Source: Saprospiraceae bacterium
GTDB taxonomy: Bacteria; Bacteroidota; Bacteroidia; Chitinophagales; Saprospiraceae
NCBI GenBank assembly: GCA_025056735.1
Contig: JANWVR010000045.1
Span: 1-55,509 of the forward strand
DNA: 55,509 nucleotides
Direction: 5' to 3'
Position numbers and translations under genes: made by a program. Under the pieces are notes generated by a model, which saw only the letters and a program-made list of their open reading frames with translations, ran no database searches and was not told the DNA's origin. Below are positions 1-55,509 of the stretch, in pieces (the first letter of the stretch is position 1; every line of letters begins with the position of its first letter).

Positions 1-110
1 CCACGAAGGGACAGGAATAAGCCCAGGTGGTGGAGAAAAAAATCGCGTTGCCATTTGTTCACGTTCGGCATTTGCTGTAACATTGCGTTTATGAGCGTTT
101 CGACGTTCAT
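1..110 (-). CDS. Probable transposase, N-terminal fragment cut by window edge
   Basis: The minus strand has an open frame from an ATG at 110 that runs off the left edge without a stop (36 full codons). The translation contains NKWQRDFFLHHLGLFLSLRG. From memory this resembles the N-terminus of DDE transposases common in Bacteroidota, which begin with a tryptophan, a basic stretch and a hydrophobic 'FLS(I/L)RGR' segment. No catalytic residue is in view and I see no terminal inverted repeat in 110-215, so the family cannot be assigned. It could also be an unrelated protein; the call rests on one short similarity. Confidence 0.4.
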   Translation of the reverse strand, partial: MNVETLINAMLQQMPNVNKWQRDFFLHHLGLFLSLR

Positions 111-221
111 GGGCAGAAGTTGTTGGGTTGATGTTTCGTACCACAAACCTAAACTTTTGCCCTTTTTTTTATCTCAACATTTTCAAATCAGATAGGCCAA
201 TTTCTTTACGAAGTATTGTCC

Positions 222-524
222 ATGGCAAACAAAACCTCGCAACACATTCTGAACACGGCAGCCAATCTGCTCGGTTTTTGCCTCTTCGTCATCACCTCGT
301 TGCACATCACCAGCAAAAGCCAGAGCCATCTCGTGGACGAGTTCACCTCGGTGGTGGCTATGCTGCTGACCGTGTCTTCCGTGCTGTCGTTTATGTCCAT
401 TCGGACGCAGAGCGAGCGCTTAGAATACCGCTTAGAACTGCTGGCCGATTATTTCTTCCTTCTCTCCCTGCTGGGCATCCTCGGGGTGATCGTGTACATG
501 TTTGCCTACTTTTGGGAGACCTGA
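222..524 (+). CDS. Small multi-pass membrane protein, unknown function
   Basis: About 100 residues with three likely membrane helices: roughly 13-32 (rich in L, F, V, I), 42-60 (VVAMLLTVSSVLSFMS) and 73-95 (FFLLSLLGILGVIVYMFAYF). A short charged stretch, RTQSERLEYRLELL, lies between helices two and three. A TTG lies six bases upstream in frame, but the ATG at 222 is the more likely start. I do not recognise a family. It lies 62 bp upstream of the magnesium ATPase on the same strand and could share its transcript, but nothing in the sequence ties the two functions together. Confidence 0.6.
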   Translation: MANKTSQHILNTAANLLGFCLFVITSLHITSKSQSHLVDEFTSVVAMLLTVSSVLSFMSIRTQSERLEYRLELLADYFFLLSLLGILGVIVYMFAYFWET

Positions 525-586
525 CGCCCGGCGCCGGCTGTCCTTAGGGCGCACGACCGCGCTTTCAGTATAATTTCAAGCATTTC

Positions 587-3187
587 ATGACAAACGACAA
601 AGACGCCTTCTGGCAATTTGAGTCCGCCTATTGGTTTCAACAGCTGAATACCTCTGAAAATGGGCTTTCTCAGCAGGCTGCCCGTGATCGGCTCCTTCAG
701 CGGAAGGATGGGGGCCAGGGCCAATCGGCCTTCCGCCGGGACTTTGTCTTGCTGCTGCACCAGTTTAAAAGCCCCTTGGTGCTTCTGCTCATGGGCGCCT
801 CGATTATTTCGGCGTTTCTGGGCGACTACACCGATGCCTCCATCATGCTGGCTATTCTGTTGCTGACGGGGCTGCTGAGTTTTCTTCAGGAGCGAAATGC
901 CGGCAAGGTGGCGGAGAGGCTCAGGGCGCTCATCACCCTGAGAGCGAGTGTGCTTCGCGATGGGGCGTGCATGGAAATCCCCGCCCATCAGGTTGTTCCG
1001 GGCGATGTGCTGATGTTGAAAGCGGGAGACCTGTTGCCAGCAGATTGTCTGATATTGGAGTCCAACGAGTTACACGCCAACGAGGCGAGCCTGACGGGCG
1101 AGTCTTATCCAGTCAGCAAAGAGGCAGGCGTCGTAGCCAGAGATACGCCGCTGGCCAAACGCGCCAACTGCCTGTGGGAAGGCTCCAGCATTGTGAGCGG
1201 AAACGCACGGGCGTTAGTCATCCGCACCGGCGCCGACACCCTTTTTGGAAATCTCCGAAAGAGCGCTGAGGCTTCTCCGGAAAGCGCCTTCGAGAAGGGC
1301 ATCCGGGATTTTGGCTTCTTCCTGCTCAAGGTTACCCTGACGCTGACGCTCTTTATTCTATTGGTTAATCTTTTCAATGAAAAAGGCGTCATCGAATCGG
1401 CGCTGTTTGCGCTGGCCCTGTCTGTTGGTATGGCGCCCGAATTGCTCCCAGCCATTACCACCATCGCCATGAGCGCCGGCGCCAGGCGAATGTTGGAAAA
1501 AAAGGTGATTGTCAAAAAACTAAACGCCATCCAAAACTTAGGCGAAGTCAACCTGCTGTGCACCGACAAAACCGGAACGATCACGGAAGGCGCCGTGCGT
1601 ATCGCCGCCACCGTGGACAGCACCGGCCAAGACAGCGCATTCGTGCGAAAACTCGCCTTCTGGAATGCCTCCTTCGAGAGCGGATACACCAATCCGATTG
1701 ATGAAGCCCTGAAGGCCCTGGCGCTTCCGTCAGAGGAGGTTGTCCAGAAAATCGGAGAAATTCCCTACGATTTCATCCGAAAGCGCTTGAGCATCGGCGT
1801 CGAGACCGCTACCGATAAATGGCTCATCACCAAAGGAGCGTTCTCGCAGGTCTTGGACATATGCACGACCGTCCGACTGGCTTCGGATGAAACGGCAGCC
1901 ATAGCAGAACACCGACAGGCGCTGATAGACCGCTACGACCAATACGGCTCTAACGGCATGCGGGTGCTGGCTCTTGCGTATAAGCGCCTTACCCACGCGG
2001 AAATAACCAGGGCAGACGAGTCCGAAATGGTCTTTGCCGGCTTTATCTTAGTAAGCGACCCGGTGAAGCGAGACATTTTGGAAACGATAGAAACCCTCAA
2101 GCGCCTAAGTATTGACCTGAAAATCATCACTGGCGACAGCCAGAACGTGGCCAGAGCCATTGCCGTCCAACTGGGCATTCGCCAGCCAGAGATCCTCACT
2201 GGCAAACAACTGGAGGCTATCAGCCCGGAAGCCCTGCCGCTGTTGGCCCGAAAAACCCACATTTTCGCCGAGGTGGAGCCTCAACAAAAGGAGCGGATCA
2301 TTCTGGCGCTGAAAAAGTTTTACACCGTCGCCTACATGGGCGACGGCATCAACGACGTATCGGCCCTGCGCGCTGCTGACGTGGGCATATCGGTCGAGAA
2401 TGCGGTGGACGTGGCGCGCGAGGCCGCAGACTTTGTCCTGATGGAACAAAACCTGATGGTGCTGGCAGAGGGCGTCGAGGAGGGCAGAAAAACCTTTGCT
2501 AACACCATGAAATACATCTACATCAACACAGGTTCAACGTTCGGGAATATGTTCAGTGTTTCAGTGGCGTCGCTGATGCTGCCCTTTTTGCCCATGTTGC
2601 CCAAACAGATATTGCTGGTGAATTTTTTGACCAGTTTTCCGTTTCTCACCGTCTCTGCCGATAATGTGGACGAGGAGCAGTTGATGCGGCCCGGCCGATG
2701 GAATATACGACTGCTGCGCAGATTCATGGTCGTTTTTGGCCTTCACAGTTCTCTGTTCGACATTATGACTTTCGTTACGCTGTTTTATATTCTGAAAACG
2801 CAGGCGTCTGTATTTCAGACGGGGTGGTTTATAGAGTCTATCTGCACGCAATTAATCATCCTTTTTGTCGTCAGAACACGCAAGCAGTTTTTCAAAAGTC
2901 GTCCTGGCAAGTATCTTCTCATTTTAAGCATCGCTGCGTTTTTTGTTACGGTTACCCTGCCTTATACCCCGCTGGCCTGGCAGTTGGGTATGTCGCCTTT
3001 GCCCATCCCGTACCTGCTGACGATGGTTGGCATCGCTGCCCTGTACGGCCTGACGGGAGATTGGTTGAAAGTGTGGTTTTTCCGGTCGGACAAGCATGTG
3101 GAAGGCCATTCCCGTTTCCCGCATGTGCATGGAAACTCCAGTTCAAATAAATGGCGCGGTTACCGGGCAACACATGCGCGGAGGTAA
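587..3187 (+). CDS. mgtA: Magnesium-translocating P-type ATPase
   Basis: P-type ATPase of the P3B (MgtA/MgtB) type, which imports Mg2+ across the inner membrane using ATP. Visible in order: N-terminal cytoplasmic segment, paired membrane helices near residues 60-110, actuator domain with LTGES, the phosphorylation site CTDKTGTIT (Asp327), the nucleotide domain, and the hinge MGDGINDVSALR (Asp586). The six-helix C-terminal membrane part contains NTGSTFGNMFSVS and LPFLPMLPKQILLVN, typical of MgtA. The length of 866 residues is normal. No M-box-like leader or regulatory ORF is visible in the 62 bp upstream, so I see no sign of the riboswitch control known from other bacteria. The stop codon lies inside a small imperfect hairpin (about 3177-3198). 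Confidence 0.93.
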   Translation: MTNDKDAFWQFESAYWFQQLNTSENGLSQQAARDRLLQRKDGGQGQSAFRRDFVLLLHQFKSPLVLLLMGASIISAFLGDYTDASIMLAILLLTGLLSFLQERNAGKVAERLRALITLRASVLRDGACMEIPAHQVVPGDVLMLKAGDLLPADCLILESNELHANEASLTGESYPVSKEAGVVARDTPLAKRANCLWEGSSIVSGNARALVIRTGADTLFGNLRKSAEASPESAFEKGIRDFGFFLLKVTLTLTLFILLVNLFNEKGVIESALFALALSVGMAPELLPAITTIAMSAGARRMLEKKVIVKKLNAIQNLGEVNLLCTDKTGTITEGAVRIAATVDSTGQDSAFVRKLAFWNASFESGYTNPIDEALKALALPSEEVVQKIGEIPYDFIRKRLSIGVETATDKWLITKGAFSQVLDICTTVRLASDETAAIAEHRQALIDRYDQYGSNGMRVLALAYKRLTHAEITRADESEMVFAGFILVSDPVKRDILETIETLKRLSIDLKIITGDSQNVARAIAVQLGIRQPEILTGKQLEAISPEALPLLARKTHIFAEVEPQQKERIILALKKFYTVAYMGDGINDVSALRAADVGISVENAVDVAREAADFVLMEQNLMVLAEGVEEGRKTFANTMKYIYINTGSTFGNMFSVSVASLMLPFLPMLPKQILLVNFLTSFPFLTVSADNVDEEQLMRPGRWNIRLLRRFMVVFGLHSSLFDIMTFVTLFYILKTQASVFQTGWFIESICTQLIILFVVRTRKQFFKSRPGKYLLILSIAAFFVTVTLPYTPLAWQLGMSPLPIPYLLTMVGIAALYGLTGDWLKVWFFRSDKHVEGHSRFPHVHGNSSSNKWRGYRATHARR

Positions 3188-3631
3188 TCTCCTCGCGGAA
3201 ACGAGCGGACACCAGTTCCTACACATGAAATAGAAGGAAATGCCCACTAATCTTGTGGAAAGAGGCAATCTGCTGCTTCCCTCAAGTAGCGCCATTTTGT
3301 TGTAGTAAGTATTTATAAAATCCTGCAAATGAGTGATCTATCAGATAGGGCTGGCTGTTCCTCCTCTCTCCAACATTCCGGTTAATGTTCCATCGAGAGT
3401 GACCGCCTGATGCTTAAGGGGAGAGCTGTCAAAGAAATGGAACACCCATCGGAAAAGCCCTTTGTGGGTAAGTTAGCCTCTGATGCTCCACTTCATCCAG
3501 GCCATGCGTAACCTTAGATGCCGGCTTCCTCGCCTGAAAAACCAAACCAAAGGACATCATAGGCGCCGAAGAAATGGAAGTGCGAGGGCGATGCCCTCCG
3601 ATGTATATCCTCAAGCGCTTCGATTTTTTGC
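3188..3631 (+). other. Intergenic region, nothing assignable
   Basis: These 444 bases separate mgtA from the GH3 gene. Short open frames exist on both strands, but none shows a recognisable domain, signal peptide or start context. Base composition is more AT-rich at 3240-3330 than in the flanking genes. No tRNA-like fold, tandem repeat or clear terminator is visible. It could be decayed gene or insertion-sequence debris, but I cannot support a specific identity. Confidence 0.5.
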
Positions 3632-6604
3632 ATGACCTTTGCCCACATGAGAAGTTGGTTTCTGCCTTTGTGTCGGAAATGTTTTGCGGGCGCAGCGCTC
3701 GCGCTGGCGGTGCTGGCGTTTTCAGGTTCAACCTCTTTTCGTCCGGCGGCGTTCGACCCGCGCGAGAGCCGATGGGTGGACTCCGTTTTTCAGGCGCTGA
3801 CGCCTGCCGAGCGCATTGGACAGTTGTTCATGATCCGCGCGCATTCGGACAAAGGGCCGGAGTATGAGCAGCAAGTGGCCGGGCTCATCCAGAAGTACCG
3901 CGTGGGCGGTCTGTGTTTTTTCCAGGGAACGCCAGAGCGGCAGGCTGTGCTGACCAATCAGTACCAGGCCCTGTCGGATCGCGTGCCGCTGCTCATCTCG
4001 ATGGATGCCGAATGGGGGCTGGGCATGCGTTTGCGCGAGAGCACCATCTCGTACCCGCGCCAACTGATGCTGGGCGCCGTGCGCGACAATCGGCTCCTCT
4101 ACGAAATGGGGCGCGATATTGCCCGTCAATGCCGGCGGCTGGGGGTGCATTTCAACTTTGCCCCGGTGGCCGACGTGAACAACAATCCGGCCAACCCGGT
4201 CATCAACGATCGCTCGTTTGGCGAAGACCGCAAGAATGTGGCCGCCAAGGCCTTCCAGTACATGATGGGCCTGCAAGACGGCGGCGTCATGGCCTGCGCC
4301 AAGCACTTTCCCGGCCACGGCGACACGGACGTGGACTCGCACTTCGACCTGCCCGTCATCCCCCACTCTGCTGAGCGGTTAGACTCGCTGGAGCTGTTTC
4401 CCTTCCGCGCCCTTATCCTCTACGGCGTGGCCAGCATCATGGTAGCCCATTTGCATGTGCCGGCTTTAGACGACCGCAAAAACCGCCCTACCACGCTCAG
4501 CCGGGCGACCGTCATTGGTCTTTTGCGCAAAAAAATGGGCTATGACGGCCTTATCGTTACTGACGCCATGGAAATGGAGGGCGTGGCAAAGTTCTTCAAA
4601 CCCGGCCATGCCGAAGTAGAGGCCCTGCGCGCCGGCAACGACATGGTGCTGCTGCCGGCCAATCTGGAAGCCGCCTTCAACGCCGTGCAGGCAGCGCTCT
4701 TGGACGGCACGCTCGACGCCCGCCAGGTAGCCGAGAGCGTGCGCCGCATCCTGCGCGCCAAGTACCGCTACGGCCTCACCGGCCCACAGCGTATAGACAC
4801 GGCCAACCTTCGTCGCGACCTCAACACGCCCAAATCGCTCGCGCTGCGCCGAAAGCTGATTGAACACGCCCTCACGCTCGTGCGCGACCGCGACAACTTA
4901 GCCGGCATGACTCACCTCGACCGCCTGCGCATCGCTGCAGTGGCGCTGGGCGACACCAACCTGACCACTTTCCAGAAAACTTGCGCCTACTACGCGCCGA
5001 TCTCGCTTTTCAACCTGCCCAAAAACCCGGACTCCGCCACTGCTGCCGCCCTGCTCGACACCCTGCGCACCTTTGATGTAGCGCTCGTCGGTCTGCACGG
5101 CATGACGCGACGGCCTGACCAGAACTTTGGCCTGACGCCTACCCAGATTGCGCTGGCCCGCCTGCTCTGTCAACAACACCCCAAAACAGCGCTCTTCGTC
5201 TTCGGAAACCCGTACAGCCTGGCCCACTTCGATGAAGCCCCCACCGTGCTGCTGGCCTATTCCGACGATCCAACGGTGCAAGATGCCGCCGCACAGGCCT
5301 TTTTCGGGGCCATAGACCTCCAGGGCGAGCTGCCTATCAATGCCTCCGAGCACGCGCGTTTGGGCCAGGGCATCCAGCGGCATTTCACTCCCAAACGGCT
5401 GGCCTACGACCTGCCCGAAGCCGTCGGGCTAAGCAGCGACACCCTGCGCCTCATAGACACGCTGGCCGCCGAGCTCATCGCTGCCGGCGCCGCACCCGGC
5501 TGCCAGGTGCTGGTGGCTAAAGACGGCAAAGTCGTCTGGCACAAGGCCTACGGACGCCATACCTACGACTCCACCGCCCGCCCGGTCGCCTTAAACGACC
5601 TGTACGACTTAGCCTCCATCACTAAAGTGGCCGCCACTACGCTGGCCCTCATGTATGCCGTTGATGCCGGGCGCATTCATATAGATACGCCGATTTACCG
5701 CTATCTGCCTGAGCTGGAAAGAACGGATAAGGCCCGGTTGACCCTGCGCGAAATCCTGACGCATCAGGCAGGGCTACAGGCATGGATTCCATTTTATCAG
5801 AAGACCCTCGCCGGCCTGGGGCGACCCTCGCCCAACCTCTACCTGCCGCGCCCGATGACGTGTTACGAGGTGCCTGTAGCTAAGGACCTGTACATGGCCG
5901 ACGACTACCGCGATACCATGTGGCGCCGCATTTTCACCTCGCCGCTGCGCGAAGAGCGCTCGTATCGCTACTCCGACCTGGGCCTCTATTTGAGCGCGCG
6001 CATCTTAGAAAAACTGGAACACCAGCCGTTGGATGTGCTCACGCGCCGCCTCTTCTATCGGCCGATGGGCTTAGTAACTACTACCTTCAATCCCTGGGAA
6101 CTGGGCTGGACGGAGCGCTGTGTGCCCACAGAAGACGACAATTACTTCCGCCAGCAGCGCCTACAGGGCTACGTACACGATATGGGCGCAGCCATGCTCG
6201 GCGGCGTCAGCGGCCACGCCGGCCTGTTCAGCAACGCCAATGACTTAGCCAAACTTTTCCAGATGCTCCTCAACGGCGGCGAATACGGCGGCCAGCGCTA
6301 CCTGACGCCCGAAACGGTGGCCCTCTTTACCCGACGCCACCTCAACAGCACCCGCCGCGGGCTGGGCTTCGATATGAAAGAATTAGACCCTACCAAAACG
6401 GCCAACATGAGCTCCTTAGCCAGCCCGCGTACCTTTGGCCACACCGGATTTACCGGCACCTGCGCCTGGGCTGACCCGCAACACAACCTGATCTTCATCT
6501 TCCTCTCCAACCGAACCTTCCCCACCATGGAAAACAACAAACTCATCAACGGCAACTACCGCCCGCGCATGCAAAGTATCGTGTATCGGGCGTTGATGAA
6601 ATAG
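3632..6604 (+). CDS. Secreted GH3 beta-N-acetylglucosaminidase fused to a beta-lactamase-fold serine hydrolase
   Basis: A 990-residue two-enzyme protein. The N-terminus carries a signal peptide or anchor (residues 17-33, AALALAVLAFSGSTS). The GH3 domain (about 45-400) has the NagZ-type KHFPGHGDTDVDSH loop (Lys224, His225) that supplies the acid/base His-Asp pair, and VTDAMEM with the probable nucleophile Asp311. The C-terminal half (about 600-990) has the class C beta-lactamase / DD-peptidase motifs: SITK (Ser662, Lys665), a Tyr motif in RYSDLGLY, and HTG near the end. Such fusions are known in Bacteroidota and are thought to act on muropeptides in the periplasm. The start is uncertain: ATG 3647 also gives a good signal peptide and sits five bases after a near-match to the -7 element (GACCTTTG, 3634-3641). 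Confidence 0.9.
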   Translation: MTFAHMRSWFLPLCRKCFAGAALALAVLAFSGSTSFRPAAFDPRESRWVDSVFQALTPAERIGQLFMIRAHSDKGPEYEQQVAGLIQKYRVGGLCFFQGTPERQAVLTNQYQALSDRVPLLISMDAEWGLGMRLRESTISYPRQLMLGAVRDNRLLYEMGRDIARQCRRLGVHFNFAPVADVNNNPANPVINDRSFGEDRKNVAAKAFQYMMGLQDGGVMACAKHFPGHGDTDVDSHFDLPVIPHSAERLDSLELFPFRALILYGVASIMVAHLHVPALDDRKNRPTTLSRATVIGLLRKKMGYDGLIVTDAMEMEGVAKFFKPGHAEVEALRAGNDMVLLPANLEAAFNAVQAALLDGTLDARQVAESVRRILRAKYRYGLTGPQRIDTANLRRDLNTPKSLALRRKLIEHALTLVRDRDNLAGMTHLDRLRIAAVALGDTNLTTFQKTCAYYAPISLFNLPKNPDSATAAALLDTLRTFDVALVGLHGMTRRPDQNFGLTPTQIALARLLCQQHPKTALFVFGNPYSLAHFDEAPTVLLAYSDDPTVQDAAAQAFFGAIDLQGELPINASEHARLGQGIQRHFTPKRLAYDLPEAVGLSSDTLRLIDTLAAELIAAGAAPGCQVLVAKDGKVVWHKAYGRHTYDSTARPVALNDLYDLASITKVAATTLALMYAVDAGRIHIDTPIYRYLPELERTDKARLTLREILTHQAGLQAWIPFYQKTLAGLGRPSPNLYLPRPMTCYEVPVAKDLYMADDYRDTMWRRIFTSPLREERSYRYSDLGLYLSARILEKLEHQPLDVLTRRLFYRPMGLVTTTFNPWELGWTERCVPTEDDNYFRQQRLQGYVHDMGAAMLGGVSGHAGLFSNANDLAKLFQMLLNGGEYGGQRYLTPETVALFTRRHLNSTRRGLGFDMKELDPTKTANMSSLASPRTFGHTGFTGTCAWADPQHNLIFIFLSNRTFPTMENNKLINGNYRPRMQSIVYRALMK

Positions 6605-6691
6605 CACCTGACCCGCGTCTCTCCACCTGCGCCGTCAGCGCGCGCAATTCACTCGTATCCATTAAAAAAGAAGCATTCTCGCAACAGAAAT

Positions 6692-7930
6692 ATGGGCAAC
6701 ACGCACCTGGAGCTTCCCTTCTTCACCAATCTGCTCATCTTGCTGGTGGCGGCAAAGATTTTGGGCGAAGTCTTCGAGCGCTTCAGGCAACCTGCCATGA
6801 TCGGAGAAATCGTAGCAGGCATCATTCTCGGGCCAAGTGTCTTAAACCTGATCCACCGAACGGAAGACCTCAAAGTCATCTCGGAACTGGGCGTTTTTTT
6901 ATTGGTGATCATTGCCGGGCTGGAAATCAACATTGACGACATTCTAAAATCCCTCAGAGGTAAAAATATCGCCATTTCGCTGCTGGCTTTTTTCATTCCT
7001 GTTATCGGAGGCATTGCTGTTGCCCACTATTTTGAACAGGATGTCATGACAACCGCTTTCATAGGCCTGTGTGTGGCCATCACAGCGCTGCCAGTGAGCA
7101 TCCGGATTTTGATGGATTTGGGAAAAATCAACTCCGACGTCGGGCAAAAGATCATTTCTGTCGCTATTTTTGATGATGTACTGGCGCTGTCCATTCTGGG
7201 CGTACTGCTCAACATCAAAGATACCGATATGTCCGCCGGTTCCGTGATAAGCGCGGCATCGCTTTCGCTGCTGAAGCTGGTGGCCTTTATTTTTCTGTTG
7301 AGTTTTGCTTACCTGCTCATTCGGAGGCTTCTGCACAGAGGAAATTACATCCAGGAGTCATTAGACCGGCTGGTATCCTTACTGAAGGGGAAAGAGCCGC
7401 TGTTTGCTCTGTTTTTTGCATTTATTTTGCTGTTTGCCACCATTACGGAAAACCTGGGTTTGCATTTCATTGTAGGCGCTTTTTTTGCCTCTATGCTCAT
7501 CAATGAGTCGCTGATTGGCAAAGACAATCTGAATGCCATAGAAACCACCACCAGCAACATGGCCATGGGATTTCTGGCGCCCATCTTTTTTGCCGGAATA
7601 GGGCTTGAGTTTAACGTCCTGTCCATCAACAATTACGGGCTTCTGATTGCAGTCATTGTTGTGTCGTACCTATCCAAGATATTGGGCGGCTATTTCGGCG
7701 GGACGTTGGCCGGGCTGCGCAAGCGCGTGTCTCTCACCATCGGTCTTGGGCTAAATGCCCGAGGTATCATGGAACTGGTCATTGCCAACATCGCTTACAG
7801 AAACGGACTGATAAACACAGAAGTTTTTTCCATTCTGGTGATCATGGGCATCCTCACCACGCTGACCACGCCGCTGCTGCTAAAGCGAGCGTTCGGAAGA
7901 AGCGGGGAGAGGTCTGATGACGCGGTGTAG
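6692..7930 (+). CDS. CPA2-family cation/proton antiporter (KefB/NapA-like membrane domain)
   Basis: 412 residues, almost entirely membrane helices (about 11-13). Family features are RQPAMIGEIVAGIILGPS in the first repeat, then LGVFLLVIIAGLEIN, a paired-acid segment AIFDDVLALSILG that matches the ion-binding Asp-Asp site of NapA-type exchangers, and GLGLNARGIMELVI near the end. It lacks the C-terminal RCK/TrkA-N domain of true KefB/KefC, so it is more likely a Na+/H+ or K+/H+ exchanger than a glutathione-gated channel. The substrate cannot be told from sequence. It is followed closely by the DUF6544 gene on the same strand. Confidence 0.9.
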   Translation: MGNTHLELPFFTNLLILLVAAKILGEVFERFRQPAMIGEIVAGIILGPSVLNLIHRTEDLKVISELGVFLLVIIAGLEINIDDILKSLRGKNIAISLLAFFIPVIGGIAVAHYFEQDVMTTAFIGLCVAITALPVSIRILMDLGKINSDVGQKIISVAIFDDVLALSILGVLLNIKDTDMSAGSVISAASLSLLKLVAFIFLLSFAYLLIRRLLHRGNYIQESLDRLVSLLKGKEPLFALFFAFILLFATITENLGLHFIVGAFFASMLINESLIGKDNLNAIETTTSNMAMGFLAPIFFAGIGLEFNVLSINNYGLLIAVIVVSYLSKILGGYFGGTLAGLRKRVSLTIGLGLNARGIMELVIANIAYRNGLINTEVFSILVIMGILTTLTTPLLLKRAFGRSGERSDDAV

Positions 7931-7962
7931 TGCTAAGAATAAAAAAAAGCGATAGTTCTCCC

Positions 7963-8727
7963 ATGAAAAAGACATACCTGAAAGACAGAGCCGCCCTGCT
8001 GGAGCGAAGTAAGGCGCAAACAGTAGAATACTTTACAGAAGAGCGTATTCGCCCTTTGCCCGAAACGCTGAAGCGATATTTGAGGATTTGCGGATACTTG
8101 GGAACCGCAGTCCCCTTCAATGCCGACGTTTACTGGACGGAGAGCTGGCTGAGGATGGCGCCTAAAAAAGACTGGACTCGTTTAGAAACGCTCCAGTTCA
8201 ATTCCGTCCATCCGATTGGGCGGGTGGCCTATATGAAATTTGCTTCCATGCCTGTGGCCGCTCGAGACCTTTATCGAGACGGCTACGGCGAAGTCAACGG
8301 GAAGTTATTGAACTTGTTCAACGTTATTTTTGACAACAGCAAAGAAACGGCTCAGTCGGCTTTGATAACGGCTTTCTGTGAATTTATGTTTATTCCGGGT
8401 TATCTTCTGCTGGAAAACGTAACCTGGCATCCACTCCATGAGCATGCTGTCGTGGGGCAGCTGCGTGACAATGGTATCGAGGTTTCGGGCGTCTTTCACT
8501 TTGATGGAAGTGGGCTGTTTACTCGTTTTGAAACGGACGATCGCTACTATGCCTTAGGCAAGAAGGCCTATAAAAAGGTGAAGTTTTCGGCTTTGGTCGA
8601 GGGCTATAAAATGCAGAAGGGCGTTCAAATATGCGAGAAGGTAAAAATTGTATGGCATTTGCCGGAAGGGGATTTTGAGTATTACAAAGGCGTGATTGAC
8701 AGGATTGAGATCAACGTTACACAGTAA
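7963..8727 (+). CDS. DUF6544 (YndG-like) family protein
   Basis: 254 residues. The arrangement is that of the DUF6544 family as I recall it: PLPETLKRYLRICGYLG at the start, RMAPKKDW and LQFNSVHP, a RDLYRDGYGEVNGKLLNLFN block, an FMFIPGYLL segment followed by VTWHPL, and a C-terminal IVWHLPEGDFEYYKGVIDRI. The fold is thought to be LolA/lipocalin-like, but the function is not established. In-frame GTG at 7930 overlaps the antiporter stop; I chose ATG 7963 because the extra residues do not resemble the family. No signal peptide is visible. The 32 bp gap suggests co-transcription with the antiporter. Confidence 0.75.
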   Translation: MKKTYLKDRAALLERSKAQTVEYFTEERIRPLPETLKRYLRICGYLGTAVPFNADVYWTESWLRMAPKKDWTRLETLQFNSVHPIGRVAYMKFASMPVAARDLYRDGYGEVNGKLLNLFNVIFDNSKETAQSALITAFCEFMFIPGYLLLENVTWHPLHEHAVVGQLRDNGIEVSGVFHFDGSGLFTRFETDDRYYALGKKAYKKVKFSALVEGYKMQKGVQICEKVKIVWHLPEGDFEYYKGVIDRIEINVTQ

Positions 8728-8789
8728 CATTGCGGGCCTGTTTGCCTGGGGGCTTTTCTCGAGGAAAATCTCAGGGCGGCCGGGCGGGC

Positions 8790-8797
8790 TATCTTTG
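8790..8797 (+). promoter_or_regulatory. Candidate -7 promoter element for batA
   Basis: TATCTTTG matches the Bacteroidota -7 consensus TAnnTTTG and lies 19 bases before the batA ATG. No convincing -33 TTG is seen at 19-21 bases upstream, so this is only a candidate. Confidence 0.45.
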
Positions 8798-8816
8798 CGC
8801 AACGCGTTTTCCATTT

Positions 8817-9821
8817 ATGACTTTGCCGTTTGCCTTTGCCGAGCCGTTGTGGCTGTTGCTACTGCTGGCGTTGCCGCCGTTGGCGTATGCGTATGTGCGG
8901 GCAGAGCGTGGTCGGCATGTGGCGCTCCAGGTGTCGCGTCAGGAAGCGATGAAGGGCGTCAAGACGTGGGTGGTGTACGCGCGCGGGGGCATTCAATACG
9001 TGCGTTGGGTAGTGCTGGCGCTGCTGGTGCTGGCCATGGCGCGGCCACAGTGGTTGGACTACGAGGAGCGCGAGGAGGTGCAGTCGCGCGATTTGTTTGT
9101 GGTGCTGGATGTGTCGCACAGTATGCTATCGAAAGACCTGGCGCCCGACCGGCTGGAGGCGGCTAAGGCATTGGCAGTCCAGTGGATAAACGCGCGTCCT
9201 CATGATCGAGTAGGCTTAGTGTTGTTTGCGGGAGGGGCGTTTACCTATTGCCCGCTGACGCTGGATCATCGGCTGCTTCGGGCCTTTGTGGCCAATGCTC
9301 AGGCGGGACGCCTGCCGGAGGGCACGGCCATCGGTATGGGGTTAGCGACGGCATTGCACCACCTGAGCCGCAGCCCATCGGAGGCAGGCAGGGCAATACT
9401 GCTACTGACGGACGCCGAGAACAACACCGGTGCCATCGGCCCGCTTCAGGCTGCCGAGATGGCGCGCGCTCTGGGCGTTCGAGTATACGCTATCGGGCTG
9501 GGACGCGATGGCGTCGTGGAGTCGCCTACACGGCGACGCTTCGACGGCGGCTACGATTTTGCCCGGCGGAATATGGTGTTGGACACCCTCCTGCTTTCAC
9601 GCATGGCTGCTGCGACGGGCGGGCGATTTTTTCGGGCTGAAAATGCTGCGGCGCTTCAGGCCGCCCAGCGCGAAATAGACGCCTTAGAAAAAGCGCCGGT
9701 GCAGCGTGCTACTGTGGTGCGCCGCACCGATTTGTTCTTCTGGATGTTAGCGATATCTTTCTGTCTGTTAGTGTTCGAGTTACTGCTGCGGTGGGGGCCG
9801 CTGCGCGTCATCACGGTGTGA
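8817..9821 (+). CDS. batA: BatA-like von Willebrand factor A membrane protein
   Basis: 334 residues. An N-terminal membrane helix (FAEPLWLLLLLALPPLAYAY) and a second one near 60-78 precede a VWA domain with the MIDAS motif DVSHS (DxSxS) and the later TDAENN acidic loop. A C-terminal helix (FFWMLAISFCLLVFELLL) closes the protein. This helix-helix-VWA-helix layout is that of BatA in Bacteroidota aerotolerance operons, where MoxR, a DUF58 protein, BatB and BatD usually sit together. Here it stands alone, followed 13 bp on by a convergent protease gene; a moxR lies about 7.5 kb away. An in-frame upstream start at 8730 would add 29 unrelated residues and would begin upstream of the probable promoter. 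Confidence 0.8.
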   Translation: MTLPFAFAEPLWLLLLLALPPLAYAYVRAERGRHVALQVSRQEAMKGVKTWVVYARGGIQYVRWVVLALLVLAMARPQWLDYEEREEVQSRDLFVVLDVSHSMLSKDLAPDRLEAAKALAVQWINARPHDRVGLVLFAGGAFTYCPLTLDHRLLRAFVANAQAGRLPEGTAIGMGLATALHHLSRSPSEAGRAILLLTDAENNTGAIGPLQAAEMARALGVRVYAIGLGRDGVVESPTRRRFDGGYDFARRNMVLDTLLLSRMAAATGGRFFRAENAAALQAAQREIDALEKAPVQRATVVRRTDLFFWMLAISFCLLVFELLLRWGPLRVITV

Positions 9822-9834
9822 GATGGCCGCTCTG

Positions 9835-11628
9835 TCAGGGCTGGCGGACACACTTGCCCGCAACGACAGCCGGGCCTATCTGGGCTTTCCAGAAGTAGAG
9901 GCCAGCCGGCAGGCCTTCCATGGGCATGCCCAGCAGGGTTTCGCCGGCGTCTATGTTCTGGATGAGGGTGCGCACTCCTCTGCCTTCGGCGCTGTGAAGC
10001 GTTAGCACAAGCCTGCCCTGCGCGTTGCGCACCCGGAAGCGCGCGACGTCGGACACGGGGTTTTTCAGCAGAGCGATCTCGAAGGGCTGAACAGAGGGAG
10101 CAGTTGTGGTTGTCGTGGCCAAAGCCTTGAGCACGGCGGCCAGGGCGTCCACGCGCCCGTAGCCGTAGGTGTTGTTCGGGTAGGCTAAGCCTGTACTGTC
10201 GCTGCAGTCCTGCCAGCCGAATTTGGGCACGGCGGTTTGTTCGATGATGTCTTCGAGCAGGTCCACCTCGCCCGCCAGGTCGGGCCGGGCGGAGAGGATG
10301 AGCGCAACTAAACCGGCCACGTGCGGCCCGGCCATGCTGGTGCCCCAAAAGTGGGCATATCCGCCATTGCGGACGCAGGAGCGCACAGCGGCGCCTGGTG
10401 CAACGACGTTGGGCTTAAGGCGTCGGCTGCCGTCAATGGTTACCGGCCCGCGACTGCTGAAGCCAGTGATGGAGTCGTTGTCGGCGGTAGCGCCTACGCT
10501 GAAACTCTCCTCGAAGTAGGCCGGCGGGCCAAAAGTGCTGGCGCAACCCTTGGAGCCGGAATTGCCGTTGCTGACCACCACAAAGACACCTGCCGCGCGC
10601 AGCGCTACGATAGCCTGACGAAGCAAGTCATTGATAGCCAGGTCGGTGCAGCCCTCCGACTCGGAGCAGTACCAGGAGTTGTTAATCACATGTGGCGCCA
10701 GGTCGGGGCGCGGATTTTTGCCGTTGAGGTCGGTAGGCGCCAGAAACCACTCAAAGCACTCGATGTAGGTGGAGGGCTTGCCGTTGCCGCGCTCCATGTT
10801 GCGGCAGGCCACCCAGCGCGCGCCGGGCGCCACGCCGATCTGGTTGCCCTGGCCGTCGTCGCCCACCATGGTGCCCATCGTGTGGGTGCCGTGGCTGTTG
10901 TCGTCGCAGGGATAAGGTACGTTCACCCCGCAAGGGTTTTTGCTGGGGTCGGGAATGCTGTCGCCGCTCAAGGGGCTGATTTCATGGATGGCGTCGTGCC
11001 AGTGGTAGTGGTGGGTAGTATCGCCCGTGGCGGGGTTATAGCCGCGGTACTGATTTCGGATGGCCGGGTGCTGCCACTCGTAGCCCGTGTCGGCACCTCC
11101 GACCGTAATGCCCTGGCCCGTGTAGCCCATGGCCCACACTTCAGGCGCGCGGATCATGGCAATACCCCATTCTACGCCAGCGCGAAGGCTGGTGGGGGCG
11201 ACGGTGCTCTGCTCGGGCGGTGCCAATGTTACCGTCGGGTCTGAGGCAATGCGCTCCACTTCAGGCAGGGCGGCTATTTCTGCCAGTACTTCCGCCGAGG
11301 CCTGATGAATGGCGATGGCATTTACGATAAAAAACGACTGAAAATAGGCATCCCGCTGACGCAGCAATGCCCGCGCCCGCTGTTGGCTGCGCTCCGCCGT
11401 CTCCAAGAGGCGGCGATACACGTACTGACCTTTTTCGGCTTTGCCGCGGATACGAGCAGCGGCAGACAGGTCGGCCTTTGCCGAAAACACCACCAGCACG
11501 TCGCAGGGGCGGTTTTCCAACAGCGCTATTTCTACGGAAGAGGTAAGTTTAGGGATGGCCGGAGTGCCTTCCTGCGACCAAAGCGCCGCGGGAAGCCCAA
11601 AAGCAATCAAAAGAACAAGAAAACGCAT
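9835..11628 (-). CDS. Secreted subtilisin-like serine protease with type IX sorting domain
   Basis: 597 residues from ATG 11628, which begins a clear signal peptide (MRFLVLLIAFGLPAALWSQ). An inhibitor-I9-like propeptide region (about 30-150) precedes the S8 catalytic domain. The triad is Asp180 in GADTGYEW, His246 in NSHGTHT and Ser431 in GTSMAGPHVAGL; the oxyanion Asn is probably in VVSNGNSG. After a TTTTTAPS linker the last 80 residues (LLKNPVSDVARFRV to GLYFWKAQI) look like a type A C-terminal sorting domain, so export by the type IX secretion system is expected; the PorU sortase is encoded in this window. An upstream in-frame start (11712) would add 28 non-signal residues upstream of the probable promoter and was rejected. 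Confidence 0.9.
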   Translation of the reverse strand: MRFLVLLIAFGLPAALWSQEGTPAIPKLTSSVEIALLENRPCDVLVVFSAKADLSAAARIRGKAEKGQYVYRRLLETAERSQQRARALLRQRDAYFQSFFIVNAIAIHQASAEVLAEIAALPEVERIASDPTVTLAPPEQSTVAPTSLRAGVEWGIAMIRAPEVWAMGYTGQGITVGGADTGYEWQHPAIRNQYRGYNPATGDTTHHYHWHDAIHEISPLSGDSIPDPSKNPCGVNVPYPCDDNSHGTHTMGTMVGDDGQGNQIGVAPGARWVACRNMERGNGKPSTYIECFEWFLAPTDLNGKNPRPDLAPHVINNSWYCSESEGCTDLAINDLLRQAIVALRAAGVFVVVSNGNSGSKGCASTFGPPAYFEESFSVGATADNDSITGFSSRGPVTIDGSRRLKPNVVAPGAAVRSCVRNGGYAHFWGTSMAGPHVAGLVALILSARPDLAGEVDLLEDIIEQTAVPKFGWQDCSDSTGLAYPNNTYGYGRVDALAAVLKALATTTTTAPSVQPFEIALLKNPVSDVARFRVRNAQGRLVLTLHSAEGRGVRTLIQNIDAGETLLGMPMEGLPAGLYFWKAQIGPAVVAGKCVRQP

Positions 11629-11655
11629 GACGGATACAAGTTGTGAATGGCGCCT

Positions 11656-11663
11656 CAAAGGTA
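11656..11663 (-). promoter_or_regulatory. Candidate -7 element for the subtilase gene
   Basis: On the minus strand TACCTTTG matches TAnnTTTG and lies 27 bases before ATG 11628. It faces away from the rpiB element 70 bases to the right, giving a compact divergent promoter pair. Confidence 0.5.
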
Positions 11664-11733
11664 CGTTCAGCCCTGCGACGCTGCCTTTGGGCGATTCGCC
11701 TGCCAAAGACAAAAGCGCAAAAAACGCTTGGCG

Positions 11734-11741
11734 TACCTTTG
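11734..11741 (+). promoter_or_regulatory. Candidate -7 element for rpiB
   Basis: TACCTTTG, a full match to TAnnTTTG, lies 21 bases before the rpiB ATG. A -33 TTG at the expected spacing is not evident. Confidence 0.5.
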
Positions 11742-11762
11742 GCGCTCAAAAACAACCGGACT

Positions 11763-12194
11763 ATGAGAATTGCTATCGGCTGCGACCACGCCGGATATCC
11801 TTACAAGGGCGGCCTGATTACCATGCTGCACCGCATGGGACATATGGTGCAAGACTTCGGCACCCATTCGCTGGAGTCGGTAGATTACCCTGATTTTGCT
11901 CACGCTGTGGCGCAAGCCGTCGAAACAGGCCAGGCCGATTACGGCATCGTGCTGTGCGGCAGCGGAAACGGCGTGGCTATGACGGCCAACAAGCACGCCG
12001 GCATCCGCTGCGCCCTGTGCTGGACGGAAGAAATCGCCGCCTTAGCGCGCCAACACAACGACGCGAATATGATAGCGCTTCCCGCTCGATTTGTGCCCGA
12101 AATCCAGGCCCAGGCCATGGTGCGCGTCTTTTTGGAAACGCCCTTTGAGGGCGGACGCCACCGGCGCCGCGTCGAAAAAATTGCCTGTGAATAA
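11763..12194 (+). CDS. rpiB: Ribose 5-phosphate isomerase B
   Basis: 143 residues, the usual length for RpiB (RpiB/LacA/LacB family), which interconverts ribose 5-phosphate and ribulose 5-phosphate in the cytoplasmic pentose phosphate pathway. Diagnostic segments are MRIAIGCDHAGYPYKG at the N-terminus (Asp-His of the substrate site), VDYPDFA, and GIVLCGSGNGVAMTANK, which carries the catalytic Cys and the anion-hole glycines. HNDANMIALPARF is the usual second-half motif. The in-frame upstream start at 11643 is rejected because it precedes the promoter and lacks family similarity. Confidence 0.95.
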   Translation: MRIAIGCDHAGYPYKGGLITMLHRMGHMVQDFGTHSLESVDYPDFAHAVAQAVETGQADYGIVLCGSGNGVAMTANKHAGIRCALCWTEEIAALARQHNDANMIALPARFVPEIQAQAMVRVFLETPFEGGRHRRRVEKIACE

Positions 12195-12199
12195 TCTGA

Positions 12200-12261
12200 C
12201 CTGAAACACCCGTATGCAAAGGGTTTTGGCCTCTTTGCTGTTTCAGGCCAAAGGTCTTTTT
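12200..12261 (+). terminator. Probable terminator after rpiB
   Basis: Inverted repeat CCTGAAACA (12200-12208) / TGTTTCAGG (12239-12247), with a second inner pair GCAAAG / CTTTGC, begins six bases after the rpiB stop. A run of five T (12257-12261) follows after a short gap. The gap between stem and T-run makes it less than ideal. Confidence 0.5.
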
Positions 12262-12289
12262 CCTGCTCATTCCTCGTCCTATTATTTCT

Positions 12290-13927
12290 ATGAAATTTTA
12301 TCCTGCATTCGTCCTGCTCCTGCTGACTCAACTATCCTTACAAGCCCAACGCACCTACGATGACTCCATCACGGCGCGTCTTTCACTACGCCCGCGCTAC
12401 TACCAACTGCCCGACGCCCGGCCTTTTGGCGCCACCATCACGCCCGAAGACATCCGCTATCTGGTGGATACCCTAGCCTCCGATGCCATGCGAGGCCGCG
12501 AAACGGGAACCGAAGGTCAACGGAAGGCGGCAGATTTCATCGCTGCCCAATTCAAAGCCATGGGGCTGCCACCCGTAGCCGACCGCAACACGTACTTCCA
12601 GTACATCTTCCTTAAACGCGAAAGCTGGGCCGACTTAGACCTCAGCGTACACGGAACCTCTTTTACCTCGCGAAAGGACTACATCGTGCTGCCGGCTTAC
12701 AATGCCGACCTGCCTAATTTTAAGGCAAAAGAGGCCGTTTTTGTGGGCTACGGTATTGAAGAGGGTAAAATCAACCACTACGCCGACGCCAATGTGCGCG
12801 GAAAAGTGGTCGTCTTTTACGACGGCGAACCTACCGATGCCGAGGGCCGCTCGCTGCTCACCGGCAACGAGTCTCGCACTGCCTGGACAATAGACTGGAC
12901 GCGCAAGGCCAGACTTGCCGCCCAAAAGGGTGCCGCGCTCGCCCTTATCATCGTGCCCGATATCGGCGAAGCCATGCGCATCAACCGGCGCCAGCTGTCG
13001 CTGTGGGGCTGGACGCCTACGGCGCCCAACGCTGAGCCGTTGCACAAGGGCTTAGTCAATACCTTTTTCATTAGCCAGGAGGTCGCCAACGCCCTCTTTG
13101 GAAAAAATACCGACAAGGCCGCCGACGTCTTCGGAAAAGCCAAAACCAACGCCGCTGCCTTCAAGCCGGTGAAAATCAAAACCAATGTGGAGGCGCGCAT
13201 GGTCAAAGAGGTGCGCACGCTGGAAGGTTCGAACGTCATTGGCTTCATCGAGGGCAGCGACCCGGTGCTCAAAAACGAGTACGTCGTCATCACCGCGCAC
13301 TACGACCATCTGGGCGCCAGCGGAGAGGTCATTTACAACGGCGCCGACGACAACGCCTCTGGCACCTCAAGCGTCATCGAAATTGCACAAGCTTTCGCTA
13401 AGGCCAAGGCTGCCGGTGTAGGCCCCAAGCGCAGCGTCGTGTGTATGCTCGTCAGCGGCGAAGAAAAAGGCTTGCTTGGCTCGCGCTTCTACGTCGAGTT
13501 TCCGCTCTTCCCGCTTAAACACACTGTGGCCAACATCAACATAGACATGGTGGGCCGTATAGATAATCGCCATGCCAACAACCCGAACTACGTCTATGTC
13601 ATCGGCTCCAACCGCCTGAGCACCGAATTGCACGAAATCAATGAATTCGCAAATGCCGTGCACACGCAATTGGAATTGGATTACAAGTACAACGATCCTA
13701 AGGATCCCAATCGCTTCTACGAGCGCAGCGACCACTACAACTTCGCCGAACGCGGCATTCCGGCCATCTTCTATTTTAATGGCACGCACGCCGATTACCA
13801 CAAACCCAGCGATACGGCAGAAAAAATTAACGCCGAGGCGGCTGCTAAACGCGCCCAGCTGGCCTTCTATACGGCCTGGGACCTGGCCAACAGACCTTCG
13901 CGCATCGTTGTGGACGTTAGCAAATAA
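12290..13927 (+). CDS. Secreted M28 family zinc aminopeptidase with PA domain
   Basis: 545 residues with signal peptide MKFYPAFVLLLLTQLSLQAQ. A PA-like insert (about 100-230, AVFVGYGIEEG and GKVVVFYDGEP) precedes the two-zinc M28 domain. The expected ligands are all visible: His in ITAHYDHLG, bridging Asp in GADDNASG, Glu-Glu in SGEEKGLLGS, Asp in NIDMVGR and His in HADYHKPSDT. It probably trims peptides in the periplasm or outside the cell. No type IX sorting domain is present at the C-terminus, which ends right after the peptidase fold. The gene stands alone, after a terminator and before a gap of 158 bp. Confidence 0.92.
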   Translation: MKFYPAFVLLLLTQLSLQAQRTYDDSITARLSLRPRYYQLPDARPFGATITPEDIRYLVDTLASDAMRGRETGTEGQRKAADFIAAQFKAMGLPPVADRNTYFQYIFLKRESWADLDLSVHGTSFTSRKDYIVLPAYNADLPNFKAKEAVFVGYGIEEGKINHYADANVRGKVVVFYDGEPTDAEGRSLLTGNESRTAWTIDWTRKARLAAQKGAALALIIVPDIGEAMRINRRQLSLWGWTPTAPNAEPLHKGLVNTFFISQEVANALFGKNTDKAADVFGKAKTNAAAFKPVKIKTNVEARMVKEVRTLEGSNVIGFIEGSDPVLKNEYVVITAHYDHLGASGEVIYNGADDNASGTSSVIEIAQAFAKAKAAGVGPKRSVVCMLVSGEEKGLLGSRFYVEFPLFPLKHTVANINIDMVGRIDNRHANNPNYVYVIGSNRLSTELHEINEFANAVHTQLELDYKYNDPKDPNRFYERSDHYNFAERGIPAIFYFNGTHADYHKPSDTAEKINAEAAAKRAQLAFYTAWDLANRPSRIVVDVSK

Positions 13928-13942
13928 ATACACCTGTCGAGA

Positions 13943-13976
13943 CACGAGACTTGCAGAGTAGCAGCTGTTACTCGTG
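13943..13976. other. Nested palindromes after the M28 peptidase gene
   Basis: GAGTAGCAGCTGTTACTC (13956-13973) is a near-perfect palindrome, and CACGAG (13943-13948) can pair with CTCGTG (13971-13976), so two alternative hairpins compete. There is no T-run after it. It may be a weak terminator of the M28 gene or an operator for the permease gene. Confidence 0.3.
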
Positions 13977-14085
13977 AGCACTCGCTACTGCGCGCCGCTT
14001 TTTCCTTTACGAGGCGCATAGATTGTAAGGGGGAGCATGCGTTTGCGCTCAGGCTTTTGGACAAAGTTCGTATCGTTGCCGCCGA

Positions 14086-15345
14086 ATGCGTTGCAGCTTG
14101 TGCAAGATGCTTGCAGGATTTCGATGGGGTTTTGCCGGTGGCGTTTTATTGGTTTTAGTCGTCCTGGCGTTAGGTCGCGACGTGATTGCCAACGGGCGCC
14201 CGTTGTACTGCCGTGTAGGAGACGAGGTGTTTTTTCCGGGGCTTCGGTCGGTTTGGCGCGACCCTGCCCTACCCTACGGGCATCCGGTGCTGGACTCCAT
14301 CCATCGGCATTTTCTGTGGCGGAGTTATCCGTACGCATCGGCAGTGTTTGCACCGGTAGCGTTTTCGCCAGGTGAGTTGCCGACGCGGCCGGACACGACG
14401 ATTCGACAGGCGCGTCCGGGGGCAGCCCATCCGGTGGGCGCTCGCGTATTTCGGCATTGGTTGGGTACAGATGCTCAGGGCTACGACGTGGCAGCGGCCT
14501 TGGTGGGTGGCGCCCGAGTAGCACTGCTCACGGGTAGTCTGGCCATGAGTCTGGCCTTCGGGTTGGGCGTACTGCTGGGTGCGCTGGCGGGCTATTGGGG
14601 CGACGACCGGCTGCGCATACGGCGCGGAGTACTGCTGATGGGGGTGGTGGCACTACCGCTGGCGTTTTTCTACGCGGGCGCAGTACAGGTCTGGCTCTCA
14701 GCGGAAAGCAGTGGGCTCGTGCGCCTCCTGGCGGGTGGAGGCGCGGCAGCAGTGGTCATGGCCGCTGCTGTGCTGGCAGGGCGTTTGTGGTGTAAGTTGC
14801 CTTTTTTCGCGCGCTCCGTAGCAGTGCCGCTCGACCTGTTAGTCATGCGCCTGGCGGAAGCATTCATGGCGGTGCCGGGGCTGCTGGCGATTGTGGCCTT
14901 TGCGGCGCTCTTGCGCGAACAGACCCAGACGCTGTGGGCGTTGGTTGCACTGATAGGGCTGTTCAGCTGGCCCGGTGTAGCGTTGTTTGTACGCGCAGAA
15001 ATGTTGCGCGTTCGCGAGATGGACTACATTGCCGCTGCCCGCAGTCTGGGACTATCGGAGGCGCGTATTTTGCTGAGGCATGCGCTGCCAAACGCGCTTC
15101 AGCCCGCTTACACGGTCTTTGCTTTGGGTGTGGCCAGCGCTATTTTACTTGAGGCCTCGTTGTCTTTCTTAGGCTACGGCGACCAGCGCTTAGCCGGCGC
15201 CACCTGGGGCAGTCTGCTGCAAGGCGCCCGCACCAGCCCGCAGCTGTGGTGGGTAAGCCTGCCACCCGGCTTAGCCATCTGCCTAACGGTAATGGCCCTG
15301 CACCTCTTGGGCGAACAACTCGGACGTCGCGGTAGAGTACGCTAA
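14086..15345 (+). CDS. ABC transporter permease, oligopeptide/dipeptide (DppC/OppC) type
   Basis: 419 residues. The C-terminal two thirds is a binding-protein-dependent permease domain with the EAA loop EMDYIAAARSLGLSEARILL and the flanking HALPNALQP, as in DppC/OppC. The start of the domain has the family's HWLGTDAQGYDV. Between the first helix (about 15-32) and this domain lies an extra-cytoplasmic segment of about 100 residues, longer than in enterobacterial DppC. No ATPase, DppB-type partner or binding protein gene is nearby, so partners must be encoded elsewhere. The start could also be ATG 14107. TATCGTTG, seven bases before ATG 14086, is one mismatch from the -7 consensus. Confidence 0.85.
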   Translation: MRCSLCKMLAGFRWGFAGGVLLVLVVLALGRDVIANGRPLYCRVGDEVFFPGLRSVWRDPALPYGHPVLDSIHRHFLWRSYPYASAVFAPVAFSPGELPTRPDTTIRQARPGAAHPVGARVFRHWLGTDAQGYDVAAALVGGARVALLTGSLAMSLAFGLGVLLGALAGYWGDDRLRIRRGVLLMGVVALPLAFFYAGAVQVWLSAESSGLVRLLAGGGAAAVVMAAAVLAGRLWCKLPFFARSVAVPLDLLVMRLAEAFMAVPGLLAIVAFAALLREQTQTLWALVALIGLFSWPGVALFVRAEMLRVREMDYIAAARSLGLSEARILLRHALPNALQPAYTVFALGVASAILLEASLSFLGYGDQRLAGATWGSLLQGARTSPQLWWVSLPPGLAICLTVMALHLLGEQLGRRGRVR

Positions 15346-15488
15346 ACTTTTAAAAGCCCACCTCGTTTACATTCTACGATTTCTTCGAAGGGGTGTGTTT
15401 AGCATCCTTTCCGAACCTTTTGGCTCTAATTCTGTTTACGCTCGCTGTTACTTCAAAGGCAGAAGCACCTCATTCTCTCTTCCCCTTG

Positions 15489-15526
15489 CATTTTTTTCAC
15501 TTTTCATTTTTCATTTTTCACTTCTC
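15489..15526 (+). repeat. Heptanucleotide tandem array, pyrimidine strand, before a GT-C gene
   Basis: Units CACTTTT, CATTTTT, CATTTTT, CACTTCT in direct succession, preceded by a longer CATTTTTTT unit. The array ends about 12 bases before the ATG of the following glycosyltransferase gene. Same unit family as the arrays at 18630, 21550, 27158, 29581 and 29643. Confidence 0.8.
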
Positions 15527-15537
15527 GCTGCCTTTTG

Positions 15538-17226
15538 ATGTCGTTTTTACGCTCTGACTACACGCGCGTGGCGTTGCTGGGTGTACTATTCTTGGTACCT
15601 TTTCTGGGCGGCGTGCACCTGTTTGACTGGGATGAAATCAACTTCGCCGAATGCGCGCGGGAGATGCTGCTGACGGGCGATTACTTGCGCCCGCAGATTG
15701 ATTACGAGCCGTTTTTTGAGAAGCCGCCGCTGTTCATCTGGATGCAGGCGCTTTCAATGCAGGTGTTTGGCGTCAACGAGTTTGCGGCCCGCTTTCCGAA
15801 TGCGGTAGCCGGCATCATTGTGTTGCTGTTGTCGTACCATATGGGCCGCCGCCTCCACGATCGGATGTTCGGTTGGTTGTGGGTATTGGCATGGTTAGGT
15901 AGCATCCTGCCCCACCTGTACTTCCGCAGCGGGATCATTGACCCGTGGTTCAACTTGTTCATTTTCTTGGGCCTGTGGGGATTTATCGAGTTTCGGTGGT
16001 TGTTTTTCACACGCTTTCAGGGGCGCTCGTTTTGGCGGCGCTACCGTTATCTCTTGCTGGGCGGTTGGGCGTTGGGTCTGGGCATTCTGACCAAAGGGCC
16101 GGTGGCCTACTTGATAGTCTTTTTGGTGCTGATGCTCTACTGGGCAAAGTACAAGTTTCGCAATCGAGGTTTTTTATCGCACTTTATCTTATTTAGCCTG
16201 GCGGCCTTTTCGGTGTCGGCGCTGTGGTTTGGTGTGGAGACGTTGCTGCACGGGCCGAAATTTGTGCAAGAGTTTGTGGCCTATCAGATACGCCTGCTAA
16301 CCACGGCGGACAGCGGTCATGGAGGATTTCTGGGCTATCACGTGGTGGTGCTGCTGTTGGGCTGCTTCCCGATTTCGGTGTTTGCCCTTCCCAATCTGTG
16401 GGGCGACCGCCAGCCGGAAGACGAAGTGCTGGAGTCGCACACGCTGCGCATTTGCCAGCGGTCTGACCTGACGACCTGGATGCAACTGCTCTTTTGGGTA
16501 GTGCTGATTGTGTTCAGTCTGGTGCGTACGAAGATTGTCCATTACTCCTCTCTGGCTTATTACCCGCTGACGTATCTGGGCGCTTACACCATCTGGCGAG
16601 CCATTCACTGGGATGTGCGCCCGCGCGTGGTGGCCATCCTGTTGCCTACGCTGGGCGTGCTTATCGGCGGTGTTCAGATGCTGCTGCCCTGGCTGGGGCA
16701 GAATACGCACCTTTTGCGTCCTTTATTGGCCAAAGACCCGTTCGCCCTGGCACGCCTGGAGGTTACTGTAGATTGGCACTGGTACCACGCACTGCCTGGC
16801 GCCATACTTGTTGTTGGCGTCCTGCTGGGTCTGCGCCTGTGGTTGCGCAGCAAACCATGGACAGCCGCACAAATCGTTTTTTCGGCAGGCGCTTTGTTTG
16901 TGGCGCTCACGCTCGTTCTTTGCATCGGCAATATCGAACGATACAGCCAGGGCAGCACCATTGATTTCTACAAAAGCAAGGCCCATGAGGACTGCTTCAT
17001 CAAAACAGTGGGATTTAAGAGCTATGCTCACCTGTTTTATCCAAAAAAGCCTCCCGTAAAAGACCCGACGGTGGACGAATACGCTAATCTGGCTTACGGC
17101 AATCCAGGCAAGACGGTGTACTTTGTGGCAAAAATGAACCGGCTGGAAGAGCTCCCTACCCTACCGAATTGCCGCGAACTGTATCGCAAGCACGGGATGG
17201 TTTATTTCGTTCGACAAGCCCCGTAG
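15538..17226 (+). CDS. Membrane glycosyltransferase of the GT-C / ArnT-PMT type
   Basis: 562 residues with about ten membrane helices. The first periplasmic loop carries the acidic motif FDWDEINFAECAREML, the site at which ArnT/PMT-type enzymes bind the lipid-phosphate sugar donor. EKPPLFIWMQA and LTKGPVAYL are also typical. A soluble C-terminal tail of about 110 residues follows the last helix. Such enzymes move a sugar from undecaprenyl or dolichyl phosphate to lipid A, glycan or protein on the periplasmic face; the acceptor is unknown here. ATG 15538 is preferred to the TTG directly before it. A second member of the family lies at 48110-49804. Confidence 0.85.
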   Translation: MSFLRSDYTRVALLGVLFLVPFLGGVHLFDWDEINFAECAREMLLTGDYLRPQIDYEPFFEKPPLFIWMQALSMQVFGVNEFAARFPNAVAGIIVLLLSYHMGRRLHDRMFGWLWVLAWLGSILPHLYFRSGIIDPWFNLFIFLGLWGFIEFRWLFFTRFQGRSFWRRYRYLLLGGWALGLGILTKGPVAYLIVFLVLMLYWAKYKFRNRGFLSHFILFSLAAFSVSALWFGVETLLHGPKFVQEFVAYQIRLLTTADSGHGGFLGYHVVVLLLGCFPISVFALPNLWGDRQPEDEVLESHTLRICQRSDLTTWMQLLFWVVLIVFSLVRTKIVHYSSLAYYPLTYLGAYTIWRAIHWDVRPRVVAILLPTLGVLIGGVQMLLPWLGQNTHLLRPLLAKDPFALARLEVTVDWHWYHALPGAILVVGVLLGLRLWLRSKPWTAAQIVFSAGALFVALTLVLCIGNIERYSQGSTIDFYKSKAHEDCFIKTVGFKSYAHLFYPKKPPVKDPTVDEYANLAYGNPGKTVYFVAKMNRLEELPTLPNCRELYRKHGMVYFVRQAP

Positions 17227-17356
17227 TCTTCGCTTATAAATGACTTAGTCTCCGACTGCCCACCGTCTCTTTTGCGCGTTTTACATATAGCCCGCCCACA
17301 GATACGACTGCCCATAACTGACACCTGACTGATTATCCTGTCTCACCTTATCGTCT

Positions 17357-18358
17357 ATGCACTACGAAGAAGAACCGCCTTTTGCCGATAATGACTCGCC
17401 TGCCGGCTTAGACGTATCGCCTGTCTATGCGTGCGCCACCCGCGTGCAGGAGGCTATTCAACAGGTCATCGTCGGACAGCAAGAGGCTATCGAGCAAATG
17501 CTCATCGCCCTGTTCACGGGCGGCCACGTGCTCATCGAGGGCGTGCCCGGCATCGCCAAGACGCTCATGGCCCGTCTGCTGGCACGCACGGTAGCCGCAG
17601 GCTTCAGCCGCATTCAGTTCACGCCCGACCTGATGCCCGCCGACGTGCTGGGAACGCCTGTATTCAACCTGAAAACCTCGGAGTTTCACTTCAAACCCGG
17701 GCCCATTTTTTCCAATATCGTCCTGATTGACGAAATCAACCGCGCTCCGGCCAAAACGCAGTCCGCCCTGTTCGAGGTCATGGAAGAACGCCAGGCGTCC
17801 ATTGACGGACACACCTACCCCATGGCCTCGCCTTTCATGGTGGTAGCCACTCAAAATCCTATCGAACAGGAGGGCACTTACCGACTGCCCGAGGCGCAAC
17901 TCGACCGATTCCTCTTCCGCATCCTGCTCGAATACCCCAACCTTGAGGAAGAAAAGGCCATCCTGCGCCGCTTTCACGACGACTTCGAGGGCCGGGCCGC
18001 GCAGAGCGTCCAGGCCGTCATCACGCCACAAGACATCGCCACCTGCCGCCAACGCATCGAGCAAACCCACATCAGTGAAGACCTGCTGGACTACATTGCT
18101 ACCTTGGTGCACCAGACCCGGCATCACCCAGACCTGTCCTTAGGCGCCAGCCCGCGCGCCTCGCTGGCCATCACGCGCAGCGCAAAGGCACTTGCCGCCA
18201 TGACCGGTCGCAACTTTGTAACGCCTGACGACATCCGAGCGGTTACCGTGCCCGTGCTCAATCACCGCATCCTCCTGACGCCAGAGCGCGAAATGGAAGG
18301 CTATCGCATTCAGCAAGTTATCGAAGATATCATCCGCAGCGTACCTGTACCGCGCTGA
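17357..18358 (+). CDS. moxR: MoxR family AAA+ ATPase
   Basis: 333 residues. Walker A is GVPGIAKT (about residues 62-69), Walker B is [10 protein letters not shown], and the MoxR-specific [31 protein letters not shown] and C-terminal lid segments are all present. MoxR ATPases work as chaperone-like partners of VWA-domain proteins. In Bacteroidota they usually head the moxR-DUF58-bat operon; here the gene is followed by yidD and the BatA-like gene lies 7.5 kb upstream in a separate unit. No DUF58 gene is seen in the window. Confidence 0.93.
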
Positions 18359-18389
18359 CGCATCCTCTCACACGCGCCAAACCTTTCGC

Positions 18390-18641
18390 ATGCCGCCCAT
18401 TCAAAAATGGCTCCGCCGGCTCTTCGTGCTGCCCATCCGCCTCTACCGGCTGCTCCTTTCGCCCCTGCTGGGGCCAAGCAAATGCCGCTTCCGCCCTACG
18501 TGCTCGCAATACGCCATTGAAGCCATCGAAGAGTGGGGCATCTTCAAAGGAACCTGGTTGGCCATCCGCCGCATCGCCCGCTGCCATCCCTGGGGCGGAT
18601 TTGGGTATGATCCGGTACCAAAGAAAAAGAGTGAAAAGTGA
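18390..18641 (+). CDS. yidD: Membrane protein insertion efficiency factor YidD
   Basis: 83 residues with the compact YidD pattern: an amphipathic N-terminus, [29 protein letters not shown] and [12 protein letters not shown], including the three conserved cysteines (KCRF, TCSQ, RCHP). YidD assists YidC-dependent insertion at the inner membrane. It lies 31 bp after moxR and is probably co-transcribed. The last codons (K-S-E-K-stop) run into a heptamer array; the TGA stop is the TGA of the second repeat unit, so the repeat defines the C-terminus. Confidence 0.95.
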
Positions 18642-18671
18642 AAAGTGGAAAGTGGAGAGTGGAAAGTGAAA
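18630..18671 (+). repeat. Heptanucleotide tandem array overlapping the yidD stop
   Basis: Six exact-length heptamers on the + (purine) strand: AGTGAAA, AGTGAAA, AGTGGAA, AGTGGAG, AGTGGAA, AGTGAAA. The yidD stop TGA (18639-18641) lies in unit two. The array sits between the convergent yidD and parE genes. Confidence 0.9.
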
Positions 18672-18707
18672 GAGGAGGATGACGGTTGAGGGATGGGCGG
18701 TTGGGCT

Positions 18708-20630
18708 TCAATTGTGAGCAGACTCTTCGTAGAGCGTTTCCGCTGTTGTGGAGTCCTGGTCGGCGGCGTCCTCGTTTATGGTGCTATCAGCAGCGTCCAG
18801 CTCTATGCGCAGGTTTTCGATGATAAATTCCTGGCGTTCTGGCGTGTTTTTGCCCATGTAGTAATCTAAAATATGGTCGAGGTTGGCGTCTTCGTTCAGG
18901 ATCACCGGCTCCAAGCGCATATCTGGGCCGATGAAGCGGCCAAACTCGGAGGGGGATATTTCGCCCAGACCTTTGAAGCGCGTGATTTCGGGTTTGCCGC
19001 GCAGTTTCTGGATGGCTTCCTGCTTTTCGGCTTCTGAATAGCAATAGAACGTCTGCTGCTTGTCGCGCACGCGGAAGAGGGGCGTTTCTAAGATGTAGAG
19101 ATGGCCGTTGCGTACCAGGTCGGGGAAGAACTGCAGGAAAAACGTGAGGAGCAGCAGGCGAATGTGCATGCCGTCCACGTCGGCGTCGGTGGCAATGACG
19201 ACGCGGTTGTAGCGCAGGTCTTCGAGGGAGTCCTCGATGTTGAGGGCGTGCTGGAGGAGGTTGAACTCCTCGTTTTGATACACAATTTTCTTAGTCAGGC
19301 CGTAGCAGTTGAGCGGCTTTCCGCGCAGGCTGAAGACAGCCTGCGTGTCCACATCGCGCGCTTTGGTGAGCGAGCCGCTGGCAGAGTCCCCCTCGGTGAT
19401 GAAGAGGGTAGACTCCAAGCGCTTTTCCTCTGGGCCTTTTTCGTTGAGGTGGTAGCGGCAATCGCGCAACTTTTTGTTGTGAATGCTGGCAGCCTTGGCG
19501 CGCTGGTTGGCTAATTTCTTAACGTCGGCGATGTCTTTGCGCTCGCGCTCCGATTGCTGGATGCGCTTGAGCATCTCTTTGGCCGTCTCAGGGTTTTTGT
19601 GGAGATAGTCGTCTAAGGCCTTGCACAGGAAATCGCTCATCCAGGTGCGGATGTTCGGCCCATCGGGGCTGATGCGATCGGAGCCGAGGCGCGTTTTGGT
19701 CTGAGACTCGAATACCGGCTCCTCGACGCGCACACTGACGGCAGCGATAATGCTCTCGCGAATGTCTTTGGCGTCGAAGTTCTTTTTAAAATGGTCGCGC
19801 ACGGTCTTAACCAAAGCCTCGCGGAAAGCATTCAGATGTGTGCCGCCCTGCGTGGTGTTCTGGCCATTGACGAAAGAATAGTACTGCTCGCCGTAATGAT
19901 CGCCGTGCGTGAAGGCGATCTCGACGTCTTCGCCCACGAGATGGATGATCGGGTACCGGATGTGCTCGGCGTTAGTCTTCTTCGTCAGCAGGTCGAGCAG
20001 GCCGTTCTTTGATTGGAAGGTTTTACCATTAAAAACAATCTTTAGCCCGGCATTCAGGTAAGCATAGTTCCATAATTGCTGCTCGACGTATTCCGTTACC
20101 CAGCGGAAGTGGCGAAACATGCCGCCATCGGGCTTAAAAAACACTGCCGTGCCGTTGGGTTCCGTGGTTGCTTCCAACTTGCTCTCTTTCTTGAGTTTGC
20201 CAAACTCAAACTCGGCCCACTTGCACTGGCCGTCGCGATAAGCGATCACTTTAAAATACTCCGACAGCGCATTAACGGCCTTAGTACCCACACCGTTAAG
20301 GCCCACGGACTTCTTAAACGCCTTGCTATCGTACTTGGCGCCGGTGTTGATACGGCTCACCACGTCCACCACTTTGCCTAACGGGATGCCGCGCCCGTAA
20401 TCGCGCACGTAAACGCCGCGGTCGTCAATGGTTACGTCTATCTGCTTGCCAAAGCCCATGGCGTACTCGTCAATCGAGTTGTCGAGTACTTCCTTGAGCA
20501 GGACGTAAATGCCATCTTCCGGGCTGCTGCCGTCGCCCAGCTTGCCAATGTACATGCCCGGCCGCAGGCGGATGTGTTCGCGCCAGTCCAGTGACTGAAT
20601 CTCGGCCTCGGTGTATCTGACTTCTGCCAT
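18708..20630 (-). CDS. parE: DNA topoisomerase IV subunit B
   Basis: 640 residues of the GyrB/ParE type II topoisomerase ATPase subunit. GHKL ATPase motifs are [18 protein letters not shown] and [14 protein letters not shown]. The TOPRIM domain has [11 protein letters not shown] and [10 protein letters not shown], and the C-terminal part has FKGLGEI. The N-terminus ([26 protein letters not shown]) follows the Bacteroidota ParE pattern rather than GyrB. The acidic C-terminal tail ([16 protein letters not shown]) is variable in the family. A TTG in frame at 20687 would add 19 residues; ATG 20630 fits family starts better. parC is not within the window. Confidence 0.92.
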
Positions 20631-20725
20631 ATCGCTCTTCGCCGCAATTGCCGGCTTTTGCTGCGTAGTTGTTTTTTGTGCGCCCAAAGTAACGGAGTTT
20701 TAGCGGGTTGATGAAAAAGTGCGCA

Positions 20726-20756
20726 CAAAGTTAAAACATTTTGTTTTTCCAACCAA
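20726..20756 (-). promoter_or_regulatory. Probable parE promoter
   Basis: On the minus strand TAACTTTG (20733-20726) is a full -7 match, and a TTG at 20756-20754 lies 20 bases upstream, close to the Bacteroidota -33 spacing. The leader to ATG 20630 would be about 90 bases. Confidence 0.55.
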
Positions 20757-20822
20757 GAAAATTGCTGAGCCTTTTGAACACGAAGGCGCCTGGGGATAGC
20801 TGTCTTGAAGGGCCCACGCCTG

Positions 20823-21185
20823 TCAGAAAAATGCGTCCTCAGCGTGCCGGATGGCTTTCAGCTGGCCGTTGACCAGCAGGACGGAGATGATATCGAAGCG
20901 GATTTCGCCCTCGTGGCCGATGGCCTCCATAAAAGCGCCAGCGGTGCGGGCAATCTGGTCTTGTTTTTTGCGGTTGACGGCCTCTTCAGGGCCTCCGAAA
21001 CCATCGAGAGATCGGGTTTTGACCTCGACAAAAACTAAGCAGCCTTCGGGCGACCAGGCGATGATGTCCACTTCGCCCATGCCCGCGCGGAAGTTGCGCC
21101 GGGCAATTCGATAGCCCTTTTCCTCTAAGTAATGGGCGGCAATATCTTCGCCCTTACGGCCAAGGTCGAGGTTTTCCATACTCAT
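20823..21185 (-). CDS. yraN: YraN (UPF0102) family nuclease-fold protein
   Basis: 120 residues. Signature segments are LGRKGEDIAAHYLEEKGY, RRNFRAGMGEVDIIAW and LVFVEVKTRS, which carry the Glu, the GE(V/I)D and the ExK of the PD-(D/E)xK-like fold. The family is very widespread; its function is not settled, and nuclease activity on nicked or branched DNA is proposed from the fold. The ATG overlaps the stop of the preceding gene (ATGA, 21185-21182), which implies translational coupling. Confidence 0.93.
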   Translation of the reverse strand: MSMENLDLGRKGEDIAAHYLEEKGYRIARRNFRAGMGEVDIIAWSPEGCLVFVEVKTRSLDGFGGPEEAVNRKKQDQIARTAGAFMEAIGHEGEIRFDIISVLLVNGQLKAIRHAEDAFF

Positions 21186-21541
21186 TCGTACCAGCGGCGT
21201 TTGCCTTCAAGTTTATCCACATAGGGCACGTCGCCAAGTCGAAATTTAAGCGGCAAAGGCATCCGCTGCTCCAGCCGGTGTTCCATCCGGCAAAAAAACG
21301 GCATCGGCGCAAGCGGCCGAACAACAGGCGAACTAAACCTCACTCCCCGGTCAGAAGACATCATTCCCTCCAGCGACAAGCGCCCTCGAAAATCCCACAT
21401 CCCTTTCAAAGGCAAAGAATCCTTCACACCAGATGCTACCCCATCGGGCTGGGCCAACAGTACAACTGAAGCAGTCCCAGCCAACAGCGCGACCAAAAAT
21501 CCTTTTGCATTTCTCCTCCAACCAAACACACTACCCTCCAT
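21182..21541 (-). CDS. Small exported protein of unknown function between porU and yraN
   Basis: 119 residues from ATG 21541. A hydrophobic N-terminal segment (GFLVALLAGTASVVLLAQ) looks like a signal peptide or anchor. The C-terminal half contains PFFCRMEHRLEQRMPLPL and KFRLGDVPYVDKLEGKR. I recall similar 'PFFC(K/R)xE...FRLG...Y(V)..LEGK' endings in small uncharacterised Bacteroidota proteins, but I cannot name a family. A GTG six codons upstream lies inside a heptamer array and was rejected as start. Four-base overlap with yraN and nine bases from the repeat after porU suggest one operon, porU to yraN. Confidence 0.65.
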   Translation of the reverse strand: MEGSVFGWRRNAKGFLVALLAGTASVVLLAQPDGVASGVKDSLPLKGMWDFRGRLSLEGMMSSDRGVRFSSPVVRPLAPMPFFCRMEHRLEQRMPLPLKFRLGDVPYVDKLEGKRRWYE

Positions 21542-21549
21542 TACCGTCC

Positions 21550-21575
21550 CATTTTTCACTTTTCACTTTTCACTT
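21550..21575 (-). repeat. Heptanucleotide tandem array overlapping the porU stop
   Basis: On the + strand CATTTTT, CACTTTT, CACTTTT, CACTT; purine sense relative to porU. The porU stop TGA (21572-21570) falls in the array, directly after the canonical K-L-V-I-I-K ending. Confidence 0.85.
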
Positions 21576-24500
21576 AATGATCACCAATTTCTCAAAATCG
21601 CTCTCCGCAACCGCCGTCTGGCCGCTGAGGTCAGTGCCGCGCACTTTGATGCGATAGAGATACACGCCTCGGGCCAGCGGGTTGTCGTAGTCGTCGCGGC
21701 CATTCCAGGCAATATCGGTTACGCGGAAGCCGTTGGCTATGGCCGTATGGTGTAGCGTTTTGACCAACTTGCCGGAGACGGTGAAGATACTGATTTGCAC
21801 GTCGAGCAGTTGGCCGGCTAAGTTGTGCTCAAACTGGAATAAGGTATTGGTGCTGAAGGGATTGGGGTAGTTGAGCACGTGGGCTAAGGCAGCTTTTCCG
21901 TCTTCGGCGACGACGAATTCGGTGTAGCCCTCGCCGGAGTTGTTGGCGACATCCCAGCCTTTGGCGCGGATGGTGTGGCGTCCGGGCGCCAGGCCGCGCA
22001 GCGGGTAGAGCGCTTGCCCTCGGCGGGCGTCATCCTGGGCGCTTTCGTAGAAGTCGTTAAGCACGAGGGTTTCCAGAGTGTTGTCGTCGAGCACGGCGGT
22101 CAGGTCGTGCCCCAGGCCGGCGCCGGTTACGTTCATGCCGTAGTCGTCGGTGCATTTGACCAGCAAGATGGGGCTGCGGTTGGTGATGCCGCCCTGCACG
22201 AAATCCTCGTTGTTGAGAAACACCTGGATGACGGGCGGTGTGTCGTCTTTGAGGCCCTCGAAGGTGCCGCCCACGATGACGGCGGTGTCAGCGCCGGCGG
22301 CGTCGAAAGGTGTGCCGTTTTCGGCGTAGTAGCTGATTTTGCCGTTTCCGAAGGCGTAGTTGATGTCTTTGGGAATGACAAAATTGATGCTGAAGCGTCC
22401 GCCTGTGACGGTGGCACTCCCGCGGAAGAGGATGCTGTTTTGCACCTCGAAGGGGAAGACGAAGCTGCCGGGGTCTTGAGCGAGGGTGCGGAGGGTTCGT
22501 TTTTTATCGAAAAGCGTTACAAAGACGCGGCCGTTGAAGTCGGGGAGGAGGTTGCCGTTGCGGTCGGCGATTTCGCCCTCGATGGTAACGGGCATGAGGG
22601 CACGGAGGGTATCCGGCTGGTCGGGATTGAAGGGCTTGCCGTTGAGGCGCGTGGTGCGCACCCGGTACTCGGGCAGGGCGAGGTACATGGCGGGGTCGCC
22701 CATGAGAGCGAAGCGGCGTCCGTTTTCTTCTACGTAGAAGGGCAGCGCGTTTTTAGCCCTTTGCAGGATTTCGCCGACGGTGCGGTAGCGTCCCTGGGCA
22801 TCGCGCTCGAAGAGGACATTCTGGACGGCGTCGGTGAGGGCGTTGTTTCCATTGATGAAGACCGCGCGCACAGTGGTGAACAGCGCCACAGCGCCCGAGT
22901 TGGGCTTGAGCAAGGCTTGCTCGCCGCCCGTAAGGATGGTGTAGTCGTCGAAGCCGCCAAAAGAGCAGGTAGCTGTGATGATGAGCGGATACCGATGGGT
23001 ATTGTTCCAGCCAGCGATGTCGTTGTTATCAATGACGCGCTCCTGGGCCCAGCCGCGCGGGCCACCGTGGCCAATGTACTGGGCGACCAAACAACCGCGG
23101 AAGAGATTGGCATTGATGGCAGCCTTAGCGCCGGGTATGCGCTTTTCGGTGCTGGTGGCCACCTGTTGGTAGGCGTCGAAATAGACTTTTTCCAGGTTGA
23201 ACCAGCTTTCTGTGCTGGCTGCGCGCGTGGCCAGGAGGTCTGCCTGTCGGATGTGGGCGTTCGAGTCCTCGTCGTCGGCCATGTAAAGCAGGCGCAGGCG
23301 CCAGTCGCCCAATGTCTTGGGGTCGTTGTCGTACTCGATGATTTTAGCGACGATGGCCTGTGCTTCGGCAGCGGTGCGCGGCGTAACGCGCCCTACGGCG
23401 ATGTCGAGCGCGCCTCTCAGGTCGCCGCCCTCGTTGTCGCTGAGCAGGCCAAAGTAATCTTCGGAAGGGTGTGAAAAAATGGGGCTGAAAGACTGGGCCG
23501 TCTCGAAAACGGGCACGAAGTCTAAGTTATCGGCGCTGTTGGTAATGTTGCGCGGGTCGAAAGAGGCATCGCCGAACAGCAGCAGAAATCGAAACTTGTT
23601 GGGCGAGCGCTGGTAGAGCATGCGAGCGAAGTCCCGAATAGCCGTCGGGTCTTTGGCGCCTGAGGAGAACTCGTTGTACAGCTGGTCAATGCGCACGGTG
23701 GCCACCTCTAAGCCGCTGTAGGAGCGGCGGTGTTGCGCCAGCTGGTTGACGGCGGCCTCAAAGTCGGGGTGATAGACGATGGCCATGTCTAAGTTGGTCA
23801 GGCCGTGGATGTTCTGGTTTTCAATGCGTCCGATGGGGCGTTCGGGTCGGGGCAGCGAGGCGTTGTCGTAGAAGGCGATGAAGTTGCGCAGGACGCCCTG
23901 GGTTTCTGCGCCAAATTCGGCGGTACTGCCGGCGAAGGTGTACTGCTGGCGGCGCGGCGTCTGGCGGTTGGTAATGTCCCAGATTTGGAGGTTGGCATTG
24001 GCGCCATTCAGGCGGAAACGAGCAGCCGGCTGGTTGAGCGTTTGCAAATCGCGGAATTCCATCGCCTGGCCGGTCATGATCAGGCGGCGGCGCGCCTGGA
24101 TTTCGAGGTAATCCAACCACCCTTCGCTGGGCACAGAGGCAGGCAGGTAATGCACCCGCACGCTGACGTTATCGCCGGGCATCTGAAAGGAGCCAGCCAC
24201 CAGCACGTCGTTTGCATAGTAGGCTTCGTTGTCGCTCACGGCCACACCACCGACGCTGCCCGAAAAGGTGGTACCTCCCGCCGTAAATTGCACCGTCGTG
24301 TTGCTCTGGCTGCGGCCCGCAAAGACACCGGCTATACGCGCCGGCGCGCCGGCAACGGCGTTGGGAAAGTTGAAGGTGTAGCTGCGCTCGCGGGTCTGGA
24401 AGAAATAATCGCCAAACCAGCGCTTGCCTGAGCCCTGCGCCCAGGCGGCCTGATGCAGCAAATTGACGCGGTCGTCCTCTATGCGCTGCACATCGTCAAA

Positions 24501-25433
24501 CTCCTCCGTGACGAAGGTGGCCGCCACACTCGGCTGCTCCGAAATGCGCAGCCCTGGCGCATCGCCGATGACCAAGAAGTAGTAGGCAAAGTTGTCGTAC
24601 AAGTGGGGCGTTATGGTCAGTTGCGGCAGGTTGCTGCTGGGCCGATGCGACCACGGCTGCGGCCCCACGGCGTAAAAGAGCAGGTAATCGCTGTTGTCAA
24701 ACCTACCATCAGCCTCTCCGGCTACGAAGATGGCGTTCTCGATGAGGTCGTCGGGGCGGTCTGCGCCGGCCAATTCGGGCAGCATGTTCCCGCCGTTACC
24801 GTACAGGCGAATGCGGCGCGGGTCTATGCTCTCCAGGTTGGAAATGCCCAGCGTGTTGCGCAAAAAGCTAAAGTCCAACCGATAAATGCCGCTTCGGCTG
24901 ACGCCGAACTTATAGACCGTGCCCGAGCGCAAAGCCGAATTAAAGGTATTCGGCCCACTGCGCGACAGGACGGGAGTTGGCTCCTGGGCTGAAATGCGCA
25001 CTGTCAGCGAAAACGAAACCACGCGCTCGAAGCCGCTGCCCGCACGGCGCAACGGATAAAACTGCACCCAGCCGTGGTACTGGTCGCGTTCCTGCACCAT
25101 TTCAGCGGTTACGGACAGGTCGTTCGTCAGCCGCTCTAAGTCGGGATGCGCTTTAAGCGAAATAGGTTCGTAACGCACCGAGTAAACCTCCACCGTCAGG
25201 CGCGAAGGTCCCGTCAGTGGGATGCGCTCCGCAAAAAGCGGCAACGTGGGTGCACCATCGGCGTGATACGCCCCTTCAAACGACCATTGCTCCCATACAC
25301 TACCGTCGGGGCGCTCAATGCGGCGCGGCTCCGACTCCCAGGTCAGCATACGCTCTATGCGCACGATACCCTGGCTCCACAACGCCAGCGAGCAAAACCA
25401 GAACAAAACGGCGAGCCAAAATTTCATCTTCAT
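21570..25433 (-). CDS. porU: Type IX secretion system sortase PorU
   Basis: 1287 residues with signal peptide KMKFWLAVLFWFCSLALWSQ. The central domain is a gingipain-type (C25) cysteine peptidase with the dyad His789 in QYIGHGGPRGW and Cys823 in ITATCSFGGFDD. The C-terminal 90 residues form a sorting-domain-like beta sandwich (LNYPNPFSTNTLFQFEH, then GVYLYRIKV and KLVIIK). PorU cleaves the sorting domain of type IX cargo at the outer membrane and transfers the cargo to anionic lipopolysaccharide; its own domain is normally retained. The extra 35 residues of the longest open frame lie before the signal peptide and were dropped. The usual neighbour porV is not adjacent; instead a small protein and yraN follow. 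Confidence 0.93.
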   Translation of the reverse strand: MKMKFWLAVLFWFCSLALWSQGIVRIERMLTWESEPRRIERPDGSVWEQWSFEGAYHADGAPTLPLFAERIPLTGPSRLTVEVYSVRYEPISLKAHPDLERLTNDLSVTAEMVQERDQYHGWVQFYPLRRAGSGFERVVSFSLTVRISAQEPTPVLSRSGPNTFNSALRSGTVYKFGVSRSGIYRLDFSFLRNTLGISNLESIDPRRIRLYGNGGNMLPELAGADRPDDLIENAIFVAGEADGRFDNSDYLLFYAVGPQPWSHRPSSNLPQLTITPHLYDNFAYYFLVIGDAPGLRISEQPSVAATFVTEEFDDVQRIEDDRVNLLHQAAWAQGSGKRWFGDYFFQTRERSYTFNFPNAVAGAPARIAGVFAGRSQSNTTVQFTAGGTTFSGSVGGVAVSDNEAYYANDVLVAGSFQMPGDNVSVRVHYLPASVPSEGWLDYLEIQARRRLIMTGQAMEFRDLQTLNQPAARFRLNGANANLQIWDITNRQTPRRQQYTFAGSTAEFGAETQGVLRNFIAFYDNASLPRPERPIGRIENQNIHGLTNLDMAIVYHPDFEAAVNQLAQHRRSYSGLEVATVRIDQLYNEFSSGAKDPTAIRDFARMLYQRSPNKFRFLLLFGDASFDPRNITNSADNLDFVPVFETAQSFSPIFSHPSEDYFGLLSDNEGGDLRGALDIAVGRVTPRTAAEAQAIVAKIIEYDNDPKTLGDWRLRLLYMADDEDSNAHIRQADLLATRAASTESWFNLEKVYFDAYQQVATSTEKRIPGAKAAINANLFRGCLVAQYIGHGGPRGWAQERVIDNNDIAGWNNTHRYPLIITATCSFGGFDDYTILTGGEQALLKPNSGAVALFTTVRAVFINGNNALTDAVQNVLFERDAQGRYRTVGEILQRAKNALPFYVEENGRRFALMGDPAMYLALPEYRVRTTRLNGKPFNPDQPDTLRALMPVTIEGEIADRNGNLLPDFNGRVFVTLFDKKRTLRTLAQDPGSFVFPFEVQNSILFRGSATVTGGRFSINFVIPKDINYAFGNGKISYYAENGTPFDAAGADTAVIVGGTFEGLKDDTPPVIQVFLNNEDFVQGGITNRSPILLVKCTDDYGMNVTGAGLGHDLTAVLDDNTLETLVLNDFYESAQDDARRGQALYPLRGLAPGRHTIRAKGWDVANNSGEGYTEFVVAEDGKAALAHVLNYPNPFSTNTLFQFEHNLAGQLLDVQISIFTVSGKLVKTLHHTAIANGFRVTDIAWNGRDDYDNPLARGVYLYRIKVRGTDLSGQTAVAESDFEKLVIIK

Positions 25434-25717
25434 AAATTGTCTCTTTTTGTAAAGAACCGAAAAAACACTCCGGTGGAAATACGCCCCGTTGGCGCGCTCT
25501 GGCCCAGGAGGCGTTGCCTTTGCCGGCAAAAATCCCACATGCTCTTTAAACGAATAACGCCGAATGAGCGTCCACCGAGCACCTATCTCTGACCGATAAA
25601 AATAACAGCCTTTTCATGACTCCAAAAACGCCGCCCATAACCTGCGGGTTCTGAGGGAGCAATTGTCCGAAGGAAAGAAGGCATTACAGCGTACGAAGCA
25701 CTATCTTCCGCCCCGAT

Positions 25718-26848
25718 ATGCCGTTCGAGTCTCTTTCTGCCGCACTCCTGATTTCTGCCACGGTCATACAGCTGGCTTTCTGGTGGGGCGTCTATGCGCG
25801 TTTGGCGTTCCACCGCCCGACCGCGCAAGCCGTTTTATCTGACGACGAACTGCCTCCCCTGTCGGTGCTCGTGTGCGCGCGCAACGAGGCCGAAAACCTG
25901 CAGCGCCACCTGCCCGCCCTGCTGGAACAGGACTACCCGTGCTTCGAGGTCGTGGTTGCTGACGACGACTCTTCGGACAACACCTTACAGGTGCTGGCAA
26001 CGCTACGGGCTGAATATCCGCACCTGCGCGCCATTCGCCTATCGCCCAAGATCTCACCGGGCAAAAAGGCCGCTTTGAGCGCTGCCATTGTCCGGGCGCA
26101 GCACAAATGGCTGATTTTCACAGACGCCGACTGCTGGCCTGCCTCACCGCAGTGGCTGCGCCGGATGGCACAAGCCATGCAGCCCGACCGCAGGCTACTG
26201 CCCGAAATTGTGCTGGGCTATGGGCCACTCGTGCCTGGGCCAGGTCTGCTCAACCGATGGGCGCGCTTTGAAACGCTCTACACCGCCCTGCAATACGGAG
26301 GCTTTGCGCTGAGAGGCATACCTTACATGGGCGTGGGACGCAACTTAGCCTGGCAAAAGCACCTGTTCGCACAAACAGGCGGATTTTCGGCGCATGCCGA
26401 CATAGCCTCAGGCGACGATGACCTTTTTGTCAATGCCGCAGCCACCCGCCGCAACACGGCGCTGTGCTTCGAGCCGGAAGCGTTTACCTACTCACTTACT
26501 GCGCCGACCTGGGCAGCCTGGGCCCGCCAAAAGCGCCGGCACCTGAGCGCAGGTATCCGCTATCGCTCACTGCATCAGACCCTTCTGGCAGCTTCAGCGG
26601 GCTCTCACGTGTTGCATTACGCCCTGCTCGGCGTTGTAGCGCTGGAAGGCGCCTCCCTACTCGCACTCGCCTGCTGGGCTGTCCGCATGGCCCTGGCAGC
26701 CCCGGTATTCGCCCGCACAGCCCGGCATTTACGGGAAAGCGACCTGCGCCTCTGGTTTCCCTTGCTGGATGTCGGCATGGCACTATATTGGGCCGTCTTC
26801 ACCCCTCTGGCCCTCCTCCGCAGCCATCAACAAAGGTCCTGGCGCTAA
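25718..26848 (+). CDS. Family 2 glycosyltransferase, membrane-anchored
   Basis: 376 residues. An N-terminal helix (LISATVIQLAFWWGVYARL) is followed by a GT-A domain with LSVLVCARNEAENL, VVADDDSSDNT, the DxD metal motif in FTDADCW, and an acceptor-side SGDDDLFV. A processive-type Q-R/W motif is replaced by ARQKRRH. Two or three C-terminal helices (about 290-370) follow. The layout fits Bacteroidota inner-membrane GT2 enzymes that act on lipid or polysaccharide acceptors; the sugar is unknown. TATCTTCC eight bases before the ATG is an incomplete -7 match. Divergent from porU. Confidence 0.88.
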   Translation: MPFESLSAALLISATVIQLAFWWGVYARLAFHRPTAQAVLSDDELPPLSVLVCARNEAENLQRHLPALLEQDYPCFEVVVADDDSSDNTLQVLATLRAEYPHLRAIRLSPKISPGKKAALSAAIVRAQHKWLIFTDADCWPASPQWLRRMAQAMQPDRRLLPEIVLGYGPLVPGPGLLNRWARFETLYTALQYGGFALRGIPYMGVGRNLAWQKHLFAQTGGFSAHADIASGDDDLFVNAAATRRNTALCFEPEAFTYSLTAPTWAAWARQKRRHLSAGIRYRSLHQTLLAASAGSHVLHYALLGVVALEGASLLALACWAVRMALAAPVFARTARHLRESDLRLWFPLLDVGMALYWAVFTPLALLRSHQQRSWR

Positions 26849-27157
26849 TCCCGCCATGCTGTTTTCTATTTTTCTCGGATGTTACGCCCAAGCAGCATAA
26901 GGCGTTTTGATGGCTCCAGCCTACTCGGTAAAAGCCTTTGCTACCAAAAGCTCTATTCCTCTCAAAACCTGTTGACATCCAGCATAAAGCGCTCCTTCGT
27001 GATGTGATATTTGTCAGGATGTTATATGGAGTACAAGGGTGTTCTTGCACCGCTCCACCCAATAAATCGGGCGCTTACACAATGATAGATATCCCCCGTC
27101 CCGACAGAACGGCGCCATTTGAGGAGAACAGCATTCCAACCCGCCCGCACAAGATTT
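26849..27157 (+). other. Intergenic region between two GT2 genes
   Basis: About 310 bases between the convergent GT2 genes up to the heptamer array. Small open frames on both strands have no recognisable content. There is no tRNA-like fold. ATGCTG (near 26855) and CAGCAT (near 26895) could pair weakly around a T-rich loop and may help end transcription, but this is not a convincing terminator. Confidence 0.4.
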
Positions 27158-27213
27158 CATTTTCCACTTTTCATTTTTCATTTTTCATTTTTCATTTTCC
27201 ACTTCCCACTTCC
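27158..27213 (-). repeat. Eight-unit heptanucleotide array overlapping a GT2 stop
   Basis: Eight contiguous heptamers read on the + strand: CATTTTC, CACTTTT, CATTTTT, CATTTTT, CATTTTT, CATTTTC, CACTTCC, CACTTCC. On the sense (purine) strand of the GT2 gene the array encodes the last residues (V-G-S-G-K) and its TGA stop (27194-27192). Confidence 0.9.
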
Positions 27214-27971
27214 CATTGCATTAGCGCTGGCCAAAACTGCGGTATTTTGCGCAACGGCTTGAGCCACAGCGTGAGTGGGCCAGGCGCGAGGTTGTTCATT
27301 TGCCAGGCGAGGCGGTCTTCCTGGTTGGCTCGCCAGCGCTGTCGGAGCGAGGCGTTGCTCATGCCGCCCGTTCGCATGCGCACGAGCACGCGCGGCAGGT
27401 AGGCTGCTGTAAGGCGGTATTTGTACAGGAAGCGCAGCATCAGTTCGTAGTCTGCCGACAGCCGCAGCCGCGTGTCGTACGCGCCCAGCGCGTTGTAGTA
27501 TTTTTTATAGGTAAAAAAGGTCGGGTGCGGCGGCATCCAGCCCCAGCGGAAGCGCGCGGGGCGAAAAGGGCCGGAATGCCAGTGACGCACAATCCGGTCG
27601 GGCTGATCGCGACGCACGTACTGTAAATCGGCGTAGCAGGCGTCGGCTCCGGTCTGCTGAAGCGTTTGGGCCACCCATGCCAGCGCCTCCGGCGAGACAT
27701 AGGCATCGTCGGCGTTGAGCAGGCCAATAACATCGCCGCTGGCTAAAGCAATGCCTTTGTTCATGGCATCGTAGGCGCCGCAGTCGGGTTCACTTACCAC
27801 TCGAGCCACGTGCTCAAAAGTGCGTGCAATGTCGGGCGTGCCGTCGGTAGAGGCCCCGTCCACCACGATGTGTTCTACACAGGGGTACGTCTGCTGTCGG
27901 ACGCTCTCCAGAGTATCACCAATAGTTTCAGCGCTGTTGTAGGCAACGGTGATGATGGAAATGGAAAGCAC
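27192..27971 (-). CDS. Family 2 glycosyltransferase (WcaA-like)
   Basis: 259 residues from GTG 27971. GT-A motifs: LSISIITVAYNSAETIGDTL, VVDGASTDGT, the stretch SEPDCGAYDAMNKGIALASG and the DxD-like LLNADDAY. These are typical of colanic-acid-type (WcaA/WcaE) cytoplasmic transferases. An ATG at 28022 would extend the protein by 17 residues, but a full -7 promoter element lies inside that stretch (27996-27989), so the GTG is preferred. The C-terminus ends within a heptamer array. Sugar and acceptor are unknown. Confidence 0.85.
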   Translation of the reverse strand: MLSISIITVAYNSAETIGDTLESVRQQTYPCVEHIVVDGASTDGTPDIARTFEHVARVVSEPDCGAYDAMNKGIALASGDVIGLLNADDAYVSPEALAWVAQTLQQTGADACYADLQYVRRDQPDRIVRHWHSGPFRPARFRWGWMPPHPTFFTYKKYYNALGAYDTRLRLSADYELMLRFLYKYRLTAAYLPRVLVRMRTGGMSNASLRQRWRANQEDRLAWQMNNLAPGPLTLWLKPLRKIPQFWPALMQWEVGSGK

Positions 27972-27988
27972 AGGCGTTTTTTTTGAGC

Positions 27989-27996
27989 CAAAGGTA
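27989..27996 (-). promoter_or_regulatory. Candidate -7 element for the minus-strand GT2 gene
   Basis: TACCTTTG on the minus strand lies 17 bases before GTG 27971. It argues for the internal GTG over the ATG at 28022. It forms a divergent pair with the guaA element 33 bases away. Confidence 0.45.
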
Positions 27997-28005
27997 AAGG
28001 CCTCA

Positions 28006-28037
28006 TTGATGCAGGGGTACACCTTTCCCTACCTTTG
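28006..28037 (+). promoter_or_regulatory. Probable guaA promoter, very short leader
   Basis: TACCTTTG (28030-28037) is a full -7 match, with TTG at 28006-28008, 21 bases upstream. The guaA ATG begins only nine bases after the element, so the transcript would have a leader of a few bases. Confidence 0.55.
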
Positions 28038-28046
28038 CTGCTGATT

Positions 28047-29585
28047 ATGGAGAAGATCGTCATTCTCGATTTTGGTTCTCAGTACACGCAGCTCATTGCG
28101 CGGCGCATCCGCGAGCTGTCGGTGTATTGCGAGATTGTTCCTTACCACCGCATGCCCGAGCTGACACCCGACGTGCGCGGCATCATCCTGTCGGGCAGCC
28201 CTTTTTCCGTCAAACAGCCCGATGCGCCGCGCATCCCGCCGGAACTTCTGGTGGGCCAGCGCCCAATCCTGGGCATTTGCTACGGCGCGCAGCTGATTGC
28301 CGACCACTACGGCGGCACGGTGGCGCGCTCTGAAACCCGCGAGTACGGCAAGGCCACGCTGGTCATGCACGACCCTTCCGATCCCTTCCTCCAGGGCATT
28401 TCGCCGCATTCACAGGTGTGGATGAGCCATGGAGACACAATCTTCCGGCTGCCTCCAGGTTTCCGGGCACTGGCCGGCACTGAGAACATCGTGGTGGCTG
28501 TGTACCGTGCAGAGGAAGACTTCAGCGCTACGCCAGTGTACGGCATTCAGTTCCATCCAGAGGTGTACCACACCGTAGAGGGCACGGTTTTTCTGAGAAA
28601 CTTTGTCTTCGACATCTGTGGCTGTCAGGCCGACTGGACGCCGGCGCACTACATCGAAGAAACCGTGTCCGCCCTGCGCCAGCAAATCGGTGCAGATAAG
28701 GTCATCATGGCGCTCTCAGGCGGCGTGGACTCTACCGTAGCGGCTACATTGCTACACCGCGCCGTGGGCAAGCGACTGTTCTGCTTTTTTGTGGACAATG
28801 GTCTGCTGCGGAAAGGCGAATTCGAGACCGTTTTGCACACCTATCATCAAATGGGCCTCAACGTCGAGGGTGTGAATGCCAGGACGCGCTTTTACGAAGC
28901 CCTGCGCGGCGTGAGCGACCCGGAGGCCAAGCGAAAAATCATCGGTCGCCTATTCATTGAAATCTTTGAAGAAGAAGCCCGTGCCCACGCGGACTGTCAC
29001 TGGCTGGGGCAGGGAACCATCTACCCCGATGTCATCGAGTCCGTAAGCGTCCACGGGCCGTCTGTTACCATCAAAAGTCACCACAATGTGGGCGGTTTGC
29101 CTGAAAAGTTCAACCTGAAGATCGTAGAGCCGCTGCGCATGTTGTTCAAGGACGAGGTGCGGCGCGTCGGACGCGAACTGGGCATCCCGTCCGAAATTTT
29201 AAACCGCCACCCCTTCCCTGGCCCAGGTCTGGGCATCCGCATTCTGGGCGACATCACGCCCGAAAAAGTGCAGCTGCTCCAGGAAGCTGACGCCATTTAC
29301 ATCGAAAAACTAAAAGAGTACGGCCTTTACGACCAGGTGTGGCAGGCCGGCGCCATCCTGTTGCCCATCCAGTCGGTAGGCGTCATGGGCGACGAACGCA
29401 CCTACGAACGCACCATCGCCCTGCGCGCCGTCAACAGCACCGACGGCATGACGGCTGAATGGAGCCGACTGCCCTACGACTTCTTAGCCGACGTGTCCAG
29501 CACCATCGTCAACCGCGTCAAAGGCATCAACCGCGTCGTCTATGACATCAGCACCAAACCACCGGCAACGATTGAATGGGAATGA
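28047..29585 (+). CDS. guaA: GMP synthase (glutamine-hydrolysing)
   Basis: 512 residues, normal length. It converts XMP to GMP with glutamine and ATP. The class I amidotransferase domain begins [19 protein letters not shown] and has Cys78 in [11 protein letters not shown] and the His-Glu pair in QFHPEV. The ATP pyrophosphatase domain has the P-loop [12 protein letters not shown], and the C-terminal dimerisation domain contains [12 protein letters not shown] and ends with the standard PATIEWE. An in-frame TTG at 28035 lies inside the promoter element and was rejected. The TGA stop is part of the first unit of a heptamer array. Confidence 0.97.
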
Positions 29586-29601
29586 AAAGTGGAAAGTGGA
29601 A
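29581..29601 (+). repeat. Three-unit heptanucleotide array overlapping the guaA stop
   Basis: AATGAAA, AGTGGAA, AGTGGAA on the + strand; the stop TGA is 29583-29585. The 20 bases from 29585 can pair, with G-U wobbles, with the pyrimidine array that begins 42 bases after this one. Confidence 0.8.
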
Positions 29602-29642
29602 AATATTAGGCCCTTACTGCGGCGTTTTTGGGCATTCGGCCC

Positions 29643-29761
29643 TCTCCCACTCTTTACTCTTACTTTTTCAATTCCCATCTTTAATTTCTAATTCCTGACT
29701 CCTCATTTTTCATTTTTCATTTTTCATTTTTCATTTTTCACTTTTAATTTTTAACTCCCTA
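29643..29761 (+). repeat. Seventeen-unit heptanucleotide array abutting a start codon
   Basis: Read in one register the 119 bases split into 17 heptamers. Degenerate units come first (TCTCCCA, CTCTTTA, CTCTTAC, TTTTTCA, ATTCCCA, TCTTTAA, TTTCTAA, TTCCTGA, CTCCTCA). Five perfect TTTTTCA units follow (29706-29740), then CTTTTAA, TTTTTAA and CTCCCTA. The last unit ends at 29761, directly before the ATG of the lptE-like gene. No Shine-Dalgarno sequence is present. Confidence 0.85.
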
Positions 29762-30268
29762 ATGGCTCGATTGCTTTCCCTTCTGCTCATGGTCTTCTGG
29801 CTGTCCCAAACGGGGTGTTATTCGCTGAAGGGTATTTCGATTGACCCGAAGGTAAAGACCTTTTTTGTGCAGAATATCGAGAATGCTGCGGCGAGCGCTC
29901 CACCTACGCTGGCGGTGGACTTCACGGAGCGGCTGAAGGATAAAATCCGCACGGAGACTCCCTTGCGATTGGTCAATGATGCGCCCGATGCGGAGTTTAG
30001 CGGACGCATCACAGACTTTCGGGTGGTGCCCGTGGCGCCTAAGCCGGGCGAGACGGTCTCGCTCAACCGATTGGAAATTCGCTTACAGCTGCTGTACACC
30101 GTCAATGTCGAGGGAGCAGAGGGCGCCTGGCCTGCCGAGCGCACGTTCAGCCATTTTGCCGAATTTGGCGCCGACCAGGACTTATTGAGCATTCAGGAGA
30201 CCCTTATCCGCCAGATTTTTGACCAATTGTTGGAGGATGTCTTCAACGCTGCCTTCAACAACTGGTGA
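29762..30268 (+). CDS. LptE-like outer-membrane lipoprotein
   Basis: 168 residues. The signal sequence LLSLLLMVFWLSQTGCYSLKG ends in an imperfect lipobox (Q-T-G-C). The mature part has the LptE-like alternating pattern seen in Bacteroidota: FFVQNIEN, DFTERLKDKIRTETPLRLV, AEFSGRITDFRV and a C-terminal helix LIRQIFDQLLEDVFNAAF. LptE partners LptD in placing lipopolysaccharide in the outer leaflet. The order lptE-like, TPR-like protein, secG is recurrent in Bacteroidota and supports the call. Sequence similarity to proteobacterial LptE is low. Confidence 0.78.
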   Translation: MARLLSLLLMVFWLSQTGCYSLKGISIDPKVKTFFVQNIENAAASAPPTLAVDFTERLKDKIRTETPLRLVNDAPDAEFSGRITDFRVVPVAPKPGETVSLNRLEIRLQLLYTVNVEGAEGAWPAERTFSHFAEFGADQDLLSIQETLIRQIFDQLLEDVFNAAFNNW

Positions 30269-30287
30269 GGCTAAATGCCACAATGCC

Positions 30288-31118
30288 ATGACCCACGAAC
30301 GCTTCCAACAATTTCTGCAAAGCCCTGACTTGCTTTCGACCATCCCGTACGAGGAGTTGAAGACGCTGGCGATTACCTATCCTTATGCTGCCAACCTGCA
30401 GGTATTGCTGCTGCTCAAGTCGGCCCAGGAACAGCACCCCGATGAGGAGCGCAACCGCTCGACCGCAGCCGCCTACTGCCTCGACCGCAAGCTGCTGTTC
30501 TGCCTGCTGAATGATTTAGCCGTCGTGCCTGTTCCAGCAGTGGAGTTAGAAGTACTTGAGCTGAAGCCACTTAGCGCCTTGCCCGCCCGCGATGAGCGCA
30601 CCGCAGAACTTCAGACTGAGGCGGCGCTGGTTGTGCCTCTCCCTCCTTCGCCTACTCCTCCCGAAGATACTCGGGAGAAGCCGATGCCTGAAGACGCACC
30701 GGTAGAGGGTCCCAGTCTCCAGGAAGAGGCTACTGGAGCTGCCGACCTGACGATAGTTACTGAAGCGCCCGTCCTCGAGACGGCACGCTTCTCGAGTTTT
30801 GCCGAATGGGCCAACCACTTTAATCCCGTGCTCCTGACCAAGAAGGCGCCCGCCGCACCTACAACACCTCCGCCTGCTGCCGAAACACCGGCGCCCTCGC
30901 CGGAAAACCCGCAGAAAACACCCGGTATCGCCCAGCAATTGGCCCAAAAAAGCGTCAGCGAAAACCCGGAAATTGCCTCCGAAACCCTGGCACGCCTGTA
31001 TGCCCAACAGGGCTACCGCGACAAGGCCATAGAAATGTATCAGCGTTTAATGGTGTTGCATCCCGAAAAAAGCGCGTTCTTTGCGGCCCAAATCGAGGCT
31101 TTGACTAAAAACACGTAA
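30288..31118 (+). CDS. TPR-like protein between lptE and secG, unknown function
   Basis: 276 residues from ATG 30288; the longer open frame from 30219 overlaps the preceding gene and was rejected. The N-terminal 85 residues (MTHERFQQFLQSPDLLSTI and LAITYPYAANLQVLLLLK) form a helical domain found in the Bacteroidota protein at this position. A Pro/Ala/Glu-rich linker (about 115-215) follows. The C-terminal 50 residues (SETLARLYAQQGYRDKAIEMYQRLM) read as one tetratricopeptide-like helix pair. No signal peptide, so probably cytoplasmic. Its role is not established; co-occurrence with lptE and secG hints at envelope biogenesis. Three bases separate it from secG. Confidence 0.75.
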   Translation: MTHERFQQFLQSPDLLSTIPYEELKTLAITYPYAANLQVLLLLKSAQEQHPDEERNRSTAAAYCLDRKLLFCLLNDLAVVPVPAVELEVLELKPLSALPARDERTAELQTEAALVVPLPPSPTPPEDTREKPMPEDAPVEGPSLQEEATGAADLTIVTEAPVLETARFSSFAEWANHFNPVLLTKKAPAAPTTPPPAAETPAPSPENPQKTPGIAQQLAQKSVSENPEIASETLARLYAQQGYRDKAIEMYQRLMVLHPEKSAFFAAQIEALTKNT

Positions 31119-31121
31119 GAA

Positions 31122-31391
31122 ATGTTAGCAACACTGACGGTATTGATTGCTTTAGTGAGCGTGCTGCTGATGGCGGCCATTCTCATTCAAAACCCTAAGG
31201 GCGGTGGCATTGACCCCACTTTAGGAGGTCAGGCGCAGCAGCTGTTTGGCGCCGCTCGCTCGACGGAATTCATTGAAAAAGCCACCTGGGTGCTCGCCGG
31301 CGCGTTGGCCGTGCTGTGCATCGTGGCGGTGCTCGTAGTAGGTCAGGGCGGCTCGGGCGTGGAGACCATTCCGCTGCAAACTGGTGGCTAA
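31122..31391 (+). CDS. secG: Protein translocase subunit SecG
   Basis: 89 residues with two membrane helices, LTVLIALVSVLLMAAILIQ and WVLAGALAVLCIVAVLVV. The loop between them has the SecG motif NPKGGGIDPTLGG and QQLFGAARSTEF. SecG assists SecYE/SecA in preprotein export. Last gene of its cluster and followed by a strong terminator. Confidence 0.95.
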   Translation: MLATLTVLIALVSVLLMAAILIQNPKGGGIDPTLGGQAQQLFGAARSTEFIEKATWVLAGALAVLCIVAVLVVGQGGSGVETIPLQTGG

Positions 31392-31418
31392 ACGCCGCGC
31401 AACCCACTTAGTGGCGAG

Positions 31419-31464
31419 AAGCCCATTTCACGGCAATTAGCGGTGAAATGGGCTTTGCTTTTTT
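31419..31464 (+). terminator. Rho-independent terminator after secG
   Basis: Perfect 12-bp stem AGCCCATTTCAC (31420-31431) / GTGAAATGGGCT (31443-31454) with an 11-base loop, followed by TTGCTTTTTT. It begins 28 bases after the secG stop. Confidence 0.85.
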
Positions 31465-31554
31465 CAAAAAATTATGAAACAAAGTACGCCTGACTACAAG
31501 CGGGATGCCGTCAATACCTGGGTTAGAGAGCTTATGCGTGTGGAGGTGGCGTTG

Positions 31555-32403
31555 TCAAGGCATTAAGGCGTCGTCGTAGCGATCCAGACCCAGCCCTTCT
31601 ATAAGGGCAATGAGTTTTTGCGCGTAAAGCGGATCGGTGGCATAGCCGGCCTTTTGCAGCCCGTGCGCCCAGGCACGATAGTCCGTTGGATCGAGTTTGA
31701 ACAGTGCGGCGTAGCGCTTGCTATTTTTAAGAAATTGGCTGTGCGCCCGGTAGCTGCTCCAGACGTTGTCGTAGCGAATAAAGAAGTCTTTGTGAGAGTC
31801 GTCGGTAAAGTTGACGCAATGCCCTCGCCTGCAGGTTTTAGAAAAACATTTCATGCCGAAGTGATTGTTGGTTTTGCGCGCCAGCGGGCTATCGCCGGCG
31901 TTGCTTTCCAACAGTCCCTGGGCCAGCGTGATACTGGCCGGGATGCCGAAGCGCTGCATTTCGGCCTCGGCCACGGGGGCAAGGCGTTCTACGTAGGCAC
32001 GGCAAAGTTCGAGTGAGCGCCTTGCCTCCTCGGGCGAGCAGCCGTTGCGCCGGGCAAAGTCGGGGTCAATGGCAAAGCGCGTGTGGCCGGTGGCGTGGTC
32101 GGGCAGCGTTACCGCAGTGCGTTTGGCCTCTGGCCGAGATGAGGCCCTTAGCACGGGCGTCGAGAGGGCCGCCGCCTCTGAGAGCACGGCTGCGGCGGCC
32201 GCCGTGGCTACCGGCGCTGGTCGAGCCACCGGCTCCGCTGAGCCGTAGTTCAGGTTGATGGAAATGCGGTCGGTCCAGACCAGATAAAGCAGTGCCAACA
32301 GCACTAAGCATTTCCAGATGAGCGCGTCGTTTTGGGTCGTATCTACCTGAGCGGCATGCGCCATTCGCCCGACGCCGGCGTTCGTGGAGGAAGTGTGCTT
32401 CAT
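31555..32403 (-). CDS. Membrane-anchored glucosaminidase (GH73-like)
   Basis: 282 residues. One N-terminal membrane helix (ALIWKCLVLLALLYLVW) and an Ala/Pro-rich linker precede a C-terminal glucosaminidase domain. The domain begins YVERLAPVAEAEMQRFGIPASITLAQGLLES, where the Glu is the expected catalytic acid, continues with ARKTNNHFGMKC and FFIRYDNVWSSYRAHSQFL, and ends with WAHGLQKAGYATDPLYAQKL. These match GH73 (FlgJ/LytG-like) enzymes that cleave the peptidoglycan glycan chain. A periplasmic position facing the wall is inferred. Two cysteines (CFSKTCRRGHC) form an extra loop. Confidence 0.88.
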   Translation of the reverse strand: MKHTSSTNAGVGRMAHAAQVDTTQNDALIWKCLVLLALLYLVWTDRISINLNYGSAEPVARPAPVATAAAAAVLSEAAALSTPVLRASSRPEAKRTAVTLPDHATGHTRFAIDPDFARRNGCSPEEARRSLELCRAYVERLAPVAEAEMQRFGIPASITLAQGLLESNAGDSPLARKTNNHFGMKCFSKTCRRGHCVNFTDDSHKDFFIRYDNVWSSYRAHSQFLKNSKRYAALFKLDPTDYRAWAHGLQKAGYATDPLYAQKLIALIEGLGLDRYDDALMP

Positions 32404-32517
32404 CGTTTAATACTTTTTTGTTTTAGAAAGAGCCACAAAGAAACAAATTGTTTTAAAAACTACCAAGCCTTGGCGCCCACTTTTTTTTCTAAACTGACGT
32501 GTTTGGTCGCGTCATTC

Positions 32518-32525
32518 TATTTTTG
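32518..32525 (+). promoter_or_regulatory. Candidate -7 element for the kinase-pfkA-glmM run
   Basis: TATTTTTG matches TAnnTTTG; the leader to ATG 32650 would be about 120 bases. No -33 TTG at standard spacing (a TTTG lies only 12 bases upstream). Confidence 0.35.
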
Positions 32526-32649
32526 CCCCAAACGGCGCCCTCCTGCACGGGCGAGCAGTCTGTGCGCGCAGAAGAAACATATGGCTCATTTTCAGCGCTA
32601 AGTATCGAGAGGCCCGTTCTTTCTCAGGCACTTTTTGCACGCTATTACC

Positions 32650-33498
32650 ATGGATATTGTTGCCGACTGCGGCTCTACCAAGTGCGACTGGCTCTTAGTT
32701 AAGGGCGGTCGGGATCGGGATGTGGTGAACACGCAAGGCTTTAGCCCTTTTTTCCATACGACGGCTGAGATCGAGGGCATTCTGCGCAGCCAGTTGCTGC
32801 CCAAGTTGCCCGACTCGGCGGTTGTCCAACACGTGTGGTTTTACGGGACGGGCATCCACGATGCAGACAGAGCCGCGATCGTGCACAAGGCCCTTCGGGC
32901 AATTTTCCCAGATGCTGCCATCGAGGTCGAGCACGATCTGCTGGGCGCGGCGCGCGCCGTGTGCCAGCGGAGTGCCGGCATTGCATGTATCTTAGGGACA
33001 GGCTCCAACAGTTGCTACTACGATGGCCGCCAGATTGTAGACAATGTGCCGTCATTGGGCTGGCTACTGGGCGACGAAGGCAGCGGTACGCATCTGGGCA
33101 AGGCGCTGCTGCGCGCCTGGTTTTATCGTGAGCTCCCCCCTGACCTGCACGCCGCGTTCGAGGCAGACCATCCAGAAGGGCCTACCGCCATCAAGAACCG
33201 CGTTTATGAAAAAGGTGGAAACGCTTACATCGCCACCTTCACTAAGTTTTTGGGCGCTCACCTGCAACATCCCTTCGTACGCGGTTTAGTGGCAGAGAGC
33301 CTTGGCGAATTTTTAGACCGCCACGCGCGCAAGTACAGCGGCTACCAGCACGTGCCGGTGCATTTCGTGGGCGCCATAGCGCACCATTTCAGCGACATTC
33401 TAATGGAGTGTTTACGCGAGCGCAAAATGCAACCGGGTGTCATCCTGCGCAACCCCATCCACGCCTTAGGAGAATACCACCTGCCCTTCACCGATTAA
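32650..33498 (+). CDS. BadF/BadG-type ATPase, probable N-acetylglucosamine kinase
   Basis: 282 residues. The ASKHA phosphate-1 motif is IVADCGSTKCDWLLV, the second is CILGTGSNS, followed by SLGWLLGDEGSGTHLGKALL, all as in the Bacteroidota N-acetylglucosamine kinase-like members of the BadF/BadG/BcrA/BcrD family. It would phosphorylate an amino sugar, probably from peptidoglycan or chitin turnover. pfkA and glmM follow with gaps of 31 and 24 bp, which supports a sugar-phosphate role. An in-frame TTG at 32635 is less likely than ATG 32650. Sugar specificity is inferred only from family and neighbours. Confidence 0.82.
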   Translation: MDIVADCGSTKCDWLLVKGGRDRDVVNTQGFSPFFHTTAEIEGILRSQLLPKLPDSAVVQHVWFYGTGIHDADRAAIVHKALRAIFPDAAIEVEHDLLGAARAVCQRSAGIACILGTGSNSCYYDGRQIVDNVPSLGWLLGDEGSGTHLGKALLRAWFYRELPPDLHAAFEADHPEGPTAIKNRVYEKGGNAYIATFTKFLGAHLQHPFVRGLVAESLGEFLDRHARKYSGYQHVPVHFVGAIAHHFSDILMECLRERKMQPGVILRNPIHALGEYHLPFTD

Positions 33499-33529
33499 CG
33501 CCGTCACAGCGAGGCCGACCTTTTTTCCC

Positions 33530-34516
33530 ATGAAAGACATCAAACGAGTTGCCGTGTTTACTTCTGGCGGTGACGCTCCAGGCATGAATGCTGCCATCCG
33601 CGCCGTCGTGCGCAACGCTTTACACAACGACCTGCACATCTTCGGCATTCAGCGCGGATATCAAGGCATGATTGACGGCCAGATACGGCGATTGGAGACC
33701 TCAGACGTTAGTAACATCATCCACCGGGGCGGCACCGTGCTCAAGACGGCCCGCTGTCCAGAGTTCCTGACGCCAGAGGGCCGCAAACGCGCTTACGAAA
33801 ACCTGATTTACAACGATATTGATGCCTTAGTGGCCATCGGCGGCAACGGCACGCTCAGCGGCGCGCTTCAATTCGCCCGCGAATACCCGGATATTGCTAT
33901 CGTCGGCCTGCCCGGCACCATTGACAACGACCTATACGGCACCGACTTTTCCATCGGCTTCGACACCGCGGTCAACACAGCCATGCAGGCTGTGGATCGC
34001 ATCCGCGACACAGCCGACTCGCACAATCGCCTGTTCTTTGTCGAGGTCATGGGCCGCCACTCGGGCTACATCGCGCTCCACACCGGCATTGCTGGCGGTG
34101 CGGGCGGGGTCATCATCCCAGAGGAGGACATGGACTTGGAGGAGCTCGTCAAGCTGCTCAAACGCGGCACGGCGCGCAAGAAATTGTTCAGCATCGTTAT
34201 TGTAGCGGAGGAGAGCCGCATGGGCAACGTGTTTGCCCTGGCTGAGCAGGTGTCGCAGCGCGTGGAAGAGTACGACGACGTGCGCGTAACGGTCATCGGC
34301 CACCTGCAGCGCGGCGGCTCGCCTACGGCCTTCGACCGCGTGCTGGCCAGCGTGCTGGGTTTCCAGGCCATCGAAGCCCTGCTGGCCGGCCAAACGGGCG
34401 TCATGGTAGGCATTCGCAATAACCAGGTGCACTTCACACCCTTCGAGGAAGCTATAGCGAAGCCCAAAAAGCCGGGAAAGGAGCTGCTTCGCATGGCACA
34501 CATTTTGGCCCAATAA
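33530..34516 (+). CDS. pfkA: 6-phosphofructokinase
   Basis: 328 residues, normal for bacterial PfkA, which makes fructose 1,6-bisphosphate in glycolysis. Visible motifs are FTSGGDAPGMNAAIRAVVR, PGTIDNDLYGTD with the catalytic Asp, VEVMGRHSG and HLQRGGSP. The phosphoryl-donor loop, GGDG in the E. coli enzyme, reads GGNGTLSGA (Asn106). The Asp there helps bind Mg-ATP, while the following Gly is the residue associated with ATP rather than pyrophosphate use. The donor is therefore probably ATP, but the Asn is unusual. Middle gene of a kinase-pfkA-glmM run. Confidence 0.93.
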   Translation: MKDIKRVAVFTSGGDAPGMNAAIRAVVRNALHNDLHIFGIQRGYQGMIDGQIRRLETSDVSNIIHRGGTVLKTARCPEFLTPEGRKRAYENLIYNDIDALVAIGGNGTLSGALQFAREYPDIAIVGLPGTIDNDLYGTDFSIGFDTAVNTAMQAVDRIRDTADSHNRLFFVEVMGRHSGYIALHTGIAGGAGGVIIPEEDMDLEELVKLLKRGTARKKLFSIVIVAEESRMGNVFALAEQVSQRVEEYDDVRVTVIGHLQRGGSPTAFDRVLASVLGFQAIEALLAGQTGVMVGIRNNQVHFTPFEEAIAKPKKPGKELLRMAHILAQ

Positions 34517-34540
34517 CCTCTCGAACAACACCTCGCGCTC

Positions 34541-35920
34541 ATGCCGCTTATCAAAAGCATTTCCGGCTTTCGGGGCACCATTGGTGGCCGCGCCGGCGAA
34601 AATCTCACCCCCGAAGACATCGTGGCCTGCACGGCTGCCTTTGGCTACTGGGTACTAAAAACAACAGGGAACGCCAAAATCGTCGTTGGAACCGATGGAC
34701 GCCTCTCGCGCGAAATCGTGAGTGGGCTGGTTATCAACACCCTGCGCGCCCTGGGTATCCGCGTCATCAATGTCGGTCTGAGCACCACGCCCACGGTGGA
34801 GATGGCTGTCGTCTGGGAGAATGCCGGCGGAGGCATCATCCTCACCGCCAGCCATAACCCGGCAGAGTGGAACGCCCTCAAACTGCTCAATGCGCGCGGT
34901 GAATTCATCAGCGCTGCCGACGGCCAGGAGGTCTTGCACCTGCTTCAGCAGGGCGGCTTCGAATACGCGCCGGTGCATCGCATCGGGACCTGCGAAGACC
35001 GAACAGACTGTATTGAACGGCACATCGAGAGCATTCTGGCCCTGCCCAGCGTGGACGCTGCAGCCGTGCGCGCCCGGCGATACCACATCATTGTAGATCC
35101 CGTCAACTCCACCGGCGCAATAGCCGTGCCGCCGCTATTGAAGGCCTTAGGCTGCACCTGCACCCTCATCAACGGCGACATTACCGGCCAGTTTGCACAC
35201 AACCCCGAGCCACTGCCCGAACATCTGACCCAACTGAGCGAAGCCGTCGTGCGCGAACGGGCACATCTGGGCATTGCCGTTGACCCCGACGTAGACCGCT
35301 TGGTACTTATTTGCGAGGATGGCCAGCCTTTCGGAGAAGAGTACACACTCGTGGCTATAGCCGATTACATCCTGGGGCTACACGGCCCGGGCGGCTCCAC
35401 GGTGTCCAACCTGTCCTCTTCGCGCGCCCTACGCGACGTGGCTGCCCGGCATGGCGCGCAGTACTTCGCCGCCGCCGTGGGCGAAGTGAACGTGGTAGAA
35501 AAAATGAAAGCCGTCGGCGCCGTCATTGGCGGCGAGGGCAACGGCGGCGTCATCTATCCGGCCCTCCACTACGGACGCGACGCCCTCGTGGGTATCGCCC
35601 TATTCCTCACGCATCTGGCCAAAAGCGGAAAAAGCGCCGGCAAATTGCGCCGCACCTATCCCGATTATTTCATGGTAAAGGCCCGCATTGAGCGCAGCGC
35701 CGACCTGCCACTGGAGCGGATTTTTTCTTTTTTACAAAAAAAATACTGCCACTTGCCGCTCAATACGGAAGACGGCCTGAAGATAGACTTCCCCGAAGGC
35801 TGGGTGCACCTGCGCCCTTCCAACACCGAACCCATTGTGCGCTTGTATGCCGAGGCCAGCAGCCCGGAACAGGCAAGCCAGCTGGTAGAGGCTATCCAGC
35901 ATGACATCTTACAGGCCTGA
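34541..35920 (+). CDS. glmM: Phosphoglucosamine mutase
   Basis: 459 residues of the alpha-D-phosphohexomutase superfamily. The N-terminal SGFRGTIGG, the phosphoserine loop TASHNPAEWNALK, the metal loop DPDVDRL and the C-terminal phosphate-binding RPSNTEPIVRLY are all present. DPDVDR in place of DGDADR, and the overall N-terminus, match the Bacteroidota GlmM version, which converts glucosamine 6-phosphate to glucosamine 1-phosphate for UDP-GlcNAc. A phosphomannomutase/phosphoglucomutase role cannot be excluded. Position after a probable GlcNAc kinase and pfkA fits amino-sugar metabolism. Confidence 0.88.
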   Translation: MPLIKSISGFRGTIGGRAGENLTPEDIVACTAAFGYWVLKTTGNAKIVVGTDGRLSREIVSGLVINTLRALGIRVINVGLSTTPTVEMAVVWENAGGGIILTASHNPAEWNALKLLNARGEFISAADGQEVLHLLQQGGFEYAPVHRIGTCEDRTDCIERHIESILALPSVDAAAVRARRYHIIVDPVNSTGAIAVPPLLKALGCTCTLINGDITGQFAHNPEPLPEHLTQLSEAVVRERAHLGIAVDPDVDRLVLICEDGQPFGEEYTLVAIADYILGLHGPGGSTVSNLSSSRALRDVAARHGAQYFAAAVGEVNVVEKMKAVGAVIGGEGNGGVIYPALHYGRDALVGIALFLTHLAKSGKSAGKLRRTYPDYFMVKARIERSADLPLERIFSFLQKKYCHLPLNTEDGLKIDFPEGWVHLRPSNTEPIVRLYAEASSPEQASQLVEAIQHDILQA

Positions 35921-36114
35921 AGCTGCAGAGACTTTTGCTTCCCGTAGAGGCTCGCAAGGGCGCCAACATCTTTAGATGCGCTCTGCTAAGGGTCGCCATC
36001 TTATCGGCCTTTGTTCCCGTATCCGGGCATCTTCGCCCTGAGCGCGAGGCAATTCCAAACGTAAAAATGTTGCCGTTAGCCAATAATAGCCAAAGACAAT
36101 CCATGAAAACACCC

Positions 36115-36122
36115 TAAATTTG
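36115..36122 (+). promoter_or_regulatory. Candidate -7 element for the formate dehydrogenase genes
   Basis: TAAATTTG matches TAnnTTTG 43 bases before the ATG at 36166. The -33 box is not evident. Confidence 0.45.
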
Positions 36123-36165
36123 TTCGCCCATCTCAGGGCAACATTTCAACTGGGAAACAAACGTC

Positions 36166-37818
36166 ATGTCCAAAAATATTGGATACCTCTCTGGGCGCAA
36201 AGGCTTGGAGGAGAACCTGTTCGAGCGGCTGGGCCAATTGGCCGACGCCAACGATGGAACGGTATCGCCGGAAGCCATGCAGCAGCTGGCGCAGGAATAC
36301 CTCATCGGCGATGCCAATGTGTACGGCAGCGTAACGTTCTACGATTTCATGCGGCCCGAGAACCGGGGCAAGAAGGTCTATGTCTGCAACGGTAGCGCCT
36401 GCCTGACGGCGGGCACGCAGCCCGCGCTGACCGAGCGGCTTCGGCAGCATTTTGCACCGGAGGAGATTGGCACGATGTGCTGCTTGGGCCGTTGTTATGA
36501 AAACAACGCCTTTCATTACGCCGGCAATAATTACTCTGGCGCCGCGGTAGAAGAAATTGCCGCCATTCGCGATGACCGTCAACCTCGACCTGACCGGTAC
36601 GCCGTGCGCGTGTGCGGCACACCCGTGCTCACGGCGGAGTTTCCAGGCGTAGCTGAGTATTATCGAATCTTAGAGGAATGCCTGCGCCGCTCGCCCGATG
36701 AGTTGTTGAACGAGATTAAGGTCTCCGGCCTACGCGGTCGGGGCGGAGCGGGCTTTCCAACAGCCTTCAAATGGGAGTCCTGCAAGAACACGCTCGGCGA
36801 CCAGAAATTTATCGTCTGCAATGCCGACGAAGGCGACCCGGGCGCATACTCCGACCGCTACATCATGGAGGAACGACCGCACAGCCTGCTGCTGGGCATG
36901 CTCATCGCCGGCTACATCGTGGGCGCGCAGCGCGGCGTGCTCTACATTCGGGGCGAATATCCAGAGTCCATCCGGGCCATGCGGGCGGCTATTGAGGAAA
37001 TTCGCCAGGCCGGCTATCTGGGCCAGAACATCTGCGGCTCGGGCTTTTCTTATGAATTCAAAGTCATTGAAGCTCAAGGCGCTTACATCTGCGGCGAGGA
37101 GACAGCGCTGCTTTCTTCCATTGAAGGTCAGCGGCCCGAGGTGCGCGTGCGACCGCCCTACCCTACCCAGCAAGGCCTGTTCAATCGGCCCACAGTGGTT
37201 AACAACGTGGAGACCCTCGCGGCTGTGCCCTTCATCCTCCGACACGGCGGCGCTGCTTATGCTGCCTTGGGGCGCGGACGCTCTACAGGAACAAAATTAG
37301 TCTGCTTAGACGGCCATTTCCAACAGCCCGGCCTGTGCGAGGTAGATATGGGTACACCGCTCTCGACAGTCGTTTATGAACTGGGCGGCGGATTTCGGCG
37401 GCCGGTGAAAGCCATGCACATCGGTGGCCCGTTGGGCGGCTTAGTACCTGTGCACAAAGTGCCTGACCTGACGGTGGACTTTGAGTCCTTCGCCCAAAAC
37501 GGCTTCCTGCTGGGCCACGCCTCCGTAGTGTGCATCCCGGAGGATTTCCCGATGATTGAATACTTGGAGCATCTCTTTGAATTCACCGCCCATGAAAGCT
37601 GCGGCAAGTGTTTCCCGTGCCGGCTTGGCTCCACGCGCGGCAAAGAAATGCTCCACAAGGCGCGTACTCAGCAATACCGCATTGACCGCGTGCTGTTCGA
37701 CGATTTGGTAGAAACGCTCGAACTCGGCTCGCTGTGCGCGCTGGGCGGCGGGTTGCCCCTGCCGGTTAAAAATGCTCTGAAGTATTTTGAAGACGAACTT
37801 CGACCGTATTTTTCCTAG
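36166..37818 (+). CDS. NAD-dependent formate dehydrogenase beta subunit (NuoE-NuoF fusion)
   Basis: 550 residues. The N-terminal 145 form a NuoE-like thioredoxin-fold [2Fe-2S] domain with CNGSACLTAG and MCCLGRCYENNAF. The rest is NuoF-like: RGRGGAGFPTAFKW for NAD(H), NADEGDPGAYSDR for FMN, GAYICGEETALLSSIEG, and the [4Fe-4S] ligands ESCGKCFPCRLG with a later Cys in LGSLCALGG. It would pass electrons from the formate-oxidising subunit to NAD+. The fused layout matches FdsB/HoxF-type diaphorase subunits; the adjacent FDH alpha gene decides for formate dehydrogenase. Confidence 0.88.
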   Translation: MSKNIGYLSGRKGLEENLFERLGQLADANDGTVSPEAMQQLAQEYLIGDANVYGSVTFYDFMRPENRGKKVYVCNGSACLTAGTQPALTERLRQHFAPEEIGTMCCLGRCYENNAFHYAGNNYSGAAVEEIAAIRDDRQPRPDRYAVRVCGTPVLTAEFPGVAEYYRILEECLRRSPDELLNEIKVSGLRGRGGAGFPTAFKWESCKNTLGDQKFIVCNADEGDPGAYSDRYIMEERPHSLLLGMLIAGYIVGAQRGVLYIRGEYPESIRAMRAAIEEIRQAGYLGQNICGSGFSYEFKVIEAQGAYICGEETALLSSIEGQRPEVRVRPPYPTQQGLFNRPTVVNNVETLAAVPFILRHGGAAYAALGRGRSTGTKLVCLDGHFQQPGLCEVDMGTPLSTVVYELGGGFRRPVKAMHIGGPLGGLVPVHKVPDLTVDFESFAQNGFLLGHASVVCIPEDFPMIEYLEHLFEFTAHESCGKCFPCRLGSTRGKEMLHKARTQQYRIDRVLFDDLVETLELGSLCALGGGLPLPVKNALKYFEDELRPYFS

Positions 37819-37881
37819 AAAATTAAAAGAAAACCTGAACATTGCCCTCACCTTCACACTGCTCAAACGTCTGCTCAAACT

Positions 37882-40632
37882 ATGGGTGCTGGAAAATTTG
37901 CCTTTATCAACCACAAGTCCTGTGAAATGCGCGACGGCGAGACCGTGCTGTCCTTCTTGCGCCGCCATTTGGGAAAAAACAGCATACCCACCCTATGCGA
38001 TGCGCCCAACCTGGAACCCTACGGCGCCTGCCGCGTCTGCTCCGTCGAAGTAGCGCTCACGGCCGACGGGCCGCGCCGCGTGATGGCCTCGTGCCACACG
38101 CCCATGCAGGAGAACTTCCATATCTTCACCGATAGCCCGCGCATCCAGAAGCTGCGGCGCAACATCATCGAGCTGGTACTGACCGATCACCCCTTAGACT
38201 GCCTGACCTGCGAGGTCAACGGCAACTGCGAATTGCAGGACGTGGCCGCTCAGGTGGGCATCCGAAAAGTGCGGTATCCGGAGGGAAAAACGCACTTAGA
38301 CCGCCCGAAGGACCTTAGCCATCCGTACATGACGTCCGACCTGTCGAAGTGCATCAACTGCTCGCGTTGCGTGCGCGCCTGCGACGAGGTGCAGGGCCAG
38401 TTTGTACTCACCATGGCCGGGCGAGGCTTCGACAGCCATATCGCCAAAGGGCTGAACGTCAGTTTCTTCGAGTCTGACTGCGTCAGCTGCGGCGCCTGCG
38501 CACAGGCCTGCCCCACTTCGGCCATTTCCGATGTGTTTGAGTCCAAATCGGTCATTGCCGACAAAAAGGTTCGCACCGTCTGCACTTATTGCGGCGTAGG
38601 CTGCAACTTAGATGTTGCGGTGGTCAACAACACGGTCAAATCCATTCAGGCGCCCTACGACGCCGAGGTGAACCAGGGCCACACGTGCCTGAAGGGCCGC
38701 TTCGCCTTTTCATTCTATAACCACTCCGACCGCCTGCGCACGCCGCTTATCCGCCGCAACGGCGAACTCGTGCCGGCCACTTGGGATGAAGCGTACGACT
38801 TCATCGCCGAAAAATTGCGCGCTATCCGCGCCGAGCACGGCCCCGATGCTATTGCCGGCATCTCCTCGGCTCGCTGCACCAACGAGGAGAACTACCTGAT
38901 GCAAAAGTTCATCCGCGCCGTCATCGGCACCAACAACATAGACAGCTGCGCCCGCGTGTGCCACTCGCCCACGGCGCTGGGTATGCAGCGCACTTTCGGC
39001 ACGGGGGCTGCCACGAACTCAATAGAGGATTTGAAATACACCAAGTGCATCCTCATCATCGGCGCTAACCCCACCGACGCGCACCCTGTGACGGGCGCCA
39101 AAATCAAACAGGCGGCCATACGCGGCATCCCAACCATCGTCGTGGACCCGCGCCGCACCGAAATTGCTCGCTATGCCACGCACCACTTGCAGCCGCGCCC
39201 GGGCTCCAACGTGCCGCTGCTGCAAATGATGCTCTACTACATCATCTCCGAAGGTCTGGAAGACCGCGAGTTCATTGCCCAGCGCACCGAGGGATACGAG
39301 GGCTTTCGCCAGCAAATTCTGGGCTTAGACCTCGACCGTCTGGAAGCCGCCTGCGGCGTGCCGCGCGAGCAGGTGCGCGCCGCGGCGCTCACCTACGCAA
39401 AAGCAGAGGCTGCCATGTCGTTCCATGGCCTGGGTGTTACCGAGCATTCGCAGGGCACCTTGACGGTGATGCTTATTGCCGACTTAGCCATGATTACTGG
39501 CAACGTAGGGCGGCGCGGCGTAGGCGTCAACCCGCTGCGCGGCCAAAACAACGTACAGGGCGCTGCCGACATGGGCTGCCAGCCGCACCAGGGCGCCGGC
39601 TACTTTGACGTAACCAACCCCGAAGTGCACGCCCGCTACGAGCAATTCTATGGCGCCAAGTTGCCCATGCACATCGGCTATAAAATCCCGCAGATGTATG
39701 AGGCCGCCTTGGATGACAAGCTCAAGGCCCTGTGGGTCATGGGCGAAGACTTAGTGCAGACCGACCCAAACACCCACAAAGTCATCGCCGCATTGCAGAA
39801 ACTCGATCTGCTGGTGGTGCAAGAAATCTTTTTCAGCGAGACGTGCAAATATGCCACGGTGGTGCTGCCAGGCGCATCGTTCTTAGAAAAGAGCGGCACC
39901 TTTACCAACGGCGAGCGCCGCATTCAACGGGTCAACCAGGTAGTGCCTCCCTTGCCCGGCACAAAATCCGACGGCCAGATCGTGGTGGATATCATGAACC
40001 GCATGGGCTACCCGCAGCCCGACTACGATCCCAAAACCCTGCTGGAGGAAATCTCGCAAATCGTGCCCTTCTTCGCCGGTGTCCGCTGGGACGAGCTCGG
40101 CCCCAACGGCAAACAGTGGCCCGTGAAGCCCGACGGCACCGACAGCAAAATCCTCCATGCGGATACCTTCAAGCGCGGTCTGGGCGCCTTCCAGTTTTCC
40201 GACTTCCGCGAGACGCGGGAGCTGGAACAGTACGCCAAGGATTATCCTTACATCCTGACGACCAACCGCGAATTGGAGCATTACAACTGCGGCACCATGA
40301 CGCGCCGCACGCGCAACGCTGAAATCCTGCGCGAAGACGTGCTGCTCGTCCACCCCGACGATGCCGCCCGACACAACATCAGCGACGGCGATTGGGTCTG
40401 CGTAGAGTCGCCCCGCGGCAAAGTGGACATCAAGGCCCGCCTGACCGACGAGGTACGCCCAGGCGTTCTCAGCACGACGTTCCACTTCCCTGACCTGATG
40501 CTCAACTTAGTAACATCCGACGAACGCGATACCGACGCGCTGTGCCCTGAGTACAAGGTCGTGGCCGTGCGCATCCGAAAGTCAAAAGGCGCGCGCCGGG
40601 CCGCGCTGGAGGCCGCCGAACAGCACGCTTAA
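37882..40632 (+). CDS. Formate dehydrogenase alpha subunit, cysteine type
   Basis: 916 residues. An N-terminal NuoG-like part has a [2Fe-2S] ferredoxin domain (LCDAPNLEPYGACRVCSVEV), the His-Cys3 cluster segment near HPLDCLTCEVNGNCELQD, and two [4Fe-4S] sites (CINCSRCVRACDE, CVSCGACAQACPTSA). The molybdopterin domain opens with VCTYCGVGCNLDV. The active site DSCARVCHSPTALG has Cys360 followed by His, the FDH signature with Cys where some enzymes have selenocysteine. The C-terminal molydopterin-binding domain has TNRELEHYNCGTMTRRT. Together with the upstream gene it forms a soluble FdsAB-like enzyme oxidising formate with NAD+. The gap between them is 63 bp; no fdhD or small subunit gene is nearby. 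Confidence 0.92.
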   Translation: MGAGKFAFINHKSCEMRDGETVLSFLRRHLGKNSIPTLCDAPNLEPYGACRVCSVEVALTADGPRRVMASCHTPMQENFHIFTDSPRIQKLRRNIIELVLTDHPLDCLTCEVNGNCELQDVAAQVGIRKVRYPEGKTHLDRPKDLSHPYMTSDLSKCINCSRCVRACDEVQGQFVLTMAGRGFDSHIAKGLNVSFFESDCVSCGACAQACPTSAISDVFESKSVIADKKVRTVCTYCGVGCNLDVAVVNNTVKSIQAPYDAEVNQGHTCLKGRFAFSFYNHSDRLRTPLIRRNGELVPATWDEAYDFIAEKLRAIRAEHGPDAIAGISSARCTNEENYLMQKFIRAVIGTNNIDSCARVCHSPTALGMQRTFGTGAATNSIEDLKYTKCILIIGANPTDAHPVTGAKIKQAAIRGIPTIVVDPRRTEIARYATHHLQPRPGSNVPLLQMMLYYIISEGLEDREFIAQRTEGYEGFRQQILGLDLDRLEAACGVPREQVRAAALTYAKAEAAMSFHGLGVTEHSQGTLTVMLIADLAMITGNVGRRGVGVNPLRGQNNVQGAADMGCQPHQGAGYFDVTNPEVHARYEQFYGAKLPMHIGYKIPQMYEAALDDKLKALWVMGEDLVQTDPNTHKVIAALQKLDLLVVQEIFFSETCKYATVVLPGASFLEKSGTFTNGERRIQRVNQVVPPLPGTKSDGQIVVDIMNRMGYPQPDYDPKTLLEEISQIVPFFAGVRWDELGPNGKQWPVKPDGTDSKILHADTFKRGLGAFQFSDFRETRELEQYAKDYPYILTTNRELEHYNCGTMTRRTRNAEILREDVLLVHPDDAARHNISDGDWVCVESPRGKVDIKARLTDEVRPGVLSTTFHFPDLMLNLVTSDERDTDALCPEYKVVAVRIRKSKGARRAALEAAEQHA

Positions 40633-40697
40633 TAAATTGATATTGAAGAAGTTTTACCGTTCCTCAGGCGCTTCGTTTGCTTCGATAATCGTTCCTC

Positions 40698-41477
40698 ATG
40701 TTTGAATACATCCTCTGGTCTGTCGAAAACGGCGTTGCCCGCATCACGCTCAACCGTCCTTCGGTCTTTAATTCCATGCACCACGCTATGCGGCAGGAAG
40801 TGCTCGCCGCGCTCGACCTGTGCCGCAATGGAGACGCCATTCGCGCCGTCTATCTCACGGGCGCGGGGCGCGCTTTTTGCGCAGGGCAAGATTTGCAAGA
40901 GGTAGTTGACCCCAACGGGCCGGCACTGCACGACATCTTGGCTTCGGGATACAACCCCATGGTGCGCGCCATTCGCAACTTAGAAAAGCCCATTGTCTGC
41001 GCCGTCAATGGCGTGGCCGCCGGCGCTGGAGCCAATATCGCGTTTGCCTGCGACATCACTGTGGCGGCAGCATCTGCTTCTTTCACCCAGGCTTTTTCTA
41101 AAATCGGCCTCATTCCGGATAGCGGAGGCACCTGGACACTGCCGCGCCTCGTCGGCCTTCAACGCGCTACGGCTCTCATGATGCTGTCCGATAAAATCAG
41201 CGCCGAAGAGGCTGCTTCAATGGGGCTCATCTGGAAAGTCTTTCCAGACGATACCTTTGCTCAGGAAAGCCTGCGCCTCGCCGAAACGCTGGCTCAAATG
41301 CCAACGCGCGCTTTGGGCATGACCAAACGCGCGCTCAACCGCGCATTCAGCAACGATTTCAACGCGCAGCTCGCCTTGGAAGACGATCTGCAAACCCAGG
41401 CCGGCCAGACCTACGACTACCAGGAGGGCGTGGCGGCGTTTTTGGAAAAACGAAAGCCTGCGTTTCGAGGTGAGTGA
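40698..41477 (+). CDS. paaG: Enoyl-CoA hydratase/isomerase, PaaG type
   Basis: 259 residues of the crotonase fold. LTGAGRAFCAGQDLQEVVDPNG, FYNP-like SGYNPMVRAIRNL, AVNGVAAGAGANIAFACD and FSKIGLIPDSGGTWTLPRLVG follow PaaG of the phenylacetate pathway closely, including the catalytic Asp in IPDSGGTW. PaaG isomerises ring-1,2-epoxyphenylacetyl-CoA to the oxepin. The other paa genes are not in this window, so a general enoyl-CoA isomerase role remains possible. It lies 65 bp after the FDH alpha gene but has no evident functional link to it. Confidence 0.82.
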   Translation: MFEYILWSVENGVARITLNRPSVFNSMHHAMRQEVLAALDLCRNGDAIRAVYLTGAGRAFCAGQDLQEVVDPNGPALHDILASGYNPMVRAIRNLEKPIVCAVNGVAAGAGANIAFACDITVAAASASFTQAFSKIGLIPDSGGTWTLPRLVGLQRATALMMLSDKISAEEAASMGLIWKVFPDDTFAQESLRLAETLAQMPTRALGMTKRALNRAFSNDFNAQLALEDDLQTQAGQTYDYQEGVAAFLEKRKPAFRGE

Positions 41478-41645
41478 TAAGTTTGCGCTCCCTTCTTCTG
41501 CCAAGGCGCCAGCGGGACCGAAGCCGGGAGGCCACCCAACCCAAGGGCAAAAAATGGGGGTCTGCCAACCAAGACCTCGTAGCGCGGTTATAGAAGATGT
41601 GCTGCCGACCGCTCTGCAGCAGGTAACTTCAACGTACTTACACCT

Positions 41646-42965
41646 ATGCGCAACACCTTAATACTGATTGTCGCTCTGGCACTGGCTGCCCTGGCGCCGT
41701 GGAGCTGCATCACAACCGATACGGCTTACACACGCGTGGCGCCAGGCATCTGGCGCGGCGTGCTGGAGCTGGAAAAGTTCAACATACCCGTTCGCGACAA
41801 AGACACCATCTTTACCCTGACGGAACAGTTCCGCGAAGGCGAGATTCCTTTTCTATTCGAGGTAAAATACATAGACAACGAGCGGTTTTACATAGAAATC
41901 CGCAATGGCGCCGAGCGCATTCGGTGCGACAGCGTTCAGTACGGGCGCGACCGTTCGCAGGCGCGCGATACGTTTAATGTATTTTTTCCCGAATACGCCA
42001 CTTACCTGCACGTCGAGGTGCGCGGCGGCGCTATGCAAGGCGAATGGATCGTTACCACGAAAGACAACTACCGCATTCCCTTCTATGCCCATGCGGGGCG
42101 CGACTACCGCTTCACTACGCTCAATCAAAAGCCCGCCGCTGACCTGTCGGGCCAGTGGGCAGCCCTCTTTGGCATTGAAGAGGAGAAGCCGCAAAAAGCC
42201 ATTGGCGAATTCCGCCAGATGGGTAACCATTTAGAGGGCACCTTCCGCACCGAAACGGGCGATTACCGCTTTCTGGAAGGCACCGTGCAAGGCCGCAAAT
42301 TCTGGCTTTCGGCCTTCGACGGCGCGCATGCCTTCCTTTTTTCCGGCAGCATACAGCCCGACGGCAGCCTGCAGGGCGAGTTCCGCTCCGGCAAGCATTA
42401 TCGCACCCTCTGGAAGGCCCAACGCGACTCCACTTTTCAGCTCGGAAACCCCGACTCGCTTACCACGCTCAAACCCGGCGCACAGCGCATTACCTTCGAC
42501 CTGACCACGCCAGAGGGCCAACGCCTGACCTTCCCCGGCCCTGCCTTCGAGGGTAAAATCAAAGTTTTTACCATCCTGGGCACCTGGTGCCCTAATTGCT
42601 TGGATGAACAGCGCTTCTTAGCAGATTTCGTCCGGAAAAACCCAGACTTGGGCGCTCAAATGCGCATTGTAGGCTTTGCCTTCGAGCGCGTCAAGCCAGA
42701 AGCCGTCAATGCGCACCTGCTCACGTACAAACGGCGCTTGGGTTTGCCCTTCGACTTAGTTTATGCCGGCAAGGCGGACAAGAAGGCGGCGGAGGCGGTC
42801 TTCCCAGCGCTCTCTCACGTCATGGCGTTCCCGACCATGATCGTATTGGACAAACAGAATCGCGTACGCAGCATCCATACGGGCTTTGACGGGCCAGCGA
42901 CCTCAAAATACGCTGATTTTCAGGAGAAATTCACTGCCCTTATCCGACAGCTGGCGCAAGAGTAA
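41646..42965 (+). CDS. Exported TlpA-like thiol-disulfide protein with extended N-terminal domain
   Basis: 439 residues. The N-terminal hydrophobic segment ends in APWSC, a possible but poor lipobox. Residues about 30-270 form a beta-rich domain repeated in Bacteroidota redoxin proteins (blocks around GQWAALFG, GNHLEGTFRTETGDYRFLEG and GSLQGEFRSG). The C-terminal thioredoxin fold has the active site WCPNC in ILGTWCPNCLDEQRFLADF and the cis-Pro segment MAFPTMIVLD. Role: reduction or isomerisation of disulfides on the periplasmic side. The partner is unknown; no cytochrome maturation genes are adjacent. Confidence 0.82.
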   Translation: MRNTLILIVALALAALAPWSCITTDTAYTRVAPGIWRGVLELEKFNIPVRDKDTIFTLTEQFREGEIPFLFEVKYIDNERFYIEIRNGAERIRCDSVQYGRDRSQARDTFNVFFPEYATYLHVEVRGGAMQGEWIVTTKDNYRIPFYAHAGRDYRFTTLNQKPAADLSGQWAALFGIEEEKPQKAIGEFRQMGNHLEGTFRTETGDYRFLEGTVQGRKFWLSAFDGAHAFLFSGSIQPDGSLQGEFRSGKHYRTLWKAQRDSTFQLGNPDSLTTLKPGAQRITFDLTTPEGQRLTFPGPAFEGKIKVFTILGTWCPNCLDEQRFLADFVRKNPDLGAQMRIVGFAFERVKPEAVNAHLLTYKRRLGLPFDLVYAGKADKKAAEAVFPALSHVMAFPTMIVLDKQNRVRSIHTGFDGPATSKYADFQEKFTALIRQLAQE

Positions 42966-42990
42966 GACGCTCATACCCTAACGCTTATTC

Positions 42991-44217
42991 GTGAACAACG
43001 CGGACACTAAAACCCAGTCTTTCGACATCGTTTTCGCTGGTGCAGGTCTGGCAGGTCTGGCGGTGGCGGTCGAAATGCTCCGGCACCCGTTTTTTCGACA
43101 AAAAAGCCTGCTGCTCATAGACCGCGATCGCAAGCAGCAAAACGACCGCACCTGGTGCTTTTGGGCGACGGACGACGAGCCTATCCCGCCCGTGGTGCAT
43201 CGTTCGTGGAACAGCTGCCGCTTTTTCGCGCCAGGCTTTGAAGCAGTGCTCGATATTGCTCCCTACCGGTATCGCATGGTACGCGGTCTTGACTTTTACC
43301 ACTGGGCAGGGCGCGAGTTGGAGCAATGGCCCAACGTTCGACGCCTGACGGCAAACATTCAAGACATTGTACCCGAACGCGGCTTAGTGCGCACCGATGC
43401 TGGCGACTTCGAGGGCGACGTTGTGCTCAATTCGGCATTTACGCCCATACGGCTGCTGCCCGAAAATACGGCCGGCTTGTGGCAGTCTCCGCTGTCAGTC
43501 CTGCGCGAAAAGGCTCAAACCCACCGCGCCACCTTTTTGCTCCAGCACTTCAAGGGCTGGATGGTAGAAACGCCAGCGGATGCCTTTGACCCGGATGCGA
43601 TGACGTTCATGGACTTCCGCATGGAGCAACAGGGCGAAACGCGGTTCGTCTACGTACTTCCGCTCTCGACGCGCCGGGCCTTGGTAGAGTTTACGGTCTT
43701 CTCACCCGCGCTACTGCCCGCTGCCGCCTATGAAGAGGCCCTGCGCCGATATCTCCAAGAGCAGCTCTGCCTGCGCCATTACGCTGTAGTAGAAGAGGAA
43801 TTCGGTATCATACCGATGACCGACTACATTTTTCCGAAGCGTGCCGAAGGCAGAGTGATCCATATCGGTACTGCTGGTGGTTTTGTGAAGGCCTCCAGCG
43901 GCTATGCATTCAAGCGAACGCTTCGGCGTGCTCGCGCCTTTGCTGGCGCCTGGGCGCAAACGGGCGTTCCAGACGTGCGGATGCTTCACACGAGTTCGCT
44001 TTTTCGGCTCTTGGACAGCGTTTTGCTGCGTGTTCTGCACAACCAAAATGACTTAGGCAGCGTCGTGTTTGCCAGCCTGTTCCGAAAACTGCCACCCGCG
44101 CTCGTGCTTCGCTTCTTAGACGAAGATAGCTCCTGGCTCGATATTGTCCGCGTTATCAACGCCCCGCCCTCCTGGCCCTTTTCACGCGCGCTCGCAGAGG
44201 TGCTACTCAGACGATGA
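42991..44217 (+). CDS. crtY: Lycopene beta-cyclase
   Basis: 408 residues with a GTG start. FAD-binding DIVFAGAGLAGLAVAVEML opens the protein, followed by DRTWCFW, the pair VLNSAF and FLLQHFKGWMVETP, MDFRMEQ, FVYVLPLSTRRALVEFT and EEEFGIIPMTDY, and a C-terminal HIGTAGGFVKASSGYAF. This is the CrtY pattern of carotenoid producers in Bacteroidota; it cyclises the ends of lycopene to beta-carotene at the membrane. No other carotenoid gene (crtB, crtI, crtZ) is in the window. It is 25 bp after the TlpA-like gene. Confidence 0.92.
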   Translation: MNNADTKTQSFDIVFAGAGLAGLAVAVEMLRHPFFRQKSLLLIDRDRKQQNDRTWCFWATDDEPIPPVVHRSWNSCRFFAPGFEAVLDIAPYRYRMVRGLDFYHWAGRELEQWPNVRRLTANIQDIVPERGLVRTDAGDFEGDVVLNSAFTPIRLLPENTAGLWQSPLSVLREKAQTHRATFLLQHFKGWMVETPADAFDPDAMTFMDFRMEQQGETRFVYVLPLSTRRALVEFTVFSPALLPAAAYEEALRRYLQEQLCLRHYAVVEEEFGIIPMTDYIFPKRAEGRVIHIGTAGGFVKASSGYAFKRTLRRARAFAGAWAQTGVPDVRMLHTSSLFRLLDSVLLRVLHNQNDLGSVVFASLFRKLPPALVLRFLDEDSSWLDIVRVINAPPSWPFSRALAEVLLRR

Positions 44218-44343
44218 GACCCATGGTACATCGTTGCGCCACTGGGTATATCACCCGGCGTACCCCCGCTCAAACACACGAATCTGCTGTATTTCTTATT
44301 CTTTTAAGGCTCAAACAGGAGTATTCTCCCCAAAAAAGGATGC

Positions 44344-45984
44344 GTGAAGCGATTTTTGCGAGCACAGGAAGAGTACCTTGCTATCCCACTTATGCGCGCT
44401 GAAAAAATTTTAGAGATCGCCCAGAGTCATCTGGCTGATATGCGGGTGCACTTAGAGCTCGATGCTTTTGACCAAAAGCAGTTGAGCCGAATACCAGCAG
44501 CCGTTTTCGTCTGCAATCAGCTGCTGCCGGGCGCCGATGAATGGATTTTGCTGTACCTCATGGCTCAGAGCGCAGAAAGGGCTAAGATCCTGCACCCCTA
44601 TCCTATTTCGTTGGCAGAAACGCTTCGCCCGTATGCCATACGCCCTATGCGCCGCAAGTTGGAAGACCGCCTATTGCGCATCAATTTTGCCAAAAAGGTG
44701 GCGCGCTATGTGGAGAAAGGCGTCTCGGTGGGCGTGGTGGTGGACTTCTCCGAAAACCCACTGGGCGATCTGCCTCGCAATCTGCTGCGCCCTCAGATTG
44801 TACGCCAGCTGCGTAAAACAGGGGTGCCGATTGTGCCCGTACATCTGAAAGCGGAGACTGCCCAACGGGCCAATCTGTGGCGCGCATTGCTGAGTGGCCT
44901 GGCACGCCCTGCTTTAGATCAGCCTATTGTGGTACAGGTTCGCATTGGGCCACCCATCTCGCCAGACATTCAGACCGAACTCAGCAACAAACTCCTGTGG
45001 GGCAAGTTTTTGCAGGCCAAAATCTTCTCTTTAGGCACCGAGTTCGATATTCAGCCGGGTCATTATACGGCCAAAGCCGGCGCATCGCCCGAGCCGTTGG
45101 CGGAGGCTGTTGATGCCGAACTTGTTCGCCGCGATATCGCCGCCTTGCCGTCGGAATGTTTGATGACTTCGCGCGGGGATTTTGACGTGTATGTTGCTCC
45201 GTTTTCGGCCATCCCTAATGCCATGTTTGAAATCGGACGCCTGCGCGAGCTCACGTTCCGCGCCGTTGGCGAAGGAACAGGAAAGGCGCGTGATCTGGAC
45301 GAATACGACCTTTATTACCTGCAGCTCATCATCTGGGATCGCAAAGCCGGGCGCATTGCGGGCGGCTACAGACTCGGACAGGGCGACCGTATTTTGCGTC
45401 GCTTCGGCATCAATGGCTTGTATATCAATAGCCTTTTTAAAATTAAGCAAGCGTTCTATCCTATCCTCCAAAAGGCCATCGAATTAGGGCGCTCTTACAT
45501 CGTGCCCGATTACCAGCGGCATCGGCTTCCGCTGTTTTTGCTTTGGAAGGGTATTCTTCACTTCCTGCTGGCTCATCCGCATTACCGATATCTGTATGGG
45601 CCGGTGAGCCTGAGCAAACAGTTCTCAGACGCCTCTAAATCTGTGATTGTCGAGTTTTTGAGGCGTTACTGCTTCGATGAGGAGATGGCAAGCCTTGTGC
45701 AGCCCCGAAAGCCTTTCCGCGTACGCACGAAATCGGTGGACACGCGCCTGCTGGCCGAGATGCTGCACGGGGAGTTTGATGCTCTCGAAAATCTGATTGA
45801 GGCCATGGAGCCGGAGCATTTCAAGGTACCGGTGCTTTTTCGGCAGTACCTGCGGCAGAATGCCCGCTTTATTGGTTTCAATGTGGACCCCCTGTTTTCC
45901 GACTGTTTAGATGGCCTCATGATTTTAGACCTGCGCAATTTGCCTGCCAGCACCATAGAGGCGTTACAACAAGAAAAGGAGTGA
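44344..45984 (+). CDS. Two-domain acyltransferase: degenerate lysophospholipid acyltransferase half plus OlsB/GlsB-like N-acyltransferase
   Basis: 546 residues from GTG 44344. The C-terminal half (about 275-475) is the hemolysin-like GNAT N-acyltransferase domain that makes lyso-ornithine or lyso-glycine lipids: IPNAMFEIGRLRELTFRAVG, DEYDLYYLQLIIWD, GINGLYINSLFKI and PLFLLWKGILHFLL. The N-terminal half occupies the place of the O-acyltransferase domain in OlsF-type fusions, but the expected NHPxGGxDG motif reads CNQLLPGADEW: Gln59 replaces the catalytic His while spacing to Asp65 is kept. The later FPEG-like motif is also not evident. The first half may be inactive. aat follows after six bases. 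Confidence 0.8.
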   Translation: MKRFLRAQEEYLAIPLMRAEKILEIAQSHLADMRVHLELDAFDQKQLSRIPAAVFVCNQLLPGADEWILLYLMAQSAERAKILHPYPISLAETLRPYAIRPMRRKLEDRLLRINFAKKVARYVEKGVSVGVVVDFSENPLGDLPRNLLRPQIVRQLRKTGVPIVPVHLKAETAQRANLWRALLSGLARPALDQPIVVQVRIGPPISPDIQTELSNKLLWGKFLQAKIFSLGTEFDIQPGHYTAKAGASPEPLAEAVDAELVRRDIAALPSECLMTSRGDFDVYVAPFSAIPNAMFEIGRLRELTFRAVGEGTGKARDLDEYDLYYLQLIIWDRKAGRIAGGYRLGQGDRILRRFGINGLYINSLFKIKQAFYPILQKAIELGRSYIVPDYQRHRLPLFLLWKGILHFLLAHPHYRYLYGPVSLSKQFSDASKSVIVEFLRRYCFDEEMASLVQPRKPFRVRTKSVDTRLLAEMLHGEFDALENLIEAMEPEHFKVPVLFRQYLRQNARFIGFNVDPLFSDCLDGLMILDLRNLPASTIEALQQEKE

Positions 45985-45990
45985 AGGGCT

Positions 45991-46704
45991 ATGGCCGTTT
46001 TTTGGCTCGATGAGGACGTGCTGGATTTTCCTCCGGCGCATTTAGCAGAGGCCAATGGGCTGTTGGCCATCAGCAACGACCTGCGCCCGGAGCGCCTGAT
46101 AGTAGCCTATCAAAACGGCATTTTTCCCTGGTACAAGCACGAGGATCACTTCTTCTGGTACTCGCCGCACCCGCGGATGGTGTTGTTGCCGGAGGAGTTG
46201 ATTGTACACAAGAGTATGCGTTCCATTTTCAATCAGCGCAAGTTTACCTACACGTTGGACACTGCCTTTGAGCGCGTGATGCGCGCCTGTGCCGAAACGC
46301 CGCGTGGAGGTCAGGAGGGCACCTGGATTAGTGAAGAATTTATTGAGGCCTATACGGAATTACATCGCCGCGGTCTGGCGCATTCGGTGGAGGTCTGGCA
46401 AGGCGACGATTTGGCAGGTGGTCTGTATGGACTATCGTTTGGGCGTGTCTTTTTTGGCGAGAGCATGTTTGCACGCGTGTCGAATGCTTCCAAAGCGGGC
46501 TTAATTGTGCTGACGCGTGCCCTACAGGGCACCGGCTTTCAACTCATTGATTGTCAGCAGGATACGCCACATCTAAGAAGTCTGGGCGCCCGCCTCGTAT
46601 CGCGCAATCTGTTCCTGCGCATGCTTCGAGAGGGCCTATCCGCTCCCACAATGGCCGGGCGCTGGCGCTTGAGCGAAGATACAGGAGCCATAGTGCTCGA
46701 ATAA
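45991..46704 (+). CDS. aat: Leucyl/phenylalanyl-tRNA--protein transferase
   Basis: 237 residues. GLLAISNDLRPERLIVAYQNGIFPWY at the N-terminus, FFWYSPHPRMVL, GTWISEEFIEAYTELHRRGLAHSVEVW, LYGLSFGRVFFGESMF and the C-terminal LIDCQQDTPHLRSLGA are the Aat pattern. It adds Leu or Phe to N-terminal Arg/Lys of proteins, marking them for ClpAP/ClpS degradation. It probably shares a transcript with the acyltransferase upstream. Confidence 0.97.
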   Translation: MAVFWLDEDVLDFPPAHLAEANGLLAISNDLRPERLIVAYQNGIFPWYKHEDHFFWYSPHPRMVLLPEELIVHKSMRSIFNQRKFTYTLDTAFERVMRACAETPRGGQEGTWISEEFIEAYTELHRRGLAHSVEVWQGDDLAGGLYGLSFGRVFFGESMFARVSNASKAGLIVLTRALQGTGFQLIDCQQDTPHLRSLGARLVSRNLFLRMLREGLSAPTMAGRWRLSEDTGAIVLE

Positions 46705-46727
46705 CACGCCTTCCGGCTGGAGCAGGC

Positions 46728-47282
46728 TTACTTCCGGGCAAAAGGAAACTCTTCGTGCACTTCCCAGCAGTCGCCCATCCACCGAAGAAGGGCCAGGCTA
46801 TTTACAGCAAAGGTGCGATAGTAGGGACGCTCCTGAAAATCGGCCCAAATCTGGTCGAATACGGTGGGCGGCATATCCCGATGTGCCAGCGTCATGTGCG
46901 GATGGAAGGGCCGTTCGTTCTTTTTATCATAGACAAAATGGAGTTCTGTTTCTAAGGTTTTTCTCAATCTGGCAAACAAAGTCTTTATCTGAGGCGACAG
47001 CTCCGGTTTGATAAAAAACACCTTCGGCGCGAAGGCGCCGTAATCGTTCAAGACGACCCAAAAAGGCTTTTGAGCGCTGGCAAAGTGGCGCAGACGCTCT
47101 TTGAGCTCAGGCATAGCTTCCTCGCTCCATTGGAAAGGCGGCTGCAAGGTGATGTGGGCAGGGCTTTTCAGCGCGTGGCGCGGCCCCCATTTGTCGGCAA
47201 TGTACTGCTTCATAGCCGTTACTTCTTCCTGAACGGCGCGCGAAGGCATTATGGCAATAAAGAGCAGCAGTTGTTCTTCCAT
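46728..47282 (-). CDS. 2H phosphoesterase (2'-5' RNA ligase-like)
   Basis: 184 residues with two HxT/HxS-type motifs, PAHITLQPPF near residue 43 and HPHMTLAHRD near residue 125, the mark of the 2H superfamily (LigT/YjcG-like). These enzymes act on 2',3'-cyclic or 2'-5' phosphodiester ends of RNA or nucleotides; the substrate here is unknown. GATTTTTG, 14 bases before the ATG on the minus strand, is one base from the -7 consensus. Convergent with aat; only 23 bp separate the stops. Confidence 0.85.
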   Translation of the reverse strand: MEEQLLLFIAIMPSRAVQEEVTAMKQYIADKWGPRHALKSPAHITLQPPFQWSEEAMPELKERLRHFASAQKPFWVVLNDYGAFAPKVFFIKPELSPQIKTLFARLRKTLETELHFVYDKKNERPFHPHMTLAHRDMPPTVFDQIWADFQERPYYRTFAVNSLALLRWMGDCWEVHEEFPFARK

Positions 47283-47510
47283 AGTAAATTGTCGGGCAAA
47301 AATCTGTTAAATGGAGCATTAATACAGCGTTTTCTGTCCACGGGACTCATTTTTGAGGATGATATAGACTGCTTGAGTTGCGCACAACTGTGTCTTAAAA
47401 GCAGCCAACATCCCTCTTAGACCGGCCTTTTCTTTAAGCATATGAGAGGAGCAGTTTTGATATTTATGTTAAATTTTTGCGCACAAAGACACAAAAACAC
47501 TCAATAATCT

Positions 47511-47518
47511 TATCTTTG
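47511..47518 (+). promoter_or_regulatory. Candidate -7 element for the beta-barrel gene
   Basis: TATCTTTG is a full match to TAnnTTTG and lies 24 bases before ATG 47543. A -33 TTG at standard spacing is not seen. Confidence 0.45.
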
Positions 47519-47542
47519 AGCCAAACAAAACTTTTTAAAAAC

Positions 47543-48043
47543 ATGATTACAAAACGTTTCTTACTCGCACTGGCCCTGCTGCTTAGCCTGATGGCCGTCT
47601 CTGTGAATGCCCAGGAATACCGCACCGCCATCGGCGCGCGCTTTGGTTTTCCGTTCTCGGCGTCGTTCAAGCACTTCATCTCCGACCCTGGAGCTGTAGA
47701 GCTGTTTGCTGGCTTTCGCGGCTGGACGTTCTACCGCTGGTTCAACGTCGGCGGTATGTATCAGCACCACTTTCCCATCGAAAGCGTGGCTGGCCTGAAA
47801 TGGTACGTGGGCGGCGGTGCCTCCGTCTATTTCTGGTCGTATGACGATGCCTGGTTAGGCCCAAATAGGTACTCCAGCACGAGCTTTGGCGTCATGGGCG
47901 TAGTAGGTCTGGATTACAAGTTCGCCGACCTCCCATTGAACTTGTCGGTAGACTGGGTGCCGACGTTCTTTATCGGCGACGGATACTTCAGTGGCTTCGG
48001 CGGTGGCTATGGCGCTTTGAGCGCCCGTTACACGCTAAGGTAA
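47543..48043 (+). CDS. Small outer-membrane beta-barrel-like protein
   Basis: 166 residues from ATG 47543, which begins a signal peptide (KRFLLALALLLSLMAVSVNAQ). The mature part alternates hydrophobic and polar residues with many Gly, Tyr and Trp (RFGFPFSASFKHFI, YRWFNVGGMYQHHF, LKWYVGGGASVYFW, SLDW-like LSVDWVPTFFI) and ends in an aromatic/Arg strand (ALSARYTLR), which suggests an eight-stranded outer-membrane barrel. No specific family recognised. The longer open frame from 47477 begins before the likely promoter. Monocistronic, with its own terminator. Confidence 0.8.
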   Translation: MITKRFLLALALLLSLMAVSVNAQEYRTAIGARFGFPFSASFKHFISDPGAVELFAGFRGWTFYRWFNVGGMYQHHFPIESVAGLKWYVGGGASVYFWSYDDAWLGPNRYSSTSFGVMGVVGLDYKFADLPLNLSVDWVPTFFIGDGYFSGFGGGYGALSARYTLR

Positions 48044-48063
48044 GCAGTGGCACACGGCCATAG

Positions 48064-48108
48064 AACGGCTGCGGTCCTGCGAGGGTAGGATCGCAGCCGT
48101 TTTGCTTT
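48064..48108. terminator. Bidirectional terminator between beta-barrel gene and GT-C gene
   Basis: Stem AACGGCTGCGGTCCT (48064-48078) / AGGATCGCAGCCGTT (48087-48101), 15 bp with one G-T mismatch and an eight-base loop, then TTTGCTTT. It lies 20 bases after the + strand stop and just beyond the stop of the minus-strand gene, so it can serve both. Confidence 0.8.
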
Positions 48109-48109
48109 A

Positions 48110-49804
48110 CTACCGGGCATCCGGAGAGTGGATTTTCAAAAAATAGAGTGTTTGTAAGGCGCCTTGTCGCGTCGCCGGGTTGAGGAAGCGGGCATGGAGC
48201 ATGGCAACGTGGAAATGCTTCAGCTCGATTGCCTGTTCTATCGGTATGCCCGCCTGTTCTAATGCAGCTTTTCCCGTTGGTGTGGTGAACACGCCCACAG
48301 GCCCTCCTTTCTGCACGGCTAACTTGATCACGTCGGCAGGGTCATCATGCCGGGGCACAATGCGACCGTTGTAGAAATCGAGCGAATGGTGGTTCATCTG
48401 GAAAAAACACAGCGCATCAGCAGAGAGGCCAGCCTCTCGAGCAGCAGCCACCGCGCGGCGTGAATACTGATAGGGCAACAGCTGCGGATAAAAATGCACG
48501 TTAAGAACAAAGCCCAGCAAACAGGCAGCAGCTACGCCCAGTCGAGTCAGTCCTTCGGCAGACAAAGCGCGGGCAGAACGCACAAAAGCCCACAGCCAGG
48601 CCAGTGTGCCCACTCCCAGCGGAACCCACACAAAGAGCGAGGCCGTCGGGAAAGCCCAAAGAACAATGACCCAGCCCAAAAGAAGCCCGGCCACTGCCCC
48701 GATGCCGAATAGCCAGCGCGGCAAAGCACCTACGCCGCGCTCTAACGCCGACGCTACCAGCACCGAAGCCCACGGCAGTGTGATGAAGATGTAATGCGGC
48801 AATTTGTAGCGCGATAGCGATAGCGCAATAAACGTAAGCACAAATCCCGCCAACGAGTAGTATTCCGGCCAAGATGCCTTTTTTTCAAAACGCCAACTCG
48901 TCCACGTCGCGCTAATTGCTCGAACCAACGCCCAGGGCAAGAGCAAACTCCAGGGCAAAAAGGCCCATAAATAGACATGAAGGAAGAAAAAGGCAGAGGC
49001 GTCGTTTTTCCACACATTCTCGCCGGTGATACGCCCGAAACTTTGTTCCCAAAAGAAGAAGCGAAGCCCGGATACCCCCTGGCGACCATTGACCCACTTT
49101 TCCGGGTGCAAATCGAACTGCTGCCAAAGGCCCCAACACATAGGCGCCAATAGAAGCGCCACAACGATAAGCCCGAGCAACCATTCCCAGCGCAATACTT
49201 CGCGCCAGCGTCCGCATAAGAGCAGATGCCCACCCACGGCAAATGCTGGCGCCACCAGCCCAATAGGGCCTTTAGCCAGCATAGCCAGGCCAATAGCGCC
49301 AAAGCCCAGGAAAAGATTGCGCCAGCGCCGGCTTTCTAAGTACTCGGCTATCTGCCACACTGCACAGGCGCTAAAGCCCAGCAATAGCGTATCGGTGCGC
49401 ACGTCGTTGCAGATGAGCATCAAGCCCAACGAGGCAGCCAGTATGAAAGCCGCCCAACGCGCTGTTGGCGCAGCGTAGTACAGACGGGCAAAACAATAGA
49501 CGCTCCACACACCCAACAATGCCGCCAGAACAGAGGGCAACTTATAGGCCCAGTTGCTCAGACCAAACAGAGCAAACGACACAGCCGAAAGCCAGAACAA
49601 CAGCGGCGGCTTGTCTAAATAGTCTGCTCCGCGATGCTGCACCTGCAACCAGTTGCCGCCTTGCAGCATTTCCATCGAAATAGAGGCATACTGCGCGGCA
49701 TCTACCTCCATGACGTCTATACCCAGGCCGGCCAGATAGACAGCTACCAAGGCTAGGACCAGTCCTGAGTCAAGAGCGCGCCATTTTGTGCTCAGATGCC
49801 TCAT
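48110..49804 (-). CDS. Membrane glycosyltransferase of the GT-C / ArnT-PMT type (second copy)
   Basis: 564 residues with about eleven membrane helices. The first periplasmic loop has DVMEVDAAQYASISMEML, the acidic donor-binding site, followed by YLDKPPLLFWLSA and later AMLAKGPIGLVAPAF, all ArnT/PMT-like. A C-terminal soluble tail of about 130 residues follows. It differs clearly from the copy at 15538-17226, which has FDWDE instead of MEVDA at the site. Acceptor unknown. A full -7 element ends only four bases before the start codon. It is not part of the oxidase operon further along the same strand as far as spacing shows (110 bp gap to the next gene upstream). Confidence 0.85.
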   Translation of the reverse strand: MRHLSTKWRALDSGLVLALVAVYLAGLGIDVMEVDAAQYASISMEMLQGGNWLQVQHRGADYLDKPPLLFWLSAVSFALFGLSNWAYKLPSVLAALLGVWSVYCFARLYYAAPTARWAAFILAASLGLMLICNDVRTDTLLLGFSACAVWQIAEYLESRRWRNLFLGFGAIGLAMLAKGPIGLVAPAFAVGGHLLLCGRWREVLRWEWLLGLIVVALLLAPMCWGLWQQFDLHPEKWVNGRQGVSGLRFFFWEQSFGRITGENVWKNDASAFFFLHVYLWAFLPWSLLLPWALVRAISATWTSWRFEKKASWPEYYSLAGFVLTFIALSLSRYKLPHYIFITLPWASVLVASALERGVGALPRWLFGIGAVAGLLLGWVIVLWAFPTASLFVWVPLGVGTLAWLWAFVRSARALSAEGLTRLGVAAACLLGFVLNVHFYPQLLPYQYSRRAVAAAREAGLSADALCFFQMNHHSLDFYNGRIVPRHDDPADVIKLAVQKGGPVGVFTTPTGKAALEQAGIPIEQAIELKHFHVAMLHARFLNPATRQGALQTLYFLKIHSPDAR

Positions 49805-49808
49805 CGCA

Positions 49809-49816
49809 CAAATATA
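49809..49816 (-). promoter_or_regulatory. Candidate -7 element almost touching the GT-C start codon
   Basis: TATATTTG on the minus strand, then four bases, then ATG 49804. If active, the transcript would begin at or next to the start codon. No -33 TTG at standard spacing was found. Confidence 0.4.
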
Positions 49817-49914
49817 GGCGCATTCTCCTGGCTTACCATTCTGAAAACACGAGCGCCCTTCCTGAACCCGTGCCAGAAAGGGCGCTCAACGCGCAGCATG
49901 CCCGCGCCTATAAG

Positions 49915-50208
49915 TCAGTTCTGCTGCCCGGGGCGATCCATCAAAAGTTCATCGGCTTCTACGGAAGATTTACGCCGGTTGCGCCACCACCAGTAGCCGA
50001 TCGCTGCTACGAGCAGATAAGGCATGGCCAACATATACAAAATACCGGTGTTCAGGCCGCGGCCTGCAGTGCCTCCATTTTGTAAATTCGACTCTGCCGA
50101 CATGCGGCACATCGGACACTGACCCCAGGCTTCTGGCACAGCTGTCACCAGTACGAGCATCAAAATTGCGCTGCCAATGACCACCCAGAGAAACTTTTTA
50201 CTTTTCAT
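49915..50208 (-). CDS. Small membrane protein with CPMC motif, distal to oxidase genes
   Basis: 97 residues. An N-terminal helix (FLWVVIGSAILMLVLVTAV) ends near a possible signal cleavage site (A-W-G), followed by QCPMCRMSAESNLQNGG, a second helix (ILYMLAMPYLLVAAIGYWWW) and a basic tail. I recall similar proteins (Q-C-x-M-C-R, GLNxGILYLxAMPYL) near cytochrome oxidase genes in Bacteroidota. No assigned function. The two cysteines in CxxC spacing next to Met would suit copper or a redox role, which is inference. It follows the DUF420 gene by 33 bp. Confidence 0.7.
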   Translation of the reverse strand: MKSKKFLWVVIGSAILMLVLVTAVPEAWGQCPMCRMSAESNLQNGGTAGRGLNTGILYMLAMPYLLVAAIGYWWWRNRRKSSVEADELLMDRPGQQN

Positions 50209-50241
50209 CGCCCAGTGAATGTGTTTGAGGTGAAGGATAGA

Positions 50242-50787
50242 TCAGCCGTAATAGGGTCGCAGCATCAGATAACAAATCGGGCCAGTAATGGCCACATAAA
50301 GCCAGATAGGGAACACCCAACGGGCCATCCGCTTATGGCGCTCAAATTGACCCGTGTAGGCTCGATTAAACGTCAGGAGGATAAACGGCAGTATCGCCGC
50401 TGCCAGAACAACGTGCGTAATCAGCAAAAAGAAATAAACAAATCGCAGTGCCCCCTCTCCACCATAACGAGTCTCCGGCGTGGTGAAGTGATATAATACA
50501 TAAGAAAGCAAGAACAACACCGAGCACGCCATAGCGATGTAAATGGCCCGCCGATGCGCCTGCACATTCTTTTGCTTGATAAACCACAAGGCTGCCAGCA
50601 GGACGACTGCCGTGAGCGCATTCAGCGAAGCGTGAAAAGGCGGCAAAAAACTGAAATCAACGCCCAAATCCAGTTTGATGCGCCGCATGAGTACCACTAA
50701 GAAAAGTACGGCTGCTGAGACTACGTAGGCCAGCAGATTCATGCGCTTCTCTAAGCGCTGCGCATTGGAAAGTACCGCGTTAGACAT
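50242..50787 (-). CDS. DUF420 (YozB-like) membrane protein
   Basis: 181 residues with five membrane helices. FLPPFHASLNALTAVVLL, KNVQAHRRAIYIAMACSVLFLLSY, FLLITHVVLAAAILPFIL and RHKRMARWVFPIWLYVAITG carry the conserved histidines of the DUF420 family, which is regularly encoded beside haem-copper oxidase genes and is presumed to help their assembly. Four bases separate it from the SCO-like gene upstream, so the two are co-transcribed. Confidence 0.85.
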   Translation of the reverse strand: MSNAVLSNAQRLEKRMNLLAYVVSAAVLFLVVLMRRIKLDLGVDFSFLPPFHASLNALTAVVLLAALWFIKQKNVQAHRRAIYIAMACSVLFLLSYVLYHFTTPETRYGGEGALRFVYFFLLITHVVLAAAILPFILLTFNRAYTGQFERHKRMARWVFPIWLYVAITGPICYLMLRPYYG

Positions 50788-50791
50788 ATGA

Positions 50792-51424
50792 CTATTCTCG
50801 TGGTAATATTAAGGCAATGTGTTCTACCATGCGGCCCACTTCCTTTTCGTCTAAGGCATTGTAAAAGCGTCGGATAGTACCTGTGGTATCGGCCAGCGCG
50901 TAATAGTGCATGGCCGGCTTGGTGTTGTTTTGCTGGCAATAGAGTGTATAGGCATTGATTAACACTGCGCGCCAGGCATTCAAGCCGCCCGACCATACCC
51001 AAGTAGCATAATCGGCGCTGGGTAGCGTGCGCGCATACGAGCGGAACTCCGCCGTACCGTCCTGACTGATCATCACCAAACGAAAATGATCGGGAATAGC
51101 TGCCGACTTAAATCCAAATTGTTTAAACAAGCGTTCACCCGTATCTAAGATGAACTTATTCTCCGGCGTCAGGTCTGGATTGGCACCAAAGTAATGAATG
51201 ACGCAGACCTTCTGCGTAAGTAAATTATCTTTGGAACCGTCGGGATAGATCACAGTTACTGGAAGGATTTTACCGTATTCGCCTTTTAATTCTGCCTGCG
51301 CTTCCTTTCGCCAGTTTAAACCATTGCGCAGGTATAACCACGACACAGCGGGTAGGCCAAAGAGCAAAAGCGCCAACACGCTCCACACCCATAACTTGCG
51401 CTTTATGGATACCTTCTCTGCCAT
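50792..51424 (-). CDS. SCO-like thioredoxin-fold protein lacking copper cysteines
   Basis: 210 residues from ATG 51424 (an in-frame TTG at 51457 was rejected). One N-terminal helix (LWVWSVLALLLFGLPAVSWLYL) anchors a periplasmic domain. Its place in the operon, between subunit IV and DUF420, is where SCO1/SenC lies in related genomes, and the ends of the domain fit (VTVIYPDGSKDNLL; YYALADTTGTIRRFYNALD). However, the CxxxC copper site is absent: the segment reads VCVIHYFGANPDLTPEN, and the later conserved His is not obvious. It cannot bind copper in the usual SCO way. Either a diverged assembly factor or a different thioredoxin-fold family. Confidence 0.65.
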   Translation of the reverse strand: MAEKVSIKRKLWVWSVLALLLFGLPAVSWLYLRNGLNWRKEAQAELKGEYGKILPVTVIYPDGSKDNLLTQKVCVIHYFGANPDLTPENKFILDTGERLFKQFGFKSAAIPDHFRLVMISQDGTAEFRSYARTLPSADYATWVWSGGLNAWRAVLINAYTLYCQQNNTKPAMHYYALADTTGTIRRFYNALDEKEVGRMVEHIALILPRE

Positions 51425-51454
51425 AAAATCACGTATTAAATGCGTTTGTCTAAA

Positions 51455-51490
51455 CAAGGAAGGCGAGGTTTGGTTGCCTCGCCTTCCTTG
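51455..51490 (-). terminator. Strong hairpin between subunit IV and SCO-like genes
   Basis: Perfect 14-bp inverted repeat CAAGGAAGGCGAGG (51455-51468) / CCTCGCCTTCCTTG (51477-51490), eight-base loop, starting nine bases after the subunit IV stop. On the minus strand it is followed by TTTAGAC, so the T-run is weak. It may attenuate transcription into the assembly genes or protect the 3' end of the structural part. Confidence 0.65.
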
Positions 51491-51499
51491 CTATCCTTT

Positions 51500-51943
51500 T
51501 TAGCCTTTAGTGGTTGAATAGTATTTCGCGCCCGGCAACCGATACATTCCTTGCGGTTTACTCGGTGCTGGCTTCACCACCTCTTCGTTTTTCTTGCGAA
51601 TCAGCTCTCGGCGCTTGCCCCAAGAGTCGCCCTCCTGGAAGAACGCGATAATTGCCCAAACCAGCAGTAGGGTCGGCAAAAGTACACTCATAACTAAGCC
51701 TCTCACTTCATAAGCCATATGCATAAAGTAGAAGACGATGAAATAGGCCTTGTACAGGGAGAAGCCCACCATAAGCAGCATATATAGATAGTGGCCAAAG
51801 CCTTCTGTAAATCGAATACCGTGAACTAAGTGGCCTTTGGCCAACAGAGCTACTAAAACTTCAACTACTGTGATTACCCCCAAGATCATAAGGCCACGGA
51901 AAACTAAGGCCTTTTGCTCTTCATACGTCTGATGTCCAGCCAT
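51500..51943 (-). CDS. Cytochrome c oxidase subunit IV
   Basis: 147 residues with three membrane helices (GLMILGVITVVEVLVALLA, YLYMLLMVGFSLYKAYFIVFYFMH, VLLPTLLLVWAIIAFF). The segment LYKAYFIVFYFMHMAYE is the conserved core of prokaryotic COX4-type subunits. The C-terminal tail is long, basic and Pro-rich (about 40 residues). Small structural subunit of the haem-copper oxidase. A strong hairpin follows its stop codon. Confidence 0.85.
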   Translation of the reverse strand: MAGHQTYEEQKALVFRGLMILGVITVVEVLVALLAKGHLVHGIRFTEGFGHYLYMLLMVGFSLYKAYFIVFYFMHMAYEVRGLVMSVLLPTLLLVWAIIAFFQEGDSWGKRRELIRKKNEEVVKPAPSKPQGMYRLPGAKYYSTTKG

Positions 51944-51996
51944 AGAAATGGAATTAAGCGCTGTTTGAATTAGAATAAACGATATGTATTCCTAAA

Positions 51997-52875
51997 TTAG
52001 AGCAGGTAAAAAACTAAGAAAACGAATACCCAAACTAAGTCTACGAAGTGCCAGTAAAGGCCGATTTTTTCTACCATTTCATAGCCGTTTCGACGAGCCA
52101 CATAGAGGCCGCTGGCAGCATTGATCATGATAATGGTCAGAAAAACAACGCCCGAAAACACGTGAAAGCCATGGAAACCCGTGATGAAAAAGAATAGAGC
52201 ACCAAAGGCTTTTGGCCCGAGACCCGCCTCCATAACTTGACCGGCATACTCACCCGTCGTGTATTTGACGAGCGGAATCTCAAACTTACCATTGTGTTTG
52301 TGCAGCAGATAGTTATCGCCTTTTGCGAACGTTTTAAGTTTACCGTCCGGAGTGCGCATTTCAGAACCGTCTGGGTTCAAATACACACCGTCGGCAATGT
52401 GGCGGCTGAATGGGTTTTCCGAGAGGGTCATGTGCTCCTTTGCAATGAGTGTTGTCCATTCATATGCCTGGCAGCCCAAGAAAGTAATACCGCCCAAAAT
52501 GGTCAGAAACATCCAGAAAACCACCCCATTTTTATTTTCCCGATGCCCTTCCTGCACAGCACGCACCATGGTGACTGAGCTGAAGATGAGCACGAAGGTC
52601 ATGATGGTTACGAAAATCAGCGGCAGGTGCCCCTCTACAAACGGAAAGGACGAAAAAACGAAATCTGCTTCCGGCCAGGTAGGGGTACTAAAACGCAATG
52701 CTCCATAAGCGATAAGGAATCCCGCGAAGGTAAAGGCATCTGACAGCAGAAAATACCACATCATCAGTTTGCCATAACTGGCTTTAAACGGCTCTTTGGC
52801 ACCTTCCCAGGCGCTTCCGTTATCCTGATGGAGAGCATCTGTCTCGTGTGCGTGTGCTACAGAAGTATCTGCCAT
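51997..52875 (-). CDS. Cytochrome c oxidase subunit III, with loop insertion
   Basis: 292 residues with five membrane helices. Family segments are YGKLMMWYFLLSDAFTFAGFLIAY, ILGGITFLGCQAYEW, FFFITGFHGFHVFSGVVFL and GLYWHFVDLVWVFVFLVFYLL. Between helices three and four lies a hydrophilic insertion of about 65 residues (roughly 150-212; DGVYLNPDGSEMRTPDG, then NYLLHKHNGKFEIPLV). It is probably periplasmic. Second of two adjacent subunit III genes. GAACTTTG about 43 bases upstream of the start is one base from the -7 consensus. Confidence 0.9.
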   Translation of the reverse strand: MADTSVAHAHETDALHQDNGSAWEGAKEPFKASYGKLMMWYFLLSDAFTFAGFLIAYGALRFSTPTWPEADFVFSSFPFVEGHLPLIFVTIMTFVLIFSSVTMVRAVQEGHRENKNGVVFWMFLTILGGITFLGCQAYEWTTLIAKEHMTLSENPFSRHIADGVYLNPDGSEMRTPDGKLKTFAKGDNYLLHKHNGKFEIPLVKYTTGEYAGQVMEAGLGPKAFGALFFFITGFHGFHVFSGVVFLTIIMINAASGLYVARRNGYEMVEKIGLYWHFVDLVWVFVFLVFYLL

Positions 52876-52930
52876 GTGTGATTTCGTATGATTGAGTCAA
52901 GTTTCAAATTCGCGGCCAAAGTTCGGTATA

Positions 52931-53512
52931 TCAGGGTGATTGAACCAAGAAGAAGATGAACAAATACACCCAGAGGATATCTACAAAATGCCAGTAATGC
53001 ACTACCAACTCAAAACGCAAGCGTCGGCGAGGTGTCGGTTTAAAGGGCAAAGCAAAAGCGTGAATCAGTGCAACTATGAGTGCTGTAACACCACCCAACA
53101 CGTGTAAGGCATGAATGCCGGAAATAACGTAAATGAATGAACTCGAAGGATTTACGGTAAAAGTAGCGCCCATAGCCGTCATCGCCTGCCAACCTGCATA
53201 TTGCAACACTACAAAAATAAGACCTAGCGCTAAGGTCGTCAGCAGCAAACTCTTATAAAGGCGCTCTATGCCGCGCATGAAGGCGCGGTAAGAGGCATGC
53301 AGCGTCAGGCTGCTGAGCAAGATCACCATCGTGCTCAGCCAGAAAACGTCCGGCAGTCTGAATTCATACCAGTTACCCGCCGCTCTCCGCACTAAATATG
53401 CACTCGTGAAGGCACCAAACATCATGATAATAGTGGCGATGCCCACCCATAGCGCAAACTTGAGCGGATGGATATTGTTGCTGCGATATTCTCTCTGAAC
53501 TATTTGCGACAT
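52931..53512 (-). CDS. Cytochrome c oxidase subunit III (first copy, short)
   Basis: 193 residues with five membrane helices. FALWVGIATIIMMFGAFTSAYLVRR, NWYEFRLPDVFWLST, IYVISGIHALHVLGGVTALIV and VVHYWHFVDILWVYLFIFF are the subunit III core. Two consecutive subunit III genes are normal for Bacteroidota oxidase clusters. It differs strongly in sequence from its neighbour and lacks the loop insertion. Confidence 0.9.
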   Translation of the reverse strand: MSQIVQREYRSNNIHPLKFALWVGIATIIMMFGAFTSAYLVRRAAGNWYEFRLPDVFWLSTMVILLSSLTLHASYRAFMRGIERLYKSLLLTTLALGLIFVVLQYAGWQAMTAMGATFTVNPSSSFIYVISGIHALHVLGGVTALIVALIHAFALPFKPTPRRRLRFELVVHYWHFVDILWVYLFIFFLVQSP

Positions 53513-53624
53513 GATTTTCTCTTTGTAGGTAAAATCGCGTGCCTATTTTGGATTTATTCGCGAAAACCTGTTATTTTCAAATGAAAAAGCCGATATCTCA
53601 TCAACTTAGCGGCTAAATATCCAT

Positions 53625-54569
53625 TCAAAGTGAACCTCCCGAAAGCATCACATCGGCCAGAACAACCAAAAGGGAGAATGGGAGATGCAGAAAAGAAACG
53701 AACATTTGCCGACGAGCGGCTTGTTCTGTACATGTTCGATACAACGCCCAGCATTTACCTGCAAAATAGCCGTTGATAAGGCACAGAGCCAGCATAGCCC
53801 ACAGGCTGATGAGGCCAGCGCCATATCCCAATACGGCGTTTAGAAACAACAAAAGGCAAAAACCAAACGAGAGCAACCCTACCATTGGCGTTTTTCGCCC
53901 TTCTCGAGTGGGCAATAGATAGAAGCCCGCGCGTCTATAGTCCTCATCGGCCACCCATGCTACTGCCCAAAAGTGCGGGAACTGCCACAGAAACTGTAAG
54001 ATAAAAAGCATAGAAGCAGTATGGCTCCAACTTCCTTCCCACGCTACAGCGCCAATCACCACCGGCAGGGCGCCCGGAATGGCGCCAACCAGAACCGATA
54101 ACGAGGAATAACGCTTCAGTGGCGTATAGAGAAAAGCGTACGTTACTAAGGAAAGCGTACCTAAGAAGCCCGTTAGTGGATTGAAGAAAGCCAGAGCGCT
54201 AAGCCCACCCACCGCCATAAGGCCAGCCAGAAGCACTGCCTGGGATACGCTCATACGCCCCGCCGCTACCGGGCGATTAGCAGTGCGTTTCATCAGAACA
54301 TCATATTCGCGCTCCAGCACCTGATTGAGCGCATTGGCAGCACCCGTTACTAAAAAACCGCCCATGGCCAGCAGGAGCCAGGCGCTCCAGGCTGCCTGGC
54401 TCCCTCCTACGATGCCAAAGGATATGAGTGCCGAGAAAAGCACCATCAGCGAAAGCCGAAATTTCACCAACAGAGCCCAGTCGCGCACCCATTGCCGCGA
54501 ATAAGAAGTAGCAGAGACGCCGGACGAGTCGGCTGCAGCGGACTTGCGGGATGGAACCATTGGGCGCAT
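53625..54569 (-). CDS. ctaB: Protohaem IX farnesyltransferase (haem O synthase)
   Basis: 314 residues from ATG 54569 (ATG 54560 possible). Nine or so membrane helices. The UbiA-family prenyl-diphosphate site NALNQVLEREYDVLMKRT (NxxxDxxxD-like) and the second loop ADEDYRRAGFYLLP are present, with PLKRYSSLSVLVGAIPGALP between them. It converts haem B to haem O for the oxidase. The longest open frame begins inside coxA and was cut back; the gap to the coxA stop is then 37 bp. Confidence 0.93.
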   Translation of the reverse strand: MRPMVPSRKSAAADSSGVSATSYSRQWVRDWALLVKFRLSLMVLFSALISFGIVGGSQAAWSAWLLLAMGGFLVTGAANALNQVLEREYDVLMKRTANRPVAAGRMSVSQAVLLAGLMAVGGLSALAFFNPLTGFLGTLSLVTYAFLYTPLKRYSSLSVLVGAIPGALPVVIGAVAWEGSWSHTASMLFILQFLWQFPHFWAVAWVADEDYRRAGFYLLPTREGRKTPMVGLLSFGFCLLLFLNAVLGYGAGLISLWAMLALCLINGYFAGKCWALYRTCTEQAARRQMFVSFLHLPFSLLVVLADVMLSGGSL

Positions 54570-54606
54570 GAAGTGTGTCTGCTTCTCTCGCTTTTTCTTG
54601 TCAAAA

Positions 54607-55509
54607 TCAGTGTCCGTGATCGTGCTCACCTTCGCGCAAGGGCACGTATTGCGGCACATACTCCTGTCCGCCTTTGCCGTAGTCATAGGCCCAGCGCTGT
54701 ACTGCCGGAATCTTATCCGGCCAGTTGCCGTGTCCCGGATTGATCGGCGTCGTCCATTCCAAAGTATTGGCGCCCCACGGGTTTTTCGTCGTCATCTTGC
54801 GACCGCTGAAGATGGAATAGAAGAAGTTAACTACGAAAACTACCTGCAGGAAGAAGACGATAATGGCGGCAACCGTGATGAACTGGTTCAGCTCCGTAAA
54901 GTGGCGGAACGAGTCGAACGAAGCGCCACCGTCGTAATAGCGACGCGGAACGCCAGCCATACCCGTGTAGTGCATCGGCCAGAAAACTGCATATGCGCCA
55001 ATCATGGTGCCCCAGAAGTGAATTTTGCCCAGCGTCTCGTTCATGAAACGCCCGAACATCTTAGGGAACCAGTGATAGATGCCCGCAAACATGCCAAAGA
55101 ACGCCGCCACGCCCATGACGATGTGGAAGTGCGCCACCACAAAATAGGTATCGTGCAGTTGCACGTCAATAGCCGAGTTACCGAGGAATATACCCGTCAG
55201 ACCGCCCGAAATGAACAGCGATACGAAGCCCAGCGCAAACAGGCTGGCGGAGTTAAAGCGGAAGTTCGAGCCGTAAACGGTGGATATCCAGTTGAACACT
55301 TTCACCGCAGAAGGCACTGCGATAATCAGCGTGAATACCACAAAGAAGTTACTAATGAACGGATTCACGCCCGCCATAAACATATGGTGCGCCCACACGA
55401 TGAACGACAGGAAGGCAATAGCCAGCATCGAGAGCACCATCGCGCGATAGCCGAAAATAGGCTTGCGCGCATGTACCGAAAGCACCTCCGACACAATACC
55501 CATCGCCGG
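54607..55509 (-). CDS. Cytochrome c oxidase subunit I, C-terminal part (cut by window edge)
   Basis: About 300 residues; the frame stays open to the right edge. WAHHMFMAG supplies the two adjacent CuB histidines and HDTYFVVAHFHIVMG the haem a3 and haem a ligands. GNSAIDVQLHDTYF and the end of helix X are normal. The part with the cross-linked His-Tyr lies outside the window. Catalytic subunit of an aa3-type oxidase. The tail (PLREGEHDHGH) is His-rich. First visible gene of the minus-strand oxidase operon. Confidence 0.95.
   Translation of the reverse strand, partial: PAMGIVSEVLSVHARKPIFGYRAMVLSMLAIAFLSFIVWAHHMFMAGVNPFISNFFVVFTLIIAVPSAVKVFNWISTVYGSNFRFNSASLFALGFVSLFISGGLTGIFLGNSAIDVQLHDTYFVVAHFHIVMGVAAFFGMFAGIYHWFPKMFGRFMNETLGKIHFWGTMIGAYAVFWPMHYTGMAGVPRRYYDGGASFDSFRHFTELNQFITVAAIIVFFLQVVFVVNFFYSIFSGRKMTTKNPWGANTLEWTTPINPGHGNWPDKIPAVQRWAYDYGKGGQEYVPQYVPLREGEHDHGH

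Follow-up and report, generated by a model that had tools for sequence, protein, structure and literature searches.

Six arrays of one seven-base unit lie within 14.3 kb of the DNA analysed here, and the question they raise is whether the unit has spread from site to site or has grown separately at each gene edge where it stands. The stretch (55,509 nucleotides, referred to as the window) comes from a Bacteroidota (Saprospirales-like) draft genome of 3,736,794 bases (3.74 Mb), labelled G000. Its placement in the Bacteroidota is supported by the window's proteins and by its relatives, which carry labels such as G002, G011, G012, G027 and G035; G035 and G002 are sister genomes.

Arrays in the window and across the genome

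All six arrays are genuine, and they occur as originally predicted, with the last one reduced to its clear part:

15489..15526, minus strand: array of CATTTTT/CACTTTT units, pyrimidine-sense for the downstream gene, whose ATG is at 15538
18630..18671, plus strand: array of AGTGAAA units, purine-sense, holding the yidD stop TGA (18639-18641)
21550..21575, minus strand: heptamer array, purine-sense on that strand, holding the TGA stop of porU
27158..27213, minus strand: heptamer array, purine-sense on that strand, holding the TGA stop of a GT2 glycosyltransferase gene
29581..29601, plus strand: array of three units, purine-sense, holding the guaA TGA stop
29703..29754, minus strand: heptamer array, pyrimidine-sense before lptE

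The adjoining genes encode YidD (PF01809), the T9SS sortase PorU (21570-25538, minus strand), the glycosyltransferase (27192-28022, minus strand), GMP synthase (guaA, 28035-29585) and LptE (PF04390). Tandem Repeats Finder reports period 7 at 15494-15523, 18630-18671, 21553-21575, 27155-27198 plus 27199-27215, 29586-29602 and 29703-29752. The array predicted at 29643-29761 is clear from 29703 to 29754, while 29643-29702 is pyrimidine-rich and is not called heptameric; the one at 29581-29601 is present but comprises three units only. Counting overlaps, (CAYTTYY)3 has 14 matches in the window, spread over every array except 29581-29601, and no match in 200 sequences obtained from the window by first-order Markov shuffling. 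The remaining 41 kb had been described as free of arrays, and indeed no match of even two CAYTTYY units falls in the window beyond 15489..15526 to 29643-29761, that is, outside 15489..29761. No known RNA family is found in the window at gathering scores.

Across the whole genome (CAYTTYY)3 gives 200 overlapping matches, an estimated 60 or so arrays, and the same motif at period-8 spacing gives none. The reversed-pattern control, with 35 matches, is not clean because (CACTTTT)n fits it too in another phase. In 520 intergenic pieces searched at periods 4 to 12, period 7 yields 29 arrays, each of periods 4–6 and 8–11 yields none and period 12 yields one; shuffled pieces (five shuffles) contain 0.2 period-7 arrays. 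Period-7 arrays deep within coding sequence are absent from the G000 sample. The analysis supports the prediction of a single heptamer family that is scattered over the genome far more often than chance allows and is non-random in position and strand, and neither of the outcomes named as contrary to it, counts no higher than in shuffled sequence or a lack of positional and strand bias, was observed. A hidden genome-wide period-7 bias is rejected, as edges that have no array show no excess: leaders and trailers of this kind lack one in G000, G011 and G012, and those trailers in G027 have at most a weak excess, with lag 9 equally high.

The unit itself is restricted in its variation. In the 28 of 29 arrays kept for this analysis (poorly fitting arrays were left out), 134 of 165 scored units read RTGRAAA. 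Almost all variation falls at positions 1 and 4 (G/A) in G000 and at position 6 in its congener G012, and T2, G3 and A7 are almost fixed in both genomes, at starts and stops alike. The unit differs between the congeners compared, as does abundance: G011 lacks any (CAYTTYY)3 match genome-wide and, over 200 kb, any period-7 array, and G027 contains 18 arrays in 140 kb.

Placement at gene edges

The sense rule originally proposed holds in the window, where the arrays are purine-sense at the ends of yidD, porU, the glycosyltransferase gene and guaA, and pyrimidine-sense before lptE and the gene near 15538. At all four gene ends the stop codon is a TGA within the array.

The same rule applies more widely. 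Where an array lies no more than 30 nt from a coding edge, its purine strand runs outward from the gene, whether the edge is a start or a stop, in 17 of 21 cases in G000 (p = 0.007) and 49 of 49 in G012, both counted on stretches selected in part for having arrays. Three of the four exceptions in G000 are at stops. The near-edge arrays of G000 comprise 14 at stops and 7 at starts, and where the nearest edge of an array is a start, the orientation is fixed in 10 of 11 (G000) and 18 of 18 (G012). Beyond 30 nt from an edge, polarity is weaker (4/8 in G000, 17/23 in G012). All of these edges come from a home-made codon-score caller, and individual ones may be off. One start in the G000 set (L167 6481) appears by eye to have been called too late.

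Outward arrays within 10 nt of a gene end also tend to supply its stop. TGA is used at 9 of 11 array-bearing ends in G000 compared with 260 of 674 other ends (p = 0.009), at 20 of 36 compared with 82 of 529 in G012 (p = 2e-7), and at 14 of 23 compared with 101 of 277 in G027 (p = 0.03). The stop lies within the array or abuts it in 10 of the 11 cases in G000.

Polarity is a rule of each family. In G027 the AACTGAT family is oriented as in G000, and the AACCGAT and ACTCAGG families have a fixed orientation in the opposite direction, on which ground purine richness as a general rule is rejected. In a cultured relative, Neolewinella persica, about 14 copies of CCTGACA stand at 5435-5535 of L033. 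Among arrays of named Bacteroidota, between 0.26 and 0.82 of the outward strand is purine; two rows of the survey of named Bacteroidota at period 7 are runs of N, which match other periods too.

Origin of the arrays

The arrays are, on balance, probably heptanucleotide simple-sequence repeats that expand and decay at their own sites through replication slippage and owe their polarity to codon effects. They would start from purine-rich sequence where a coding region meets the spacer, in many cases from the stop codon (AAGTGA or AATGA), and extend into that spacer, slippage adding or removing mostly one unit per step. Since a seven-base period does not keep the reading frame, RTGAAAA units give TGA in all frames, so that an array entering a gene end would simply become its stop. 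Purine-sense arrays put ATG and GTG every seven bases upstream, and only the opposite sense would therefore be tolerated before genes. Selection of this kind may be the cause of the polarity.

The order of variant units is consistent with slippage in G000, where 52 adjacent units are identical compared with 39.7 ± 4.0 when unit order is permuted. In G012 this one-unit signature is absent (142 compared with 153.9 ± 7.5), which counts against the proposal; there, identity is instead found between units two apart (185; permuted, 134.6 ± 7.5), and the longest run that two arrays share extends over 12 units (permuted, 8.7). In G000 the longest unit order common to two arrays does not exceed permutation, and copying of entire arrays between loci is rejected for this genome. 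The arrays in the sampled quarter of G000 are mostly single and have no homologous core in common. An all-against-all comparison of 517 intergenic regions with arrays masked recovered an unrelated repeat family of 27 members and a single pair, and none of 63 matches to the other dispersed repeat of G000 lies within 60 nt of an array.

Orthologous sites in relatives bear on the same point. At the porU end ATTAAGTGA or ATCAAGTGA occurs in all four genomes compared, and the stop is ancestral. G011, which is free of arrays, shares the AAGTGA stop context with the window, and nothing follows it there; in the window and G002 the array runs on from that context, and G035 has only a degenerate purine tract that is not called by the array finder. 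The presence of the context in array-free G011 argues for growth from existing sequence. Significant period 7 was found at few orthologous edges, 7 of 23 in G035 (among them site 24, the edge of 15489..15526) and 4 of 18 in G002 (21 matched, 18 fetched), with another lag scoring higher at 2 of these 11; site 8 has a clear G035 array beyond the stretch tested. Outward purine averages 0.60 over the 23 G035 sites and 0.59 over the 18 in G002, and array-free edges in G000 give 0.50 at stops and 0.56 at starts. Array lengths differ at orthologous sites. The intergenic region before lptE is ~90 bp longer in the window than in G035, and at the glycosyltransferase site the array and ~340 bp of intergenic DNA are missing from G035.

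The original prediction held that the repeats had spread, and as stated this is not supported. Variant order is not common to the arrays, yet identical units cluster within each, and at orthologous edges the two sister genomes have an array in some cases, a degenerate tract in others and elsewhere nothing. Together with the lack of a core in the sampled quarter, this points to growth in place. Several observations weigh on the other side, in addition to the few orthologous sites with period 7 and the weaker polarity far from edges. Independent slippage would not lead one to expect the same unit at separate loci, the fixed orientation of AACCGAT and ACTCAGG in G027 cannot stem from the codon argument, and, given the common unit and the extra DNA at the glycosyltransferase site, copying or insertion may have contributed.

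In congeners, other heptamer families are dispersed together with a core, a repeated palindrome that they flank. The arrays could be ends or remnants of small mobile palindromic elements, each an intergenic core between inverted heptamer arrays moved by a transposase in trans, with solo arrays having lost the core. Three heptamer families accompany palindromic cores in G027: GTAG(A/C)GTACACC is present in 7 of 7 ACT(C/T/G)AGG pairs, GTAG(A/C)GT at one end at least in 10 of 11 AGAGGTG/AAGTGAG pairs (mostly GTAGAGTGTACCGC), and GGGGTG in 2 of 3 AACCGAT-type pairs. Neighbouring arrays there are inverted in 25 of 37 pairs, the other 12 being same-sense neighbours, and orientation follows family (10 of 10 ACT- and AAC-type pairs one way, 15 of 15 others the opposite way). 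The core motif GTAGMGTRYACC, counted such that a perfect palindrome gives two matches, occurs 379 times in G027, 329 in G034, 109 in G016, 81 in G006 and 55 in G030, and its reversed control at most 3 times in any genome. In G012, 26 of 30 pairs are ordered purine then pyrimidine, some with homologous cores, and the DNA missing from G035 at the glycosyltransferase site is also compatible with an element. However, GTAGMGTRYACC is found twice in G000 and five times in G012; the window's genome shows no amplification of this core. In G027, AATGATG, AAGGGGC and some other pairs are without such a core. The porU stop context is common to array-bearing and array-free genomes. A search for transposases of the Y1 family (PF01797) gave no match in G000, one of 41 genomes searched, and matches in 33 of the 41. 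With neither a common core in the sampled arrays nor a Y1 transposase, mobile insertion is rejected as the main cause in G000, and as a rival we consider it unlikely.

A broader variant, to which we give an equally low likelihood, would have intergenic regions of the genus colonised by composite elements in which core and inverted arrays propagate together, the unit being tied to the core, and arrays grow outward from that core as far as the coding edge. The solo arrays of G000 would then represent a core-less stage, and the TAACTGA, GGGAATC and STRR arrays found in other phyla independent examples.

Somewhat less likely still, the heptamers could have a function, every unit being bound by an RNA- or DNA-binding protein that acts at gene boundaries (in translation initiation or at mRNA 3' ends), by analogy with a proposal made for TAACTGA repeats in Beggiatoaceae (PMC4679880). 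Placement at gene edges in a fixed sense and the three nearly invariant positions would fit such sites. Forward TAACTGA arrays precede starts, and Flexibacter litoralis has one reverse array after a stop, among the cases described by MacGregor 2015 (PMC4679880); the AACTGAT family of G027, whose unit is TAACTGA in rotated form, has the same polarity. Against this, most orthologous edges in G035 or G002 have no array, G011 shows none in the searches given above, and the unit varies from genome to genome.

Addition of repeats by a reverse transcriptase from an RNA template, as in telomere addition, would fix both the length of seven and a genome-specific unit with variation at single positions, and G000 has one RVT_1 match, but array-bearing G027, G030, G006 and G016 have none, and this very improbable reading is rejected.

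Relation to known repeats

The unit of the STRR repeats is CCCCART. The likeness in form drawn originally between these and the window's arrays is fair, both being seven-base tandem arrays dispersed between genes (STRR in filamentous Cyanobacteria, PMC2670836); with another unit and in another phylum, the G000 arrays are not STRR members.

As tandem copies of a 5–11 nt unit beyond chance, the G000 arrays are long simple sequence repeats (LSSRs). Mrazek 2007, as cited in PMC4679880 and PMC4692102, described tandem heptamers above chance as the commonest LSSR class in most genomes and proposed slippage with a 7-nt polymerase contact; polarity at both edges and stop supply do not figure in what these papers cite of it. 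The GGGAATC and GGGGA(C/T)T arrays of Xanthomonas and Nostoc (Rehm 2015, PMC4692102) resemble those of G000 in being mostly intergenic, single or in inverted pairs, and of varying length between relatives; those of Xanthomonas also lie close behind the upstream gene, and those of Nostoc have one degenerate unit position. As described there, they differ in being G-rich and quadruplex-forming, both strands are about equally used in Xanthomonas whereas strand is tied to the gene edge in G000, and two Xanthomonas species have 83% of sites in common whereas most are not kept here.

TAACTGA direct repeats occur in Beggiatoaceae, Cyanobacteria and some Bacteroidetes (MacGregor 2015, PMC4679880). Like them, the G000 arrays have one fixed orientation upstream of starts, a few nucleotides away in the TAACTGA case, with a reverse array after a stop once. 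The CAYTTYY unit sets the G000 arrays apart from this family, and near edges they are commoner at stops than at starts, unlike the TAACTGA arrays of that account. The G027 cores recall GTAG-tagged REP palindromes (PMC3733652) in being short, intergenic, high-copy and GTAG-bearing; relative to the REP palindromes as summarised there, they carry GTAG inside the stem at both ends, and heptamer arrays flank the palindrome. With GTAGMGTRYACC present twice, no common core at the sampled arrays and no Y1 match, the G000 arrays do not belong with the REP/GTAG palindromes moved by RAYT.

Heptamer arrays have so far been reported piecemeal in unrelated bacteria, with no agreed cause, and our literature search found no report of a two-sided polarity or a palindrome link. 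Polarity, stop use, restricted unit variation and the range among congeners offer a system for separating slippage, selection and mobility. For annotation, array-borne stops and open frames can shift predicted gene ends. Arrays of this form are already known from Cyanobacteria, Xanthomonas and Beggiatoaceae, and those of G000 fall within this recognised type of bacterial repeat and are unusual in how strictly they are placed.

Heptamer arrays in the window and its genome

The six arrays of the seven-nucleotide unit CAYTTYY (on the purine strand mostly RTGRAAA across the genome) that had been noticed between 15489 and 29761 are correctly placed, and Tandem Repeats Finder returned a period of 7 at each. 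Matches to three units, (CAYTTYY)3, number 14 with overlaps and are spread over five of the six arrays. None occurs elsewhere in the window, and 200 Markov shuffles yielded no match. The array at 29581-29601 is present, but just three units long. In that at 29643-29761 the later part is heptameric as described, but the first 60 nt are pyrimidine-rich without the heptamer pattern. The adjoining genes are yidD, porU, a GT2 glycosyltransferase gene, guaA and lptE. Five arrays are counted here versus an estimated average of ~1 per window (p = 0.003), in a window noticed for that very richness. Apart from the arrays, positions 3632-6604 encode a single long protein with a glycoside hydrolase 3-like part and a beta-lactamase/PBP4B-like part.

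Protein families (T9SS sortase PorU) place the window in Bacteroidota, and the best named relative of its GuaA comes from an uncultured Saprospirales genome (72% identity, in a search that may omit the records closest to the window's). It makes up contig C146 of G000, a draft genome of 3.74 Mb in 152 contigs; nine short contigs of this genome (L112-L116, L123, L131, L143, L149) are N throughout. Searches covered G000 and 40 congeners. Three perfect units gave 200 matches across the whole of G000, while the same motif at period-8 spacing gave none. Since 31 separate arrays were counted among the first 100 matches listed, the total of ~60 is an estimate. Intergenic pieces of a 0.9-Mb sample of G000, partly picked for the presence of arrays, contain 29 arrays at period 7 versus a single array for the other periods between 4 and 12 taken together. 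The family is genome-wide and stands above both the period-8 control and the shuffles.

Position and polarity at gene edges

These arrays form a real genome-wide family with a strong placement rule. Polarity was scored relative to the nearest coding edge (start or stop), outward meaning away from the gene and near meaning within 30 nt. The purine strand reads outward in 17 of 21 near arrays of G000 and in 49/49 of the congener G012; for arrays more than 30 nt from an edge the figures are 4/8 and 17/23. The orientation bias originally claimed is borne out, the purine-outward rule being true at both starts and stops. In the congener G027 only 40 of 69 near arrays are purine-outward when all families are pooled, because the larger heptamer families differ in direction. 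AGAGGTG, AAGTGAG and AATGATG are purine-outward in 33/36 near cases; ACTCAGG, ACTTAGG, AACCGAT, AACTGAT and AACAGAT are purine-inward in 25/25. Three ACTCAGG arrays beyond 30 nt score opposite to the near-edge direction of their family.

In the window, each of the four arrays at gene ends includes the TGA stop of its gene. In G000, stops with outward arrays ≤10 nt away lie in or abut the array in 10 of 11 cases, and TGA is enriched at such stops in three genomes. An array also lies directly upstream of a putative tRNA gene in G000, and the orthologous site of the sister genome G035 likewise has an array (fetched stretches L155, 9976-10044, and L263).

Probable growth in place, and palindromic composites in congeners

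The most likely reading is that the arrays are simple-sequence repeats that grew in place at the edges of genes. The coding flanks of 25 G000 array sites were sought in two sister genomes and matched for 23 in G035 and 21 in G002, of which 23 and 18, respectively, were fetched and compared. Period 7 is significant at the orthologous edge of 7/23 G035 and 4/18 G002 sites, with another lag outscoring it in 2 of those 11, and not at the remaining compared sites; at site 8 a further G035 array lies outside the stretch tested. At the end of porU, the stop context AAGTGA recurs in all four genomes compared, those of the window, G035, G002 and the congener G011. An array runs on from this stop in the window and G002, its place is taken in G035 by a degenerate purine tract not called by the array finder, and G011 has no array. 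At the end of the glycosyltransferase gene the intergenic DNA of the window is ~340 bp longer than that of G035, array counted in, so that an insertion is possible there.

Adjacent identical units in G000 number 52, versus 39.7 ± 4.0 with unit order permuted, a clustering that single-unit duplication would give; variant order common to different G000 arrays is not above permutation. G012 shows no such excess (142 versus 153.9 ± 7.5 expected), units two apart being identical in 185 cases versus 134.6 ± 7.5 expected and the longest shared unit run being 12 versus 8.7. With units phased on the motif, G000 varies almost solely at positions 1 and 4 of RTGRAAA and G012 almost solely at position 6, a pattern at odds with both neutral decay and independent seeding.

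The main open alternative is that the arrays belong to palindromic composites, as in congeners. Inverted array pairs are many in G027 and G012, and palindromic intergenic elements with inverted heptamer arrays on their flanks occur in G027 at:
L232, 1120-1280
L241, 7986-8145
L232, 5436-5603
L232, 14105-14168

In G027 the core GTAG(A/C)GTACACC accompanies 7/7 ACT(C/T/G)AGG pairs, GTAG(A/C)GT 10 of 11 AGAGGTG/AAGTGAG pairs, and GGGGTG two of three AACCGAT-type pairs. Single elements carry matching changes on both arms, such as GTAGAGTAGACC with GGTCTACTCTAC (L242, 9339-9405). A ~47-bp higher-order repeat in the same genome (L237, 10248-10695), consisting of a heptamer array and TCCGTAGAGTGTACA, occurs four times, followed by inverted copies across a palindrome. 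The core motif GTAGMGTRYACC is amplified in the congeners G027, G034, G016, G006 and G030, and is not in high number in G000 or G012. CACTTCT arrays are found in G027, G030 and G006, with four such matches in G034; G016 gave 34 matches in the heptamer search (units not itemised). Small palindromic repeats also form a dispersed family of their own in G000, with 27 members in the intergenic regions sampled (e.g. L126, 451-793) and in part a tandem arrangement at 25-bp spacing. By eye, a diverged copy lies at about 26997-27094 of the window, beside the array at 27158.

Relation to known heptamer arrays

Among 80 named Bacteroidota loci (1.35 Mb), 7 is the commonest non-coding period (23, including two N runs), other periods from 5 to 11 reaching at most 9 each. 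The units vary from genome to genome, and 9/18 placed N-free arrays have a stop codon no more than 10 nt away. Arrays of named Bacteroidota differ in whether the outward strand is rich in purines or in pyrimidines, so that purine-outward is not a general rule.

Searches of open-access literature turned up no description of polarity at both gene edges, of stop codons supplied by arrays, or of a link between unit and core. Heptamer arrays as such are recorded from Beggiatoaceae, from Cyanobacteria and from some Bacteroidetes (PMC4679880). PMC4692102 describes them in Xanthomonas and Nostoc, including inverted pairs, notes their nearness to the upstream gene, and finds most array sites conserved between two Xanthomonas species. 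In G027, AACTGAT-type arrays occupy 49-109-nt gaps beside start codons (L250, 6562-7050 and 14700-14730) in what by eye resembles a ribosomal protein operon; the TAACTGA arrays of PMC4679880 likewise stand beside starts.
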